From Rhodoplanes serenus (lineage in GTDB: Bacteria > Pseudomonadota > Alphaproteobacteria > Rhizobiales > Xanthobacteraceae), in the NCBI GenBank assembly GCA_009720755.1, contig WNKV01000013.1, positions 62,001-126,000 of the forward strand: a DNA stretch of 64,000 bases, given 5' to 3'. The notes under the pieces were generated by a model. The model searched no databases. It saw only the letters and a program-made list of their open reading frames with translations, and was not told the DNA's origin. A program made the translations under genes and the position numbers. Shown here one piece after another: positions 1 through 64,000 of the stretch. The stretch's first letter is position 1. Every line of letters starts with the position of its first letter.

Positions 1-67
1 ATCGGTCGCGCTCGGCACATGGCGCCGTGGCGGACGATCGAGGTCATCTGCGCGGAGGATCGAACGC

Positions 68-1063
68 ATGTCTGAAGACTTCACCCTGGATCTCGGCGCG
101 GTCGGGTTCGTCGGCCATGACCTGATGCGACCGGAATGCGTGCTCGCAACCCGCTCGGGCCATCTCTACTGCTCCGACTGGCGCGGCGGCGTGGTGCGGA
201 TTGGGCCCGACGGCAGCCGCCGGGCGATCGGCTGCGCGGCGCGCCGCGAGGACACCGACTTCATGCCGAACGGCATCGCGCTGCTGCGCGACGGCAGCCT
301 GCTGGTCGCCAATCTCGGGGCCGAGGGCGGCGTCTGGCGGCTCTACCCGGACGGCCATCGCGAGCCGTGGGTGATGGAGGTCGGCGGCGAGCGCGTGGCG
401 GCCGCCAACTTCGTGTGGCTCGACGATCGCGAGCGGGTGTGGATCACCGTGATGTACCGCTCCAATCCCGGCGCGGGCCGCAAGCGGCTCGGCAAGGGTG
501 CAGCCGCCGACGGCTACATCGTGCTGGTCGAATCGGTCGATCGGCCGCAGACGGCCCGCATCGTCGCCGACGGGCTCGCCGCCACCAACGAGTGTCGCAT
601 CTCGCTCGACGGCAAGTGGCTGCTGGTGAACGAGACGTTCCACAAGCGCATCGTGCGCTTCGCGCTGACCGATGACGGCTCGCTCGGGGCTCGCGAGGTC
701 TTCGCCGAGTTCGACGACGACACGCTGCCGGACGGCATGACGCTCGACGCCGAGGGCGGGCTGTGGATCACCGGCATCGCCGCCAACAAGATCATCCGGG
801 TGATGCCGGACGGCCGTTGGCACCTGGTGGCGGAGGACAGCAATGCGGACCACATGGCGGCGATCCGCAAGGCGATCGCCGACGGCACTCTCGACCGCGT
901 GCTGTTCTACAAGAACCCCGCCAAGGTGCTGCCCAACGTCACCAGCCTGGCGTTCGGCGGCCCCGATCTGCGCACCGCCTATCTGGGCTCAGTGAGCGGC
1001 GACAGGGTCGCGTACTTCCGCTCGCCGGTCGCCGGCGTGCCGCCGGCCCACTGGGACTGGTGA
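68..1063 (+). CDS. SMP-30/gluconolactonase/LRE family protein
   Basis: A 331-residue predicted soluble six-bladed beta-propeller hydrolase of the SMP-30/gluconolactonase class, whose members open sugar lactones or related esters with one bound divalent metal. Recurrent propeller strands are visible: SGHLYCSDW near residue 30, DGSLLVANLG near 76, NETFHKRIVRF near 190, and PDGMTLDAEGGLWI near 222. The PNGIA and DGMTLD segments are where metal ligands usually sit. The start is backed by GGAGG eight bases upstream. No signal peptide is seen, so it is probably cytoplasmic. It is convergent with the CoA transferase, separated by an array of hairpins. The exact substrate cannot be read from the sequence. 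Confidence 0.9.
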   Translation: MSEDFTLDLGAVGFVGHDLMRPECVLATRSGHLYCSDWRGGVVRIGPDGSRRAIGCAARREDTDFMPNGIALLRDGSLLVANLGAEGGVWRLYPDGHREPWVMEVGGERVAAANFVWLDDRERVWITVMYRSNPGAGRKRLGKGAAADGYIVLVESVDRPQTARIVADGLAATNECRISLDGKWLLVNETFHKRIVRFALTDDGSLGAREVFAEFDDDTLPDGMTLDAEGGLWITGIAANKIIRVMPDGRWHLVAEDSNADHMAAIRKAIADGTLDRVLFYKNPAKVLPNVTSLAFGGPDLRTAYLGSVSGDRVAYFRSPVAGVPPAHWDW

Positions 1064-1150
1064 AGCATCGATTATTCTGGACGATGGTTCGAGCGCGCGG
1101 GTCGTGAGGCTCGCGCGCCTTTTCGTTCGACCGGCGCGAGGTCGGGACAC

Positions 1151-1187
1151 AAAAAAAGCCGGGCCGCAGAGGGGGACGCGGCCCGGC
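1151..1187 (-). terminator. Rho-independent terminator of the CoA-transferase operon
   Basis: Read on the minus strand, a perfect 10-bp stem (GCCGGGCCGC at 1158-1167 against GCGGCCCGGC at 1178-1187) with a 10-nt loop is followed by seven T residues (A-tract at 1151-1157). It lies about 80 bases beyond the CoA-transferase stop, so it should end that operon. It is the first of three hairpins in a row. Confidence 0.85.
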
Positions 1188-1191
1188 AGGG

Positions 1192-1253
1192 GGCGGATCG
1201 ATTGCTCGTGGCGGCAATCGATCCGCCGGCACCGTTCCGCCGTGACGGAACGG
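1192..1253. repeat. Two further consecutive perfect stem-loops
   Basis: Next to the terminator is a perfect 14-bp inverted repeat (1192-1205 against 1214-1227, arm GGCGGATCGATTGC, 8-nt loop). Then comes a perfect 8-bp one (CCGTTCCG 1232-1239 against CGGAACGG 1246-1253, 6-nt loop). Neither has a T-run. They lie between convergent genes and may act as bidirectional terminators, RNA stabilisers or a protein site. Confidence 0.7.
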
Positions 1254-1268
1254 CGCCGAAGTGGCGTC

Positions 1269-2465
1269 TCAGACGACACCCTCGCGACGAAGCTGGGCGA
1301 TCGCCTCGGCGTCGAGGCCCAGGAGCTCGCCATACACCTCTTCGTTGTGCTCGCCGAGCAGCGGGGAGGGCGTCCGGATGGAGGGGGGCGTCGCCGTCAT
1401 CTTGAGGTGCGAGCCGGTGAGCTTGAGGGGGCCGCCCTTCGGATGCCGGGTCTCCACGAACATCTCGCGCGCCTCGGCGATATGCGGGTCCTTGACGATG
1501 CGGTCGATGGTGTTGATCGGCGCCGCCGGCACGCCGGCCGTCAGCATGCGCTCGACGATGTCGTCGACGGTGTGCTCCCGGGTCCACGCCTCGACCAGCG
1601 GCTTCACTTCGGCGTGACGCTGCACGCGCTTCGGGTTGGTGTCGAACCGCTCGTCGTGGATCAGCTCCTCGCGGCCAATCACGCCGCACACCAGCGCCCA
1701 CAACTTGTTGTTGGCGGCCCCGATGACGACGCGGCCGTCCTTGGCCTGGAACGAGTCGTAGGGGTAGCAGGCTTCGTAGCGGTTGCCGATGCGCTCGGCC
1801 ACCTTCCCGGTGGCGAGATAGATCTGGGTGATGATCTCCATGCTGGCGACGACCGAGTCGACCAACGCAATGTCGACCTTCTGGCCCTCGCCGGTCTGAT
1901 CACGATGGCGCAGGGCCGCGAGAATCCCGATGGTGACCGACAGACCGGCGAGCACGTCGCCGATGGCGGTGCCAGTGCGGGTCGGCTCGCCGCCCGGCCA
2001 GCCGGTGGTGCTCATCAGGCCGCCCATGGCCTGGCCGATGATGTCGTAGCCGGCCCGCAGCCGGTAGGGGCCGGAGTGGCCGAAGCCCGAGACGGCGCCG
2101 TAGACCAGCCGCGGGTTGATCTGCTTCAGGGTCTCCCAGCCGAGGCCGAGCTTCTCCATGGTGCCGGGCCGGTAGTTCTCGACGATCACGTCGGCGTGCT
2201 TCACCATGTCGAGCAGGATATCACGGCCCTTGCCCTTGAGGTTGAGGGTGACGCCCCGCTTGTTGCGGTTGAGGTTCATGTAATAGGCGCTCTCGCCGTT
2301 CACGAACGGGACGTAGTGCCGGCTGTCGTCGCCCTTGCCGGGCTCCTCGACCTTGATCACGTCGGCGCCGAGATCGGCCAGCATCATGGTGCAGAACGGG
2401 CCGGCCAGCACGCGGGTGAGATCGATGACGCGCAGCCCCGACAGGGCGCCTGCGGTGGTGGTCAT
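1269..2465 (-). CDS. CaiB/BaiF family (class III) CoA transferase
   Basis: A 398-residue family III CoA transferase, which moves CoA between an acyl-CoA donor and a carboxylic acid. The family N-terminus is plain: LRVIDLTRVLAGPFCTMMLA at about residues 10-29, then GADVIKVEEPGKGDD, NLNRNKRGVTLNLK, and VIVENYRPGTMEKLGLG near 95. Length matches the family (about 400). It lies 30 bases downstream of the HMG-CoA-lyase-like gene on the same strand, so the two are probably co-transcribed. Together they suggest activation of a branched or dicarboxylic acid to its CoA ester followed by C-C cleavage. The exact acid is not known. A strong terminator follows. Confidence 0.93.
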   Translation of the reverse strand: MTTTAGALSGLRVIDLTRVLAGPFCTMMLADLGADVIKVEEPGKGDDSRHYVPFVNGESAYYMNLNRNKRGVTLNLKGKGRDILLDMVKHADVIVENYRPGTMEKLGLGWETLKQINPRLVYGAVSGFGHSGPYRLRAGYDIIGQAMGGLMSTTGWPGGEPTRTGTAIGDVLAGLSVTIGILAALRHRDQTGEGQKVDIALVDSVVASMEIITQIYLATGKVAERIGNRYEACYPYDSFQAKDGRVVIGAANNKLWALVCGVIGREELIHDERFDTNPKRVQRHAEVKPLVEAWTREHTVDDIVERMLTAGVPAAPINTIDRIVKDPHIAEAREMFVETRHPKGGPLKLTGSHLKMTATPPSIRTPSPLLGEHNEEVYGELLGLDAEAIAQLRREGVV

Positions 2466-2495
2466 GGGACGAACGTCCTCCTCGATTGAACTCTG

Positions 2496-3431
2496 TCAGG
2501 CGCACTGCGGGAAGGCATGCAGGTCGGTGCGCTTGCCGGAGCGCGCGACCTGACCACCCACCGGGCGGCCGAGCAGCGTCGTCAGCCCGCGGGCGAGGGG
2601 CAGGATGGCGTCCAGGTCGACCCCGGTGGGGATGCCGCACGCCTCCAGCATGTGCACCGTGTCCTCGGTGCTGATGTTGCCGGTCGCGCCGGGCGCATAG
2701 GGGCAGCCGCCGATGCCGCCGAGCGAGGTGTCGAAGCTGTCGATGCCGGCGTCGAGCGCCGCCATCACGTTGGCGAGGCCCATGCCGCGGGTGTCGTGGA
2801 AGTGGACCGTGAACGGCACGCCAGGAAATCGATCCCGCACGGCGCGGCAGAAGCGGTCGACCTGACGCGGATGCGCCATCCCGACGGTGTCGCACAGCGT
2901 CACGCCGACCATGCCGAGATTCAGGTAGGTCTCGGTCGCCCACAGCACGCGGTCGAGCGGCTGCTCGCCCTCGAACGGGCAGCCGAACGCGGTGGCGATC
3001 GAGCCGGTGACGCGGATGCCGCTGCCCGCCATGGTGGCCATCACGTCGCGGAAGCCGGCCAGCGACTCGTCGCAGGTCATGCGCATGTTGGCGAGGTTGT
3101 GCTTCTCGCCGATCGACATCACGAGGTTGATCTCGTCGACTTTCGCCTCGATGGCGCGCAGCGCGCCGCGATTGTTGGGCACGAGCGTGGTGTAGACGAC
3201 ACCGGGCTGGCGGGTGATTCCGGCCATCACCTCGGTGGCGTCGCGGAGGTTGGGGATCGCCTTGGGCGAGACGAACGACGTCACCTCGATCTTGGCGACG
3301 CCGGTGCGCGACAGGGCGTCGACCAGCGCGATCTTCCGAGGCGTCGGCACGAAGGTCTTCTCGTTTTGCAAGCCGTCGCGGGTCGCGACCTCGTTGATGA
3401 AGACTCTTGCGGGGGTGGTGGTCGTGCCCAT
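2496..3431 (-). CDS. Hydroxymethylglutaryl-CoA lyase (HMGL-like)
   Basis: A 311-residue TIM-barrel lyase that splits HMG-CoA, or a related 3-hydroxyacyl-CoA, into acetyl-CoA plus a keto acid. The N-terminal EVATRDGLQNEK motif carries the catalytic Arg-Asp pair. HFHDTRGMGLANV carries the metal-binding His pair. GGIGGCPYAPGATGN holds the signature active-site Cys. The start is the ATG at 3431, preceded by a GAGGAGAG ribosome site; the open frame reaches 25 codons further but has no such site. It is first in the operon with the downstream CoA transferase. Many enzymes annotated this way act on other substrates, such as citramalyl-CoA. Confidence 0.92.
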   Translation of the reverse strand: MGTTTTPARVFINEVATRDGLQNEKTFVPTPRKIALVDALSRTGVAKIEVTSFVSPKAIPNLRDATEVMAGITRQPGVVYTTLVPNNRGALRAIEAKVDEINLVMSIGEKHNLANMRMTCDESLAGFRDVMATMAGSGIRVTGSIATAFGCPFEGEQPLDRVLWATETYLNLGMVGVTLCDTVGMAHPRQVDRFCRAVRDRFPGVPFTVHFHDTRGMGLANVMAALDAGIDSFDTSLGGIGGCPYAPGATGNISTEDTVHMLEACGIPTGVDLDAILPLARGLTTLLGRPVGGQVARSGKRTDLHAFPQCA

Positions 3432-3808
3432 GCCGACTCTCCTCTGTCGGCCCGTGCCCGGCCGGACGCGAACGCACCGGCCGCCGTTCGCGGGGCCGAT
3501 AGACACGACGGGTCTGCGGCGCGCGCACGGGCTTCAGGTTCGAGGCGGACAGTGGCGCCGGGGGACAGGCGTGGCCATCAGCAAGTGGCGGGGCCTGACC
3601 TCGCCGATGGCGATGGCCGCTGCACGGGCTGCGGGCGTATGGTTCGACTCGTCATGGGTTCCGAGCGGGACATCGCGGTTCGCACCGGCCCGTTCAGCGA
3701 AGAGCGCCGCTGGAACGGCGCGCCGCCCGCCCGCCGCGCGCCTGCCGTCCATCCGTCCGTCGGTGCGCCGCGGTTTCGAACGCTCGGCGGCACACCGGGA
3801 TGGCGGCG
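3432..3808. other. Intergenic region without a recognisable gene
   Basis: These 377 bases separate the end of the LysR gene from the start of the HMG-CoA-lyase operon, both on the minus strand. The stretch is GC-rich and must hold the promoter of the operon, but no clear -35/-10 pair, palindrome or terminator stands out. Open frames here are short and have no ribosome site. Confidence 0.6.
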
Positions 3809-4807
3809 TCAGCTCTCGTGTGAGCCGTGGGCCGGCGGCGCCTGTGCGCCCGACTCCTGTGTGCGCGATTCCTGTGCGCGCAGCTCCTGGGCCTGCGCCA
3901 CGTCGCGCAGCATGCGGCGGTCGAGCGGCGCCAGGCATTCGACGAGGGCGCGGACCACCACCGGCAGCGAGCGATACTCGCGGAAGCCGAGCAGCAGCCG
4001 CCGGGTCGCCCACGGCTCGTCGAGCCGCAGCGACGCGAAAGCCCCGGTGGTCGCATAGGGCAGCACCGCGCCCTGCGGCAGCACCGCGACGCCGAGCCCG
4101 GCCTCCACCATGCGGCGAACGCCGTCGAAGCTCAGCACCTGGACGCGCAGCTTGAGGGCGAGCTGGGAGCGGTCGACCTCGGACAGCAGGCGGGCCTGCA
4201 ACGAGCTGCCTTCCTGAAGTCCGACGTGATCATAAGCCAACGTGTCGGCCAGCGTGACGGAGTCGCGGCCTTCCAGCGGATGCCCGCGCGGCACGATCAC
4301 CATCAGGGTGTCGCGCCGGTAGATGCGGGTCTCCAGGCCGGTTTCGCCGATATAGTCCGAGAACACGCCGAGATCGGCGGAGCCGTCCTGCACGGCCTCG
4401 GCGACCGTGCGGCTCACCTCCTCGCGCAGGTCGATCTTCACCTCGGGAAACTGGCTGGTGTAGACGGCGAGGTCCTCGGGCAGAAACTGAGTCACCGCCG
4501 AGGTGTTGGCCCACAGCCGCGCGCGCCCCTTGGCGCCTTGCGAGAACTCGCTGAGCTCGGCCTCGAGATCCTCGATGATCTTGGCGAGGCGCTTGACGTG
4601 ACGGTAGAGCGCCTGCCCGGCCGGGGTGGGCTCGACCCCCTCACGCAAGCGATAGAGCAGCGACACCCCGACCCGTGCCTCGATGTCGGAAATGCGCTTG
4701 CTCACCGCCGACGGCGCGATGTTGTTGGCGCGCGACGCCTGGGCGATGTTGCGGTGCTCGACGACCGAGGCGAACAGTCGGAGCGAGAGGAGATCGAGCG
4801 TGCTCAC
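3809..4807 (-). CDS. LysR family transcriptional regulator
   Basis: A 332-residue LysR-type regulator. The N-terminal winged helix-turn-helix covers residues 5-62, with AQASRANNIAPSAVSKRI as the recognition part. It is followed by a periplasmic-binding-like effector domain (from about residue 92). The start chosen is GTG at 4807, with GAGGAGGT ten bases upstream. The longer open frame would add a low-complexity Gly/Ala stretch that is only the shadow of the neighbouring gene's end. It follows the Gfo/Idh/MocA gene by about 100 bases on the same strand and may be co-transcribed with it. It could control either that pair or the HMG-CoA-lyase operon. The C-terminal 25 residues are rich in Gln, Glu and Ser repeats. 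Confidence 0.92.
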   Translation of the reverse strand: MSTLDLLSLRLFASVVEHRNIAQASRANNIAPSAVSKRISDIEARVGVSLLYRLREGVEPTPAGQALYRHVKRLAKIIEDLEAELSEFSQGAKGRARLWANTSAVTQFLPEDLAVYTSQFPEVKIDLREEVSRTVAEAVQDGSADLGVFSDYIGETGLETRIYRRDTLMVIVPRGHPLEGRDSVTLADTLAYDHVGLQEGSSLQARLLSEVDRSQLALKLRVQVLSFDGVRRMVEAGLGVAVLPQGAVLPYATTGAFASLRLDEPWATRRLLLGFREYRSLPVVVRALVECLAPLDRRMLRDVAQAQELRAQESRTQESGAQAPPAHGSHES

Positions 4808-4908
4808 GGCGCAATCTACCTCCTCGGCCGCCGTTGCGACAGATGCTTCTGTGGTCCGCCGCGCCGGATGGCGCGACGTGCATGGTCCTGTCGAGCCGGC
4901 GTCGGGCC

Positions 4909-6294
4909 TCAGGCCATCCGCTCCGGCTCCCGCTCCGGCTCCCGTTCCGGCTCCCGCGCCGCGAACGTCGCCTCCATCTCGCGCCGCAGTCGGCACGCCG
5001 CCGAAGAGGTGTCGATGGCGACGTCGTCCCAGGTGACGAGCTGGTCCTTGGCGACCGGCCGGACGAGGGCGACCGAATGGGCGAGCCCGAGCGGCAGATG
5101 GCGGGCCGCGAGCGAGGCTGTGGCGGGCACCAGCTTGCCGAACACCGTGTAGCCGCCTTCGCCGTCCAGCACCTCGCCGGCTGCCAGATCACGCTTGGCG
5201 GTGGCGATCACGTCGGCGTTGAAGACGCGGGCGAGCCCGGTCGGCTCGCCACGCAGCCCGATCGAGGCGATGGAGATGCCGAGCTCCAGCCCGATCAGGT
5301 GCCAGCGCTTGTAGGAGCACATGTAGCGGCCGCCCGGATCGGTCACCACCTGGTACTCGCCGAAGCAGCGGTGGATGTAGTCGGTGTCGGCCTCGATGCA
5401 CACCCACACGCCCTTGCGGATGTCGTAGGGCAGCTTGGTGCCGTCCGGGCGCAGCGACGAGACCACCTCGACGACGCCCTTCTTCTCCAGCACGCCGCCT
5501 TCGCTCCGCGGGCGCATGAGGGTCGGGATGTCGTCGATCGAGCCGGGCGGGAAGGAGAGGCCGTGCGACTGCGCCGCGAGCCCGGTTGCGTTGGCGATCG
5601 CAGCGCTCTCGATAGCGGGCTTGGAGCCGTCCAGGAAGGCGTTGAACATCTTCGGGTTCATGCCGCCGATGCGGGCTTGCTCGGCCGACACGCCCCAATG
5701 GTCCCACACTGTGTCGGGAGTCGATTCGCGGTACTGCGGCAGCCACTTGTGGCCACGCCCGGCGGCCACCACCGGGAAGCCGGCGGTGCGCGCCCAGTCG
5801 ACCAGCTCGCAGGCGAGCGCCGGCTGGTCGCCATAGGCGAGGCTGTAGATCACGCCGGCGGCGGCGGCGCGGCGCGCCAGCATCGGGCCGCAGAAGGCAT
5901 CGGCCTCCACGGTGACGTTGACGACATGCTTGCCGGCCGCGAAGGCGGCCAGGCAATGCTCCACCGCGGCCGGCGGGTTGCCGGTGCATTCGATGACGAT
6001 GTCGATGGCCGGATGGGAGACGAGCGCTTGCCAGTCATCGCCCACATGGGTGGTGCCGCTCTTGGCGGCATGGTCGAGCGAGGCGGCGGCGGCGCGCTCG
6101 ACCGGCCAGCCGACACGGGCGAGGTTTTCGTGCGCCCGTGCGGGCGAGAGATCCGCGATGCCGACCAGATGCACACCCGGGGTGCGGGGCACCTGGGCGA
6201 GATACATGGAGCCGAACTTGCCGGCCCCGATCAGGCCGACCCGGATCGGATCGCCGGCGGCGGCCCGGGCCTGGAGGAGTGAGAACAGGTTCAT
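4909..6294 (-). CDS. Gfo/Idh/MocA-like NAD(P)-dependent oxidoreductase with C-terminal SAF-like part
   Basis: A 461-residue protein with an N-terminal Rossmann motif (GLIGAGKFGSMYLAQV, residues 20-35) and DIVIECTGNPPAAVEHCL near 110, as in homoserine-dehydrogenase-like members of the Gfo/Idh/MocA group. The last third (GEVLDGEGGYTVFGKLVPA) resembles a SAF domain, a combination known from uncharacterised sugar or sugar-acid dehydrogenases. It lies 40 bases downstream of the hydroxyisobutyrate-type dehydrogenase, so the two probably act in one catabolic pathway. The extreme C-terminus is three EPER repeats coded by a 12-bp tandem repeat (4921-4956). Substrate unknown. Confidence 0.88.
   Translation of the reverse strand: MNLFSLLQARAAAGDPIRVGLIGAGKFGSMYLAQVPRTPGVHLVGIADLSPARAHENLARVGWPVERAAAASLDHAAKSGTTHVGDDWQALVSHPAIDIVIECTGNPPAAVEHCLAAFAAGKHVVNVTVEADAFCGPMLARRAAAAGVIYSLAYGDQPALACELVDWARTAGFPVVAAGRGHKWLPQYRESTPDTVWDHWGVSAEQARIGGMNPKMFNAFLDGSKPAIESAAIANATGLAAQSHGLSFPPGSIDDIPTLMRPRSEGGVLEKKGVVEVVSSLRPDGTKLPYDIRKGVWVCIEADTDYIHRCFGEYQVVTDPGGRYMCSYKRWHLIGLELGISIASIGLRGEPTGLARVFNADVIATAKRDLAAGEVLDGEGGYTVFGKLVPATASLAARHLPLGLAHSVALVRPVAKDQLVTWDDVAIDTSSAACRLRREMEATFAAREPEREPEREPERMA
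4921..4956. repeat. 12-bp tandem repeat, three copies, in the 3' end of the oxidoreductase gene
   Basis: The unit CTCCGGCTCCCG occurs at 4921-4932 and 4933-4944, with a one-base variant at 4945-4956. It encodes (EPER)3 at the very C-terminus of the minus-strand gene. Such a repeat can gain or lose units by slippage without shifting the frame. Confidence 0.85.
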
Positions 6295-6334
6295 CGGAAG
6301 CTCCCGGGTGACGAGGGTCGAGGGTGGTCGGCGG

Positions 6335-7225
6335 TCAGGTGCCGCGCTTGCGGAACTGGACGCCGAGCAGCTCCTCGAACACGAGGATCATGCCGCCCTT
6401 GTCGAGCGAGCCGTGACCGCGCAGCAGCGCCTGCTGGTACGTGCAGGTGGCGGCGGCGAGCACCGGCATCGGAATGCCCTTGGCGGCGGCCAGCTCGGCG
6501 GCGCTGACCAGATCCTTGTAGGCCGCCTTCATCGGGTAGCCGGCCCCGAAGTCGCCCTCGAGGAGGCGCGGGACGAAGAACTCGGAGGCGTAACTGCGGC
6601 CGGTGCCGGTGTTGATGATCTCGGCCATCTTCTCGGAGTCGAGACCCATCTTGGCGGCCATCGGCAGCACCTCGGCGAGCGCCGCCGCGTTGATGTCGAA
6701 CAGGAGCTGATTGACCAGCTTGGCGAGCTGGCCGCTGCCCGACGGACCCATGTGGACGATCGTGTCGCCGATGCAGGACAGCAGCGGCTCGACCGTCGCG
6801 AAGGTGTCGGGGGCGCCGCCGCACATCACCGTCAGGGTGCCGTCGCGGGCGCGCGCCTCCATGCCGGACACTGGCGCGTCCACGAAGGCGATGCCGCGCG
6901 CCGCCAGCGTCTCGGCGACGCGCACGCAAGTCTTGTACGTGATGGTCGAGAGATCGACGACGATCTGGCCGGCCCGCAGCCCCGGTGCGAGGCCGTTGTC
7001 GCCGAACAGCGCCGCCTCGACGATCTCGGCATTGGGCAGGCACAGGAACACGATGTCGGCCGCCGCGAGATCGGCGATCCGGGTCGTGGTGCGGGCGCCC
7101 CGCGCTTCGAGCTCCGCGAAGGCGTCCGGCCGGACGTCGCTCACGGTCAGCTCGGCGCCGCTGCGCAGCAGGTTCAGCGCGATCGGCTTGCCCATCTGTC
7201 CGAGGCCGGCGAATCCCAGTTTCAT
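6335..7225 (-). CDS. NAD(P)-dependent beta-hydroxyacid dehydrogenase (3-hydroxyisobutyrate dehydrogenase family)
   Basis: A 296-residue enzyme of the 3-hydroxyisobutyrate/tartronate-semialdehyde reductase class. The N-terminal GFAGLGQMGKPIALNLLRSG is the dinucleotide-binding motif. FVDAPVSGMEARARDGTL is the substrate-binding motif. GPSGSGQLAKLVNQLL carries the catalytic Lys. The start at 7225 has GGAGAG seven bases upstream; a second ATG five codons earlier is less well placed. Length is typical for the family (about 295). It is first in a probable operon with the downstream Gfo/Idh/MocA gene. The precise hydroxyacid is not readable. Confidence 0.93.
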   Translation of the reverse strand: MKLGFAGLGQMGKPIALNLLRSGAELTVSDVRPDAFAELEARGARTTTRIADLAAADIVFLCLPNAEIVEAALFGDNGLAPGLRAGQIVVDLSTITYKTCVRVAETLAARGIAFVDAPVSGMEARARDGTLTVMCGGAPDTFATVEPLLSCIGDTIVHMGPSGSGQLAKLVNQLLFDINAAALAEVLPMAAKMGLDSEKMAEIINTGTGRSYASEFFVPRLLEGDFGAGYPMKAAYKDLVSAAELAAAKGIPMPVLAAATCTYQQALLRGHGSLDKGGMILVFEELLGVQFRKRGT

Positions 7226-7494
7226 CTCGTTGCTCTCCATTCCTGTCCCGATCGCCGGCGTGCCGGCGCGATCCCCGTGCGATGACCGGGGCGGTTGGAT
7301 TGTGACCGACCTCGCGCCGATTGCCACCCGGTCGCCTCGATCGACGCCGGTGGCCGAGAGCAGCTTCGCGGGTGACCGTCTCTCGTGACGGCCGGGAATC
7401 TGCAACGAGCAGTGGGCTGCCAAAACTCTTTGCTCGCGAGCGCTGCCATCGTGGGCCACGATGGCGATGCGGCCCGGGGCGCTGCCGCGCGAGA

Positions 7495-7574
7495 GCATTG
7501 TCCGGCGAAGTGGACGCCGGTTCGCCGTTGAAAAATGCGATCACGCCAGGACTTCTGGATCGGACTCCGCTCTA
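7495..7574 (+). repeat. Dispersed two-hairpin element, copy 1 (partly deleted)
   Basis: This shares the core GGCGAAGTGGA..CCGGTTCGCCG..AAATGCGA..CTTCTGGA..TCCGCTCTAG with the copies at 14102-14200 and 15965-16063. The first hairpin (GGCGAA against TTCGCC) is intact. The left arm of the second hairpin is largely deleted here. The terminal CTAG supplies the TAG stop codon of the minus-strand LysR gene (7572-7574). Confidence 0.85.
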
Positions 7575-8513
7575 GCCATCCGCCCGATCGCCTCCGGCGC
7601 CGGCTCGCGCCGGATGCGGGCGGCCACCATAGGGAGACAGCGCCGTCGCGATGGCCTCGATCAGCAGGCGGACACGGCGGGGTTGCACGGCGGCCGGCGG
7701 ATAGACGATCTGCAAGGCCGTCTGGCCGGCCGAGAAGTCGGCCAGCAGCTCGACCAGCATGCCCTCGGCGATGTCGGCGGTGACGTCCCACAGCGACTTG
7801 AAGGCGATGCCGCGCCCCTCGCGGCACCACTGCCGCACCAGGCCGCCGTCGTTGGCGATGCGGCGACCGCGTACCATCACGCGGCGTAGCTCGCCGTCGA
7901 TGCGGAACGGCCATTCGTGATCCACGGTCTGGCCGAACCGCATCAGGATGCAATCGTGGTCGGCGAGATCGTCGGGATGCAGCGGCGTGCCGCGAGCCGC
8001 CAGATAGGAGGGCGCCGCACAGACGATGCGCCGGTTCTCGCCGAGCGAGCGCACCTTCAGGCTGCTGTCGGCGAGCACCCCCTGACGGACCGCGAAGTCG
8101 ATGCCCTGACCCACGAGATCGACATAGCCGTCGGTGAGATGCAGATCGATCGCCACGTCGGGATGGCGATCGAGGAACGCGCCGACGATCGGCACGATGC
8201 AGCGACGGCCGAGATCCTCGGGCGCGGTGAGGCGGACGAGGCCCGATATCTTGTCGGCGCCATGGCGGATGCGCGCCTCCAGCTCGTCCGCTTCGGCGAG
8301 AAGCCGACGCGCGCCTTCGACCAGCACGCGCCCCTCGTCGGTGAGGCTGAGCGCTCGCGTGGTCCGGGTCAGCAGCGTCGCGCCGTAGTGTCGCTCCAAC
8401 GCGGCCAGCCGCTCGGACACCGAGGCGGGCGACAGGCCCATCTCGCGGCCGGCGGCGGCGAGGCCGCCCTTTTCGACGATGCGGAGAAACAGGGAGAGCT
8501 GATCGAAGGTCAT
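7572..8513 (-). CDS. LysR family transcriptional regulator, divergent from an old yellow enzyme
   Basis: A 313-residue LysR regulator. The N-terminal HTH is residues 2-60 (AAAGREMGLSPASVSERLAA), with the effector domain after about residue 88 (GLVRLTAPEDLGRR). The start at 8513 (MTFDQLSLF) is the family-typical first residue; the frame opens 16 codons earlier. It diverges from the NADPH-dependent old yellow enzyme across 120 bases that hold two palindromes, so it most likely controls that gene and itself. Its stop codon is supplied by a dispersed repeat element, so the coding end has been trimmed or set by that element. Confidence 0.93.
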   Translation of the reverse strand: MTFDQLSLFLRIVEKGGLAAAGREMGLSPASVSERLAALERHYGATLLTRTTRALSLTDEGRVLVEGARRLLAEADELEARIRHGADKISGLVRLTAPEDLGRRCIVPIVGAFLDRHPDVAIDLHLTDGYVDLVGQGIDFAVRQGVLADSSLKVRSLGENRRIVCAAPSYLAARGTPLHPDDLADHDCILMRFGQTVDHEWPFRIDGELRRVMVRGRRIANDGGLVRQWCREGRGIAFKSLWDVTADIAEGMLVELLADFSAGQTALQIVYPPAAVQPRRVRLLIEAIATALSPYGGRPHPARAGAGGDRADG

Positions 8514-8523
8514 TATTCGAGAT

Positions 8524-8573
8524 TTCCGAAATATGACTTCGGAATCAAGTCGATTGTACATTCATTCCGGAAT
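8524..8573. promoter_or_regulatory. Candidate LysR operator: two TTCCG palindromes
   Basis: Between the divergent LysR and old-yellow-enzyme genes lie TTCCGAA-N7-TTCGGAA (8524-8544) and the perfect 10-bp palindrome ATTCCGGAAT (8564-8573). They share the TTCCG half-site and their centres are about 34 bases apart. The first has the wide spaced dyad usual for LysR proteins. Assignment to this regulator rests on position only. Confidence 0.55.
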
Positions 8574-8633
8574 TGTGATGTCTCGGTTCCGAGATCGGCC
8601 CTGTGCCGATCCGCCCCGACCCGGAGCCGACCG

Positions 8634-9737
8634 ATGACCGCTTCCTTGCTCGATTCCCTATCCCTCGGACCGCTGTCGCTGCCGAACCGCATCGTCATGG
8701 CGCCGATGACGCGGGCGCGCAGCACGCAGCCCGGCGACGTGCCGAACGCCCTGATGGCCGAGTACTACGCCCAGCGCGCGGGGGCCGGCCTGATCGTCAG
8801 CGAGGCGACCCAGATCTCGCGGCAGGGGCAGGGCTACTCGTTCACGCCCGGCATCTACACGCAGGATCAGATCGCCGGCTGGCGCCGAGTGACCGACGCG
8901 GTGCACGCCGCCGGCGGCCGCATGGTGTTGCAGCTCTGGCATGTCGGCCGGATGAGCCATCCGAGCTTTCACGCCGACGGCCGGCCGGTGGCGCCGTCGG
9001 CGCTGGCGCCCGATGCCAGCGTCTGGATCGTCGATCCGGCGACCGGGCAGGGCGGCATGGTGGCGTGCCCGGTGCCGCGCGCCCTCGATCTCGGCGAGAT
9101 CCCGGGCATCGTCGACGATTACCGCGGCGCCGCCGCCAACGCCATGGCGGCCGGCTTCGACGGGGTGGAGATCCACGGCGCTAACGGCTACCTGATCGAC
9201 CAGTTCCTGCGTGACACGTCCAACCGGCGGACCGATCGCTACGGCGGCTCGCGGGAGAACCGCATCCGCTTCGCCGTCGAGGTCGCCGAAGCCGTCGCGG
9301 GAGAGATCGGTGCCGATCGCACCGGCATCCGCCTGTCGCCCTACATCACCCAGCGCAACATGGCGGACGACGGCATCGTCGACACCATCTTGATGGCGGC
9401 GCGCGCCTTCGATCGTATCGGGCTCGCCTACATCCATCTCGCCGAGGCCGACTGGGACGACGCGCCGGAGGTGCCGGTCCGCTTCCGGCACGACCTGCGG
9501 GCCGCCTATTCGGGCCGCATCGTGGTGGCCGGCAAATACACGCGGGCACGCGGCGAGGCGATCCTGTCCGCGGGCCTCGCGGATCTGGTGGCGTTCGGGC
9601 GTCCGTTCATCGCCAATCCGGATTTGCCGCGCCGCTTCGCCGAGGGACTGCCGCTGTCGGCGTTCGAGGGCGCGACGCTGTTCGGCGGCGATGCCCATGG
9701 CTACACGAGCTATCCGGCCTGGCCGGCCGCCGCGTGA
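8634..9737 (+). CDS. Old yellow enzyme family alkene reductase (NemA/OPR-like)
   Basis: A 367-residue FMN-dependent TIM-barrel ene-reductase that uses NAD(P)H to reduce activated C=C bonds or nitro compounds. It shows LPNRIVMAPMTRARS at residues 17-31, the HVGRMSHPSF segment with substrate-binding residues, DGVEIHGANGYLIDQFL with the His/Asn pair that binds substrate, and RPFIANPDLPRR near the C-terminus for FMN. The start at 8634 has GGAG upstream; the frame's long extension towards 7917 is the antisense shadow of the LysR gene. The MDR oxidoreductase 29 bases downstream is probably co-transcribed. Induction by electrophiles through the LysR protein is plausible but not shown. Confidence 0.95.
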   Translation: MTASLLDSLSLGPLSLPNRIVMAPMTRARSTQPGDVPNALMAEYYAQRAGAGLIVSEATQISRQGQGYSFTPGIYTQDQIAGWRRVTDAVHAAGGRMVLQLWHVGRMSHPSFHADGRPVAPSALAPDASVWIVDPATGQGGMVACPVPRALDLGEIPGIVDDYRGAAANAMAAGFDGVEIHGANGYLIDQFLRDTSNRRTDRYGGSRENRIRFAVEVAEAVAGEIGADRTGIRLSPYITQRNMADDGIVDTILMAARAFDRIGLAYIHLAEADWDDAPEVPVRFRHDLRAAYSGRIVVAGKYTRARGEAILSAGLADLVAFGRPFIANPDLPRRFAEGLPLSAFEGATLFGGDAHGYTSYPAWPAAA

Positions 9738-9766
9738 TCTGAAGCACCCTCCAGAGGAGCCCGACC

Positions 9767-10777
9767 ATGAAAGCCGTCGCACTGACCCGCTATCTGCCCA
9801 TCGACGATCCCGAGGCGTTCCGCGACGTCGACCTGCCGAAGCCGGAGCCGCAGGGCCACGACATCCTGGTCGCCGTGAAGGCCGTCTCGGTCAATCCGGT
9901 CGACACCAAGGTCCGCGCCCCGAAGGACAAGGTGGAGCCGACGCCCCGGGTGCTCGGCTGGGACGCCAGCGGCGTCGTCGCGGCGGTGGGGCCGCAGGTC
10001 ACCCTGTTCCGTCCGGGAGACGCGGTTTTCTATGCGGGCGACATCACCCGGTCCGGCAGCAATCAGGAATTCCAGCTCGTCGACGAGCGGATCGTCGGCC
10101 GCAAGCCGAAGACCCTGACGCACGCCGAGGCGGCGTCGCTGCCGCTCACCGCCATCACGGCTTGGGAAGCGTTCTTCCATCGCCTGCGCATCGACCGCCA
10201 CGGCGCCCATGCGGGGCAATCGATCCTGATCATCGGCGGCGCCGGCGGCGTCGGGTCGATCGGCATTCAGCTCGCCAAGCGGGCCGGCCTCGTGGTCATC
10301 GCCACCGCGTCGCGGCCCGAGACCATCGCCTGGGTGAAGGATCTCGGCGCCGATCACGTCGTCGATCATCGTCGGCCGATGGTCGATCAGGTGCGCGGGC
10401 TCGGCTTCTCGTTCGTCGATCATGTGGCGATCTTCAACGACATGCGGCACTGGAACGACGCCGTCGAGCTGATCCGGCCGCAGGGTGGCATCGTCACCAT
10501 CGACGACACCGACAAGCCGATGCCGATGGCCGGCATGAAGAGCAAGGCGGCGAGCCTCCACTGGGAGTTCATGTTCGCACGGCCGATGCACCGGACGCCC
10601 GACATGATCGAGCAGCATCGGCTTCTCGACGCGGTGGCCGACGAGATCGACGCCGGGCACCTGCGGGCGACCGTGACCAAGATTCTGTCGCCGATCGACG
10701 CCGCAAACATCCGGGAGGCGCACCGGCTGATCGAGAGCGGCCGCACCATCGGCAAGATCGTGGTCGAGGGATTCTGA
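9767..10777 (+). CDS. Zinc-independent MDR oxidoreductase (quinone-reductase/zinc-type alcohol dehydrogenase-like family)
   Basis: A 336-residue medium-chain reductase. The N-terminal GroES-like part has the VNPVDTKVR motif, and the nucleotide-binding part has GGAGGVGSIGIQLAKR near residue 160. The cysteine ligands of structural and catalytic zinc are absent, fitting an NADPH-dependent quinone or enone reductase rather than a true alcohol dehydrogenase. A GAGGAG-type ribosome site precedes the ATG. It lies directly behind the old yellow enzyme; both would handle reactive carbonyl or enone compounds under the same LysR control. Confidence 0.93.
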   Translation: MKAVALTRYLPIDDPEAFRDVDLPKPEPQGHDILVAVKAVSVNPVDTKVRAPKDKVEPTPRVLGWDASGVVAAVGPQVTLFRPGDAVFYAGDITRSGSNQEFQLVDERIVGRKPKTLTHAEAASLPLTAITAWEAFFHRLRIDRHGAHAGQSILIIGGAGGVGSIGIQLAKRAGLVVIATASRPETIAWVKDLGADHVVDHRRPMVDQVRGLGFSFVDHVAIFNDMRHWNDAVELIRPQGGIVTIDDTDKPMPMAGMKSKAASLHWEFMFARPMHRTPDMIEQHRLLDAVADEIDAGHLRATVTKILSPIDAANIREAHRLIESGRTIGKIVVEGF

Positions 10778-10789
10778 TCGCACGCGGCG

Positions 10790-11350
10790 CTAGTCCGGCG
10801 GGCGTGCCGTCACCACGACGAGCGGCACGCCGGTGTCGTCCGGGCTGTCGAGCCGGTCGATAACGAAGCCGGCGGCGGCCAGCTCGCGGCGGAGCCCGTC
10901 GACGATGCGCGGACGCCCCGTGTGGCTCGGCGCCTGGTGAATCAGGTGGAGGCGGCCGCCGCGCGACAGCGCCGCCGCCAGCACCGCCAGCTCGGCGCTG
11001 CCGTCCAGCCAGAACAGGTTGACGTCGATGGCGAACGCCTTGGTGAAGGCGCCGGGCGGCAGCCGCGCGTCGCGAAGCGACACCTCCAGGAACGCCACGG
11101 TGCCGGCGGCGACGTGCGCGGCGTTGCGGTCGCGCGCCGCCGCGATGGCGACGGCGGAGCGATCGATCGCCGTGAGGTGGCCGCTGGTCAGGCGGGGGGC
11201 GATCGCGGCCACGGCGACGCCGCGGCCGCAGCCGATCTCCAGCACGCGATCGTGGGGCGCCAGATCGAGGACTGCGAGCGCGGCCGCGATGCGAGCCGGC
11301 ACCGGTGGCTCCGCGCGCTCAGCGCTGCGGCCCCGCGGGCGCGGAACCAT
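10790..11350 (-). CDS. Class I SAM-dependent methyltransferase
   Basis: A 186-residue methyltransferase with motif I as VLEIGCGRGVAVAAIAP (about residues 33-49), an acidic strand end TAIDRSAVAI, and a post-I segment FAIDVNLFW. The start codon overlaps the stop of the upstream DUF72 gene (TGATG on the minus strand, ATG at 11350), indicating translational coupling. The open frame continues far upstream only as a shadow of DUF72. The substrate cannot be told. Lack of a strong ribosome site of its own fits the coupled start. Confidence 0.85.
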   Translation of the reverse strand: MVPRPRGRSAERAEPPVPARIAAALAVLDLAPHDRVLEIGCGRGVAVAAIAPRLTSGHLTAIDRSAVAIAAARDRNAAHVAAGTVAFLEVSLRDARLPPGAFTKAFAIDVNLFWLDGSAELAVLAAALSRGGRLHLIHQAPSHTGRPRIVDGLRRELAAAGFVIDRLDSPDDTGVPLVVVTARPPD

Positions 11351-12201
11351 CAGGCTCGCTCTGGGCGCTGCACGGCCGGTGTCAGACGCTCGATCAGAGC
11401 CCGTGCGGCGAGCGGGTTCGTGGCCTTGAAGCCGCTGATCACGTAGGCGAACACGTCGCGCGGGACGGGTCGTGGTGGCGTCGTGTCGAGCGGCGTCAGC
11501 TCGGTCACCGGCGCGCCGGCCGCGAGGGTCCGCAGGCGCACGGCCCAGTCGTCGAGCGCCGCCGCCGGATAGCCGAGCGGCTCGTGCTCCTGCGTGCCCA
11601 TCAGGCGCACATAGACGAACGGAGCGGTCGGGTCGGCGATCTGAGGATAGTCGGAATCCGCAGCGAGCACGATCGCGACCTCGTGCCGACGCGCCAGGGC
11701 GATGAAGCTCGGATCGCGAAAGCTCTCGTGCCGCACCTCGATGGCATGGCGCAGCGGGCGGCCCTGGTGCTGCTTCGGCAGCAGCGCCAGGAACGCCTCG
11801 ATCTCGGTGTGGTCGAACCGCTTGGTCGGCGCGAGCTGCCAGTTGATCGGCCCGAGCTTGTCGCCGAGCGTGACGACGCCGTCGATGAAGCGGGCAATCG
11901 ACTCGCCGGCATCGGCGAGCGAGCGGCGATGCGTGGAAAAGCGCGGTGCCTTGACGGCGAACACGAAGCCGTCCGGCGTCTCGTCGCGCCACTTCGCGAA
12001 GGTCTCGGGCTTCTGGGAGCCGTAGAACGTGCTGTTGATCTCGATGGTGCCGAGGCGGCTCGCCGCATGGGCGAGTTCACGGGTTTTCGGCAGCCCTTTC
12101 GGATAGAAGGTCTGCCGCCACGGCTCGTAGATCCAGCCGCCGATGCCGATCCGGATGGTCCCTCGCTCGCCGCCCACGCCGCCGCTCCCGCTCTCGTCCA
12201 T
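11350..12201 (-). CDS. DUF72 domain-containing protein
   Basis: A 283-residue member of the DUF72 (YecE-like) family, a TIM-barrel-like group of unknown biochemical role. Family marks are IGIGGWIYEPWRQTFYPKGLP at the N-terminus, EINSTFYGSQKPETFAKW, FVFAVKAPRFSTHRR, LGPINWQLAPTKRFD and AIEVRHESF. Length is typical. Its stop codon overlaps the methyltransferase start, so the pair is translated together. It diverges from the ArsC-like gene. Cellular role unknown. Confidence 0.92.
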   Translation of the reverse strand: MDESGSGGVGGERGTIRIGIGGWIYEPWRQTFYPKGLPKTRELAHAASRLGTIEINSTFYGSQKPETFAKWRDETPDGFVFAVKAPRFSTHRRSLADAGESIARFIDGVVTLGDKLGPINWQLAPTKRFDHTEIEAFLALLPKQHQGRPLRHAIEVRHESFRDPSFIALARRHEVAIVLAADSDYPQIADPTAPFVYVRLMGTQEHEPLGYPAAALDDWAVRLRTLAAGAPVTELTPLDTTPPRPVPRDVFAYVISGFKATNPLAARALIERLTPAVQRPERA

Positions 12202-12359
12202 CCGATTTGTCCGGACCGTCCATGCTAGAGCAGCACGGCCGCGGCATGGTGGCAGCCCGGTAGGCGGAGCGGCCGGCTCATATGGAGGGGCGCCTGTCGA
12301 GACCGCGGGAATCGACTATCGTGCGCGCGACCGTCGATCTCTGGGCGAGGCTTCCGACC

Positions 12360-12707
12360 GTGACCGTGACCCTCTACGGCATCAAGGCGTGCGACACGAT
12401 GAAGAAGGCGCGCGCCTGGCTGGACCAGCACGGCGTCGCCTACGAGTTCCACGACTACAAGGTCCGGGGCATCGACGCGGCGCGGCTGCGCGCCTGGGCT
12501 GCCGTGGTCGGCTGGGAGACACTGCTCAATCGCGCCGGCACCACCTTCCGCAAGCTCGCCGATGCCGACAAGGCGAACCTCGATGAAGACCGGGCAATCG
12601 CCCTGATGGCGGCGCAGCCGTCGATGATCAAGCGGCCGGTACTCGACATCGGCGGCACCCTGCTGGTCGGCTTCTCGCCGCAGAGTTACGCGGCGGCACT
12701 GCGCTGA
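12360..12707 (+). CDS. ArsC family reductase (Spx/YffB-like)
   Basis: A 115-residue thioredoxin-fold protein of the ArsC/Spx/YffB class. VTLYGIKACDTMKKARAWL holds a single Cys at residue 11, then GVAYEFHDYKVRGID, and SMIKRPVLDIGG near residue 84, where the cis-Pro loop lies. The GTG at 12360 is chosen because it gives the family's usual length and has GGCGAGG upstream. An in-frame ATG at 12282 would add 26 basic residues with no family counterpart. Such YffB-like proteins are usually glutathione-dependent oxidoreductases of unclear substrate, not dedicated arsenate reductases, and no ars genes are nearby. Confidence 0.85.
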   Translation: MTVTLYGIKACDTMKKARAWLDQHGVAYEFHDYKVRGIDAARLRAWAAVVGWETLLNRAGTTFRKLADADKANLDEDRAIALMAAQPSMIKRPVLDIGGTLLVGFSPQSYAAALR

Positions 12708-12868
12708 TGTGAGGGGACGCGGGCGAGCGTGCCGCGGCACTCGCGCAACCGTTCACGCGCTTGCGATCCTTGCCGCCGCTGCGCCGCGAAATGGTCACGC
12801 CGATTTCGTCTCGCGTTCGCATCCGCCGTGTATTCGCAAGGTCGCCCCCGCAAGAGGAGGACCGTGCG

Positions 12869-13081
12869 ATGGGAAAGCTCATGTTCCGATGCCCAACCAC
12901 CGGGCGGAGTGTCTCGACCGGAATCCCGGTGAGTCGTGAGGCGTTCGCCGCGATGCCGGTGTTCTTCAGCCGCACCTTTTGCCCGCACTGTCGCGACACG
13001 CACGAGTGGTTCGCGCGGCAGGCATGGGTGGGCGAGCACACGGACGTCGAGGCCGGAGCGGCGAGCCGCCATGTCGCCTGA
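12869..13081 (+). CDS. Small putative zinc-binding protein
   Basis: A 70-residue protein starting MGKLMFRCPTTGRSVSTGI, with AGAGGAGG eight bases upstream. Cys8, Cys38 and Cys41 plus His45 (CPHCRDTHEW) make a likely zinc knuckle. Proteins of this shape (F-x-CPxTG-x4-TGI ... CPxC-x3-HxW) are common unannotated small genes in Hyphomicrobiales. I know of no assigned role. It follows the ArsC-like gene by 160 bases in the same direction. Confidence 0.75.
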   Translation: MGKLMFRCPTTGRSVSTGIPVSREAFAAMPVFFSRTFCPHCRDTHEWFARQAWVGEHTDVEAGAASRHVA

Positions 13082-13491
13082 TCGGTGGTGTGAACGTGCC
13101 GGGTGGCGGCGCATGCGACCTTCGACGCACGACCTCGCCGACGCGGGCCTCTCCATAGGCGTGCAGATTTCCTGTCGGAAGACGAATCTTCGGACGAGGT
13201 CCGCATTTGTCCCTGCGGAAAACCGCGGCTGCGTTCAACGCCGCACGGGAGTACCTTGACCGTCGACCCGCCGCCCGAACCGATCCGAGCCGCCTGGCGA
13301 CAGCCGACAGTGGTTATGGGCCAGCTCCGGACGGCGGGGACCCCACAGCATGGTGATGCGATCATCGTCCCGGCGGCTTTCGCCGGGATCGCGGCTTCAC
13401 CACTCCGCGGACCGATGGCGAGACGACGACCCGGAAGCAGGATCAGCCGTCGCGGATCGCAATTGCGATCGGGACCCGCCCGGCCACCACC
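13082..13491. other. Intergenic region with one stem-loop
   Basis: A 410-base stretch between convergent small genes without a credible reading frame. It holds a perfect 8-bp stem (TCCCGGCG 13368-13375, 5-nt loop, CGCCGGGA 13381-13388) downstream of the GNAT gene. The stem has no T-run, so it may be a weak terminator or a dispersed palindrome. Nothing else was recognised. Confidence 0.6.
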
Positions 13492-13836
13492 TCACACCAC
13501 CAGATCCTGATATTCGGAATGGGCGTCGATGAACCCGGCCACGTAGGGGCACACGGGTCGGACGCGGAGGCCACGCGATCGGGTCGCATCGAGGGCGCCG
13601 CGCACCAGTCGTGAGGCGACGCCGCCGCCCCGTAAGGTTTCCGGCACCTCGGTATGCGTGAAGACCAGCGTATCGCCCTCGCGGCGATAGGTCGCGATGG
13701 CGACCGCGTCGCGGATTGCCAGCTCGAAGCGGGAGCGGGCGGGATTGTCACGAACCTGCTCGGATGTGCGATGGTCTGTGTCGCGGTCGGGTTCGGTGTC
13801 GCGCATCGTGCGGTGGGCGGTGTCGTTGGTCATCAT
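13492..13836 (-). CDS. GNAT family N-acetyltransferase (short COG2388/YjdJ-like type)
   Basis: A 114-residue minimal GNAT protein. After a charged Asp/Arg/Thr-rich leader of about 33 residues comes the compact family core: RFELAIRDAVAIATYRREGDTLVFTHTEVP, then the acetyl-CoA-binding loop LRGGGVASRLVRGAL near residue 70, and VCPYVAGFIDAHSEY at the end. Two adjacent ATG codons (13836 and 13833) follow an AGGAGA site; either could start translation. The target is unknown. The 61-residue membrane peptide lies 10 bases upstream on the same strand, so they are likely co-transcribed. Confidence 0.87.
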   Translation of the reverse strand: MMTNDTAHRTMRDTEPDRDTDHRTSEQVRDNPARSRFELAIRDAVAIATYRREGDTLVFTHTEVPETLRGGGVASRLVRGALDATRSRGLRVRPVCPYVAGFIDAHSEYQDLVV

Positions 13837-13846
13837 GTTCTCCTGA

Positions 13847-14032
13847 TCATCCGAGAAGCTTCAGCAGCAGGACCAGCAGCACGATCCCCACCAGGCCGCC
13901 GATGAAGATGGCGCGGCGTCCGCGCGTGCGCAGCACGATCTGGCCGCCCCGGGCCTTCTCGGCCGGGTAGGGCGGCGGCGTCTCGTCTTTCGGGGGCGGA
14001 GCGGGCTGGGCGGGGCCTTCGCGAACCGGCAT
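13847..14032 (-). CDS. Small single-pass membrane protein
   Basis: A 61-residue protein beginning MPVREGPAQPAPPPKDE, with an AGGAGG site seven bases upstream of the ATG. The first 40 residues are polar and proline-rich. The last 20 (AIFIGGLVGIVLLVLLLKLL) are one hydrophobic helix preceded by arginines, so it is probably a tail-anchored inner-membrane peptide with a cytoplasmic N-terminus. It lies 10 bases ahead of the GNAT gene. Function unknown. It is easily missed because a longer frame runs through it. Confidence 0.7.
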   Translation of the reverse strand: MPVREGPAQPAPPPKDETPPPYPAEKARGGQIVLRTRGRRAIFIGGLVGIVLLVLLLKLLG

Positions 14033-14101
14033 CGAGCATCCTCCTGCGAAGGCAACGCCACAGTCGCGGGAGGTTCCATTCGGCCGGCGCGGGGCCAGAA
14101 G

Positions 14102-14200
14102 ATTTTCCGGCGAAGTGGAGGCCGGTTCGCCGTCGAAAATGCGACCATGCGAGAACTTCTGGAGCGGAGCCCGATCGCGTTGGATCGGGTTCCGCTCTAG
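14102..14200 (+). repeat. Dispersed two-hairpin element, copy 2 (most complete)
   Basis: Two hairpins stand in tandem. ATTTTCCGGCGAA pairs with TTCGCCGTCGAAAAT (14102-14140). GGAGCGGAGCCCGATC pairs with GATCGGGTTCCGCTCT (about 14161-14198). The element ends in CTAG, whose minus-strand TAG (14199-14197) is the stop codon of the channel gene. It lies between two minus-strand genes. Confidence 0.9.
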
Positions 14201-15006
14201 CGGAGACCTTCGTCCGGAATGTCGAGCAGGAGCCCGCACGCCTTGCAGTGCACGGCATCGGGATCGTGCCGCAGGAGGCCGCAGCGCGGGCAGTGGAACC
14301 GCACCTTGGTGGGCTGGAGCAGGGTGCGCACGAGATTGAGAAACAGCGTCACCCCGAGGATCATGATCACCACCGAGATCAGCCGGCCCGAGGTGCCGGG
14401 CAGGGTGATGTCGCCGAAGCCCGTGGTGGTCAGCGCCGTCACGGTGAAATAGAGCGCGTCGGCGTAGTTGGCGATCGCCGGATTGGTGGCGCGTTGAGTC
14501 TCGTAGACGATGCCGGTCATCACGAAGATGAAGACCGAGAGATGGACCACCGCCAGCACCACCTCCTCGCGACGGCGGAACCACGCGCTGTCGGCGCGCA
14601 GACGCGCGAGAAGCTGATAGGTGTGCAGCAGCCGCACGGTGCGCAGCACCCGCAGGAAGCCGGCTGCCTCGCCGACCAGCGGAGCCAGGAACGACACGAT
14701 GGCGGCGAGATCGGCCCAGGTGGCGGGATGCATCAGCTCGCGCAGACGGCGGCGGGCGATGATGAGCCTCACGACAAAGTCGGTGGCGATGATCAGGCCG
14801 AACAGCACGTCGAGTTGCTCGATGCGGTCGGTGCGCGGCAGGAACGAGGTCACCACGATGAACACCAGCGTGAGCAGATCGAAGGCGAGCAGCCCGTAGC
14901 GGAAACGGTGCGCCTCCGGCGTGTCGGACTCGTAGTAGTGCCGCAGCGTCGCGATGAGGCGCCACGATGGTGTGCGAGGGCGGGCGGTCGGCGGGGGGCT
15001 CGTCAC
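14197..15006 (-). CDS. Voltage-gated-type potassium channel with C-terminal zinc ribbon
   Basis: A 269-residue six-helix ion channel. Membrane helices lie near 37-54, 65-85, 98-116, a short S4-like stretch with spaced arginines (RVLRTVRLLHTYQLLARLR, about 119-137), then 149-167 and 208-228. The selectivity filter TTGFGD is at 194-199. After the pore, CPRC (239-242) and CKAC (254-257) form a four-Cys zinc-ribbon-like tail instead of the usual RCK domain. The start is GTG at 15006 with GAGGAG seven bases upstream. The stop codon is supplied by the neighbouring repeat element. Gating by voltage is inferred from S4. Confidence 0.88.
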   Translation of the reverse strand: MTSPPPTARPRTPSWRLIATLRHYYESDTPEAHRFRYGLLAFDLLTLVFIVVTSFLPRTDRIEQLDVLFGLIIATDFVVRLIIARRRLRELMHPATWADLAAIVSFLAPLVGEAAGFLRVLRTVRLLHTYQLLARLRADSAWFRRREEVVLAVVHLSVFIFVMTGIVYETQRATNPAIANYADALYFTVTALTTTGFGDITLPGTSGRLISVVIMILGVTLFLNLVRTLLQPTKVRFHCPRCGLLRHDPDAVHCKACGLLLDIPDEGLR

Positions 15007-15126
15007 GGATATCTCCTCGCCGGATGGTAGCAGGCGGGGCAGGGGGAGCGAAGCGCAGCGTGTGCTGAACCTCGCGGCCGACCGGAACGACAAATCCCCT
15101 ATGGTTGGTTCCAGCATGGAGACCGC

Positions 15127-15789
15127 ATGGCGTTCGGATTCGTCTCGATCCCGCTCGACGAGGCCCGCGCCGGCCTCGACCTCGACGCGCATTTCGCTGA
15201 TCGCACCACGCTCGACGACATCGTCGTCGCGGCGCCGCGGCCATCCTTGCTGGTCGTGCGCTACAGCGGCAATCACGCGGTCTCGGCGGGTGATCTCGAC
15301 ATGGACGGGCTGGTGACCGCGAGCGTCGCCGGAGTCGTGGTCGACGGTGATTTGGAACTGTTCGGCGCCATCCTGAACCGGCGGGCGGAGGCGCAGCCGG
15401 CGTTCCTGTGGGTGCGCGGCAGCCTGCATTGCCGCGCTCTGGTGCTGCGGCGCATGGACGTGGTGGTCGATCGAAACCTCACGGCGGGCCTGGTGGTGGC
15501 GAACGGCGAGGACTGTCATCTCGCCATCGGCGGCGACGTCCACGCCGATCGGATGATCGTCGACGACGGCGCCGTGGCCAGCGTGGGCGGGCGGGTCGCC
15601 GCCAAGGGCTGGAACGGCTCGGCCGCCGCCCGCGTCGCGTTGCGGCGCAGCCGCTGGGCCGACGAGGTGCGGCCGGAGCTGCGCAAGGCGTTCCTCGGTC
15701 CGGACGGCGCGCTCGCCTGCACGGGCGGCAGCCTCGAGCTGGTCCAGGCGCTGCTCGACGGCCGCGACATCCTGCGGCCGGAACCATGA
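15127..15789 (+). CDS. Hypothetical protein, possible beta-helix (bactofilin-like)
   Basis: A 220-residue protein with GGAG upstream of the ATG. Short hydrophobic strands with Gly-Asp turns recur (VVVDGDLELFG, FLWVRGSLHC, VVVDRNLTAGLVVAN, HLAIGGDVHADRMIVDDGAV), which suggests a right-handed beta-helix like that of bactofilins. I cannot place it in a named family. No signal peptide or membrane helix is visible, so it is probably cytoplasmic. It diverges from the potassium channel across 120 bases and stands alone. Confidence 0.8.
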   Translation: MAFGFVSIPLDEARAGLDLDAHFADRTTLDDIVVAAPRPSLLVVRYSGNHAVSAGDLDMDGLVTASVAGVVVDGDLELFGAILNRRAEAQPAFLWVRGSLHCRALVLRRMDVVVDRNLTAGLVVANGEDCHLAIGGDVHADRMIVDDGAVASVGGRVAAKGWNGSAAARVALRRSRWADEVRPELRKAFLGPDGALACTGGSLELVQALLDGRDILRPEP

Positions 15790-15964
15790 GGGCGTTCGGG
15801 CCGGCGATGGTCGCGCCGGCTGCCCCCGGCGGCCCGTCGCCGAACACTCGCCCGCACGGCGCCGCCATGGCGGCGCAGGCGCGACACAATCGCGGCGCAG
15901 GGTCGGCCGCATCGATGATCAGGATCGGGCGGGATGGGACTCCGATGTCCCGGCGTTCGCTCCC

Positions 15965-16063
15965 GGAGCGGGGTCTGCTCCAACGAGATCCGACTCCGCT
16001 CTAGAAGTCCTTATTCCATCGCATTTTCGACGGCGAACCGGACTCCACTTCGCCGGAAAATGC
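15965..16063 (-). repeat. Dispersed two-hairpin element, copy 3 (inverted)
   Basis: The minus strand reads GCATTTTCCGGCGAAGTGGA..CCGGTTCGCCGTCGAAAATGCGA..CTTCTAGAGCGGA, matching copies 1 and 2 in order. The second hairpin is degenerate. It lies just upstream of the subtilase gene, within its promoter region. Confidence 0.88.
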
Positions 16064-16085
16064 TCCAGGGTGCGGGCGGGACGCG

Positions 16086-18329
16086 GTGAGCAAGTCGGCG
16101 GGGCGAGGGGCTGTCCGGGCGCGACGCCCGGTGGGTCTCGGAATTCTGACATTCGTGCTGGTCACCGGCTTGGCGATCGTCGCGCCGGCCGTGGCCCAGC
16201 CGGTGGGCGACCCGCGGGTCGAACGAGGGCGCCCGCCGATCGGCGCGGCGCGGCCGGCCTTCCGCGGGCCTGCGGTTCACCCGCCGGCGGGTCGCGCGCC
16301 CGCCATGATGATGCCGGGTCCGCGCGGACCTTCGGCTCACCCCTCCGGCTCGTTTCCCGGCGCGGGGGCGCCGCCGCCCGGGCTCGCCCGGCCGGGTTTT
16401 GGTCGGCCCGGCTTGGCTGGTCCCGGCCGGCCCGGCTTGGCCGGCCCCGGTCGGCCCGGAATGGCCGGTCCCGGACCAGCCCGCCCCGGACGGCCCGAGG
16501 TGGGCGGCGTCCGCCCCGGCGGGTTGCCGCGCCCCGCCGGACCGCCCGCGACCGCCGGCAGTCGGCCGGGTGTCCAGCCCGGCTTGTCCCGCCCGGAGAT
16601 CGCCGGTCGCGGTCCCGGCGGCATGGTCGGACGTGGCCCCGAAGGGCGGCCCGGATGGTCACGCCCCGGCGTGCTGCCGCGGCCCGGTGTGCTGCCGCGG
16701 CCGGGTGGCCCGGGAGCACCGGGGATCGCCCGACCGGGACTCCCAAGACCCGGCTTCGGCCAGCCTGGCTTCGCGCGTCCTGGCTTCGCGCGTCCCGGCC
16801 TCGCCGGCCCGGGGATCGCCCGTCCCGGCTGGGGAGGGCCCGGACCGGGGCTGCCGGGACGGCTGGGGCCGTTCCGCTCGCCGGCCGCCGCCGCCTGGGC
16901 GGTGATGCGGCCCCGCTTCTACGTGCCGCCGCCGCCGAGCGTCGGGCCGCCTCCCGGCCTCGGCATCGGCCGCACCTTGCACGAGCGCACCTACAGCGGC
17001 CTGCCGCCGCGCCAGGAGACCCGCTTCGTCCAGCGCGAGGTGGTGGTGCAGGTCGCCGACACGGTGCCGCGTGCCGAGGTCGAGGCGACGGCCCGCCGGC
17101 TCGGCATCACCATGGTCGAGCAGCACGGCTTCGCCGGCCGCACGCTCTACCAGTTCCGGGCCGCCGAGGGCCGGGATGTGCGCGACGTCATCCGCGGCTT
17201 GGAGCGCAATCGCATCGTCGCCTCGGCGCAACCCAACTACGTGTACCGGCTCGACCAGGCCGTGACGGTGCCGGTCGATGCGGCCGCGTCCCCCACACCC
17301 GCACCCGCGGCAGCCCCGCCCGCACCGGCCCCGCCCGCCGCCGCGGAAGACCCGCTGCCGCCCGGCGATCCGAGCCAGTACACCGTGGAACGCCTGCGCC
17401 TCGCCGCGGTGCACGAGAAGGCGCGCGGCCGCCGCATCGCGGTCGCGGTGATCGATTCCGACGTCGATGCCCGCCACCCGGATCTGCACGGCGCCGTGGT
17501 GGAGCGCTTCGATCCGGGCGGCGCCGCGGCGCGCCCGCATGTTCACGGCACCGGCATGGCGGGCGCCATCGTGGCCAAGTACCGGCTGCGCGGCGTGGCG
17601 CCCGACGCCACCATCGTGGCCGTCAAGGCGTTCGACGAGCGCGACCGCGGCCCCGAGGCGACCACCTTTCAGATCCTCAAGGGCATCGACCACGCCATGC
17701 GGCGCGGCGTGCGGGTGATCAACATGAGCTTCGCCGGCCCGCACGACGCGATGATCGCCCGCAAGCTCCAGGAAGCCTACGACAAGGGCATCGTGCTGGT
17801 CGCCGCGGCCGGCAATGCCGGGCCGAAGTCGCCGCCGCTCTATCCGGCGGCCGATCCGAACGTCATCGCGGTGGGGGCCACCGACCGCGCCGACAAGCCG
17901 TTCGCCCAGGCGAGCCGCGGCAACCATGTCGCGGTGGCGGCGCCGGGTGTCGACATCCTGGTGCCGGCTCCCAACGGCGCCTACCAGCTCAGCACCGGCA
18001 CCTCGGTGGCGGCCGCCCATGTCAGTGCCGTCGTGGCCCTGATGCTGGAGAAGCGGCCGGACCTCACCCCCGACGAGGTGCGGGCCATCCTGGTCGGCAG
18101 CGCCACGGCGCTCTCCGGCGCGGCCGAGACCGAGGTGGGCGCCGGCCTGGTCGATCCGCTCAAGGCGCTCGACTACGAGCCGCCGGAGCCGGCCGAGCCG
18201 GCGGTCGCGGGCGGTCCCGACGTCACCCCGACGGTTCCGTCGAGCCGGCCTCCGGCTGCCGCGGCGATGCCAAGTCCAGCCCCGGCCACCACCCGGCCGG
18301 CCCAGGCGGAGGGGCGGCCGACACGGTGA
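16086..18329 (+). CDS. Exported S8 (subtilisin-like) serine protease with collagen-like Pro/Gly leader
   Basis: A 747-residue protein. A basic start plus hydrophobic core (LGILTFVLVTGLAIVAPAVA, 18-37) forms a signal peptide. Residues about 65-275 are low-complexity Gly/Pro/Arg/Ala repeats of the PGLAGPGRPG kind. Residues 314-390 resemble a propeptide domain. A Pro/Ala linker leads to the S8 catalytic domain (about 430-695): Asp457 in AVIDSDVD, His487 in HVHGTG, oxyanion Asn577 in AAGNAGP, and Ser640 in STGTSVAAAH. The tail is Pro/Ala-rich. The start is GTG at 16086. It opens a same-strand cluster with the repeat protein, the propeptide-like protein and the metzincin. The leader could serve as a surface stalk or a protease-sensitive spacer; that is inference. 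Confidence 0.92.
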   Translation: MSKSAGRGAVRARRPVGLGILTFVLVTGLAIVAPAVAQPVGDPRVERGRPPIGAARPAFRGPAVHPPAGRAPAMMMPGPRGPSAHPSGSFPGAGAPPPGLARPGFGRPGLAGPGRPGLAGPGRPGMAGPGPARPGRPEVGGVRPGGLPRPAGPPATAGSRPGVQPGLSRPEIAGRGPGGMVGRGPEGRPGWSRPGVLPRPGVLPRPGGPGAPGIARPGLPRPGFGQPGFARPGFARPGLAGPGIARPGWGGPGPGLPGRLGPFRSPAAAAWAVMRPRFYVPPPPSVGPPPGLGIGRTLHERTYSGLPPRQETRFVQREVVVQVADTVPRAEVEATARRLGITMVEQHGFAGRTLYQFRAAEGRDVRDVIRGLERNRIVASAQPNYVYRLDQAVTVPVDAAASPTPAPAAAPPAPAPPAAAEDPLPPGDPSQYTVERLRLAAVHEKARGRRIAVAVIDSDVDARHPDLHGAVVERFDPGGAAARPHVHGTGMAGAIVAKYRLRGVAPDATIVAVKAFDERDRGPEATTFQILKGIDHAMRRGVRVINMSFAGPHDAMIARKLQEAYDKGIVLVAAAGNAGPKSPPLYPAADPNVIAVGATDRADKPFAQASRGNHVAVAAPGVDILVPAPNGAYQLSTGTSVAAAHVSAVVALMLEKRPDLTPDEVRAILVGSATALSGAAETEVGAGLVDPLKALDYEPPEPAEPAVAGGPDVTPTVPSSRPPAAAAMPSPAPATTRPAQAEGRPTR

Positions 18330-18701
18330 ATGACGTTTCCGTGTGGCGCGCCCTTCAGGGTTGTGCTCGGTGCGGCTTCGGTCAGACTGAATTCCGGCGT
18401 GAGCCTTCCGTCTGAAACGGATGCTCCGTCACGTCCGACGGTGTGGCCAGAAGATTGAGTTCATTGAAGATCAGGCTTCGTCCACTGGTTGATTGCTCCT
18501 CGTAACCGATCGTATAGGTGGATCGACTTACTGCGGATTTTCGCATTTCGATAACAGAGTTACAATTTCAGTTGAGTTTTAGTGCCTTCTTTTTGTCTAA
18601 TTTCGAGCATTGGTTGTGGTCGTTTTCGACCGTTCTGCTGTCGATGGCTCTGCTATCACTCGTTCTGCCATCACTCGTTCTAGCCGTCGGAGGAGGCCGC
18701 C
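18330..18701. promoter_or_regulatory. AT-rich leader region with 15-bp direct repeat ahead of the repeat-protein gene
   Basis: These 372 bases are visibly poorer in GC than the flanks, most so at 18500-18610. A direct repeat ATCACTCGTTCT at 18655-18666 recurs at 18670-18681 (15-bp spacing), directly before the GGAGGAGG ribosome site of the next gene. No RNA family or reading frame with a ribosome site was recognised. It is probably the promoter of the three-gene unit that follows. Confidence 0.45.
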
Positions 18702-19124
18702 ATGGCGGGATGGCCCTATGTGACGTCTGGCCCCGCGTCGGACCCGTCTGCACAACCTGCTCCGGGCGACGCGGACGAGATCGGCGATCCGCCGGGCAGC
18801 CCGGCCTATTTCGGGACGGCCGCCATGGCGAGCATGGCCGCAGGCGCGCCGCCGACCAGCAACTGGCCGGCTCCGGCGGTGGGATCGCCCCCCGGCAGCG
18901 CCGCCTATTACGGGACCGCCGTAGCGGTCGCCGCCGCGAGTGCCGCGTCCGCGCGCCCCGACGACGATGTCGGCGATCCGCCCGGCAGCCCCGCCTATTT
19001 GGGCACAGTCGGACCGTCGCCGGCCGAGCCTTCCGCCCAACGCCCCGGCGAAGCCGACGGGCCGCCGGTTGCGGTCGGCGACCCGCCGGGCAGCCCGGCC
19101 CATTTCGGTAACGCGGCCCTCTGA
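18702..19124 (+). CDS. Hypothetical protein with four VGDPPGSPAYFGTA-type repeats
   Basis: A 140-residue protein with a strong GGAGGAGG site. Four near-identical motifs of about 13 residues occur at 27-40 (IGDPPGSPAYFGTA), 60-73 (VGSPPGSAAYYGTA), 90-103 (VGDPPGSPAYLGTV) and 125-138 (VGDPPGSPAHFGNA). Linkers of about 16-21 residues rich in Ala, Pro, Asp and Ser separate them. There is no Cys, signal peptide or membrane helix. The conserved Gly-Asp-Pro-Pro-Gly-Ser core with variable linkers looks like a multivalent ligand or a processed multi-core substrate. It lies 140 bases before the propeptide-like gene and downstream of the subtilase. I do not recognise the family. Confidence 0.8.
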   Translation: MAGWPYVTSGPASDPSAQPAPGDADEIGDPPGSPAYFGTAAMASMAAGAPPTSNWPAPAVGSPPGSAAYYGTAVAVAAASAASARPDDDVGDPPGSPAYLGTVGPSPAEPSAQRPGEADGPPVAVGDPPGSPAHFGNAAL

Positions 19125-19263
19125 GCCGCCCCCTCCCGAATTGATCCTCCGGCGCCGGTGACGGCGCCCGCCCGGGTCGCCGCACCGCTGGTGCGGTCCC
19201 GACCAAACCCGTCGTCCCGTGCCATCCGGGCCCCATGCCGATGCGGTGCGCCGGGGAGGCCGC

Positions 19264-19611
19264 ATGTCTGAATGTCTCGTCGTTCTCTCGGCCGCCACCG
19301 CGGCCGACGTGCTGGCCGCGCTGCGCAGCCGGTTTCGGGTGACCAGCGCGCTGCCGCCGCGTCTGGCGGTGGTCGATGTCGATGATGCGGAGGCCGAGTC
19401 CGCACTGGCGCGCCTGCGCGCGACGCCGGGGGTCGAGGCGGTGGTCGCCGATCCGGCGGCGCCGATCCCGGGTGGGCTCACGGCGGACGAGCTGCTGTTC
19501 GTCGATGCCTGGCGGCAGCGGCCCGCGCTGCGCAGCAAGGCGCGTCCGGGCGAGGGGTTGCCCTGGGACGCGGAGGGGTTCGAACCGCCCGATCGCCCGC
19601 GTCGCCGCTGA
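19264..19611 (+). CDS. Small protein with inhibitor-I9/propeptide-like fold, related to the metzincin N-terminus
   Basis: A 115-residue protein starting MSECLVVLSAATAADVLAAL with GGGGAGG upstream. Residues 3-63 have the beta-alpha-beta pattern of subtilase propeptides (I9), ending in ALARLRATPGVEAVVADP. No catalytic domain follows. The tail (FVDAWRQR..SKARPGEGLPWDAEG, about 79-105) matches the metzincin's EAFQLR..SAKQQRPRDGQPWNMQG at 81-109 by eye. The two neighbours therefore share a module. It ends 40 bases before the metzincin gene and is surely co-transcribed. It may be an inhibitor or chaperone of one of the clustered proteases; that role is inferred. Confidence 0.78.
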   Translation: MSECLVVLSAATAADVLAALRSRFRVTSALPPRLAVVDVDDAEAESALARLRATPGVEAVVADPAAPIPGGLTADELLFVDAWRQRPALRSKARPGEGLPWDAEGFEPPDRPRRR

Positions 19612-19651
19612 GCGCTCGGATCGACACCACGACCACTATGGGAGGTGCGAC

Positions 19652-21655
19652 ATGGCCGGTGACTTGAACTTCCCGGAATATCTCAGCGTGCTCGACGATG
19701 CGGCGGCCGCCTTGTCGGTGCATGCCGCCCCGCGGCCGCTGCGCTTCGTTCACCGCTACGGCGATCGTGTGCTGATCGGGACCGACCCGGTGCCGCTGCC
19801 GGCCGGGACGGCGCAGCGGGCCCTCACCGAGGCAAGCGCGCCCGGTGCCGCCCTGCCGGCTGACCTCGACGAGACCGAGCGGCTCGGCGTCGAGGCGTTC
19901 CAGCTCCGCCTCCAGCCCGAGTTCCTGAGCGCCAAGCAGCAGCGGCCGCGCGACGGCCAGCCGTGGAACATGCAGGGCTGCACCGACGTCGCCCAGGCGC
20001 TGCCCGAGGCGGCGCGCGCCGCCCTGGCGGCCGAGGCGGCGGCGCCGACCAGCGCCTATCTCGAAGGCAGCGTCGCGGTCGGCATCGTCATCGTCGAAGG
20101 CCCGACCGCCGATCTCCAGTTCAGCGCGGCGGAGCGCACCAAGGTCGTGGCCGAGGTGCAGAACGGGTTGAGCTGGTTGGCCGCCCAGAACTCGGCGGCC
20201 GGCATCTCGTTCAGCTACGACATCCGCACGGTCCGCATCGCCACGCCGCCGAATCCCGGCGCCGCCGATCTGGAGGCGGTATGGCGCGATCCCGCCATGG
20301 CGGCGCTCGGCTACACAGCCGACTGGAACGGCGTCGTGCGCTATGTCGAGGACAATCGCACGCGCTTCCGCACCCGCTGGACCTATGTGGGCTTCTTCAC
20401 CAAGTACCCGCTGTTCCACTTCGCTTATGCGAGCATCGGCGGTCCTCGCCTGGTGATGGACTATGCCAACGACGGCTGGGGACCCGACAACATCGACCGC
20501 GTGTTCACCCACGAGAGCGGGCACGTCTTCGGCTGCCCCGACGAGTATGCGGCGAGCGGCTGCACCTGCGGCGGCTCTTGGGGCCGCTTCGGCCGCCCCA
20601 ACTCGAACTGCGAGAACTGCGCGCCCGGCGGCGGCGTCGCCTGCCTGATGAAGGCCAACACCTTCGCGATGTGCAACGTCACGCCGGCGCATCTGGGCTG
20701 GCTGCGGCCGTTCCCGCCGGTGCGCGGCAATCCGGTGCTGATCCAGGGCCGCTTCGGCACACCCGGCAACTTCGAGCTGCTGGTTCCCGGAGCCGCCGAC
20801 GGGCTGCTGTTCTCCTGGCGCGACAACAGCCGGCCCGAGATGTTCTGGGCGCTGCCGCTGCCCTTCGGGCTCGGCGCCGGAGCGGTCGACGGCGTCGGTA
20901 TGATCCAGAGCAATTTCGGCTCGCCCGGCAATCTCGAAGCGGTCGCGCGGGTGGGCGACCGGCTGCACTTCTACTGGCGCGACTCCGGGCCGGCGTTCCG
21001 CTGGAACGGGCCGTTCCCGTTGTTCGGCGGCGCCCGCGGCAATCCGGTGCTGATCCAGAGCCGCTTCGGCAGCAAGGGCAATTTCGAGCTGGCGGTGCCG
21101 GCGGCGTCCGGCGGCGGCTTCCTGTTCGCGTGGCGCAACAACGACGTTCCGGCGATGCCGTGGTCGGCGCCGGTGCGCGTCGGCGGCGGCGAGATCGAGG
21201 CGCTGACGCTGATCCAGAGCCGCTTCGGCTCGCCCGGCAATCTGGAGCTGATCGCCCGGGTCGGCGACCGGCTGCACTTCTACTGGCGCGACTCCGGGCC
21301 GGCGTTCCGCTGGAACGGGCCGTTCCCGCTGTTCGGCGGCGCGCGCGGCAATCCGGTGCTGATCCAGAGCCGCTTCGGCAGCAAGGGAAATTTCGAGCTG
21401 GCGGTGCCGGCCGCGTCCGGTGGCGGCTTCCTGTTCGCCTGGCGCAACAACGATGTGCCGGCGATGCCGTGGTCGGCACCGATGCGTGTCGGCCGCGGCG
21501 AGATCGAGGCGCTGACGCTGATCCAGAGCAGCTTCGGGACGCCGGGCAATCTGGAGCTGATCGCCCGGGTCGGCGACCGGCTCGATTTCTACTGGCGCGA
21601 CTCGGGGCCGGCGTTCCGTTGGAACGGGCCGTTCCCGATCACCACGTTGCCGTGA
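19652..21655 (+). CDS. Metzincin-type zinc metalloprotease with C-terminal lectin-like propeller repeats
   Basis: A 667-residue protein. Residues about 25-110 resemble the preceding 115-residue protein. A peptidase domain (about 130-355) carries HESGHVFGCPD (His288, Glu289, His292, Asp298), the HExxHxxGxxD metzincin pattern. A Cys-rich segment (CTC, CENC, ACLM, MCN) follows, with a Met-turn candidate at Met334. Residues 358-667 hold six blade-like repeats of about 51 residues (NPVLIQSRFGSKGNFELAVP ... LFAWRNN / LHFYWRDSGPAFRWNGPFP). These resemble PLL-type fucose-binding propellers. No signal peptide is seen, so an export route is unclear. Blades 2-6 are nearly identical at DNA level. Confidence 0.87.
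   Translation: MAGDLNFPEYLSVLDDAAAALSVHAAPRPLRFVHRYGDRVLIGTDPVPLPAGTAQRALTEASAPGAALPADLDETERLGVEAFQLRLQPEFLSAKQQRPRDGQPWNMQGCTDVAQALPEAARAALAAEAAAPTSAYLEGSVAVGIVIVEGPTADLQFSAAERTKVVAEVQNGLSWLAAQNSAAGISFSYDIRTVRIATPPNPGAADLEAVWRDPAMAALGYTADWNGVVRYVEDNRTRFRTRWTYVGFFTKYPLFHFAYASIGGPRLVMDYANDGWGPDNIDRVFTHESGHVFGCPDEYAASGCTCGGSWGRFGRPNSNCENCAPGGGVACLMKANTFAMCNVTPAHLGWLRPFPPVRGNPVLIQGRFGTPGNFELLVPGAADGLLFSWRDNSRPEMFWALPLPFGLGAGAVDGVGMIQSNFGSPGNLEAVARVGDRLHFYWRDSGPAFRWNGPFPLFGGARGNPVLIQSRFGSKGNFELAVPAASGGGFLFAWRNNDVPAMPWSAPVRVGGGEIEALTLIQSRFGSPGNLELIARVGDRLHFYWRDSGPAFRWNGPFPLFGGARGNPVLIQSRFGSKGNFELAVPAASGGGFLFAWRNNDVPAMPWSAPMRVGRGEIEALTLIQSSFGTPGNLELIARVGDRLDFYWRDSGPAFRWNGPFPITTLP
20880..21651 (+). 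repeat. 309-bp tandem repeat inside the metzincin gene
   Basis: The segment with GCTGCACTTCTACTGGCG at 20962 recurs at 21271, and in diverged form at 21580, exactly 309 bases apart each time. That equals 103 codons, or two propeller blades. Long runs are identical between the first two copies, which points to recent in-frame duplication or gene conversion. Confidence 0.9.
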
Positions 21656-21770
21656 CCACAGCACCGCCGTGACGGGCGGGGCGGCCGGGCGAACTTTCAG
21701 CAGCGGCCGACGTTGGACCGGGCGGCGCGCATCCCGCGCGCCCGGTCCTTCACCGACGGCAGGCACGCCC

Positions 21771-22739
21771 ATGATCAAGCTCGGCTACAAGCTGATGTCC
21801 GAGGAGCACGGCCCGGCCGACCTGGTCCGCAACGCCGTGCGGGCCGAGGAGGCGGGTTTCGACTTCGCGGCCATCTCGGACCACTTCTTCCCGTGGCTGG
21901 AGGAGCAGGGGCACTCGCCGCTCGCCTGGACGGTGCTCGGCGCCGTCGCCCAGGCCACTCGGCGCATCGGCCTGATGACCGCGGTGACCTGCCCGACCTT
22001 CCGCTACCATCCGGCCATCGTGGCCCAGGGTGCCGCCACGGTGGCGCTGCTGAGCAACGACCGCTTCACGCTCGGGCTCGGCGCCGGCGAGCGGCTCAAC
22101 GAGCACGTCGTCGGCGTCGGCTGGCCGGGCCGCGCCGAGCGGCAGGAGCGGCTGGCCGAAGCGATCGACATCGTCCAGGGCCTGTTGTCGGGCGAAATGA
22201 CCAACTACAGCGGCCGCTGGCTCAGGCTCGACCACGCGCGCTTGTTCGACCGCCCCCAGCGCAAGGTGCCGGTGGTGCTGGCGGCCGGTGGCCCCAAGGC
22301 GGCTCGCCTCGCCGGCGAGAAGTGCGACGGGCTGATGGCCACCGAGGCGCGAACCGACCTGATCGACGCCTACAAGGGCGCCGGCGGCCGCGGGCCACGC
22401 TACTGCGAGGTGGCGCTGTGCTGGGCCGAGCGCGAGGACGACGCCCGCCGCACTGCGCATCACTATTTCCGCTGGTCGGCGACCGGCTGGCCCGTGATGG
22501 CCGAATTGCCCGATCCCGAAGGCTTCGCGGCCGCCAGCGAGAGCGTGACGCCGGAGATGGTGGGCAAGCTGGTGAGCTGTGGCCCGTCGGCCGAGCAGCA
22601 TCTCGCCGCCATCGACAAGTACGTCCAGGCCGGCTTCGACCACATCGTGCTGACCCAGGTGGGGCCGCGCCAGGAGGAGTTTCTGGCCTTCGCGCGGCGC
22701 GAGCTCATGCCCGCGCTCGGTCGCCGCAAGGCGGCGTAG
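21771..22739 (+). CDS. LLM class F420-dependent oxidoreductase (TIGR03557-like)
   Basis: A 322-residue luciferase-like TIM-barrel oxidoreductase of the group annotated as F420-dependent. It opens MIKLGYKLMSEEHGPADLV, then GFDFAAISDHFFPWLEEQGHSP, VTCPTFRYHPAIVAQGAATV, LGLGAGERLNEHVVG and VVLAAGGPKAARLAGEKCDG. The ATG at 21771 gives the family length; the frame's earlier part has no ribosome site. Use of F420 rather than FMN is inferred from the family; no F420 biosynthesis gene is in this window. It lies alone between the protease cluster and citrate synthase, with which it converges. Confidence 0.9.
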   Translation: MIKLGYKLMSEEHGPADLVRNAVRAEEAGFDFAAISDHFFPWLEEQGHSPLAWTVLGAVAQATRRIGLMTAVTCPTFRYHPAIVAQGAATVALLSNDRFTLGLGAGERLNEHVVGVGWPGRAERQERLAEAIDIVQGLLSGEMTNYSGRWLRLDHARLFDRPQRKVPVVLAAGGPKAARLAGEKCDGLMATEARTDLIDAYKGAGGRGPRYCEVALCWAEREDDARRTAHHYFRWSATGWPVMAELPDPEGFAAASESVTPEMVGKLVSCGPSAEQHLAAIDKYVQAGFDHIVLTQVGPRQEEFLAFARRELMPALGRRKAA

Positions 22740-22778
22740 CGGCGGCTGGGCGCCGCCGCTACAGGGGCCCGTCAGCGA

Positions 22779-24083
22779 CTAGATGCGTCGCTTCATGTCG
22801 ACATAGTCGCGCCGGGTGTGGCCCGTGTAGAGCTGGCGCGGCCGGCCGATCTTCTGGCTCGGGTCGGCGATCATCTCGGTCCACTGGGCGATCCAGCCCG
22901 CCGTGCGGGCGAGCGCGAACACCGCCGTGAACATGGCGGGCGGGAAACCCATCGCCCGCAGCGTCAGGCCCGAGTAGAAATCGAGATTCGGGAACAGCTT
23001 CTTCTCGGTGAAGTAGTCGTCCCGCGCGGCGGCCTGCTCCAGCTCCAGGGCGACGTCGAACAGGCGGTCGTCGCTGCGCGTCGCGGTCAGCACCTCGCGG
23101 CAAATGTCCCGCATCAGCTTGGCGCGCGGATCGTAGCTCTTGTAGACGCGGTGCCCGAAGCCCATCAGGCGGAACGGATCGTCCGGGTCCTTGGCGCGGG
23201 CGAGAAACTCCGGGATGCGCTCGGGCTTGCCGATCTCGGCCAGCATCTTCAGCGCCGCCTCGTTGGCGCCGCCATGCGCCGGCCCCCACAGGCAGGCCAC
23301 GCCGGCCGCGATGCAGGCGAACGGGTTGGCACCCGACGAGCCGGCGAGCCGCACCGTCGAGGAGGAGGCGCCCTGCTCGTTGTCGGCGTGCAGGATGAGG
23401 ATGCGGTCCATGGCGCGGGACAGCACCGGGTCCACCTTGTACTCCTCGAACGGCACCGAGAAGCACATGCGCAGGAAGTTGGAGGCGTAGTCGAGATCGT
23501 TCTTCGGGTACACGAAGGGCTGGCCGGTCGTGTACTTGTAGGCCATCGCGGCGATCGTCGGCATCTTGGCGATCATGCGGATCGAGGCCAGCGTGCGCTG
23601 GTGCGGATCGGCGATGTCGGTGGAGTCGTGATAGAACGCCGACATGGCGCCGACGCTGCCGACCATCACGGCCATCGGATGCGAGTCGCGGCGGAAGCCC
23701 TGATAGAAGCGCGCCATCTGCTCGTGCACCATGGTGTGATGCGTGACGCGGTAGTCGAAATCGTGCTTCTGCCGCACCGTCGGCAATTCGCCGTAGAGCA
23801 GGAGATAGCAGGTCTCCAGGAAGTCGCCGTGCGCGACCAGGTCCTCGATCGGGTAGCCGCGATAGAGCAGGACGCCTTCGTCACCGTCGATATAGGTGAT
23901 CTTCGACTCGCAGCTCGCCGTCGAGCTGAAGCCGGGATCGTAGGTGAACAGGCCGGCCTTGCCGTAGAGCTTGCCGATGTCGACGACGGCCGGCCCGGCG
24001 GTGCCGTGGTGGAGCGGGAACGTGTGGCTCTCGCCGTCGATCGTGAGGGTTCCGGTGCCGTGGGCGGCGCGGGAGTCGGCCAT
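22779..24083 (-). CDS. gltA: Citrate synthase
   Basis: A 434-residue type II (hexameric) citrate synthase, first step of the TCA cycle (oxaloacetate plus acetyl-CoA). It has the N-terminal TFDPG-like [27 protein letters not shown] region, [16 protein letters not shown] with the first catalytic His, [16 protein letters not shown] with the second, and [15 protein letters not shown] near the catalytic Asp. The start at 24083 has GAGGAG six bases upstream; the 14 further in-frame codons lack one. It is monocistronic and faces the LLM oxidoreductase gene. Confidence 0.97.
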
Positions 24084-24342
24084 GATCTCCTCGGGTGCGA
24101 GGTCGGGGGAAACGGGACGCAGCAACGCGACGCAGCAAGTTCGGGATAACAGGTTCGAGATCGCAGGCTCGAACGCCAGGTCCGACCATCACGTCCGACG
24201 CCGTGACCCCATCCAGGATGCAGGATCGGCGGTGACGAGGGTCGAACGGTGCCCGGTGTCGCGCCAGTTTGCCCGATGCTAGAGCATCTTGACGGCCCCG
24301 GCAACGCACTCGGCGAGCACGGTGCCGGGCCTTTCGCGTCGG

Positions 24343-25215
24343 TCAACGGCGCCGGACGAGGTCGAGCAGGCGCGCCCAAGGGCCCGGCCGTGGCAGTGTC
24401 GCCAGGGCTGTGTCCATGGCGCGCGCGAACTCGGCCGTCATGGCGGCCAGGCACCGCGGCAGCTCCGGGCCGCCATGGATGCGCGCGAACACCGCGTCGT
24501 AGTCGGCGAGCACCGCGGCGGTGGTCTCCACGATGGACTCGTAGCGGCACCAGACGATGAACTCGTGATACGGCAGCTTCTCGCGCAGCGGCACGTCCTC
24601 GCTGACCACGATGCAGCCGCGCGACAGCGCCGGCAGCACCCGGAACTCCTCGATGGCATGGTGGTGCGCGGTCTGGTGCGGATTGACGATCACCTTGGCG
24701 CTCGAATAGAGCCGCTCCAGGCCCGGGCGGTCGAACACGCCGGTGATGTTTCTGTATCCCGGAAATCGCTCGGTCAGCGCCGCCACGATCGGGGCCCGGC
24801 GCGGCTCGTCGACGTTGTTGAAATTGGTGAGGACGTCGATCGGACGGTCGCGCCCGGCCGCGTACGCGAAGGGAAGCGACGGCGCGTAGACGATCTTGCG
24901 CAGGATCGCGTCCGGAAAGATGCCGCTGGTGGCGAGGTTGACGATGTTCGGCACGTTGTACTCGACGACGATGTCGGCGGTCTCGTAGAGCTCGGGATTG
25001 ACGACGCGCACCAGGTAGGTCTCGCGCGGATCGAACATCGAGGGGATGACGCCGGCCGGGGTTCCCGGCGCGACGCTGCGGCCGCCCGGCAGCACCAGGT
25101 TGTGCTCGTCCTGGAAGAAGATCGTCAGCCGTGACGGCTTCACCCGGCGCGCCGCGAGATGACGCAGCACCAGGTCGCGGTTCATCAGCAGAGGTGAATC
25201 GTTGACGAGCGGCAT
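24343..25215 (-). CDS. Putative GT-B-type glycosyltransferase-like protein
   Basis: A 290-residue protein. The C-terminal half holds a GT-B-like donor-site pattern, NPHQTAHHHAIEEFRVLPAL followed by SRGCIVVSEDVPLREKLPY, preceded by RFPGYRNITGVFDRPGLERLY. The N-terminal half (VRVVNPELYETADIVVEYNV, SLPFAYAAGRDRPIDVLTNF) fits the acceptor domain. It resembles CgeB/YkvP-like glycosyltransferases of unknown target. The start is uncertain: MPLV at 25215 is used, with MNRD ten codons later as the alternative. Its neighbours are unrelated. Confidence 0.6.
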   Translation of the reverse strand: MPLVNDSPLLMNRDLVLRHLAARRVKPSRLTIFFQDEHNLVLPGGRSVAPGTPAGVIPSMFDPRETYLVRVVNPELYETADIVVEYNVPNIVNLATSGIFPDAILRKIVYAPSLPFAYAAGRDRPIDVLTNFNNVDEPRRAPIVAALTERFPGYRNITGVFDRPGLERLYSSAKVIVNPHQTAHHHAIEEFRVLPALSRGCIVVSEDVPLREKLPYHEFIVWCRYESIVETTAAVLADYDAVFARIHGGPELPRCLAAMTAEFARAMDTALATLPRPGPWARLLDLVRRR

Positions 25216-25393
25216 CGCGGCCCCCGGGGCGGCTGCGTGTCGCACGGGACAGGGCCGGAGGGCAAGGTGGCGGCGCCCATCATGGGCCACGAAGCCAATG
25301 CGGGGTCCGGACCGGCCGCGGAGGTCGATCCGGGGGCACCCCACCCGATCCGGACCACCTCCGCCGATCAGCCGACCGCGTCAGTCGACCGCA

Positions 25394-25900
25394 TCAGTTG
25401 ATCCGGCGCCAGGTCTGCGCCTTGCAGACCAGGCCGCCCAGCGCGCAGCCCTCCAGCTTCAGTGACGAGGCCCCCTGCATGGTGATGTAGCCCGTGTAGG
25501 TCTTGCCGTCCTGGGCGTTGTAGACGCTGCCGGCCCACTGCTCGGGCTTGCCGCTCGGCTTCATGTTGAGGACGATCGGCACGCCGAGCAGCGGGCGGTT
25601 GCGCTTACCGGCGTCGGTATTGTTGACGTCGAGCTTCGGCTTGCCGGTCGCCGGATCGTTGGGCTCCCGCAGCCACGAGATGGAGCCGCACAGGGCCCCG
25701 CCGCAACTGCCGATGGCAATGCGCGAGCGGCCGTCCTCGGTCAGCCAGGTCCCCTTGGGGTCGGCGGCCGCGGCCGGCGTGGCGAGCGTGGCCAGGAGCA
25801 GGGCGCCGATCATCAGGGCGCCGTGAGCGACGGCGCGAGGCAGCGCGAGGGCGTCGCAGGCGAGAGCGACGGACGTCGAAGTCCGGACCGAGAACGTCAT
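25394..25900 (-). CDS. DUF2147 domain-containing exported protein
   Basis: A 168-residue protein with a signal peptide (hydrophobic core GALMIGALLLATLATPAAAA, cleavage after about residue 46) and a DUF2147 domain: KGTWLTEDGRSRIAIGSCGG, LCGSISWLREPNDPATGKPKLD, NRPLLGVPIVLNMKPSGKPEQWAG, YNAQDGKTYTGYI, LKLEGCALGGLVCKAQTWRR. Two Cys pairs suggest disulfides in the periplasm. The family is common in alphaproteobacteria and its function is not established. A purine-rich AAGGGGG site precedes the ATG at 25900. Confidence 0.9.
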   Translation of the reverse strand: MTFSVRTSTSVALACDALALPRAVAHGALMIGALLLATLATPAAAADPKGTWLTEDGRSRIAIGSCGGALCGSISWLREPNDPATGKPKLDVNNTDAGKRNRPLLGVPIVLNMKPSGKPEQWAGSVYNAQDGKTYTGYITMQGASSLKLEGCALGGLVCKAQTWRRIN

Positions 25901-26277
25901 GGCGTTTCCCCCTTCCGCCCGATTGGGGCGGTGATCGTGCTGGTTGTGGATCGTTGGTCTTGGGCGCGGGCTAGGCCGCTGGACCTGCCCATTGTGCCGG
26001 GTCGCCCACGCGGCCGCGAGCCGGCGTCCCTCGGTCATTTGGCCGCGGTGCGGCAGAACTATCGCTGCGCGGGGAATTGGCTGCCCTGCGGTGCGTGGAA
26101 CCGCGCGACGGGGCGTGGCGACAGGGCGAGCCGGAGCGAGTAGCTCGGGCGACAGGCCGGTTCGGGACTTCGGGCGCTCGCACGGCGTGACGGGACCCGT
26201 TTCGGCGCCGGCCTCGGGGGAGGGGGGCGGGGGCGGCGCCTACTCCGGCTGCCGTCGCGCTCCAGCCGGGTTACGGC
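25901..26277. other. Intergenic region without a recognisable gene
   Basis: A 377-base gap between the DUF2147 gene and the coiled-coil gene, both on the minus strand. It must contain the DUF2147 promoter. No palindrome, terminator or RNA was recognised. A GC-rich G-run (26219-26236) is the only marked feature. Confidence 0.5.
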
Positions 26278-26607
26278 TCACCGGCCGTCCCGCTCCTTCA
26301 AGACCTCGCGCATGGTGTCTGCGATCAGGCCGGGCAGGGTGGCGACGAGGCCGGAGAGCTTGCCGTCGATACTTGTCACTTTCCCGTTCAGCTCCCCGGC
26401 GATCTCCTCGACCTTCCGGCCGAGATCGTCGAGCTTCAGTTCCACCCGGTCGAGCCGCGTTTTGATGGCGGCGAGGTCGTCGGAATTGCGGCGCGTCTCG
26501 GTGAGCACATGGCGCGTCACCATCTTCTCGCCGTCGACCTCGCGCTCGACGATGTCGACGCGGGTGGCGAGCTGCTCGAACTCCGTGCGGGTCACGTAGT
26601 CGGTCAT
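26278..26607 (-). CDS. Hypothetical coiled-coil protein
   Basis: A 109-residue highly charged protein. Heptad-like hydrophobic spacing (LATRVDIVEREVDGEK, IKTRLDRVELKLDDLGRKVEEIAGEL) predicts one long coiled coil, followed by a short amphipathic end (LVATLPGLIADTMREVL). It resembles small Hyphomicrobiales proteins often found near toxin or phage genes, but no partner is visible here. It lies 113 bases beyond uvrA on the same strand. Function unknown. Confidence 0.7.
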   Translation of the reverse strand: MTDYVTRTEFEQLATRVDIVEREVDGEKMVTRHVLTETRRNSDDLAAIKTRLDRVELKLDDLGRKVEEIAGELNGKVTSIDGKLSGLVATLPGLIADTMREVLKERDGR

Positions 26608-26720
26608 AGTAGCTGGCCTCGAAAAAGCCGGCGCATCTTAGCCCAATGCCGCCGCTTCTTCCAGAAGTTGTGGTGCGGGTCGACCGGCGAGTCGTTTCAC
26701 GCCGCCGGTCTGCGACACGG

Positions 26721-29873
<3,153 letters not shown>

Positions 29874-29936
29874 CGGGCACCGGATTCGGTCCTGGGCGGC
29901 ACGAGGACCTGGCCCGGACGGGGGTGACGGTGCCCG

Positions 29937-29951
29937 GAACTTAATGAGAAC
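29937..29951. promoter_or_regulatory. LexA (SOS) box of uvrA
   Basis: GAAC-TTAATGA-GAAC is the direct-repeat GAAC-N7-GAAC (GTTC-N7-GTTC on the other strand) of alphaproteobacterial LexA. It lies 64 bases upstream of the uvrA start, and uvrA is a standard SOS gene. Confidence 0.85.
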
Positions 29952-30131
29952 GGACGCGGAGCGCCAGCACCCTCGCGGTTGTCAACAGCGGCGCGTGCGA
30001 GCGGTGCTCGTGCGGCGCAGGGGCGAGCCGGGCCGGAGCCGCGGCCTCACCTCCAACCATGGTGCCGAAGTAGAGTCGTCACGGCCGTTGGCCGCCACGG
30101 ATTTTGCGGATCGGACCGCCCCGGAAAAGCA

Positions 30132-30159
30132 GAAGCCCCGGCCTGGGCGCCGGGGCTTC
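30132..30159 (-). terminator. Terminator of the first outer-membrane protein gene
   Basis: A perfect 11-bp stem (GAAGCCCCGGC against GCCGGGGCTTC, 6-nt loop) lies 48 bases past the stop codon. On the minus strand it is followed by a T-rich stretch (CTGCTTTTCC). Confidence 0.85.
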
Positions 30160-30207
30160 CACCATCAGGAGAGGCTTACGATTGGGACTTCAGTCGAGAC
30201 AGGCCGA

Positions 30208-30996
30208 TCAGTAGCGCGCCATCACCGGAGCGCCACCGCCGAAGCGGTAGTTCAGGCCGATCTTGGCGGTGTGGATGCCGTTGAGGTCGTGATCCCACGA
30301 ATAGGCGAGGCCGTTGCCGGGATTGATGCCGGTGACCGTCTGGGTGCCGTTGGTGCCGATGTACATGTACTCGGCCTTGATGCTCCAGTTCAGGTCGAAC
30401 GCCCACTCGATGCCGCCGCCGACCGTCCAGGTGGCCTTGGTCTCGCTCGCGGAGGCCGCCATGGTCTGGAGTCCCCAGCCGTCGTAGATCGCAGTCTCGA
30501 CGTTCACGAAGGCCGCGCCGCCCTTCACGTAGATCATGGCGCGATCCCACGAGTAGCCGAGGCGGCCGGTGATCATGCCGTACCAGTCGCCGATCTTCGC
30601 CGACGACAGCACGCCCGGCGCGACCGCGCCGTTGTTGGCCAGGATCGGATCGTACGCGGAGCCTTCCAGGCTGAGGTAGCCGATTTCGCCTTCGAGGCCG
30701 AGCACGAAGGGCGAGCCGACCGGCTGCCAGTTGCAGCCCACCGTGCCACCGCCGATGAAGCTCGAGTCGGCCTTGTAGCCCCAGCCCCCGACGGCGGTGT
30801 AGCCGTTCAGGTCCCAAGCGGTGACGTCACCGTCGGCCCACGCGCCGCCGACATAGCCGCCGATGTAGCAGCCAGTCCACGAGAACACAGGCGCGATGAC
30901 CGGCGGCGGTGCCTTAACGGGCATGCGCATATCGGCCGCAGAGGCGACACCAGCCATGGCCAGAATGGCGGCGCTCGCGAGCAGAACCTTCTTCAT
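30208..30996 (-). CDS. Outer-membrane beta-barrel protein (Omp25/Omp31-like), paralogue 1
   Basis: A 262-residue porin-like protein. The signal peptide is [20 protein letters not shown]. The mature part opens with [23 protein letters not shown], then alternating beta strands (GFEGEIGY-like [59 protein letters not shown]) and ends [16 protein letters not shown] with a terminal aromatic, as barrel proteins do. GAGGGGGG precedes the ATG. It is the first of three tandem paralogues, each with its own promoter gap and terminator. The role is probably structural or a general pore. Confidence 0.93.
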
Positions 30997-31161
30997 GGGA
31001 ACCCCCCTCTCGGAAAAGATGTCGCAGCATAGATCGAGGCGGGTTGTGGAAGGTGACATTTTCGCCACAACTCCCGGAAAGATCCGCGCTATACGCAACT
31101 AGGCCGATTAGTCTAGTCGTGGGGCTTCAGCCATGGTGGAGGCGTGCCGTCGGCACGAAAA

Positions 31162-31188
31162 GAGCCCCGGGGCGGAACCCCGGGGCTC
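31162..31188 (-). terminator. Terminator of the second outer-membrane protein gene
   Basis: A perfect 11-bp stem (GAGCCCCGGGG against CCCCGGGGCTC, 5-nt loop) is followed on the minus strand by TTTTCG, 28 bases after the stop codon. Confidence 0.87.
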
Positions 31189-31216
31189 GATTGGCGTGCG
31201 AAGGCGTGCGTGATGA

Positions 31217-31999
31217 TCAGTAACGGGCCATGACCGGCGCGGCGCCACCGCCGAAGCGGTAGTTGAGGCCGACCTTGGCGGTGTGAATGCCGCCGTTGTC
31301 GTGGTCCCAGCAATAGGTGCCGGGGGCCGGCGCCGTGCCGCCGTACACGCCGCAGGTCGCCAGCGTGTCGTTGAGGCCGATATACATGTACTCGGCCTTG
31401 ATGCTCCAGCTCGGCGCCAGGGCGTACTCGATGCCGCCGCCGACCGTCCAAGTGGTGACGGTGTCGCTGGTGGACATGCCGAAGCCGGTCAGGCTGTCGT
31501 AGATGGACGACTCGACATTGAGGAAGGCGGCGCCGCCCTTGACGTAGAGCAGGGCGCGATCCCACGCGAAGCCGAGGCGGCCGGTGATCATGCCGTACCA
31601 GTCGCCGATCTTGCTGGCGGCCACGATGGTCGGATCGAGCGGATCGGCGCCCGAGCCTTCCAGGCTGATGTAGCCGAGCTCGCCCTCGAGGCCGAGGACG
31701 AACTGCGAGCCGACCGGCTGCCAGTTGCAGCCCAGCGTGCCGCCGCCGATGACGCTCGAATCGGAGCTGTAGCCCCACGAGCCGACCCCGGCGAAGCCGT
31801 TGCGGTCGTAGACCGAGTAGTCGTCCGACCAGGCGCCGCCGACGAAGCCGCCGATGTAGCAGCCGGTCCACGAGAACGCCGGAACCACCATGGGCGCAGG
31901 CGGTGCCTTCACGGGCATGCGGGCCGACAGGTCCGCCGCCGATGCGGCGCCGATCATGCCGAGCGCGGCGACAGTCGCGAGCAAGACAGTCTTGGTCAT
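31217..31999 (-). CDS. Outer-membrane beta-barrel protein (Omp25/Omp31-like), paralogue 2
   Basis: A 260-residue barrel protein with signal peptide MTKTVLLATVAALGMIGAASA and the same architecture as its neighbours: MPVKAPPAPMVVPAFSWTGC, then [54 protein letters not shown], and [15 protein letters not shown] at the end. It is closer to paralogue 3 than to 1 in the [14 protein letters not shown] block. Variation is concentrated in the segments expected to be surface loops (YSVYDRNGF, CGVYGGTAPAPGTYC). AAGGGGGG precedes the ATG. Confidence 0.93.
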   Translation of the reverse strand: MTKTVLLATVAALGMIGAASAADLSARMPVKAPPAPMVVPAFSWTGCYIGGFVGGAWSDDYSVYDRNGFAGVGSWGYSSDSSVIGGGTLGCNWQPVGSQFVLGLEGELGYISLEGSGADPLDPTIVAASKIGDWYGMITGRLGFAWDRALLYVKGGAAFLNVESSIYDSLTGFGMSTSDTVTTWTVGGGIEYALAPSWSIKAEYMYIGLNDTLATCGVYGGTAPAPGTYCWDHDNGGIHTAKVGLNYRFGGGAAPVMARY

Positions 32000-32489
32000 G
32001 AGACCCCCCTTGTTGTGAACGAGATCAAACCATAGGGGTTTTCCGTACAGAAAGGGTGTCATATCGGCCACAGCCTTATGCGCCAAATGGAAAATTTGGT
32101 AATTTAAAACCTCCGTCTCAAGAAAATGGTCCCGAATGCCGCCGTGAGGGCTCGACGGTCCGGTGCGGGCATTCTGGTGTAAGTAATGGTGAGGGTAGCA
32201 TAAAACCTAATTGCTGCGGCCGGAACGTCGAGTCGACGACATAGGGTGGCCGGCGCCGAATAAGGGCTGCCGGAAACGCTGTTCGCTCGGCCGCGGCCGG
32301 GCGAGGGGCGCCGCACTCGGCTGCTCCGCCATAGCCGGAGGGGGCGCGCCCACACGAATGTCGATTCGGCCTGTCGCCTGGTGCGCGCTTCTCGGCCGGG
32401 ACGGCAGCAACAGAAATGGGGATGGGGAGAAGGCAGAACGACGCGGCCGTGACGGTGAAGAGCGGTCGAGGTCCGCCGCTACCGACGCT
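32000..32489. other. Intergenic region upstream of outer-membrane paralogue 2
   Basis: About 490 bases between two outer-membrane protein genes. The part nearest the gene (32040-32220) is AT-richer than its surroundings and should hold the promoter. The rest is GC-rich without a credible frame. A degenerate copy of the dispersed two-hairpin element follows at 32490. Confidence 0.5.
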
Positions 32490-32515
32490 GAACCGGCGTT
32501 CACTTCGCCCGACAA
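32490..32515 (-). repeat. Degenerate fragment of the dispersed two-hairpin element (copy 4)
   Basis: The plus strand GAACCGG..TTCACTTCGCCCGACAAT aligns with GAACCGGACTCCACTTCGCCGGAAAAT of copy 3, with four to six mismatches. Only the first-hairpin half is left; the second hairpin is missing. Confidence 0.55.
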
Positions 32516-32551
32516 TCCCTATGCGTTCGGGGCACGGTGCCTCCAATGCAA

Positions 32552-32577
32552 AAGGCCCCGGGCATGCCCGGGGCCTT
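32552..32577 (-). terminator. Terminator of the third outer-membrane protein gene
   Basis: The perfect 26-base palindrome AAGGCCCCGGGC..GCCCGGGGCCTT is followed on the minus strand by TTTTGC, 24 bases after the stop codon. Confidence 0.85.
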
Positions 32578-32600
32578 CGCTCGACGCGAGGTCGATAGGA

Positions 32601-33353
32601 TCAGTAGCGAGCCATCACCGGAGCGCCACCGCCGAAGCGGTAGTTGATGCCCACCTTCGCGGTGTGGATGCCGCTGACTTCCTGGTCGTAGTAGGCGGCG
32701 GCCGTCGGCGAAGCCACCAGCACGTTGGTGTAGGTCTGATCGAGGCCGATATACATGTACTCGGCCTTGATGCTCCAGTTGAAGTCGAGGGCGTACTCGA
32801 TGCCGCCGCCGACCGTCCAGGTCGCAACCGTCTCGCTGCTCGAGGCGGTCGTGAAGCCCGGGTAGTACAGCGCGGTCTCGACGTCGACGAAGGCGGCGCC
32901 GCCCTTGACGTAGATGAGAGCGCGATCCCAAGCGAAGCCGAGACGGCCGGTGATCATGCCGTACCAGTCGCCGACCTTGGTGCTCGAGGTATCGAACGCG
33001 CCGAGGAGCGGGTTGTAGGCCGAGCCCTCAAGGCTCATGTAGCCGAGCTCACCCTCGAGGCCGAGCACGAACTGCGAGCCGACCGGCTGCCAGTTGCACC
33101 CGAGGGTGCCGCCGCCGATGACGCTCGAGTCGAGCTTGTAGGCATAGCCGTAGTTGGCGCCGATCGGGTAGGTCGTCGCGTCGTCTTGGCCCCATGCGCC
33201 GCCGACGAAGCCGCCGATGTAGCAGCCGGTCCACGAGAACACGGGAGCGATCACGGGCGGCGCCTTCACGGGCATCCGCGCAGACAGGTCTGCGGCAGAC
33301 GCCGCGCCGACCATGCCGACTGCCGCGACCGTAGCGAGCAGGATCTTCTTCAT
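32601..33353 (-). CDS. Outer-membrane beta-barrel protein (Omp25/Omp31-like), paralogue 3
   Basis: A 250-residue barrel protein with signal peptide MKKILLATVAAVGMVGAASA and the conserved blocks [77 protein letters not shown] and [15 protein letters not shown]. The ATG at 33353 is used because GAGGGG lies at the right distance. A possible earlier ATG at 33368 overlaps that site. A 14-bp palindrome lies 37 bases upstream. It probably arose by tandem duplication with paralogues 1 and 2. Confidence 0.93.
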   Translation of the reverse strand: MKKILLATVAAVGMVGAASAADLSARMPVKAPPVIAPVFSWTGCYIGGFVGGAWGQDDATTYPIGANYGYAYKLDSSVIGGGTLGCNWQPVGSQFVLGLEGELGYMSLEGSAYNPLLGAFDTSSTKVGDWYGMITGRLGFAWDRALIYVKGGAAFVDVETALYYPGFTTASSSETVATWTVGGGIEYALDFNWSIKAEYMYIGLDQTYTNVLVASPTAAAYYDQEVSGIHTAKVGINYRFGGGAPVMARY

Positions 33354-33389
33354 TAACGGCCCCTCCATTCCTAGAAATACCGAAGTCCC

Positions 33390-33403
33390 AGGGTCGCGAC
33401 CCT
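33390..33403. promoter_or_regulatory. Perfect 14-bp palindrome upstream of omp paralogue 3
   Basis: AGGGTCGCGACCCT is a perfect dyad 37 bases before the ATG of the third outer-membrane gene, a position suited to an operator or a leader hairpin. The equivalent site is not seen before paralogues 1 and 2. Confidence 0.35.
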
Positions 33404-33703
33404 AGGCGGAATCGCCCCGGCCGTGGTGACATATATGCAACATTGGATCGGGATTGGGCGCCGTCGGCGTGCCCGGGCCGCCGCGCACCGTCCCGGAGGC
33501 CGCGTGCCGCCGGTGTGGGGCGGGGCGTGGCGATCCTGTCAAATATCAGAAAATAAAACGAAAAATAGAACCGTTCGGCGCGCCCGGAAAGCCGCAGGAA
33601 GGTGCCGTCCATCCCCTCCGACCCGGGGGTGCGACAGCGGAGCAGGGGACGGAAGGTCGGCCGCAACCTGTCGGCTTGCTTAATCCCCGGTTACCGAATA
33701 CAA

Positions 33704-33718
33704 GAACATTTGCGGAAC
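33704..33718. promoter_or_regulatory. LexA (SOS) box on the ssb side
   Basis: GAAC-ATTTGCG-GAAC is a second perfect GAAC-N7-GAAC direct repeat. It lies about 420 bases upstream of the ssb start and 350 bases from omp paralogue 3. ssb is an SOS gene in many alphaproteobacteria, but the long distance leaves the regulated promoter uncertain. Confidence 0.75.
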
Positions 33719-34136
33719 ATCGAGGTGTGGACAAGAACGCCGTCCACCTTGTTGAGGATTCGATAAGGACTAGTGTGAGCCCGCCCGTTCGCCAGGCCGG
33801 TGGCTTGCGTTCGTGCGTCCGTCCGTCGCGCCCTCGTCCGTTGCGTTGCGGGCCGCGCGGTGGCCGGGGCTGGTCCTCACGAAGTAGGGACGGGCGGGTC
33901 TCGTGGGAGCCTTGTGGGCCGGATGTCCTCTCGGCCCCGTCTCGTTCGGGAGAGCCGCCTGACGGGTTGAGCTTGCCGGGTGGGGCCTGCCGGGAGAACT
34001 GCCGGGTAGGCTCGTGAGCATCCCGTACGGGCAAGAGTATAGAGTCGAGAGCGCGGCGAGCGTATCGAGCGCAGGACTGTCGAGCGTTACCCATGTGGAG
34101 CCACCGGGGGGCGCACAGAGCGAGCGGAGTTGGAGC

Positions 34137-34628
34137 ATGGCGGGTTCGGTCAACAAGGTGATTCTCATCGGCAATCTGGGCGCGGACCCAGAGATTCGCC
34201 GGACCCAGGACGGGCGTCCGATCGCCAACCTGCGCATCGCCACCTCGGAGACGTGGCGCGACAAGGCCACCGGCGAGCGGCGCGAGAAGACCGAGTGGCA
34301 TCGGGTGGTGATCTTCAGCGAGGGGCTCTGCCGGGTGGCCGAGCAATACCTCAAGAAAGGCTCGAAGGTTTACGTGGAAGGCACGCTACAGACACGTAAA
34401 TGGCAGGATCAGCAAGGCCAGGACAGGTACTCCACCGAGGTCGTGCTGCAAGGCTTCGGGGCGACGCTGACGATGCTCGACGGCCGTGGCGGCGGCGGGG
34501 AGGGCTTCGACCAGAGTGGCGGGGATGATTTCGGCTCGCCGGGACCCACGGCGGGGCGGGAGCGGCGCCCGGCAGCGGCGGCCGCGCCGTCGCGGCGCGA
34601 CGATCTCGACGACGACATTCCGTTCTGA
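34137..34628 (+). CDS. ssb: Single-stranded DNA-binding protein
   Basis: A 163-residue SSB that coats single-stranded DNA in replication, recombination and repair. The OB-fold domain spans about 1-110 ([69 protein letters not shown] in order). A Gly-rich, then Ala/Pro/Arg-rich linker follows, and the acidic protein-docking tail ends DDDIPF. The start is an ATG with GGAG five bases upstream. A LexA box lies far upstream. In related bacteria ssb commonly lies divergent to uvrA; here three omp genes separate them. Confidence 0.97.
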
Positions 34629-35039
34629 GGCGGTTGCCGCACGCCACCGGGCGCGGTCCGGGTGGCGGGACGGATGGTCGATGGCAAACCCCGCGGCATC
34701 GCGGCCTACCTCGGCGCGAGGTGTTTCCGGCTGCGTCGGAAAGAGACCGATCCGGCTGCGCCGGCGCTGGACGGGCAGACTGCTTCGTCACGCCGGCGCG
34801 TTCGAGGGCGATTCGCCGGACGCGGCCGGTACGGGCACGGGTCGTGTCGGTGCAAGTCTTTCGCGGGGGCGAGCCATGGGGACGCGACGGCGAGCCGTGT
34901 GAGCAGCCGTGCGAGCGCAGCTCGCGTCGAGCGACCTTGCGTCGATCGACGTCGTCCTGCCGACGGTTGCCGCGGAACGGCGATGGTGATCGCGGGTTGC
35001 TCTCCGACAGGCGACGCCGTCGCCGCAACGGAGACCTCC
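34629..35039. other. Intergenic region without a recognisable gene
   Basis: A 411-base GC-rich gap between ssb and the DUF4142 gene. Frames here are open but lack ribosome sites, family motifs and sensible composition. No terminator with a T-run was found behind ssb. Confidence 0.5.
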
Positions 35040-35753
35040 ATGGATCGAAACGAGAAGAACCGGACCGCCATTCACAACCCCGGTGCCTGCCGAGCTCGGC
35101 CCGGCGTCCGCCGGCTGGGCGGCGTCGCCACTCTCGCGGTGGCGGCCGTCCTCCTGGCCGGCCCTGCGGCCGCCCAGCTCGCCAATCCGGCCGGGCCTGG
35201 GCCGGTGGCCCCCAGCACCGGCGCGCAGCCGCCGTCGCCGGCGGATCGGCCGGCCGGCCAGACCACCGGCCAGACCACCGGCCAGGCCGGACCGGCGGCC
35301 GGGCAGGCCACCGGCGCCGCGCTGGGAGCCGCGCCTCCGGCGGCCGAGTTCGTCCGCAAGGCGGCGATCAGCGACATGTTCGAGGTGCAGTCGAGCCAGC
35401 TCGCCCGCGAGAAGGCCGATCAGGAGGGTCGCCAGTTCGCCGCCACCATGCTTCAGGCCCACACCAAGACCACCGGCGAGCTGCGCGAGCTGGTGACCAG
35501 CGGCAAGGTGAAGGCGGAGCTGCCCGCCGGCCTCGACGACGAGCATCGCCAGAAGCTGGAGCGGCTGCGCGGCCTGAGTGGGAAGGCGTTCGAGGACGCC
35601 TACGAGACCATGCAGGTGGAGGCGCACCAGACCGCCGTTCAGCTGTTCTCGGCCTATGCGCAGGGAGGCGACGATCCCGAGCTGAAGCAGTGGGCCGCCA
35701 AGACGCTGCCGGAGCTCGAGCGGCATCTCGGCATGGCCGAGAAGCTGAAGTAG
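35040..35753 (+). CDS. DUF4142 domain-containing exported protein
   Basis: A 237-residue protein. An Arg-rich start plus GGVATLAVAAVLLAGPAAAQ is a signal peptide (cleavage near residue 41). A Pro/Gly/Gln linker with TTGQ repeats follows. The all-helical DUF4142 domain begins around residue 100 (FVRKAAISDMFEVQSSQLA, DQEGRQFAATMLQAHTKTT, AFEDAYETMQVEAHQTAVQLF, WAAKTLPELERHLGMAEKL). Members are periplasmic ferritin-like helical bundles of unknown function. The start at 35040 follows GGAG; an in-frame ATG at 34983 is possible but would bury the signal peptide. Confidence 0.87.
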   Translation: MDRNEKNRTAIHNPGACRARPGVRRLGGVATLAVAAVLLAGPAAAQLANPAGPGPVAPSTGAQPPSPADRPAGQTTGQTTGQAGPAAGQATGAALGAAPPAAEFVRKAAISDMFEVQSSQLAREKADQEGRQFAATMLQAHTKTTGELRELVTSGKVKAELPAGLDDEHRQKLERLRGLSGKAFEDAYETMQVEAHQTAVQLFSAYAQGGDDPELKQWAAKTLPELERHLGMAEKLK

Positions 35754-36256
35754 GCGGCCCAGGCGGCTCCAAGCGCCCGAGACAGCCGGCGGCGGCCCCA
35801 GGCGCGGGACCGCCGCGGACGTGAGCCCCCGCCCGCGGCGTCCCGGGCGGCTGTCCGTGGCAAGAGTTTAGCGGTGGAGGGTTGCGGCAAGGGGGCGGAG
35901 CGGAGGCCGGGAGTGAGCGCGGCTGCGAGGAGCGCTGTGTCGCTGGGCCGCAGCTTCGTCGGCCCCGGTCCCGGCCAGGCGTTGCGACCACGAGGACCTC
36001 GCCGGCAGCCCCGGCGTGCGGCAAGATGGGCCGACAACGCCTGCCCCGATCTCGACGCGCTCCGTCCGATAGCGTCGTCAGACGTCGCCGTCCGATGCGG
36101 CTGCCAACAGCCGGCCCGGTGCCGGGCTGTGCCGCGGGCCGTCGCGGCGCGGCGTCGGCGCCACGAGCGGCTCGCGCCGCGCGATGCGGCGCGCCAGGGT
36201 GCGCCAAGGTCAGGTGCGCCAAGGGGCGACTGGAAGGTGCCGACGGGAAAGTGCTC
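35754..36256. other. Intergenic region with a large imperfect stem-loop
   Basis: A 503-base gap between the DUF4142 gene and the decarboxylase. An imperfect GC-only stem (about 35806-35818 against 35832-35844, one bulge) lies 50 bases beyond the DUF4142 stop and may be its terminator, though no T-run follows. The rest is GC-rich without a recognised element and must contain the decarboxylase promoter. Confidence 0.5.
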
Positions 36257-37897
36257 ATGCCGACCCTCGCCACGGCCCTGCTTCAGGGTCTCAAGGACCA
36301 CGGCGCCCGGGAGCTGTTCGGCATCCCGGGCGACTTCATCCTGCCTCTCTTCAAGGTCTTCGAAGAGTCTGAAATTATTCCCTATTTCACCCTCAGCCAC
36401 GAGCCGGCTGTGGGCTTCGCGGCCGACGCGGCCGCGCGCTACCAGTCGACCCTCGGGGTCGCCGTGGTGACCTACGGGGCGGGCGCCTTCAACGTCGTCA
36501 ACGCGGTCGCCGGCGCCTATGCGGAGCGCTCGCCCGTCGTCGTGGTGGCGGGCGCGCCGGGCGCCCGCGAGCGGGCGAGCGGTCTCCTGCTTCACCACCA
36601 AGCGCGCAGCATCGACACCCAGCTCGCAGTGTTCCGCGAGATCACCTGCGACCAGGCGGTGCTGGACGATCCGGCGACCGCCCCGCAGGCGATCGCCCGG
36701 GTGCTGCGCAGTGCCCGCGAGCGCTCGCTGCCGGTCTATATCGAGGTGCCGCGCGATCGGGTCGACGCCCCGGTGGCGCCGGTGCCGGTGCTGCCACGCC
36801 GGACAGCCGACCCCGACGCACTGGCCGAATGCGCCGGCGAGATCGCGGCGCTGCTCGGCCGCGCCGAGCGGCCTGTGATGGTGGTGGACGTCGAGATTCG
36901 CCGCTATGGCCTGGAGGAGCGCGTCGCCACCCTGGCCCGCCGGCTCGGCCTGCCGGTGGTCACCACCTTCATGGGGCGGGGTCTGCTGCAAGCCGCGCCG
37001 GACGTACGCCGCGGCACCTATCTGGGCAGCGCCGGTGACCCCGCCGTCACCCGGCTGGTCGAGGAGGCGGATGCCCTGCTGCTCCTCGGCGTGATCCTGT
37101 GCGACACCAATTTTGCGCTATCCGAGAAGCGGTTCGATTGGCGTCACACGGTCCTGGCGATCGACCGCGGGGTGCGCATCGGTCACCATACCTATCCGGA
37201 GCTGCCGATCGAGGATTTGGTGGACGCGCTGATCGCCCGCGCCGGCCCGGAGATCGCCGCCCGCCCGCGGACGCTGCCGCCCTTCGAGGATTATCCGCGC
37301 GGCCTCGTCGCCGACGACACGCCGCTGGCACCGAGCGACGTCGCCGCCGCCGTCAACGACCTGCTCGACCGCCACGGTCCGCTGCCGATGACCGCCGACA
37401 TCGGCGATTGCCTGTTCGTCGCCATGGAGATCGACAACACCGCGCTGGCGGCGCCCGGCTATTACGCCGGCATGGGGTTCGGGGTGCCGGCGGGCATCGG
37501 GGTGGCGGCGGCGACCGGGCAGCGGCCGCTGATCCTGGTCGGCGACGGGGCCTTCCAGATGACCGGCTGGGAGCTCGGCAACTGCCGGCGCTATGGGCTC
37601 GATCCCATCGTGCTCCTGTTCAACAATGCGAGCTGGGAGATGCTGCGGGTGTTCCAGCCCGAATCGAGATTCAACGATCTGTCCGACTGGAACTTCGCCG
37701 CCATGGCGCCGGCGCTCGGAGGCCATGGGGAACGGGTGGCGACCCGGCGGGAGCTCGCTGCGGCGCTGGAGCGGGCGATCGCCCGCCGCGGCGTGTTCTC
37801 GCTGATCGAGGTGATGCTGCCGCGCGGCGCCACCTCGCGCACGCTCGCCCGCTTCGTCACCGGCCTCAAGAGCGCCCGCGACCGCCAAGCCGGCTGA
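36257..37897 (+). CDS. ipdC: Thiamine-diphosphate-dependent phenylpyruvate/indolepyruvate decarboxylase
   Basis: A 546-residue ThDP enzyme resembling the Azospirillum-type phenylpyruvate/indole-3-pyruvate decarboxylase. It converts aromatic 2-oxo acids to aldehydes and may supply indole-3-acetaldehyde for auxin synthesis. The activating Glu is residue 49 in SHEPAVGFAAD. FGIPGDFILPLFKVFEES is the N-terminal motif. The cofactor motif runs GDGAFQMTGWELGN to LLFNN. The middle domain (about 190-320) is intact. The ATG at 36257 gives the usual family length; the frame is open 125 codons further without a ribosome site. No aromatic aminotransferase or aldehyde dehydrogenase is adjacent, so the pathway is inferred. 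The family also includes simple 2-oxo-acid decarboxylases. Confidence 0.88.
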   Translation: MPTLATALLQGLKDHGARELFGIPGDFILPLFKVFEESEIIPYFTLSHEPAVGFAADAAARYQSTLGVAVVTYGAGAFNVVNAVAGAYAERSPVVVVAGAPGARERASGLLLHHQARSIDTQLAVFREITCDQAVLDDPATAPQAIARVLRSARERSLPVYIEVPRDRVDAPVAPVPVLPRRTADPDALAECAGEIAALLGRAERPVMVVDVEIRRYGLEERVATLARRLGLPVVTTFMGRGLLQAAPDVRRGTYLGSAGDPAVTRLVEEADALLLLGVILCDTNFALSEKRFDWRHTVLAIDRGVRIGHHTYPELPIEDLVDALIARAGPEIAARPRTLPPFEDYPRGLVADDTPLAPSDVAAAVNDLLDRHGPLPMTADIGDCLFVAMEIDNTALAAPGYYAGMGFGVPAGIGVAAATGQRPLILVGDGAFQMTGWELGNCRRYGLDPIVLLFNNASWEMLRVFQPESRFNDLSDWNFAAMAPALGGHGERVATRRELAAALERAIARRGVFSLIEVMLPRGATSRTLARFVTGLKSARDRQAG

Positions 37898-37909
37898 AAG
37901 CCCGCGGCG

Positions 37910-38536
37910 TTACGGCGTCAGCACGGCGCGGACGCCGTCGATCACGTACTGGACCGCCAGCGCCGCCAGCAGCACGCCGAGCAGGCGCGACAGCACCACA
38001 TTGCCGGTGATGCCGAGCGAGCGGGCGATCCGGCTCGCGAACGCGAACACCGCGAGGCAGAGCGCGCAGGTCGCCGCGATGACGGCGAGCAGCACGGCGA
38101 TGCGGGCCGGCCGGCCCGCCGCCTCGCCACCCAGCAGGATGACGGCGGTCAGCGCCCCGGGACCGGCCATCAGCGGAATGGCGAGCGGAAAGGCGGCGAT
38201 GTGGCGGACCCGCTCCTCCAAGGCCACCTCGGCGGTGCGTGACTGCCGCTCGATGCGCACCCCCAGCACCATCTCGGCCGCGGTGGCGAACAGCAACAGC
38301 CCCCCGGCGATCCGGAACGCCGGCAGGCTGATGCCGAGATGGCGCAGCAGCCAGTCGCCGACGAGCGCCGCCCCCATCAGCACCAGCACGGCGATCAAGG
38401 TGGCGCGCCCGCCGACGCGCCGCCGCGCCTCCGCCGGCAGCCCGTCGGTGAGCGCCAGGAAGGCCGGCGCGAGGCCGAGCGGATCGACCACGATGAACAG
38501 CGTGACGGCGGCGGAGAGGAGGTAGTCGAGGTCCAT
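37910..38536 (-). CDS. MarC family integral membrane protein
   Basis: A 208-residue inner-membrane protein with six hydrophobic segments. Family motifs are [22 protein letters not shown] at the N-terminus, [40 protein letters not shown] and the final [19 protein letters not shown]. MarC proteins were once linked to multiple antibiotic resistance, but that role was withdrawn and no transport substrate is agreed. The start at 38536 gives the conserved MDLDYLLSA. It converges with the decarboxylase gene (13-base gap) and diverges from gyrA. Confidence 0.92.
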
Positions 38537-38754
38537 GGTGGGGGCGTAGCGGGGCGTTCCGGAGGGGTCAATCGCAAGGGCGTCGCGGGGGTGGCGCGCG
38601 GCCGCCGCCGCATTGCCGCCACGTCCCCACAACCGTCCTCCTAAAGCGTTGCGCAGAAAGCGAAATAGTTGGGTGTCCAGAGGCCCGCGAGGCTGGTCAT
38701 TCGGGCTCCGATCCACTATCTAGACAGCAACGGATTCGCCGGGATTTCCTGAAC

Positions 38755-41580
<2,826 letters not shown>

Positions 41581-41629
41581 CGCCGGCCGGGCATCCACGA
41601 CTTCAAGCCGAGCAGCAACAAGGACGTGG

Positions 41630-41652
41630 ATGGCCGGGACGAGCCCGGCCAT
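41630..41652. repeat. MAGLVPAIH-type palindrome between gyrA and panD
   Basis: A perfect 9-bp stem ATGGCCGGG-ACGAG-CCCGGCCAT lies between convergent gyrA and panD. Translated on the minus strand the element reads MAGLVPAIH, a signature of a palindrome scattered through Hyphomicrobiales genomes. It is well placed to act as a bidirectional terminator. Confidence 0.8.
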
Positions 41653-41688
41653 GACGGAGGATGCAGTCCGCGGGGGCTGCCGTTGGGA

Positions 41689-42078
41689 TCAGATCGCCCG
41701 CAGGGCGGGGCCGGGGACTTCGTCGCGGATGTGGGCGATGCGGTTCTGGGCATCGACCTGGACGACGGTCGGCTGGTGGCGCTTCGCCTCCTCGGCCGTC
41801 ATGTCGGCGAAGGTGGCGAGAATCACCAGATCCCCCGGCTTGTTGCCGTGCGCCGCCGCGCCGTTGATGCAGATCACGCCGGAACCGCGCTCGCCCTCGA
41901 TCGCATAGGTCACCAGGCGGGTGCCGCGGGTGACGTTCCAGACGTGCAGCTCTTGATTGTTGAAGATCTTGGCCGCGTCCATGAGGTCGGCATCGATCGT
42001 GCAGCTTCCCTCGTAATGGAGGTCGGCATGCGTGATCGTGGCGCGGTGGATTTTCGACCAGAACATCCGGAGCTGCAT
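41689..42078 (-). CDS. panD: Aspartate 1-decarboxylase
   Basis: A 129-residue pyruvoyl enzyme that makes beta-alanine from aspartate for pantothenate and CoA synthesis. It is made as a proenzyme and cuts itself between Gly24 and Ser25 ([12 protein letters not shown]). Conserved segments are [66 protein letters not shown] and [10 protein letters not shown]. Length is typical. The start is the ATG at 42078; the frame extends 101 codons further upstream without support. It converges with gyrA, and no other pan gene is near. Confidence 0.95.
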
Positions 42079-42152
42079 GGCGCGCCCTTGTGGCAGATTT
42101 CGGTGCCGCTGCCAACCGGCCAGCCGGTCGCAGCGAGCGACGGATGCAGGGC

Positions 42153-42515
42153 TCACCAGCGGTCGACCAGCCGGCGCGCCCGCAGGAGGCGCGCCGTGCG
42201 GCGGCCGTCGTCGCGCGCGATCGTGCGCGACATCATGGCGCCCTCGTTCGTTCGATGAGCCTGGACCATCGCGGCGCGAACGGCCGGGAGCCGCTCGGCC
42301 TCGGGACGTCCGGAGGTCACCGCGGGCCGGCCGAGAGGCGGCCGTCGGCCGCCCACCCAGGCGGCTTCGGCAATGCTCCACAAGCCCTGGTGATCCGCCT
42401 CGGGCCGGCGGCTCGACCCCGCCGCCGCCCGCGGCCGACCGAGTAGGCTCGCTCCGCCCGCCGCCGCCACGAAGCTCGCCACCAAGGCCAGCAACATCCA
42501 GTCCAGTCCGATCAT
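42153..42515 (-). CDS. Small hypothetical membrane protein
   Basis: A possible 120-residue protein starting [25 protein letters not shown], a single N-terminal membrane helix, with a G-rich GGGGGCGGGG site upstream. The rest is Arg-rich and cytoplasmic ([39 protein letters not shown]). No family is recognised and the composition resembles noncoding GC-rich DNA, so it may not be real. It ends 74 bases before panD on the same strand. Confidence 0.4.
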
Positions 42516-42737
42516 GCCCCGCCCCCCGACGCGCAATGAATCGCTAACCATGACATCGTCGGACGAAAGTCCGGCGGCGCCGTGGTGAAACCCGGCATCG
42601 GTGTGGCGGTTCGGCGGCGATGCGGGCGTCCGGCCTGCGGTATCGAGGCGCCGACGAAGAGCGGCAAGCAATTGATATAAGAGTAAATATCGACGCCTTT
42701 CAGTTTGACACGGTGGTCCGGAACGGCGCGCGCCGGC

Positions 42738-43160
42738 TCAGGGGCTCGGCCGTGGGCTCGGTGCGGCACGGCGCACATCGGTGGCGGCGAAGTCGTCGCC
42801 CTTGAACAGCAAGGCCGCCGCGTGAGCGTCGGCGCACGCATAGGACAGGCAGTCGCCGAAGTTCAGTCGCGCCTCGTGCCGTCCCTTGCCGTACCGCTCG
42901 AAGGCCGCCACCGCGAGATGCGCGATGTCCTCGGTGATCGGCACCACTTCGATGCGTGCTTCACGCAGCAGCCGCGTGACCAACGCATCCGCCAGGGTGG
43001 GCGTGAGGCCGAGCAGGGTCGACAGTCGCATCGATGCTTCGAGCACCACATGGCCGGCCGATATCGCATGATCGGCCGCTTCGATCGTATCGGCCAGGAC
43101 TGTCGCCTCGGGCTCGGCACCGAGGATCGCCACGATGGCCGACGTGTCGACGAAGATCAT
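42738..43160 (-). CDS. vapC: Type II toxin VapC (PIN-domain ribonuclease)
   Basis: A 140-residue PIN-domain toxin that would cleave RNA, usually tRNA or rRNA, with Mg2+ when freed from its antitoxin. The acidic active-site residues are Asp5 (FVDTSAIVAIL), the Glu in VVLEASMRL near residue 41, Asp in NFGDCLSYACA and Asp in FKGDDFAATDV. Its start overlaps the vapB stop by four bases (ATGA), giving coupled translation. The last 11 residues (RRAAPSPRPSP) are extra and Pro-rich. Confidence 0.93.
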   Translation of the reverse strand: MIFVDTSAIVAILGAEPEATVLADTIEAADHAISAGHVVLEASMRLSTLLGLTPTLADALVTRLLREARIEVVPITEDIAHLAVAAFERYGKGRHEARLNFGDCLSYACADAHAAALLFKGDDFAATDVRRAAPSPRPSP

Positions 43161-43396
43161 GAACCGCCCCAGAGATCATCGACCTCTCGTTCGTCCACCG
43201 GGCGGGCGCGGTGCGGGTCGCCCAGCCGCGCCGCCTCGCGAGCGATGTCGCGCAGCCGCTCGGCCAGCGGACGACCCTCTCGAGCCAGCGCCACCTCGAG
43301 GGCGTCGATCACCGCCTGTGTCATGGTCACGCCGCGGCGCTCGGCCAATTCCCGGGCGAGCAGCCCGGCACGCGCGTCGCGGATGTGGAGGGCCAT
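43157..43396 (-). CDS. vapB: Type II antitoxin VapB (Rv0623-like)
   Basis: A 79-residue antitoxin. The N-terminal half (MALHIRDARAGLLARELAERRGVTMTQAVIDAL) forms the DNA-binding ribbon-helix fold typical of the Rv0623/PSK group. The C-terminal half (LGDPHRARPVDEREVDDLWG) should thread into the PIN toxin. It is first in the operon with vapC and overlaps it by four bases. An inverted repeat seven bases upstream is the likely autoregulatory operator; no clear ribosome site is seen. Confidence 0.92.
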   Translation of the reverse strand: MALHIRDARAGLLARELAERRGVTMTQAVIDALEVALAREGRPLAERLRDIAREAARLGDPHRARPVDEREVDDLWGGS

Positions 43397-43402
43397 GGCG
43401 GT

Positions 43403-43433
43403 TGTCTACACGGGCTATATTGCTGTGTAGACA
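43403..43433. promoter_or_regulatory. VapBC operator (perfect 9-bp inverted repeat)
   Basis: TGTCTACAC at 43403-43411 and GTGTAGACA at 43425-43433 form a perfect dyad whose arm centres are 22 bases apart, two helical turns. It lies seven bases upstream of vapB, and the spacer contains an AATATA -10-like sequence on the minus strand. A VapBC complex bound here would cover the promoter. Confidence 0.8.
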
Positions 43434-43492
43434 GAAGATACGCACAGGACCGGCCGCTGACAAGAACGCCACTCTGGGCGGGGCGGCTGCCG

Positions 43493-44026
43493 CTAACGGA
43501 TCAGCCGCGCCACCTCGCGGAAGCGCGGGTGCTCGGCGGTCTCCAGCCATTCAAACACCACCATCTCGGTGGTGACGATCTCGGCCCCGTGGCGGGCCAT
43601 GCGGGCGAGTGCGGTCTCCTTGCTTTCCGGCCGCCGCGACCCGACGGCGTCGCGCACGACATGGACGGCGCGCCCGGTGGCGAGCAGGCCGAGCACCGTC
43701 TGGCCGACGCAGACATGCGCCTCGCAGCCGGTCACCACGGCGGCGCGGTCGCCCGGCACGCGGTCGAGGAAGCCGGGCGCGCGCACGGCGTCGAAGGTCA
43801 TCTTGGGCACCACCGGCCGCCCCGGCACGACGAGCTCCGGCACGGTCGGGCCGAGGCCGGTCGGGTTCTGCTCGGTGAATACCACCGGAATGTCGAGCAT
43901 CGCGGCGGCGTCGAGCAGCCGGCGGGCGTTGGCGATCGCCGTCGCGGCGTCGTGGATCGCCGGCATCAGCCGGGCCTGGAAATCGACGACCACCAGGATC
44001 GAGCGGCGCGGATCGATAATCGGCAT
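43493..44026 (-). CDS. Isochorismatase family cysteine hydrolase
   Basis: A 177-residue hydrolase of the isochorismatase-like group. The Asp-Lys-Cys triad is visible: Asp15 (LVVVDFQARL), Lys75 (VPKMTFDA), Cys106 (TGCEAHVCVGQTVLGLL). It also has FTEQNPTGLGPTVPEL and a C-terminal ETALARMARHGAEIVTTEMVVFEWL. The short single-domain form is like YcaC/MtfA-type hydrolases whose substrates vary (amides, ureido compounds). It diverges from the second SMP-30 gene across 172 bases. Confidence 0.92.
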   Translation of the reverse strand: MPIIDPRRSILVVVDFQARLMPAIHDAATAIANARRLLDAAAMLDIPVVFTEQNPTGLGPTVPELVVPGRPVVPKMTFDAVRAPGFLDRVPGDRAAVVTGCEAHVCVGQTVLGLLATGRAVHVVRDAVGSRRPESKETALARMARHGAEIVTTEMVVFEWLETAEHPRFREVARLIR

Positions 44027-44198
44027 GATGGCTCCCGTCTGGCGCGACCGCGGGCTGATGGCGCCGAGGTGCTTCTGGCGCCGAGGTGCTTCGCGACCCA
44101 GGTTAGCCGTCTCGGCGCAAGGGTGAAACCCGCGCGGGCGCTTTCGGTGCGGTGCGGGTTGGGCTAGGCTTCGCCCGTCTCTCACCACCGCACCGATC

Positions 44199-45089
44199 AT
44201 GACCTGGTTCGCGCCGCCGACCGACATCGAGAGCCGCGTCCACGCCACGCTGCCCGACATCTTCCGCCAGCCGCGCCCGACCGAATGGGGGGCGGCCAAC
44301 AAGCCCGGCGTTACGATCGACAGCTTTCTCGAAGGGCCGTGCCTCGCCGCCGACGGCACCCTCTACGTGGCCGACATCCCGTACGGCCGCATCTTCTCCA
44401 TCGACGCCAGCCGGCGCTGGAGCCTGGTTCACGAGTACGACGGCTGGCCGAACGGCATGAAGGTGGCACGCGACGGCAGCCTGCTGGTCGCCGATTATCG
44501 CCGTGGCCTGCTGCGCATCGATCCGGAGAACGCCACCATTCATCCGGTGCGCACCACGGTGAACAGCGAGAGCTTCAAGGGCCTCAACGATCTCGCGGTG
44601 TTGTCGGACGGCTCGGTGCTGTTCACCGATCAGGGGCAGACCGGCATGCAGGACCCGAGCGGCCGGCTCTATCGGCTGTGGCCGGACGGCCGCCTCGACC
44701 GGCTGATCGGCAACGCGGCCTCGCCCAACGGGGTCGCCGTGAACGCCGCCGAGACCCATGCGTATCTGGCGCTGACGCGCGCCGCCGAGGTGTGGCGGGT
44801 GCCGCTCGCGCCCGCGGCGCTCGCCGCCAAGACGCAGGTGTTCACCCGCCTGCCGGGCGGCCTCTCGGGACCGGACGGGTTGCTCGTCGATCCGGCCGGC
44901 CGGCTGATCGTCTGCGATCCCGGCCATGGCTGCGCCTGGGTGCTGTCGGAGCTGGGCGAGCCGCTGTTCCGGGTCCGCTCCTGTGCGGGACGCACCCTTA
45001 CCAACGCAGTGCTGCGCCCGGACGGCCGCACCCTGCTGATGACCGAATCGCAGACCGGCCAGATTCTCGAGGCGGTGCTGCCAGCCTGA
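44199..45089 (+). CDS. SMP-30/gluconolactonase/LRE family protein (second)
   Basis: A 296-residue six-bladed propeller hydrolase. The metal and active-site segments are EGPCLAADGTLYVADIPYG near residue 44, WPNGMKVARDGSLLVADYRRG near 84, SFKGLNDLAVLSDGSVLFTDQG near 127, SPNGVAVNAAETHAYL near 170 and GPDGLLVDPAGRLIVCDPG near 225. It is only distantly similar to the SMP-30 protein at the window start and shares no neighbours with it. No signal peptide. Probably a lactonase or esterase; substrate unknown. Confidence 0.92.
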   Translation: MTWFAPPTDIESRVHATLPDIFRQPRPTEWGAANKPGVTIDSFLEGPCLAADGTLYVADIPYGRIFSIDASRRWSLVHEYDGWPNGMKVARDGSLLVADYRRGLLRIDPENATIHPVRTTVNSESFKGLNDLAVLSDGSVLFTDQGQTGMQDPSGRLYRLWPDGRLDRLIGNAASPNGVAVNAAETHAYLALTRAAEVWRVPLAPAALAAKTQVFTRLPGGLSGPDGLLVDPAGRLIVCDPGHGCAWVLSELGEPLFRVRSCAGRTLTNAVLRPDGRTLLMTESQTGQILEAVLPA

Positions 45090-45109
45090 TCGGCTTGGCG
45101 TGGTGGTGG

Positions 45110-45991
45110 TTATGCCTCTTCGGCCGCCTTGGCGCGGCCCAGCAGCGCCGCGGCGCGGGCGAGGTGAGGGCGGTCGTACATGACGCCGCCGATCCCGACC
45201 ACGCCGGCTCCCGGCGCCGCCGCGAAGGCGTCGACGATCGCCTGGGCCTTCGCCACCGCGTCCGGCGTGGGCGTGAACACTGCGTTGATGATCGGCACCT
45301 GGGCCGGGTGGATCGCCATCTTGCCGGTGAAGCCGTCGCGACGCGCCTCCTCGCACTCGCGCCGCAGCCGGGCCTCGTCGCGAAAGTCGACCGCCACGGT
45401 GTCGATCGCCTGCACGCGCGCCGCCGCGGCGGCGGCCAGGCAGAGGGTGCGGGCGAGCCGATAGGGGTCGAGGAAGCGGCCGTCGGCGTCGCGATTCGCC
45501 TCGGCGCCGAGATCGACCGACAGGTCCTCGGCCCCCCAGGTGAGGCCGGCGAGCCGGAGGCTCGCCCCCTGATAGGTGCCGGCGAGGAACAGCGAGCGCG
45601 CCGTCTCGGTGGCGATGGCGACGACGCCGACATGCCCGTCCGGCAGCCCGCCGGTCGCCTCGCGCACCGCCAGCTTGGCGTCGAGATGGATGACGGCGGC
45701 GCCGCCTTCGGCCTTCGGCAGCATCACCAGGTCGGGGCGCGCCGGGATGACCACATCGAGATCGGCATCGATCAGCCCGGTGTCGAGGCCGTTGACCCGC
45801 ACCAGGAGCCGCGGCCGGCTCGGCCAGGCGGCGACCGTCGCCAGGAACTCCGCCGCGGCGGCGCGGGCCGTCGCCTTGCGCTCCGGCGCGATCGAATCCT
45901 CCAGGTCGACGATCAGGGCGTCGGCGCCCGACTCCATCGCCTTGGCGAGCTTCTTCTCGGCGTCGGCCGGCACGAACAGCAGGGACCGCAT
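45110..45991 (-). CDS. HpcH/HpaI-type CoA ester lyase (CitE/malyl-CoA-lyase-like)
   Basis: A 293-residue lyase of the citrate-lyase-beta group. It has MRSLLFVPADAEKKLAKAM, the metal-binding DALIVDLEDSIAPE, RVNGLDTG, VMLPKAEGG, IATETARSLF, WGAEDLSVDLGAEANR and GFTGKMAIHPAQVPIIN in order. Such proteins cleave or form 3-hydroxyacyl-CoA esters (malyl-, methylmalyl- or citramalyl-CoA). GAGG precedes the ATG at 45991. It lies seven bases downstream of the MaoC gene, so the pair forms one unit: hydration of an unsaturated acyl-CoA followed by cleavage. Substrate not readable. Confidence 0.92.
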   Translation of the reverse strand: MRSLLFVPADAEKKLAKAMESGADALIVDLEDSIAPERKATARAAAAEFLATVAAWPSRPRLLVRVNGLDTGLIDADLDVVIPARPDLVMLPKAEGGAAVIHLDAKLAVREATGGLPDGHVGVVAIATETARSLFLAGTYQGASLRLAGLTWGAEDLSVDLGAEANRDADGRFLDPYRLARTLCLAAAAAARVQAIDTVAVDFRDEARLRRECEEARRDGFTGKMAIHPAQVPIINAVFTPTPDAVAKAQAIVDAFAAAPGAGVVGIGGVMYDRPHLARAAALLGRAKAAEEA

Positions 45992-45998
45992 GGGGACC

Positions 45999-46484
45999 TC
46001 ACACGGGGCGCTTGAGCATGAACGCCTGGCGGCGACACTCGGCCACCAGCCTGTCGTTCTGATTGTAGGCGCGGTGGTGCAGCTCGACGATGCCGGCATT
46101 CGGCCGCGACTGCGATTCGCGCTTGTTGATCACCTCGGTGGTGGCCCGCACCGTGTCGCCGTCGAACAGCGGATGGGGGAACACGACGTCGGTCATGCCG
46201 AGATTGGCGATGGTGGTGCCGACCGTCAGGTCGGTGACCGACAGGCCGATCATCAGGCCGAGCGTGAACAGCGAGTTGATCAGCGGCCGCCCCCACTGGG
46301 TCTCGTTCTCGCAGAAGTGCCGGTCGATGTGCAGCGGCTGCGGGTTCAAGGTCATGTTGGAGAACAGCACGTTGTCCATCTGGGTGACGGTCCGCCGCAG
46401 GCGGTGCTCGATCACTTCGCCGATGGCGAAATCCTCGAAATACAGTCCGCCGCGCGGATGCCTGACGGCCGTGGCGTACGACAT
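45999..46484 (-). CDS. MaoC family dehydratase
   Basis: A 161-residue hot-dog-fold enoyl-CoA hydratase-like protein. YFEDFAIGEVIEHRLRRTVTQ opens the fold, the active-site region is NMTLNPQPLHIDRHFCENETQWGRPLINSL, and GDTVRATTEVINKRESQSRP closes it. It is first in a two-gene operon with the CoA ester lyase (seven-base gap). The pair often occurs with CoA transferases in alphaproteobacterial acid-catabolism loci; here the CoA transferase is 43 kb away and unlinked. Confidence 0.92.
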   Translation of the reverse strand: MSYATAVRHPRGGLYFEDFAIGEVIEHRLRRTVTQMDNVLFSNMTLNPQPLHIDRHFCENETQWGRPLINSLFTLGLMIGLSVTDLTVGTTIANLGMTDVVFPHPLFDGDTVRATTEVINKRESQSRPNAGIVELHHRAYNQNDRLVAECRRQAFMLKRPV

Positions 46485-46633
46485 GCTGCTGCTCCCGGTG
46501 TGACCGCCGCCGGGTCGGCCGAGCCCGGGCGAGGGCGCGTGGCCGGCGGACGATTCATCTTTTGTTTACCATAATGGCGCAACCTCGATCCGTCCTCATG
46601 GGTCCGTGTCGGCCCTCGACCCTCGGGTAGACC

Positions 46634-47611
46634 GTGGCTGTCTCCGCCTCCCTCTCAGCGACCTCCGGATGGGCCGTCAACGACGCCATCCGGACGGCGT
46701 CGCGGAACACGGGCGCCAGCTTCGAGTATCTGCTCGCCACCGCCAAGGTCGAGTCGGACTTCAATCCGCGCGCCGCCGCCGGGACGTCCTCGGCCCGCGG
46801 GCTGTTCCAGTTCATCGACCAGACCTGGCTGACCATGGTGAAGGAGGCGGGCCCGGCGCTCGGCCTCGGGCGCTATGCCGATGCCATCACCCGCACCCCT
46901 TCGGGCCGCTACGAAGTCGTCGATCCGGCGCAGCGTCAGGCGGTGATGAGCCTGCGCAGCGACCCGGCCGCCAACGCCGCCATGGCGGGCGCCTTCACCC
47001 GGCGCAACGCGGACCGGCTGGAAGCCCGGCTCGGCCGGCCGCCGAGCGAGGGCGAGCTCTACATCGCGCATTTCCTCGGTGCCGGTGGCGCCGCCAAGCT
47101 GATCACCCAGGCGGGCCGCAATCCGTCCGGCATCGCGGCCGAGGCGTTCCCGCAGGCCGCCGCGGCGAACCGCTCGATCTTCTACGACCGCTCCGGTGCG
47201 CCGCGCAGCTTCGCCCAGGTCTACGGCGTGCTGGTCGGCCGCTTCGATCAGGCGCGGACGAGCGCCACCCAGATGGCGGCCGCCGCGGTGGTGACGCCGG
47301 TCGCCGCCACCCGCACGGCGGATCGACTCGATCCCGAGCTGTTCGCGCCGTCGACCTACCAGCCGGATGCCGCCCGCACGGCGTCGTCGCCGCTGTTCCA
47401 CAGTCTCTTCCAGGACGAGCCGCAGCGGGCCGGGGTGTCGCGCTTCATCACCGAGCTGTGGGCGAGCCGCCCGCATGTGGCGGCGGCACTCTCGGGCGCG
47501 GTCGCCCAGGCAGCGCCGGGCTCGCTCGCCGCCACCGACCCGACCCGCGCGGCGGAGCTGTTCGCCGCCCCGGGCGTCGGCGCCGCCGGCCTGTACGGGA
47601 ACAAGGGGTAG
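46634..47611 (+). CDS. Transglycosylase-SLT-like protein
   Basis: A 325-residue protein starting at GTG. The first 90 residues are a lytic-transglycosylase-like domain: NTGASFEYLLATAKVESDFNP with the catalytic Glu near residue 40, then SSARGLFQFIDQTWLTMVKEAG. The rest is an Ala-rich helical region (IAHFLGAGGAAKLI, then AFPQAAAANRSIFYDR) and a less conserved end. No clear signal peptide is seen, so export may be through the flagellar or another route, or a start has been missed. It would cut peptidoglycan locally. No secretion or flagellar gene is adjacent. Confidence 0.87.
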   Translation: MAVSASLSATSGWAVNDAIRTASRNTGASFEYLLATAKVESDFNPRAAAGTSSARGLFQFIDQTWLTMVKEAGPALGLGRYADAITRTPSGRYEVVDPAQRQAVMSLRSDPAANAAMAGAFTRRNADRLEARLGRPPSEGELYIAHFLGAGGAAKLITQAGRNPSGIAAEAFPQAAAANRSIFYDRSGAPRSFAQVYGVLVGRFDQARTSATQMAAAAVVTPVAATRTADRLDPELFAPSTYQPDAARTASSPLFHSLFQDEPQRAGVSRFITELWASRPHVAAALSGAVAQAAPGSLAATDPTRAAELFAAPGVGAAGLYGNKG

Positions 47612-47684
47612 GGCGACGCCTCAGCGCGGTAGCGCCGGGTGCGATCCCACAGCCGTCTTATGATTCCTCCGGCCGCTTTGGTTT

Positions 47685-48857
47685 CTACGCATCCCGCCAC
47701 AACTGCGCCTTGTCGACCAGCGCCTTGATCTCCGGTTCCGGCGCGCTGCCGAAGCGGGCGATCACGTCGTCATAGGCGGCGATCGCCTCGTCGCCGCGTT
47801 TGAACGCGCCGAGGGTTACGCCCTTGTTGACCAGCGCCTTTGCGATCGGCTCGCGCAGGGCGGGCTCGGTAGCACTGCCGAAGCGGGCGATCACCTCGTC
47901 ATAGAGGGCGATCGCCTCGTCGCTGCGTCCGAGCACGCTGAGCGTCGCGCCCTTGTTGAAGAGAGCCGTCGCCAGCCGCTCCTGCTCGGCGGGCGTAGTC
48001 GCCGCGTCGAGCCGCACCACGATGGCCTCGAAGGTCTCGATCGCGCCCGGCAGGTCGTTCAGGTGAAGGCGCGCCGCGCCGCGCAGATTCTCGGCCCCGG
48101 CCCAGTCCACATCGTTCGTCGCCAAAGCCACGGCGCGCTCGGCGCAGAACAGGGCACCCTGCGCATCGGGCGGCGTCAGTTCGAGCAGCGCCTTGGCTTC
48201 CCCGAGCCAATAGGCGAGTGATGGCGCGGCCGTCTCGGCCGCTCCCGGCTTTGCGGTTTCGACGGCCAGGCTGTGAGACTCCGCCGCAACGCTCGGTCCG
48301 TCCGGCCCGATCGACAAGCTTGCCGCGCGGCCGGCGCCATGGTCGCGCAGCCATCTGGCCAGGTGCCGTTCCAGCGTGTCGCAGAACTCGTCGGCGTGGC
48401 CATAGGCCTTGAACAGGTGCTTGCGCTCCGCCTCGATGGCCTTCTTGAAGTCGAGCACCTTGATGAGCTGCGGGCCGGCATCGCGCAGCCTCGCCGCATC
48501 GACATCCTTGAAGAACAGGCCGATGTTGCGGATCGTATTGGCCGCGTAGAGCTCCAGGGCGAGGTCCCATTCCTCCTCGGTGCCGGAGGTCTTGCCGTTG
48601 CCGGTCGGGCTGCCCCAGCGGTCGTGCAGCACGAACACCGCGTAGTCGCAGCCGCGCAGATCCTCGTTGATCAGCGCCTGCGGCCGGCCGACGCCGCCGA
48701 GCGTCTCCTCCCAGCCGACCGCCGCGAACACCACGCCAGTCGGATTGCCGTGGACCTCGTTGAAGCGGTCGATGGTGGCGCGAAAGCCCTTGCGCTCCTC
48801 GTCGAGGCCGCCTGGCGAGCCGATGAAGACGCGATACTCGGTCAGGGTCCGGGGCAT
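47685..48857 (-). CDS. DUF4062 domain protein with C-terminal tetratricopeptide repeats
   Basis: A 390-residue protein. The N-terminal domain (EYRVFIGSPGGLDEERKGFR, GVVFAAVGWEETLGGVGRPQ, LRGCDYAVFVLHDRWGSPTG, TEEEWDLALELY) is a DUF4062 domain, a Rossmann-like fold that elsewhere sits before NTPase or repeat sensors in conflict-type proteins. From about residue 225 TPR-like helices follow, with two clear copies of DEAIALYDEVIARFGSA / DEAIAAYDDVIARFGSA. The ATG at 48857 is used; the frame's earlier TTG is less likely. No partner gene is adjacent. A sensing or immunity role is inference. Confidence 0.85.
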   Translation of the reverse strand: MPRTLTEYRVFIGSPGGLDEERKGFRATIDRFNEVHGNPTGVVFAAVGWEETLGGVGRPQALINEDLRGCDYAVFVLHDRWGSPTGNGKTSGTEEEWDLALELYAANTIRNIGLFFKDVDAARLRDAGPQLIKVLDFKKAIEAERKHLFKAYGHADEFCDTLERHLARWLRDHGAGRAASLSIGPDGPSVAAESHSLAVETAKPGAAETAAPSLAYWLGEAKALLELTPPDAQGALFCAERAVALATNDVDWAGAENLRGAARLHLNDLPGAIETFEAIVVRLDAATTPAEQERLATALFNKGATLSVLGRSDEAIALYDEVIARFGSATEPALREPIAKALVNKGVTLGAFKRGDEAIAAYDDVIARFGSAPEPEIKALVDKAQLWRDA

Positions 48858-49004
48858 CGGCGACGCTCTGGTCGACAATAGGTTCGCGACGAAATGGAGG
48901 TGCTACCGAAATTACCTAAAGGTGCCGCGTGCCGCAAGGCGACGTGGCTTTTTCGGTCTGGCGCACCGCGATGTGGCGCGCCGGTTGGGGCGTCACTGCC
49001 TCTC

Positions 49005-50306
49005 TCAGATCAGCTCGTAGACGGTGCGGCCGCCCACGATGGTGCGCACCACGCGACCTTGAAGGCGCGCCTCATCGAACGGCGAGTTCTTGCACTTCGA
49101 CTTGAGGATCTCGCGGTCGAGCACCCACGGGCTGTCGAGATCGACGACGATCACGTCGGCCGGGCTGCCGGGCTTGAGGGTGCCGCCGGGCAGGCCCAGC
49201 AGCTCGGCCGGCCGCGTCGACATGGCGCGCAGGAGCGTCGCCAGCGGCACGTCGCCCGCATGGACGAGGCGCAGCCCCGCCACCAGCATGGTCTCGATGC
49301 CGACCGCGCCGGGCGTCGCCTCGGCGAAGGGCAGCCGCTTGGTCTCGACGTCCTGCGGATTGTGGTCCGACATCACGACGTCGATCAGCCCGTCGCGCAG
49401 CGCCGCCACCAGGGCGGCGCGGTCGCTCTCCGGCCGCAGCGGGGGCGCCACCTTGCAGAAGGTGCGGTAGGAGCCGACGTCGAGCTCGTTGAGGGTGAGG
49501 TGGTTGATCGACGCGGAGGCCGACACGTCGAGCCCCGCCTGCTTGCCGCGCGACAGCACCTCGAGCGACTCGGCGCAGGTGAGCGAGGCGGCGTGATAGC
49601 GCCCCCTGGCGATCTCCACGAGACGGATGTCGCGCTCCAGCATGATGGTCTCGGCGATCGACGGGATGCCGAGCAGGCCGAGCCGCGCCGCGTACTCGCC
49701 CTCGTTCATCACGCCGTCGGAGCACAGGTCGGGGTCCTCGGTGTGGTGCACCACGAGGGCGTCGAAGTCGCGGCCGTAGGTGAGGGCGCGCCGCATCACC
49801 TTGGCGTTGGTGACGCTCTTGGCCCCGTCCGTGAAGGCGACGGCGCCGGCGGCCTTCAGCAGGCCGATCTCGGTCATCTCCTCGCCCTTGAGGCCCTTGG
49901 TCAGCGCCGCCATCGGATGCACCCGCACGATGGCGGTGTCGCGGGCGCGGCGCAGCACGAAGTCGACGGTCGCCGGATCGTCGATGGGCGGATGGGTGTC
50001 GGGCTGGCACACGATGGTGGTGACGCCGCCGGCCGCCGCCGCGTGGCTCGCCGACGCGAAGGTCTCGCGATACTCGGCGCCCGGCTCGCCGATGAAGGCG
50101 CGCATGTCGACGAGGCCGGGAGCGACGAGCTTGCCGGTGCAGTCGATCACCTCGGTGCCTTCCGGCACGCCGCCGGCCCGGATGCCGCGCTTGACGTCGC
50201 GGACCTGGCCGTCGGTCATCAGGAGGTCGCCGACGATGTCGAGATCGCGCGACGGATCGACGATGCGGGCGTTGGTGAGCAGGATGGGGCGGCGATCAGC
50301 GGGCAT
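49005..50306 (-). CDS. pyrC: Dihydroorotase-like protein lacking the N-terminal metal ligands
   Basis: A 433-residue class I dihydroorotase homologue, the third step of pyrimidine synthesis. The usual HxH metal motif (as in DxHxHLR-P) reads VDMRAFIGEPGAEYRET, so both His are missing. SDHNPQDVETKRLPF, normally with the metal-site Asp and His, is present, as are HHTEDPDL and TLNELDVGSYRTF. It resembles the PyrC'-type non-catalytic partners of aspartate carbamoyltransferase, and pyrB lies immediately upstream on the same strand (183 bases between coding starts and ends). The start is the ATG at 50306. An active dihydroorotase should exist elsewhere. Confidence 0.9.
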   Translation of the reverse strand: MPADRRPILLTNARIVDPSRDLDIVGDLLMTDGQVRDVKRGIRAGGVPEGTEVIDCTGKLVAPGLVDMRAFIGEPGAEYRETFASASHAAAAGGVTTIVCQPDTHPPIDDPATVDFVLRRARDTAIVRVHPMAALTKGLKGEEMTEIGLLKAAGAVAFTDGAKSVTNAKVMRRALTYGRDFDALVVHHTEDPDLCSDGVMNEGEYAARLGLLGIPSIAETIMLERDIRLVEIARGRYHAASLTCAESLEVLSRGKQAGLDVSASASINHLTLNELDVGSYRTFCKVAPPLRPESDRAALVAALRDGLIDVVMSDHNPQDVETKRLPFAEATPGAVGIETMLVAGLRLVHAGDVPLATLLRAMSTRPAELLGLPGGTLKPGSPADVIVVDLDSPWVLDREILKSKCKNSPFDEARLQGRVVRTIVGGRTVYELI

Positions 50307-50488
50307 GGTCACACGATGCGTTCGTCGGGCGCGGCAGGCGCACCGGCGTCGGACGGACGAGCCGAGCGTTCGGCGTGAGGGCTCGCCGGGGCGGCCCCGG
50401 CGAGAGTGTCGGATGTGAGTGTCGGGGATCGGAAACGAGGGTGACGACGTCGGGGCGGACGGGGAAAGGGACTGTCTCGCCGACGCCG

Positions 50489-51442
50489 TCACGCATTGGG
50501 CAGGTTCCGCGCCAGCGCCTCGAGCACCGCCATGCGCACCGCGACGCCCATCTCCACCTGCTCGCGGATCAGCGAGCGGGCGCCGTCGGCGACCGCCGAG
50601 TCGATCTCGACGCCGCGGTTCATCGGGCCCGGATGCATCACCAGAGCGTCCGGCTTGGCGTAGGCCAGCTTGGTCTCGTCGAGGCCGTAATAGGCGAAGT
50701 ACTCGGTCGAGGAGGGAATGAAGGAGCCGTTCATGCGCTCGCGCTGGAGGCGCAGCATCATGACGATGTCGGCGTCGCGCAGGCCCTGGCGCATGTCGCG
50801 GAAGACCTCGACCCCGAACCGCTCGATGCCGGGCGGCAGCAGGGTGGCGGGGCCGACCACCCGGACCCGGGCGTCGAGGGCGTTGAGCAGGATGATGTTG
50901 GAGCGGGCCACCCGCGAGTGCAGGATGTCACCGCAGATCGCCACCGTCAGGCCCTCGATGCGGCCCTTGTTGCGGCGGATCGTGAGAGCGTCCAGCAGCG
51001 CCTGGGTGGGGTGCTCGTGGGAGCCGTCGCCGGCGTTCACCACCGAGCAGTCGACCTTGTCGGCCAACAGCTTGACGGCGCCGGAGGCATTGTGCCGCAC
51101 CACCAGGATATCGGGGTGCATGGCGTTGAGCGTGATGGCGGTGTCCATCAACGTCTCGCCCTTGCGCATGGACGAGGCCGAGACCGACATGTTCATCACG
51201 TCGGCGCCGAGCCGCTTGCCGGCGAGCTCGAACGACGACTGCGTCCGGGTGGACGCTTCGAAGAACAGGTTGATCTGGGTGCGGCCGCGCAGGGAGGTGC
51301 GCTTCTTTTCGACCTGGCGGTTGAGCTCGACGAATTCCTCGGCGAGATCGAGGAGCCCGACAATCTCCTCGCGCGACAGGCCTTCGATGCCCAGCAAATG
51401 ACGGTGGCCGAGCACGAATGCGGGTTTGGGTGCTACATTCAT
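50489..51442 (-). CDS. pyrB: Aspartate carbamoyltransferase, catalytic subunit
   Basis: A 317-residue enzyme that joins carbamoyl phosphate and aspartate. The carbamoyl-phosphate loop is [20 protein letters not shown], the [10 protein letters not shown] motif is intact, and [12 protein letters not shown] marks the C-terminal aspartate domain. Length is typical. The start at 51442 ([12 protein letters not shown]) is used. It precedes the dihydroorotase-like gene on the same strand, as in the pyrB-pyrC' order of many proteobacteria. It diverges from the aidB-like gene. Confidence 0.96.
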
Positions 51443-51560
51443 CAAAGCGGACCGTATAGGCCCGTTCGAGAATGGCAGCAAGCGCGTCCTCCCGTTCCCC
51501 CCAGTTGTCCCCAACGGTCCGGAACGCGAGACGCAAATGGCGGTGATGGAGGCCGGACGG

Positions 51561-53192
51561 ATGGGCGATCAGGCGCGGTTCAACCAGTCGCCGCCGTTGG
51601 CGGATCTCGACCTGTTCGCGAGCGATCCGCCGCTCGCCGAGGCGGTCAAGATCAATGGGCTCGGCGACGAGGCGCGGCTGCTCGCCGCCTTCGGGCGCCG
51701 CTGGGGCGCCGGCGAGATGGCCGAGCAGGCCCGTCTCGCCAACGAGAACGTGCCGCGTCTCCAGGCCTACGATGCCAGTGGTTTCCGCCGCGACACCGTG
51801 GAATTCCACCCCGCCTATCATCACCTGATGAAGGAAAGCGTCGGGTCGAGCCTGCATTGCTCGACCTGGACCACCGACGGCGAGCGCGCCGACGCCCCCG
51901 CCGAGGTGGCCCGGGCGGCCCGCGTCTACATGGTCGCCCAGGTGGAGAACGGGCATCTGTCGTCCATCATCACCACCCGGGCGGCGGTCGCCGTGCTGGC
52001 CGCCGGCGGGCCGCCGAGCGCCGCCGAGATGATCCGCAAGATCGTCAACCGCCACTACGATCCGGACTTCCGGCCGTGGTCCGAGAAGTTCGGCATCACC
52101 GTCGGCATGGCGGTCACCGAGCGGCAGGCCGGCACCGACGTGCGCGGCGCCGCCACGGTGGCCGAGCCGACCGCCGACGGCTATCTCGTCACCGGCCACA
52201 AGTGGTTCATGTCGGCGCCGATGAGCGACGCCTTCGTGGTGCTGGCGCAGGCCCCGGCCGGTCCCACCGCCGTGCTGGTGCCGCGCTTCCGGCCGGACGG
52301 CGAGGTCAACGCGCTCCAGCTCCAGCGCCTCAAGAACAAGCTCGGCAATCGCGCCAACGCCTCCGCCGAGGTGGAATTCCGCGGCGCCTTCGGCTGGCGG
52401 CTGGGCCAGGAGGGCGCCGGCGTGCGCACCGTCATGGAGATGGTGCAGCTCACCCGGTTCGACTGTGCCGTCTCGTCGGCCGGCCTGATGCGGGCCGCGT
52501 TCTCGCGCGCCGTCCACCACACGCGGCACCGCGGGGTGTTCGGCCGCCATTTGTCGGATCAGCCGATGATGCGGGCGGTGCTGGCGGATCTCGCCCTGGA
52601 GGCGGAGGCTGCGGTGGCGCTGGCGTTCCGGCTGGCGCGGTCGTTCGACCGGGCCGCCGAGGAGCCGGGCGAGCGGATGCGGGCGAGGCTCCTGACCCCC
52701 GTCGCCAAGTATCGCATCACCAAGGCCACGCCGGCCTTCGTGGCGGAGGCGATGGAGTGCCTCGGCGGCAATGGCTTCATCGAGGACGGGGTGCTGCCGC
52801 GGCTGTATCGCGAGGCGCCGGTGAACGCCATCTGGGAGGGCTCCGGCAATGTCGTCTGCCTCGATGTCCTGCGCATCGTCGAGCGCGACCCCGAGGCGGT
52901 GACGGCAGTGGTCGATGATCTTCTCGCCGAGGCCGGCGATCTGCCGGGCGCCCATGCCAGCGCCGAGGCGGTGCGACTGGCCCTCCGGTCCGCCGAGCCG
53001 GGGGGCGGACGGGCCGTGGTCGAGCGGCTGGGATCGCTCGCCGCCGCCGCCGCGTTGCGGGCCGGTGCCTCGCCGGCCGCGGAGCCGTTCGCCCGCAGCC
53101 ATCTGGCCGGCGAGCGCGGCGCCACCCTCGGCACCAGCCGACTGTCGAGCGCCGAGATGGACCGGCTCCTCGCCCGCGCCATGCCGGGGTGA
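51561..53192 (+). CDS. AidB-like acyl-CoA dehydrogenase family protein
   Basis: A 543-residue flavoprotein of the acyl-CoA dehydrogenase superfamily resembling AidB, the alkylation-response protein. [19 protein letters not shown] opens it in the AidB way. [15 protein letters not shown] and [18 protein letters not shown] are FAD and substrate segments. [34 protein letters not shown] is the C-terminal FAD motif. The ATG at 51561 has GGAGG eight bases upstream and gives the AidB length; two earlier ATG codons are less well supported. It diverges from pyrB. A DNA-protective role is inferred from homology only. Confidence 0.88.
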
Positions 53193-53527
53193 GGGCGCCG
53201 GGTGGTGACCGCCTGTGACCGGACCGCGGCAATCCCGGGGTGGTTGCGTGGCGGCCCGGTATCGCGGCGCGGTGCACGGCCGATGACGGTTTCATTTCAA
53301 TACGATGACGATTGCTGCAACGCAGCGGAACCGATCCGCGTCCAGGCCCGTTGAACAGGTGAGGACGGCACGGACGGGCCGACAGGGACGGCCGGGATCT
53401 TCCTGACGGATGTCCCGGAACGGCTTTCCGGCACCCCATGCGATCGGCGTCGACGCGCCTGCTCGGGCAGGTGCGGGTGTTGTCGCACGGCCCGTCGTCC
53501 CTCACGGAAAAACAGGAGTACGACACC
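53193..53527. other. Intergenic region without a recognisable gene
   Basis: A 335-base gap between the aidB-like gene and the small exported protein. No hairpin with a T-run, repeat or RNA was recognised. It should hold the promoter of the downstream gene, which has an AGGAG site. Confidence 0.5.
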
Positions 53528-54082
53528 ATGAAGACGATGGCTCATTACGCGCTCGCCGCTGGTCTCGCCGGAGCGCTGGCGCTCGGCGCTGCCACCCCGA
53601 GCGACGCCAAGTCGCGCCACGGCCGCTCGGTCAAGGCCGACCGCGTCGTCACGCAGACTCACTATCACGGTGGTCATGCCGGCTATGCCCGCGCCGGCTA
53701 CGCCAATCCGGTTCACGCCGGAGCCGGCCTCGCGGCCGGGGCGGTGGGCACCGGCGTCGGCATCGCGACGGGCGCGGTCGGGGCTGGCCTCGGCATCGCG
53801 TCCGGGGTCGCCGGCGCGGCGCTCAGCCCGTTCACCGGCGGCGTCAACTACGGCTATGTCCCGGCAGCCGATCCGTACGGCGCCTATGCGGCGGCGGGTC
53901 CGGTCAACGGTGCCGGCGCGGGGGCCGCCTATGCGGCGAGTGCGGGCGGCGGCTGCTGGATCTCCACCGACTCGGGCCGCGGCTACGGCTACTACGGCGC
54001 CTGCGGGACTCGCGATGCTGACTACGGCGTCGCCGAGATCTCCGGCCAACCCGGCACCCAGGGCACCGTGCTGCCCTACTGA
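53528..54082 (+). CDS. Exported Gly/Ala/Tyr-rich protein of unknown function
   Basis: A 184-residue protein with AGGAG upstream of the ATG. The signal peptide is MKTMAHYALAAGLAGALALGAATPSDA. A His/Tyr stretch follows (HYHGGHAGYARAGYANP), then a Gly/Ala hydrophobic stretch (GLAAGAVGTGVGIATGAVGA) of glycine-zipper type, and a C-terminal part with two Cys (GGGCWISTDSGRGYGYYGAC). Similar small exported proteins are common in the order with no assigned role. A strong UUCG terminator follows. Confidence 0.8.
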   Translation: MKTMAHYALAAGLAGALALGAATPSDAKSRHGRSVKADRVVTQTHYHGGHAGYARAGYANPVHAGAGLAAGAVGTGVGIATGAVGAGLGIASGVAGAALSPFTGGVNYGYVPAADPYGAYAAAGPVNGAGAGAAYAASAGGGCWISTDSGRGYGYYGACGTRDADYGVAEISGQPGTQGTVLPY

Positions 54083-54118
54083 CCGGGCATGACGGTTGCG
54101 AATGTGAGTTGAGCAGAG

Positions 54119-54148
54119 GGGCGGGTCTTCGGACCCGCCCTTTCTTTC
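54119..54148 (+). terminator. UUCG-tetraloop Rho-independent terminator
   Basis: A perfect 9-bp stem GGGCGGGTC-TTCG-GACCCGCCC (54119-54140) followed by TTTCTTTC, 37 bases past the stop of the exported protein. The UUCG loop is extra stable. It also sits in front of the ruvX stop, so it may serve both directions. Confidence 0.9.
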
Positions 54149-54161
54149 GTTCTCGGCCGGG

Positions 54162-54638
54162 TCAGGTCGGTCCGCGGGCCAGTCGGTCGAGGGCGCCTTG
54201 GAGGATGAAGATCGCCGCGTGCTGATCGATCACCGCCTTGCGCTTGGCGCGGCTGGCATCGGCCGCGATCAGCTCGCGCTCGACCGCCGTGGTCGACAGC
54301 CGCTCGTCCCACAGGCCGATCGGCAGCTCGGTCAGGCGGGCGAGATTGCGGGCGAAGGCGCGGGTCGACTGGGCGCGCGGCCCCTCGGTGCCGTTCATGT
54401 TGAGGGGCAGGCCGAGCACCAGCCCCACCACCCGCCGCTCCGCCGCCAGCGCCAGCAGGCGCGCGGCATCGTCGGTGAAGCGCTTGCGCCCGATGGTCTC
54501 CACCCCGGTGGCGAGCCGGCGGTCGGGATCGCTGACCGCGACCCCGATGGTCTTGTCGCCGAGATCGAGGCCGACGAGCGCGCCGCGCTCCGGCAGGAGA
54601 GGGATCAGCTCGACGAGAGGGACCACGATGGCGGGCAT
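54162..54638 (-). CDS. ruvX: Holliday junction resolvase-like nuclease (YqgF/RuvX)
   Basis: A 158-residue RNase-H-fold nuclease of the YqgF/RuvX family, linked to pre-16S rRNA end processing and possibly recombination. GALVGLDLGDKTIGVAVSD carries the first catalytic Asp, ERRVVGLVLGLPLNMNGTEG the middle strand, IGLWDERLSTTAVERELI the second acidic pair, and the C-terminal KRKAVIDQHAAIFILQGALD closes the fold. The N-terminus (MPAIVVPLVELIPLLPERG) is a little longer than in E. coli, which is normal for the order. Confidence 0.94.
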   Translation of the reverse strand: MPAIVVPLVELIPLLPERGALVGLDLGDKTIGVAVSDPDRRLATGVETIGRKRFTDDAARLLALAAERRVVGLVLGLPLNMNGTEGPRAQSTRAFARNLARLTELPIGLWDERLSTTAVERELIAADASRAKRKAVIDQHAAIFILQGALDRLARGPT

Positions 54639-54848
54639 GAGGCTCGCCTATCACGCCGTCGCCACCCTCGCCAGCGTGATCGTCGCCGATCGATCGTCCC
54701 GCTCGATCCCGCGCCACGCGGCGCACCGCCGCGTTCGCGCGGAGGCGCGCGCGATTGACGCCCAGGCGGGAGCGCGGCTTAGTCTGCCGTCGTTCGTTTC
54801 GGTGGCGCGCCGCGCGGTCGTGCGCGCCCGGCAGCGGGGAGACGTCGC

Positions 54849-55547
54849 ATGCAGATCACCTGGTTCGGCCATTCCGCCTTCCGGCTCGACTTCAAGGGCA
54901 CCGCGGTGCTGATCGATCCGTTCTTCACCGGCAATCCGGCCTTCGTGTCGGATCGCGCCGCGGCCATCCGCGGGGTGAGCCACGTCCTCGTCACCCATGG
55001 CCACGGCGATCACGTCGGCGACACCTTGGACATCGCCCGCGAGACCGGCGCGACGGTCACCACCAACTACGATCTCGGCATGTGGCTGGTGTCGAAGGGG
55101 CTCGAAAAGTTCAACCCGATGAACACCGGCGGCACCACCGATCTCGGCGGCTTCACGGTGACGCTGGTGCGGGCCGATCATTCCTCGGGCGACGTCGTCG
55201 ACGGCATGCCCGTCTATCTCGGCAATCCGTGCGGCGTCGTCGTCAAGGCGCCCGGCGAGCCGACCGTCTATCACATGGGCGACACCGACGTGTTCTCCGA
55301 CATGGGGCTGATCGCCGAGCTGCACGCCCCGAAGATCGCCATGGTGCCGATCGGCGACCGCTTCACCATGGGGGCGGCGTCGGCGGCCTTCGCGGTCAAG
55401 CGCTTCTTCCAGCTCGACGCGGTGATTCCCTGCCACTACGGCTCATTCCCGATCATCGACCAGACGGCGGACAGGTTCGTCGCCGCCATGGCGGGGCACG
55501 CCACCCGGGTGATCGTGCCCGAGAAGGGCGTCGCCGTATCGGTCTGA
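54849..55547 (+). CDS. Metal-dependent hydrolase, UPF0173 (metallo-beta-lactamase superfamily)
   Basis: A 232-residue hydrolase. The metal motif [14 protein letters not shown] (HxHxDH) is at about residues 50-63, with later ligands in [18 protein letters not shown] and the C-terminal PCHYGSFP. It starts [21 protein letters not shown] with the family's typical FGHSAF. UPF0173 members are small zinc hydrolases of unknown physiological substrate. The start is the ATG at 54849. Confidence 0.94.
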
Positions 55548-55738
55548 TCGACGGGAATCCGTCGCGTCGAGACGCGATGCTTCAGGACGCGGCGACGGCG
55601 CCGCGTCCGACGTAGGCCATCCTGGTTGTAGTTTCGCGCGACAGAGTCGTCCCGCGAAGGAACCTTTGGTCATCCGATGCGTTGTCGGGTCGCACAACAC
55701 TCCCTCCCGTGACCGACCTTGCGTACCGGACCCGACCG

Positions 55739-56656
55739 ATGCCGCGCCGCTCTCATGACTTCTCGCTCTGGCCCGAGCATGCGCGGCCGCCGCGCCGGCG
55801 CTGGTCGATATCCCGGGTCGCGGGCGTCACCGCGATCGGCGCGGTCGGACTGCTCGCCGGCTATGTGGCGGTCGCCGAGCTGGTGCGGCCGACGGCGCTC
55901 GATGCGCCGGTTGGGCGAAGCGGCGAGACCGCCGCGACGGCAAGTGTGATCCCCTCGGCAACCGTGACCCCGACGGCAAGTGCGACATCGGCCCGGGATG
56001 CTGCGGGCCCGGCGCGGTCCGCCGCCGCGTCCTCGGCAGCCGCCGTCGAGACGGTCGGGGCCGGACCGCCGGCCGGCGAACGTCCGCCGTCGGACCGTGC
56101 CGTCGCCGAGCGGGCTGCCCCGGAGACGGCGGCGGCGCCGTCGTCGCGTCCGCGCAACCGGCCGAGTGCCAACCCGACCGCCATGGCGCCCATCGGCTCC
56201 ATCCGGCCAGACCGCGAGCCGAATGGGCGTGCCGCTGCTCCGCCCGCCGCTGCTCCGCCCGCCGCTGCTCCGCCCGCCGCTGCTCCGCCCGCCGCGATCG
56301 CCGCGCCGGTCCCGCCGAAGCCCGAGCCTTCCGTCTCGGCCGCGCGTGGCTCGACTGCCCCGGACACGACCGCATCGACCGTGCCGGCATCGCCTGCGCA
56401 AGCGGCCGACACGGTGGTCCCGCCCCGGGAGGCCGTGATGGCGGCCGACGACGAGAAGCCGACCGCGCAGGCTGCCGAAAAGCCCCGCAAGAAGGCCCGC
56501 AAGAAGACCCGCCCGCGCAACACCGAGACGGCCCGTGGCGGCGAGTCCTGGGACGGTGGATGGCGGCGCGCCGAGGCTTATCCGGGCCGCGGCTTGGGCA
56601 GCGCACCACCACCGCCACCGCCCGCCTGGGGCCGCGGCGGTTTCTTCCCGTTCTGA
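55739..56656 (+). CDS. Membrane-anchored Pro/Ala-rich protein of unknown function
   Basis: A 305-residue protein. A cytoplasmic Arg-rich start (RPPRRRWSISR) is followed by one membrane helix (VAGVTAIGAVGLLAGYVAVAELV, about 28-50). A long periplasmic region of Ala/Pro/Ser/Thr follows, including four AAPPA repeats coded by a 15-bp tandem repeat. A basic patch (KPRKKARKKTRPR) and a Gly/Pro-rich end (PPPPPPAWGRGGFFPF) close the protein. The layout resembles a wall-spanning stalk. The start could be earlier by up to 19 codons (GTG or TTG). Role unknown. Confidence 0.72.
   Translation: MPRRSHDFSLWPEHARPPRRRWSISRVAGVTAIGAVGLLAGYVAVAELVRPTALDAPVGRSGETAATASVIPSATVTPTASATSARDAAGPARSAAASSAAAVETVGAGPPAGERPPSDRAVAERAAPETAAAPSSRPRNRPSANPTAMAPIGSIRPDREPNGRAAAPPAAAPPAAAPPAAAPPAAIAAPVPPKPEPSVSAARGSTAPDTTASTVPASPAQAADTVVPPREAVMAADDEKPTAQAAEKPRKKARKKTRPRNTETARGGESWDGGWRRAEAYPGRGLGSAPPPPPPAWGRGGFFPF
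56234..56293 (+). repeat. 15-bp tandem repeat, four perfect copies
   Basis: The unit GCTGCTCCGCCCGCC occurs four times without a mismatch and encodes (AAPPA)4 in the stalk of the membrane-anchored protein. Perfect identity suggests recent expansion and possible length variation between strains. Confidence 0.93.
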
Positions 56657-56851
56657 CGCCGGCCCTCACGCGGCCGGCCGGCCGTCATCCGGTCGGCCGT
56701 CGCCCGGCCCGGCTTCGTGGCCCGCAGGGCGTTCGCCCAACCGCCTGAAATTCCGCGGTGCTTGTCTTCGCACCTCACGATTCAAACCCTATCTCATCAC
56801 CGCTTGCGGACGCGCGTTTCCACGGCGCCGTTACCCTTCACGGAGTTTCTC

Positions 56852-57406
56852 ATGTCTCTCGATTGCATCCTGTCGGTCCGGGGCGTGGCGCGCCGGGTGG
56901 CCGCCGGTCTCGCCGTCGTGGTGGCGGTCGCGGCTCTCCAGAGTCCCGCCGTCGCGGCCGAGGAGCCGGACCTCGTCTTCCGCCGGTCCACCGTCTTCAA
57001 GTGGCTGAGCCCCAACGACAAGCTCGCCACCTACGGGCTCGACGACCCGGAGGTCGACGGTGTCGCCTGCCACTTCACGGTGCCCGAGAAGGGCGGCTTC
57101 AAGGGCTGGCTCGGCCTCGCCGAGGAGGTCTCGGACATCTCCCTGGCGTGCCGCCAGATCGGTCCCATCCGCTTCAAGAAGAAGTTCGAGCAGGGCGAGG
57201 ACGTGTTCCGCCAGCGACGCTCCCTGTTCTTCAAGAAGATGCAGATCGTCCGCGGCTGCGACGTGAAGCGCAACGTGCTCGTCTACATGGTCTATTCTGA
57301 CAGGATCATCGAAGGGTCGCCGAAGAACTCGACGTCCTCGGTGCCGATCATGCCGTGGGGCGGGAGCGACGCGATCCAGCGCTGCGCGGACTTCGTCGAG
57401 AAGTGA
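56852..57406 (+). CDS. creA: CreA family exported protein
   Basis: A 184-residue protein. The signal peptide spans about 1-37 (GVARRVAAGLAVVVAVAALQSPAVAA). The family core follows: DLVFRRSTVFKWLSPNDKLATYGLDDPEVDGVACHFTVPEKGG, EVSDISLACRQIGPIRF, DVFRQRRSLFFKKMQIVRGCD, VYMVYSDRIIEGSPKNSTSSVPIMPW. Two conserved Cys flank the central part. CreA is periplasmic with no established function. A GGAG site precedes the ATG. Confidence 0.93.
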   Translation: MSLDCILSVRGVARRVAAGLAVVVAVAALQSPAVAAEEPDLVFRRSTVFKWLSPNDKLATYGLDDPEVDGVACHFTVPEKGGFKGWLGLAEEVSDISLACRQIGPIRFKKKFEQGEDVFRQRRSLFFKKMQIVRGCDVKRNVLVYMVYSDRIIEGSPKNSTSSVPIMPWGGSDAIQRCADFVEK

Positions 57407-57914
57407 TCCGCGACGGCGTCGTCGCGACTGGCGCCGGATGCTCCAGTCGGCTGTCGAAGCGAGATCCCGCAAGGGCTTTCGGCAGAATTTTTAGATCCTG
57501 ATCTCGGTCGCTCCGGGGCCGGCCGGCGGCCGGACCCGGGGTGATCGGCCGGCTGAGGGCCGCCCGTTCGCCGGCTTCGCGGCCGTCGATGCATCCGATT
57601 GATCTTCATCAACGAATGAATTCGACTATAGAGCGAGATCGACTGCGGCAATGTGCCGGGTCGAATCTCGGTCTGCGTCGAGTCTCGAGCTGCGACGGGT
57701 TCGGCTGCGTCGGATCGATCCCGACGGGGCCTGCCGGCGGGTGACTGATCCGGGCGTCACCCGTGGCGAACCCTTTCTGTGAGCCCTGTCACATTGCGGC
57801 GGGCTTCCATGCCCGATCGTCGGCTCGGATGGTCCGGGTGGGAGAGTCGCCGGGCAAAGTCGTGGTTGCCGTCGAATTCGAGCTGCAATAGCCTCGTTAG
57901 ATTGTTGGATTGAG
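57407..57914. other. Intergenic region without a recognisable gene
   Basis: A 508-base gap between creA and the HWE kinase. A GGCCGGC-rich stretch (57517-57560) can fold but lacks a T-run. The kinase-proximal 200 bases are AT-richer in places and should contain its promoter. No operator, riboswitch or small RNA was recognised. Confidence 0.5.
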
Positions 57915-58898
57915 ATGCGGTCTCCACGCGACATCGTTCACCTGATCCTCGAGACGGGGCCGAGCGGCCTGATCCTGACGGATGGCGCGGCCCGGATCGT
58001 CTTCGCCAACGAGCATGCCGAGGAGATGCTCGGCTTCGGCCACGGTGAGCTGCTCGGCCTGCCGATCGAGGTGCTGGTTCCCGACCGCTTCCGCGACATT
58101 CATCCCGAGATGCGCCGCGTCTTCGACCTGATGCCGCGCGAGCGGCCGATGGGCATCGGCCGTGATCTGACGGCGCGCCGCCGCGACGGCAGCGAGTTTC
58201 CGGTCGAGATCGCGCTCAAGCCGCTGCCGATCGACGGCGAGGTGTATGTGCTCGCCATGCTGGCCGACATCACCGAGCGCAAGCGCTCCGAGGACCGCCA
58301 GCGGCTGCTGATCGGCGAGCTGAACCACCGCATTCAGAACCTGTTCGCGGTGATCCAGTCGGTGGCGCTGTCGAGCCTGAGCGGCGAGCGGACGCTGCGC
58401 GAGGCGCGCGACGTGTTCGTCGACCGTCTCCAGTCGCTCGGCCGGGCCTACACCATGATGACCGAGCAGGAGTGGCGCGGCGCGCCGCTGCGCCAGATCC
58501 TCGCCTCCGAGACATCGGCCTTCGCGGACCGCGTCACCCTCGACGGCGTCGAGGTGATGGTGAAGCAGAACGCCGCCCAGAGCTTCGCGCTGCTGCTGCA
58601 CGAGCTGACCACCAACGCCGTGAAGTACGGCGCCCTGTCGTCACCTGACGGCAGCGTGTCGGTGCACTGGCGCATCGAGCCCGAGATGCGGCCGACCGCC
58701 TTCGTGCTGTCCTGGCAGGAGAGCGGCGGCCCGAACGTCGTGCCGCCGACTCGCAGCGGCTACGGCCGCAAGATCATCGAGGACACCATGCGGCGCATCG
58801 GCAAGCATCAGATCGAGTATGCGACGGCCGGCCTGCGCTACCGCATGGAGGCGCCTCTCGACAAAGTCGGCTGGGTGATCGACGATCCGTCCCCCTGA
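57915..58898 (+). CDS. PAS-domain sensor histidine kinase of the HWE type
   Basis: A 327-residue soluble kinase. An N-terminal PAS domain covers about 5-120 (SGLILTDGAARIVFANEHAEEMLGFG, GRDLTARRRDGSEFPVEIAL, ADITERKRSEDRQ), the kind that binds a cofactor or small ligand. The H-box LLIGELNHRIQNLFAVIQS has phospho-acceptor His138. N-box HELTTNAVKYGAL and the WQESGG motif mark the HWE subfamily. A G-box (SGYGRKIIEDTM) follows. It has no membrane helix. Such kinases often feed the PhyR/NepR general stress system, but no phyR, nepR or ecfG gene is nearby. The small gene behind it may be linked. Confidence 0.92.
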   Translation: MRSPRDIVHLILETGPSGLILTDGAARIVFANEHAEEMLGFGHGELLGLPIEVLVPDRFRDIHPEMRRVFDLMPRERPMGIGRDLTARRRDGSEFPVEIALKPLPIDGEVYVLAMLADITERKRSEDRQRLLIGELNHRIQNLFAVIQSVALSSLSGERTLREARDVFVDRLQSLGRAYTMMTEQEWRGAPLRQILASETSAFADRVTLDGVEVMVKQNAAQSFALLLHELTTNAVKYGALSSPDGSVSVHWRIEPEMRPTAFVLSWQESGGPNVVPPTRSGYGRKIIEDTMRRIGKHQIEYATAGLRYRMEAPLDKVGWVIDDPSP

Positions 58899-58994
58899 GT
58901 CTCGTGCGTGGCGCGCTGCCGTCGCAGTTCGTCGACAGTGCATGCTCAGTCGATTGTTGGCAGTCGACTTTGGTCACGGCGATCCGTAGGGACG

Positions 58995-59441
58995 ATGGGT
59001 CGCGTCGCCGAGGCGCAGGATACCGCCGCGGCGGATCTGGACTGCGCTATTGAGCGTTCGCTTTTGGATTCGTTTCTCGACTTTCGCCCGTCAGCGCGCC
59101 GGGTCCGCGTGCTGGATTGTTCGATGGATTGGAACGCGGAACTCGCCTACTTCGTGACCCCCAAGTCCGGACCGATGCGGCCGATGCGGACGCTGATCGA
59201 CGCCAATCGGGCGTTGCTCGACGATCTGCCGTTCGGCAGCCGGCGCCGGCCGCATTGGGCCGCCGTGGCCCGCTTGCTGCTGATCGCCGCCGAGACCGGC
59301 TCGACCATCGATATCCGCCTGGCGACCGACTCCCTCGTACGCGCCCTGGAGACGGAGGGCTGGATGAGCCGGGTGCGCCCCGACGGCCTGCCGGCTGCCG
59401 CCGTGGCGCCGGTGCCGCCGCTCCCGCGCCGGCGGGTCTGA
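58995..59441 (+). CDS. Hypothetical protein downstream of the HWE kinase
   Basis: A 148-residue soluble protein starting MGRVAEAQDTAAADLDC. It has charged helices and a Pro-rich tail (PAAAVAPVPPLPRRRV). Notable stretches are SARRVRVLDCSMDWNAELAYF and HWAAVARLLLIAAETGSTIDI. No family is recognised. It lies about 95 bases after the kinase in the same direction, so co-expression is possible. Start support is modest (AGGG). Confidence 0.6.
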   Translation: MGRVAEAQDTAAADLDCAIERSLLDSFLDFRPSARRVRVLDCSMDWNAELAYFVTPKSGPMRPMRTLIDANRALLDDLPFGSRRRPHWAAVARLLLIAAETGSTIDIRLATDSLVRALETEGWMSRVRPDGLPAAAVAPVPPLPRRRV

Positions 59442-59460
59442 ACCCGGGCCGGAGCGATGG

Positions 59461-60033
59461 TCAGGGCCGCGCGACGCGGCGGCCGGGCGACACGAAGCTG
59501 AACCCCTGGGTGCCGTGCACCGCCACCATGACGGCCTCGACCACCGGCTCCTCGATCGGCGCCGGCGACGACCAGTCGACCACGAAGCTCGCCCCGAAGC
59601 CGCCGCGCACGTCCTCCTGGGGAATCACCACCTGGAGCGACGCGAACGGCTTCAGGGCCACTGGGCGGGGCAGGGAGCGCTCGACCAGCCGGCCGGCGTG
59701 ATCGCGATACTCCACCGCGTCGATCACCAGCGGGTCGCGGTCGGACGGATTGTGGACCGAGAGGACGCCCGAGAAGTTGAGCCGGGTGCGGCCACCGCCC
59801 GCCATCACGGTGGAGTGCAGCGGGACGAGGATTCGCCCGCGCGCCGCCGGGGTTCCCTCGGGCAGCGGCACCGTCGCTTCCGGGGCGACCGTCACGGCCT
59901 GCTGGGCCTTAACGGAGGGCGGAGCGGCGGCGGTGGCGAGAGCGACGCCGAGGGCGGCTACTCCTAGGGTCACGAAGGCGCGCACGGCCGATCTCCCTGC
60001 AACGGGCGCGGCGTCGGGGCCGCCCCGACCCAT
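59461..60033 (-). CDS. DUF3124 domain-containing exported protein
   Basis: A 190-residue protein. The signal peptide covers about 1-44 (AFVTLGVAALGVALATAAAPPSVKAQ). A DUF3124 domain follows: ARGRILVPLHSTVMAGGGRTRL, GVLSVHNPSDRDPLVIDAVEYRDHAGRLVERS, PVALKPFASLQVVIPQED, GGFGASFVVDWSSPAPIEEPVVEAVMV, and TQGFSFVSPGR at the end. The domain is a small beta-sandwich of unknown role. The ATG at 60033 is chosen; the frame's earlier 55 residues are Arg-rich without a ribosome site. It converges with the hypothetical gene behind the kinase. Confidence 0.87.
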   Translation of the reverse strand: MGRGGPDAAPVAGRSAVRAFVTLGVAALGVALATAAAPPSVKAQQAVTVAPEATVPLPEGTPAARGRILVPLHSTVMAGGGRTRLNFSGVLSVHNPSDRDPLVIDAVEYRDHAGRLVERSLPRPVALKPFASLQVVIPQEDVRGGFGASFVVDWSSPAPIEEPVVEAVMVAVHGTQGFSFVSPGRRVARP

Positions 60034-60214
60034 CCTGATAACCGCTTTTCGCCGGCGGCGGAATCGACGGCTGCTCGGCGGTGCCGGTGCGGCCGCGAGG
60101 CGGCTGCCGGCGCGCCGCCGCCCGGGCATCGCGGCCCATCGGATGCAGACCCGGTCCCCTCGCGTCCCGAAGCGGTTGCGCGCCCGGGGCCGCATCACTA
60201 TAGTCCCGGCCGCT

Positions 60215-60292
60215 CGGAGCGTAGCGCAGCCCGGTTAGCGCACCAGTCTGGGGGACTGGGGGTCGCGAGTTCAAATCTCGCCGCTCCGACCA
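60215..60292 (+). tRNA. tRNA-Pro (anticodon GGG)
   Basis: A 78-nt cloverleaf with the CCA end encoded. The acceptor stem CGGAGCG pairs with CGCTCCG. The D-arm is GCGC..GCGC. The anticodon stem CCAGT/ACTGG holds the loop CTGGGGG with anticodon GGG. The T-arm GCGAG-TTCAAAT-CTCGC carries TTCAAAT. It reads CCC and CCU proline codons. Confidence 0.96.
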
Positions 60293-60547
60293 TTCATCCA
60301 TCGCAAACGATCACCCGCCGGCGACCATCCGCCGACGACCCCTCGTCGACGGGCGGGGGCCTGCCGGCCGTCGCGGGGGCGATGGCGAGGCCGCTGCCCG
60401 CGCGCCGGACACCGCGGCGTGGCGGAGGGTTGTGACGGCCGCCGGCCGGGTTAAACTAAAACCTAAGGTCCCTCGCGTATCGGTTCGAGGTCTCGGACGC
60501 GCCCGCGGGCGCGCGCCGCCGCTCACCCTCGGTGTCGGGAGGATCGC

Positions 60548-61306
60548 GTGAACGAAGCTGCGACGGCGAGGCCGCAAGGTGCCTCGATCTCGTCCGGATA
60601 CTGGGACGAGGTCTACTCGACCAACCCGATCTACTCGAAGGAGCTGACCGACGAGACGCGCGCCGCCATCCAGGCCGCCGCCGCCTGGTTCGGCGACCTG
60701 CGGGGCAAGACGGTGATCGATCTCGGCTGCGGGGCCGGCGCCTCGTCGCTGCTGCTCGCCGAGATCGGCGCCCGGGTGATCTCGGTGGATGCCTCGCCGG
60801 TGGCGATCGCCACGCTGGAGCAGCGCTGCCGCGAGCGCGGGATCAACACTGTTCGGCCGGTGGTCTGCGACGCGATGACCATCGACACCCTCGGGCCGGT
60901 CGATTTCGTCTACGGCTCGATGATCCTGCACCACCTCGAGCCGTTTCCCGATTTCTGCCGGGCGCTGCGCCGCGCCGTGCGGCCGGGCGGCCGGGCCTTC
61001 TTCTGGGAGAACAACGCGGCGAGCCGCCTGCTGGTGTGGTTTCGGGAGAACGTGGTGGGCAAGCTGTGGGTGCCGAAATACGGCGATCCCCACGAGTTCC
61101 CGCTGACGCCCGGCGAGATCGACGTGCTGCGCACCTTCTTTCAGGTCGATATCGAGATCCCCCGGATGGACTTCCTCGGGCTGGTCTCGCTCTACCTTCT
61201 GGGCGGGCGACTGGAGAAGCCGCTCGTCGCCATGGATGCCTGGCTCTACCGCCACGACATCGGCCGGCGCTACTCGTATCAGCAGTACGTCAAGCTTCAG
61301 GGCTGA
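60548..61306 (+). CDS. Class I SAM-dependent methyltransferase at the polysaccharide locus
   Basis: A 252-residue methyltransferase. Motif I is TVIDLGCGAGASSLLLAE (about 54-72), followed by VISVDASPVAI, then VVCDAMTIDTLGPVDFVYGSMILHHLEPF and the LRRAVRPGGRAFFWEN strand. The C-terminal third (FPLTPGEIDVLRTFFQVDIEI, YLLGGRLEKPLVAMDAWLY) may be a lid or membrane-associated part. The start is GTG at 60548 with GGAGG nearby. Its 3' end overlaps the convergent ligase gene by 10 bases. Location suggests a sugar or lipid substrate in cell-surface polysaccharide, but this is inferred. Confidence 0.88.
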   Translation: MNEAATARPQGASISSGYWDEVYSTNPIYSKELTDETRAAIQAAAAWFGDLRGKTVIDLGCGAGASSLLLAEIGARVISVDASPVAIATLEQRCRERGINTVRPVVCDAMTIDTLGPVDFVYGSMILHHLEPFPDFCRALRRAVRPGGRAFFWENNAASRLLVWFRENVVGKLWVPKYGDPHEFPLTPGEIDVLRTFFQVDIEIPRMDFLGLVSLYLLGGRLEKPLVAMDAWLYRHDIGRRYSYQQYVKLQG

Positions 61307-62586
61307 GGCGGCGCCCGCGATGGCGCCGGGCGTCCCGCCGCCATCAGGCCCCAGACGATCCCCATGATCAGGAAGTAGTGGCGCCAGTGCGCCACGTCGA
61401 TGATGTAGCTCTCGCCGACCTCGCCCACGAAGGCCGCATAGGCGGCGATGAAGGTGGGCTGCCAGGGCGTGCGCACGAAGGCGTGCTTGAGCCCCACCAC
61501 CAGGGTCACCACGGTCAGTGCCACCCAGGTGGTGCCGGCGAGCCAGCCGCCGTTCATGAAGGCGCTGAGGAAGGAGTTGTGCGGCTCGTAGTGGAACTCC
61601 TTGGAGAACTGGAGCGGGCCGACGCCCCACGGCAGCTCGAACACCATCAGCAGGCCGGCGATGTGGCGGCCGAAGCGGCCTTGCTCGCCGGCGTCGTAGT
61701 CCTGCACCAGGTTGGCGCGCACCTTGAACATCTCGCCGACGATGTCGAACGACAGCAGCACCACCACGAAGCCGGCCAGCACCAGCACCCCCACGGTGGA
61801 CAGGAGGGTGATGCGGAAGCGGTCGGAGGCCGAGCGGGTGGTCACGTAGGTGAGGCCGAGCATCACGGCGGCCGACACGGTGAAGTGCCCCCAGGCGCCG
61901 CGCGAGAAGGTGAGCAGCAGTCCGGCCGCGATCACCAGGATCATGCCGGCGGACGCCAGGGTGGTGCGCAGCGTCCGGCCCGCCAGCAGCCGCTGAATCA
62001 GCACCAGGGCGGGCAGCACCAGGAACGGCCCGAACACGTTGGGGTCCTTGAAGGTGGAGCTCGCCCGCGCATAGAGCAGGAACTGGTCGGAGTTCGGCAG
62101 GACACGGAAGAACGCCAGCACCGCGATCGCCGAGGTGACGAGCGCCGCCCCGATATAGCCGCGGATCAGGATGTCGAGGCGCCGCTCGGTGTTCTGCGAC
62201 AGCACCATGGCGAAGAACAGCGTGGTGACCGACAGGAAGCAGGTGACCGCCGTCCAGATGAAGGTGCGCGGCTGCTCGATCACCGGCATCAGCGAGGCGA
62301 TGTAGCCGAGATTCTGCACCAGCAGCAGGGCGACGAGCGGCAGCAGCGTCGCCCGCAGGGTGAGGCCGGTCAGCATGTAGATCACGATGGCGACCAGCGT
62401 GATCAGCTCGTAGGGCGCGGGCTCGACCTGGACGAAGCCGCTGGTGAAGGCGATCAGCCACAGCAGCACCAGCCGCAGCCGCTCGCCCGCCGTCTCGGCC
62501 GGACGACGTGTCCGGCCGCCGGCGAGCCGGAGCGGTGCCGGATAGGGCGCCCGCTGCGGCAGGGTCGCGGTGCCGGCGAGCGTCAT
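61297..62586 (-). CDS. O-antigen ligase/Wzy-like integral membrane protein
   Basis: A 429-residue inner-membrane protein with about ten to twelve hydrophobic helices. The central block LLTFSRGAWGHFTVSAAVMLGL, followed by a large periplasmic loop with QGRFGRHIAGLLMVFELPWGVG and HNSFLSAFMNGGWLAGT, is the usual pattern of O-antigen ligase/polymerase family proteins. These join polysaccharide chains or repeat units in the periplasm. It lies about 50 bases downstream of the sugar transferase gene and is probably in the same operon. Confidence 0.88.
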   Translation of the reverse strand: MTLAGTATLPQRAPYPAPLRLAGGRTRRPAETAGERLRLVLLWLIAFTSGFVQVEPAPYELITLVAIVIYMLTGLTLRATLLPLVALLLVQNLGYIASLMPVIEQPRTFIWTAVTCFLSVTTLFFAMVLSQNTERRLDILIRGYIGAALVTSAIAVLAFFRVLPNSDQFLLYARASSTFKDPNVFGPFLVLPALVLIQRLLAGRTLRTTLASAGMILVIAAGLLLTFSRGAWGHFTVSAAVMLGLTYVTTRSASDRFRITLLSTVGVLVLAGFVVVLLSFDIVGEMFKVRANLVQDYDAGEQGRFGRHIAGLLMVFELPWGVGPLQFSKEFHYEPHNSFLSAFMNGGWLAGTTWVALTVVTLVVGLKHAFVRTPWQPTFIAAYAAFVGEVGESYIIDVAHWRHYFLIMGIVWGLMAAGRPAPSRAPPQP

Positions 62587-62635
62587 CGCGCCGTCCTCGC
62601 CCGGCCGGTCGCATGCTGCGGTCGCGCGGCCGCGG

Positions 62636-64000
62636 TCAATAGGCGTTCTCCGTCTTCAGCAAGGCGAAGGGCGTGCGCAGCAGGATGTAGAGATCGAACA
62701 GCAGCGACCAGTTCTCGATGTAATAGAGATCGTGCTCGACGCGCTGCTGGAGCTTCTCGGGGCTGTCCAGCTCGCCGCGCCAGCCGTTGATCTGGGCCCA
62801 GCCGGTGATGCCGGGCCGGACCCGGTGGCGGGCGAAGTAGCCGTCGACGACGTCGTCCCACAGCTTGTTGGCGAGCGGCGCGTGGATGGCGTGCGGCCGC
62901 GGCCCCACCAGCGAGAGATCGCCGCGCAGCACGTTGAGGAGCTGCGGCAGCTCGTCGATCGAGGTCTTGCGGATGAAGCGGCCGACCCGCGTCACCCGGT
63001 TGTCGCCCTTGGTCACCACGCGCTTGGCGTCCGGATCGGCGTGCTCGTGATAGAGCGAGCGGAACTTGAAGACCTCGATCACCTCGTTGTTGAAGCCGAG
63101 CCGGCGCTGCTTGAAGAACACCGGCCCCTTGCTGTCGAGCTTGATGGCGAGCGCCGTCGCCAGCATCACGGGCGAGATCGCCAGCAGGATCAGGACCGCG
63201 ACGACCCGATCGAACACCGACTTGAGCACCAGGTTCCAGTCGGCGATCGGCTTGTCGAAGATGTCGAGGACCGGAATGTTGCCGATGTAGGAGTAGGCGC
63301 GCGGGCGGAAGCGCAGCCGGTTCATGTGGGCGGCGAGCCGGACGTCGACCGGCAGCACCCACAGCTTGCGCGCCATCTGGAGGACGCGCTCCTCGGCGGT
63401 CAGCGGCAGCGACACCAGGATCAGGTCGACGCGGGTGCGGCGGGTGAACTCGACGAGGTCGTCGACGGTGCCGAGCTTCGGCACCCCGGCCACCACCGAG
63501 GGCGAGCGGTCGTCGGCGCGGTCGTCGAACACGCCGCACACCCGCAGGTCCGAATGCGCCTCCGACGCGATGGCGCGCACCAGCGCCTCGCCCTCGCGGC
63601 CGCCGCCGACGATGACGACGCGGCGGATCAGCCGGCCTTGATCGGCCCAATGGCGGACCAGTGCGCCCAGCGCGATCCGCCAGCCGAACAGCACCACGAG
63701 GCCGACCGCGTACCAGCCGGCGGTCCAGCCGCGCGAGAAGCTGTACTCGGTCTTGGTGAAGAAGGTGAGGGCGAGCGCCAGCAGGAACACCACCGACCAG
63801 GCGAGGCCGAGCCGGCCGAGCTGATAGACGTGGGAGCGGAACGCCTGGACGTTGTAGATGTCGACGATCTGGAAGGCGATCACGGCGGCGGCGGCGACCG
63901 CCAGCTCGATCACCAGGTACATCGGCTCGAAGCCGCTGGTCGGGTAGATCCAGATGGCGTGGACGACGGCGCCCGAGAGCGCGATCAGCACGAACTCGAC
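62636..64000 (-). CDS. Undecaprenyl-phosphate glucose/galactose phosphotransferase (partial at window edge)
   Basis: At least 455 residues; the reading frame runs open to the last base, so the N-terminus is cut off. Membrane helices lie in the N-terminal part, followed by a CoA-binding-like Rossmann part (RRVVIVGGGREGEALVRAI). After another helix (VLILLAISPVMLATALAIKL) the catalytic domain follows: DSKGPVFFKQRRLGFNNEVIEVFKFRSL, RVGRFIRKTSIDELPQLLNV, GDLSLVGPRPHAI, and GITGWAQINGWRGE. This is the WcaJ-like class that transfers the first sugar phosphate onto undecaprenyl phosphate in exopolysaccharide synthesis. The co-oriented ligase-like gene follows. Confidence 0.95.
   Translation of the reverse strand, partial: VEFVLIALSGAVVHAIWIYPTSGFEPMYLVIELAVAAAAVIAFQIVDIYNVQAFRSHVYQLGRLGLAWSVVFLLALALTFFTKTEYSFSRGWTAGWYAVGLVVLFGWRIALGALVRHWADQGRLIRRVVIVGGGREGEALVRAIASEAHSDLRVCGVFDDRADDRSPSVVAGVPKLGTVDDLVEFTRRTRVDLILVSLPLTAEERVLQMARKLWVLPVDVRLAAHMNRLRFRPRAYSYIGNIPVLDIFDKPIADWNLVLKSVFDRVVAVLILLAISPVMLATALAIKLDSKGPVFFKQRRLGFNNEVIEVFKFRSLYHEHADPDAKRVVTKGDNRVTRVGRFIRKTSIDELPQLLNVLRGDLSLVGPRPHAIHAPLANKLWDDVVDGYFARHRVRPGITGWAQINGWRGELDSPEKLQQRVEHDLYYIENWSLLFDLYILLRTPFALLKTENAY

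Follow-up and report, generated by a model that had tools for sequence, protein, structure and literature searches.

A metzincin gene and a free-standing copy of its pro-region form an apparently transmissible bacterial cassette

Stand-alone propeptide-like inhibitors exist for cysteine proteases as well as for serine proteases, the latter being the targets of the MEROPS I9 propeptide-like inhibitors (Pleurotus peptidase A inhibitor 1, yeast peptidase B inhibitor and Arabidopsis subtilisin propeptide-like inhibitor 1), TgMIC5 and malarial SUB1-ProM; we know of none that acts on a metzincin. The protein described here as P0003 is likewise a small, separate, propeptide-like product, but its presumed target is the metzincin P0004, and it differs from the I9-type inhibitors in being homologous in sequence to the pro-region of its own enzyme and in belonging to a compact cassette found across several bacterial phyla. 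SUB1-ProM, according to the excerpted report, is encoded next to subtilase genes and inhibits SUB1 (PMC6993865). The Tannerella KLIKK protease-potempin pairs resemble our gene pair in that a small inhibitor gene lies directly before the protease gene; however, the excerpt describes potempins as small lipoproteins (PMC7296668), whereas in P0003, a paralogue of a propeptide, neither a signal nor a lipobox is evident, and P0004 has no evident signal peptide. Listeria Mtz-Tim is also a metzincin encoded as a pair with its presumed regulator, but Tim is, in the portion of the paper available, a TIMP-like lipoprotein that is cut by Mtz, both being secreted (PMC8235301), whereas P0003 is a copy of a propeptide. 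As far as the excerpts of these papers extend (PMC6993865, PMC7296668, PMC8235301), none of the SUB1-ProM, Tannerella or Listeria pairs contains a protein paralogous to the pro-region of a metzincin beside it. A metzincin paired with a copy of its own propeptide is also absent from the best-ranked matches listed in searches of the open-licence literature (the best 6 to 12 of larger result sets) and from the excerpts of three further papers (PMC8195603, PMC3482391, PMC4404884).

The window analyzed here is a stretch of 64,000 nucleotides from Rhodoplanes serenus, in which a sequence-only reading had picked out four same-strand genes as a single unit of unfamiliar composition. All four open reading frames are present (Table 1), and P0002 to P0004 all have ribosome-binding sites rich in purines. 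As set out below, the unit in this genome consists of these three genes, which follow an AT-rich leader, and its core is the two-gene cassette of P0003 and P0004, hereafter the dyad of partner and enzyme.

Table 1. Features of the locus, in window numbering.
Feature	Position	Strand	Remarks
Subtilase P0001	16086-18329	+	747 aa; Peptidase_S8, 6.3e-46
AT-rich leader before the three-gene unit	18330-18701	+	372 bases; 52% GC; 48% at 18420-18690
Repeat protein P0002	18702-19124	+	140 aa; four GDPPGSPAYFG-type repeats
P0002 repeats	18783-18815, 18882-18914, 18972-19004, 19077-19109	+	GDPPGSPAYFG-type
Partner P0003	19264-19611	+	115 aa; free-standing copy of the N-terminal pro-region of metzincin P0004
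Partner tail motif RPGEGLPWDAEGF	19543-19581	+	acid E97; [DE] at this position in 12/12 partners
Metzincin P0004	19652-21655	+	667 aa; pro-region, catalytic domain, six-motif blade region
Cis module RPRDGQPWNMQGC	19943-19981	+	R98-C110; D101 candidate acid switch, C110 alternative
P0004 catalytic domain	20066-20701	+	residues 139-350; six conserved cysteines
P0004 zinc motif HESGHVFGCPD	20510-20542	+	
P0004 Met-turn M333	20648-20650	+	
P0004 blade region	20717-21652	+	six [QL][SG].FG.[KPR]GN[FL]E motifs

The subtilase is a common-family neighbour and no component of the cassette. In the family, 33 of 61 genomes encode a P0001 homologue with an E value of 1e-30 or lower; the metzincin, by contrast, was detected in one of 199 genomes of the order and one of 385 of the class, both times the window's own. 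In a genome of the same genus (G1715) the subtilase is syntenic and lies in a 15 kb stretch without P0002, P0003 or P0004, flanked on one side by counterparts of the window genes at 15127-15789 (matched through an overlapping reading frame, 14197-15912) and 13492-13836, and on the other by counterparts of the gene at 26278-26607 and of a gene that by eye is uvrA-like. The difference exceeds the trio, as the same stretch also lacks the other window genes from 21669 to 26038. P0002 has no match anywhere in G1715; the absence of P0003 and P0004 refers to the 15 kb stretch. Eight dyad loci from other genomes, six of them with flanks of up to 8 kb and two with about 1.5 kb, contain no subtilase match, and across the 11 dyad loci compared no gene clustered with the subtilase. 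The distribution in the family and the synteny in G1715 without the trio speak strongly against a four-gene system that includes the subtilase, which we reject. That P0003 should nevertheless regulate the subtilase is highly improbable: the genes adjoin on one strand, and P0003 scores 15.2 bits, below the cut-off of 21, against the Fervidolysin prodomain model PF22148 (E 0.029), which the prodomain of the subtilase itself passes, but a profile of 12 partners aligned to a 23-sequence subtilase-prodomain profile with a probability of only 1%, so that the profiles lend no support to P0003 as a subtilase propeptide, although the two may share a fold. As to the subtilase itself, its assignment was sound, whereas the collagen-like leader ascribed to it is Gly/Pro/Arg-rich with collagen triplets no better than chance, the longest run of glycine at every third residue being 3, equalled by 4780 of 5000 shuffles. 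A crude scan gives it a signal-like segment with a hydropathy of 2.6, and among the PADLOC models it hits the one for subtilases in general (9.8e-32), with a weaker match to IetS.

A homologue of P0003 and a homologue of P0004, or its remnant, stand side by side in 12 of 12 genomes, the window's included, and no partner gene was found alone among the 12. Relatives of P0004 came from six genomes (Sphingomonas sp. JC676, Streptomyces scabichelini, a Synechococcaceae MAG, a Comamonadaceae MAG, Pseudoroseomonas coralli and Croceibacterium ferulae) and, among 398 drawn genomes of the window's phylum, from G225 and G229; G530, which has the blades only, was left out of the count. Searches with the partner profile added G1210 (297 genomes drawn), G1235 and G1386 (249 drawn), in each of which the enzyme adjoins the partner, and nothing new among 200 further genomes or five of one genus. 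These surveys are draws, in which the enzyme led to eight of the 11 other genomes and the partner to three. Among the 11 intact pairs the partner comes first in three, the enzyme comes first in four and the two genes converge in four, with gaps of -4 to 91 nt. In G229 (L037:9945-10592) the partner gene adjoins a remnant of the enzyme, a 54-aa reading frame that holds the catalytic-domain end only, and here the partner has outlasted the enzyme. The strongest evidence that the two proteins work together is that their linkage outlives changes of order and strand; a pairing kept in such distant bacteria points to a protease whose regulator is made separately. In a comparison of neighbours in the window and 11 loci, the dyad alone is general. 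The expectation that would have undone the proposed unit, that its genes should mostly occur apart in other genomes, thus divides: it describes the subtilase and not P0003 and P0004, and the picture for P0002 is mixed, this gene lying beside the dyad in two of the 12 dyad genomes and having weak matches elsewhere. We call the unit a three-gene one in this genome because P0002 was found beside just one other dyad, that of the closest relative.

The dyad occurs in Pseudomonadota, Actinomycetota and Cyanobacteriota, the last from a MAG. In a tree of catalytic domains, the Streptomyces enzyme groups with that of the cyanobacterial MAG (support 100/99), that of the Comamonadaceae MAG with the Croceibacterium one (95/93), and the window's with that of G1386 (80/90). 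The G1386 enzyme is the nearest to the window's, at 75% identity over 212 columns, and carries the same blades. Horizontal transfer would be the simplest reading of these groupings, although a MAG contig can be misbinned. Distances among enzymes and among partners are weakly correlated (Mantel r 0.44, n 11), 499 of 20,000 permutations being as high. By eye, transposase-like genes adjoin the dyad at L036:3587-6019 and L011:6873-7343, which would fit mobility. A plasmid search gave no match for P0003 or P0002, and models of defence systems gave none for P0002 to P0004. A phage origin of the trio was considered and set aside: a scan of viral contigs with search alignment A1 returned 12 pattern matches, none of them confirmed as a relative, and PHROGs held nothing for P0002 to P0004 at E 0.01. 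The pairing is well supported, and the dyad is apparently a transmissible cassette of a protease and a copy of its propeptide.

P0003 had been described as stand-alone and propeptide-like and as sharing a domain with a second gene. Both points are borne out, except that the propeptide is that of the metzincin and the shared domain is the whole pro-region of P0004. For its putative role, the same reading's suggestion of a possible inhibitor or chaperone still seems the best on offer. When the 12 partners were aligned with the N-terminal regions of 11 enzymes, hhalign returned a probability of 97.5% and an E value of 5e-12, the 101 aligned columns taking in almost all of the partner; P0003 thus has the homology to the pro-region of a neighbouring protease that is expected of a propeptide-like inhibitor. 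In genome searches the partner HMM also matches the pro-region of the enzyme, at best with 1.6e-7 (G918). In a joint tree the 12 partners are split from the 11 cis modules with a support of 98/99, most inner branches being unresolved and the bootstrap not settled, and this split would fit one old duplication followed by joint inheritance. The most conserved part of the partner is a short C-terminal tail and not the N-terminal domain. An export signal or lipobox is not evident in any of the 12 partners, as judged by eye and by crude hydropathy (maximum 1.2-2.1, against 2.6 for the subtilase).

The description of P0004 as a metzincin fused to lectin-like blades agrees with HESGHVFGCPDEY, which it contains, and with its six blade motifs. 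The metal-binding residues of HExxHxxGxx(H/D), namely H, E, H and D, are present in 11 of 11 enzymes and the Gly in five, and M333, in CLMKAN, is invariant in the eight enzymes aligned, the Met-turn being assigned by eye. Like snapalysin (M7), P0004 has a zinc motif of the HExxHxxGxxD type, and snapalysin is its only sequence match in the PDB, a weak one (E 0.045-0.076). However, P0004 is much larger, has a pro-region of which a separate copy exists and a blade region, and lies below the family cut-offs (PF02031, 15.6 bits against 25; NCBIfam, 20.4 against 300), as do 10 of 10 relatives for the Pfam model. Nor does it conform to the matrixins, since RPRDGQPW has Asp in place of Cys and the third ligand position is Asp, not His. 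No export signal is evident in P0004 in a crude hydropathy scan, despite which the six conserved cysteines would suit an oxidising compartment more than the cytoplasm. In most relatives the blades are exchanged for other lectin-type modules or are absent; the enzyme C-termini are swappable lectin-type modules. Four plasmid records match P0004, each through the blade region. Among them, the matrixin WP_202677761.1 of a Paenibacillus sonchi plasmid (L086, 4206-5924) has blades 52% identical to residues 359-651 of P0004 and, by hydropathy, no evident signal peptide either, and its PRCGLPD, which we take to be a cysteine-switch sequence, resembles RPRDGQP of P0004. It differs from P0004 in having HExxHxxGxxH, a Cys at the switch position and another prodomain, presumably of the peptidoglycan-binding type. 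Related blades on other plasmids belong to a galactose-oxidase-like protein and a hypothetical protein. A match to IN_DBD_C within the blades (E 0.0024, below the cut-off) was taken as spurious.

The cis module RPRDGQPWNMQGC of the enzyme aligns with the partner tail RPGEGLPWDAEGF, and the acidic residue within them, Asp or Glu in all 12 partners, is Asp in seven of the 11 enzymes, a contrast that is barely significant (one-sided Fisher 0.037) and drawn from related sequences. The four enzymes without it have Lys, Gln, Asn and Ala (Ala by eye), and in each case the partner keeps the acid. A Cys closes the cis motif in eight of the 11 enzymes, in L010 a Cys follows six residues later, and the partners have no counterpart, which leaves C110 as a candidate rival to D101 for the switch residue. 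In both models of P0004 this segment is of low confidence, with pLDDT under 50 over about residues 99-136. The accessible text of two papers reports switches based on aspartate for astacins, fragilysin-3 and karilysin, on Cys for myroilysin (PMC9629494) and on Cys23 for mirolysin (PMC8259862). Given the acid kept in the partners, the Asp in cis and the known aspartate switches, we propose an acid switch that would be held in cis and duplicated in trans.

The reading we favour, to which we give a probability of roughly 0.55, is a transmissible protease-regulator cassette in which a latent metzincin would be held in trans by a paralogue of its propeptide, possibly with an acid switch. P0004, in which no signal peptide is evident, would be locked in a latent state by its own pro-region, with the RPRDGQPWNMQGC segment crossing the active-site cleft and D101 (or C110) sitting on the zinc. 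P0003 probably goes back to an ancient duplication of that pro-region; it is encoded as a protein of its own, and its acid is conserved more strictly than that of the enzymes. Acting in trans, it would bind to the catalytic domain as an inhibitor and perhaps as a folding helper, and by doing so would keep stray or processed enzyme inactive inside the producing cell. The swappable lectin-type C-termini may then steer the released enzyme to glycan-bearing targets, while P0002, which accompanies the blade-bearing type in this lineage, is probably there as something that the enzyme binds or as its substrate. With a propeptide duplicated a single time and retained next to its enzyme while the gene order changed, the cassette would offer a clean, testable case of protease latency passing from cis to trans, it may be a natural source of selective metzincin inhibitors, and the swappable ends are a good place to ask what such proteases target. 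We are more tentative about a bolder form of this reading, and on balance doubt it: a mobile weapon-and-safety cassette of at least three phyla, in which a signal-less, lectin-armed metzincin would owe its latency in trans to the aspartate/glutamate switch of the duplicated propeptide, and some enzymes lacking the acid in cis would depend on their partner.

The structural comparisons bear on another role for P0003. Pro-regions are commonly intramolecular chaperones, and P0003 could be a dedicated chaperone or export escort acting on the catalytic core, with inhibition absent or incidental. The full-length model of P0004 is poor (pLDDT 51) and a shorter one is better; Foldseek found nothing at E 0.001 or better, the comparison extending to the families of the VIA list, and the matches, all weaker than that, include 6o38, titled as a chaperone-substrate complex and, we presume, a metzincin-like protease whose chaperone is encoded next to it. 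The linkage of the dyad suits an escort just as well. However, the best-kept part of the partner is an acidic tail of active-site type, for which a pure chaperone would have no need, and the enzyme already has a pro-region of its own, and we think it unlikely that P0003 is a chaperone in the first place.

Upstream of the trio, the AT-rich leader of the sequence-only reading is real. One stretch of it, 18420-18690, is at 48% GC against 70% for the window, and two of 2125 overlapping windows of the same length are as low. The related trio of G1386 (L039) also has an AT-rich leader, at 45% against 61% for the locus. No repeat family common to the two leaders was reported, each having been analyzed singly and otherwise compared by eye, and a scan of the window's leader for sigma-70 promoters gave no consensus site. 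The four repeats attributed to P0002 proved equally solid: the repeat pattern matches four times, and none of 100,000 composition shuffles reached more than one match. The copies differ synonymously from one another. In G1386 a homologue of 129 aa (L039:8975-9364) lies directly upstream of the dyad, 29 bases before the partner gene; it has the top score of 1443 reading frames and lies above 2000 of 2000 shuffles, both proteins being of low complexity and the alignment itself loose. A two-row profile of P0002 searched against 13 genomes gave strong matches only beside the dyads of the window's genome and G1386, with weaker ones elsewhere in G918 (E 0.03) and in the window's genome (E 0.35). The three-gene unit therefore stands in two genomes, which, to judge from the draws, belong to different families.

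P0002 might bind the blades as a ligand, or it might serve as a substrate. Its four near-identical short repeats, together with the short tail that is the most conserved part of the partner, also suit a scheme in which P0003, and here P0002 as well, would be substrates that P0004 cuts to free conserved tail peptides, making the metzincin a dedicated processing enzyme; there is precedent in the Listeria metzincin, which according to the excerpt cleaves the TIMP-like protein encoded alongside it (PMC8235301). We consider this scheme quite unlikely, as the partner is homologous over nearly all its length to the pro-region of the enzyme, which points to binding of the enzyme, and P0002 went undetected at 10 of the 12 dyads. 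By eye, the Gly/Ala-rich C-terminal tail of the L010 enzyme (L010:7989-10325) has a stretch, GAPGTASYEPG, that resembles the P0002 repeat.

A few neighbouring genes deserve mention. A gene that fuses Trypsin_2 and Endonuclease_NS adjoins the dyad in two loci (L015:5185-7569 and L039:6019-8370), possibly as a second conflict-type enzyme or through shared ancestry, and one further pair of neighbour clusters recurs among the window and 11 loci, one member in three loci and the other in two. The window itself encodes, at 47685-48857, a DUF4062 plus TPR protein, a combination that occurs in conflict systems, and, at 30208-33368, three adjoining genes whose products are, by eye, similar outer-membrane-porin-like proteins.
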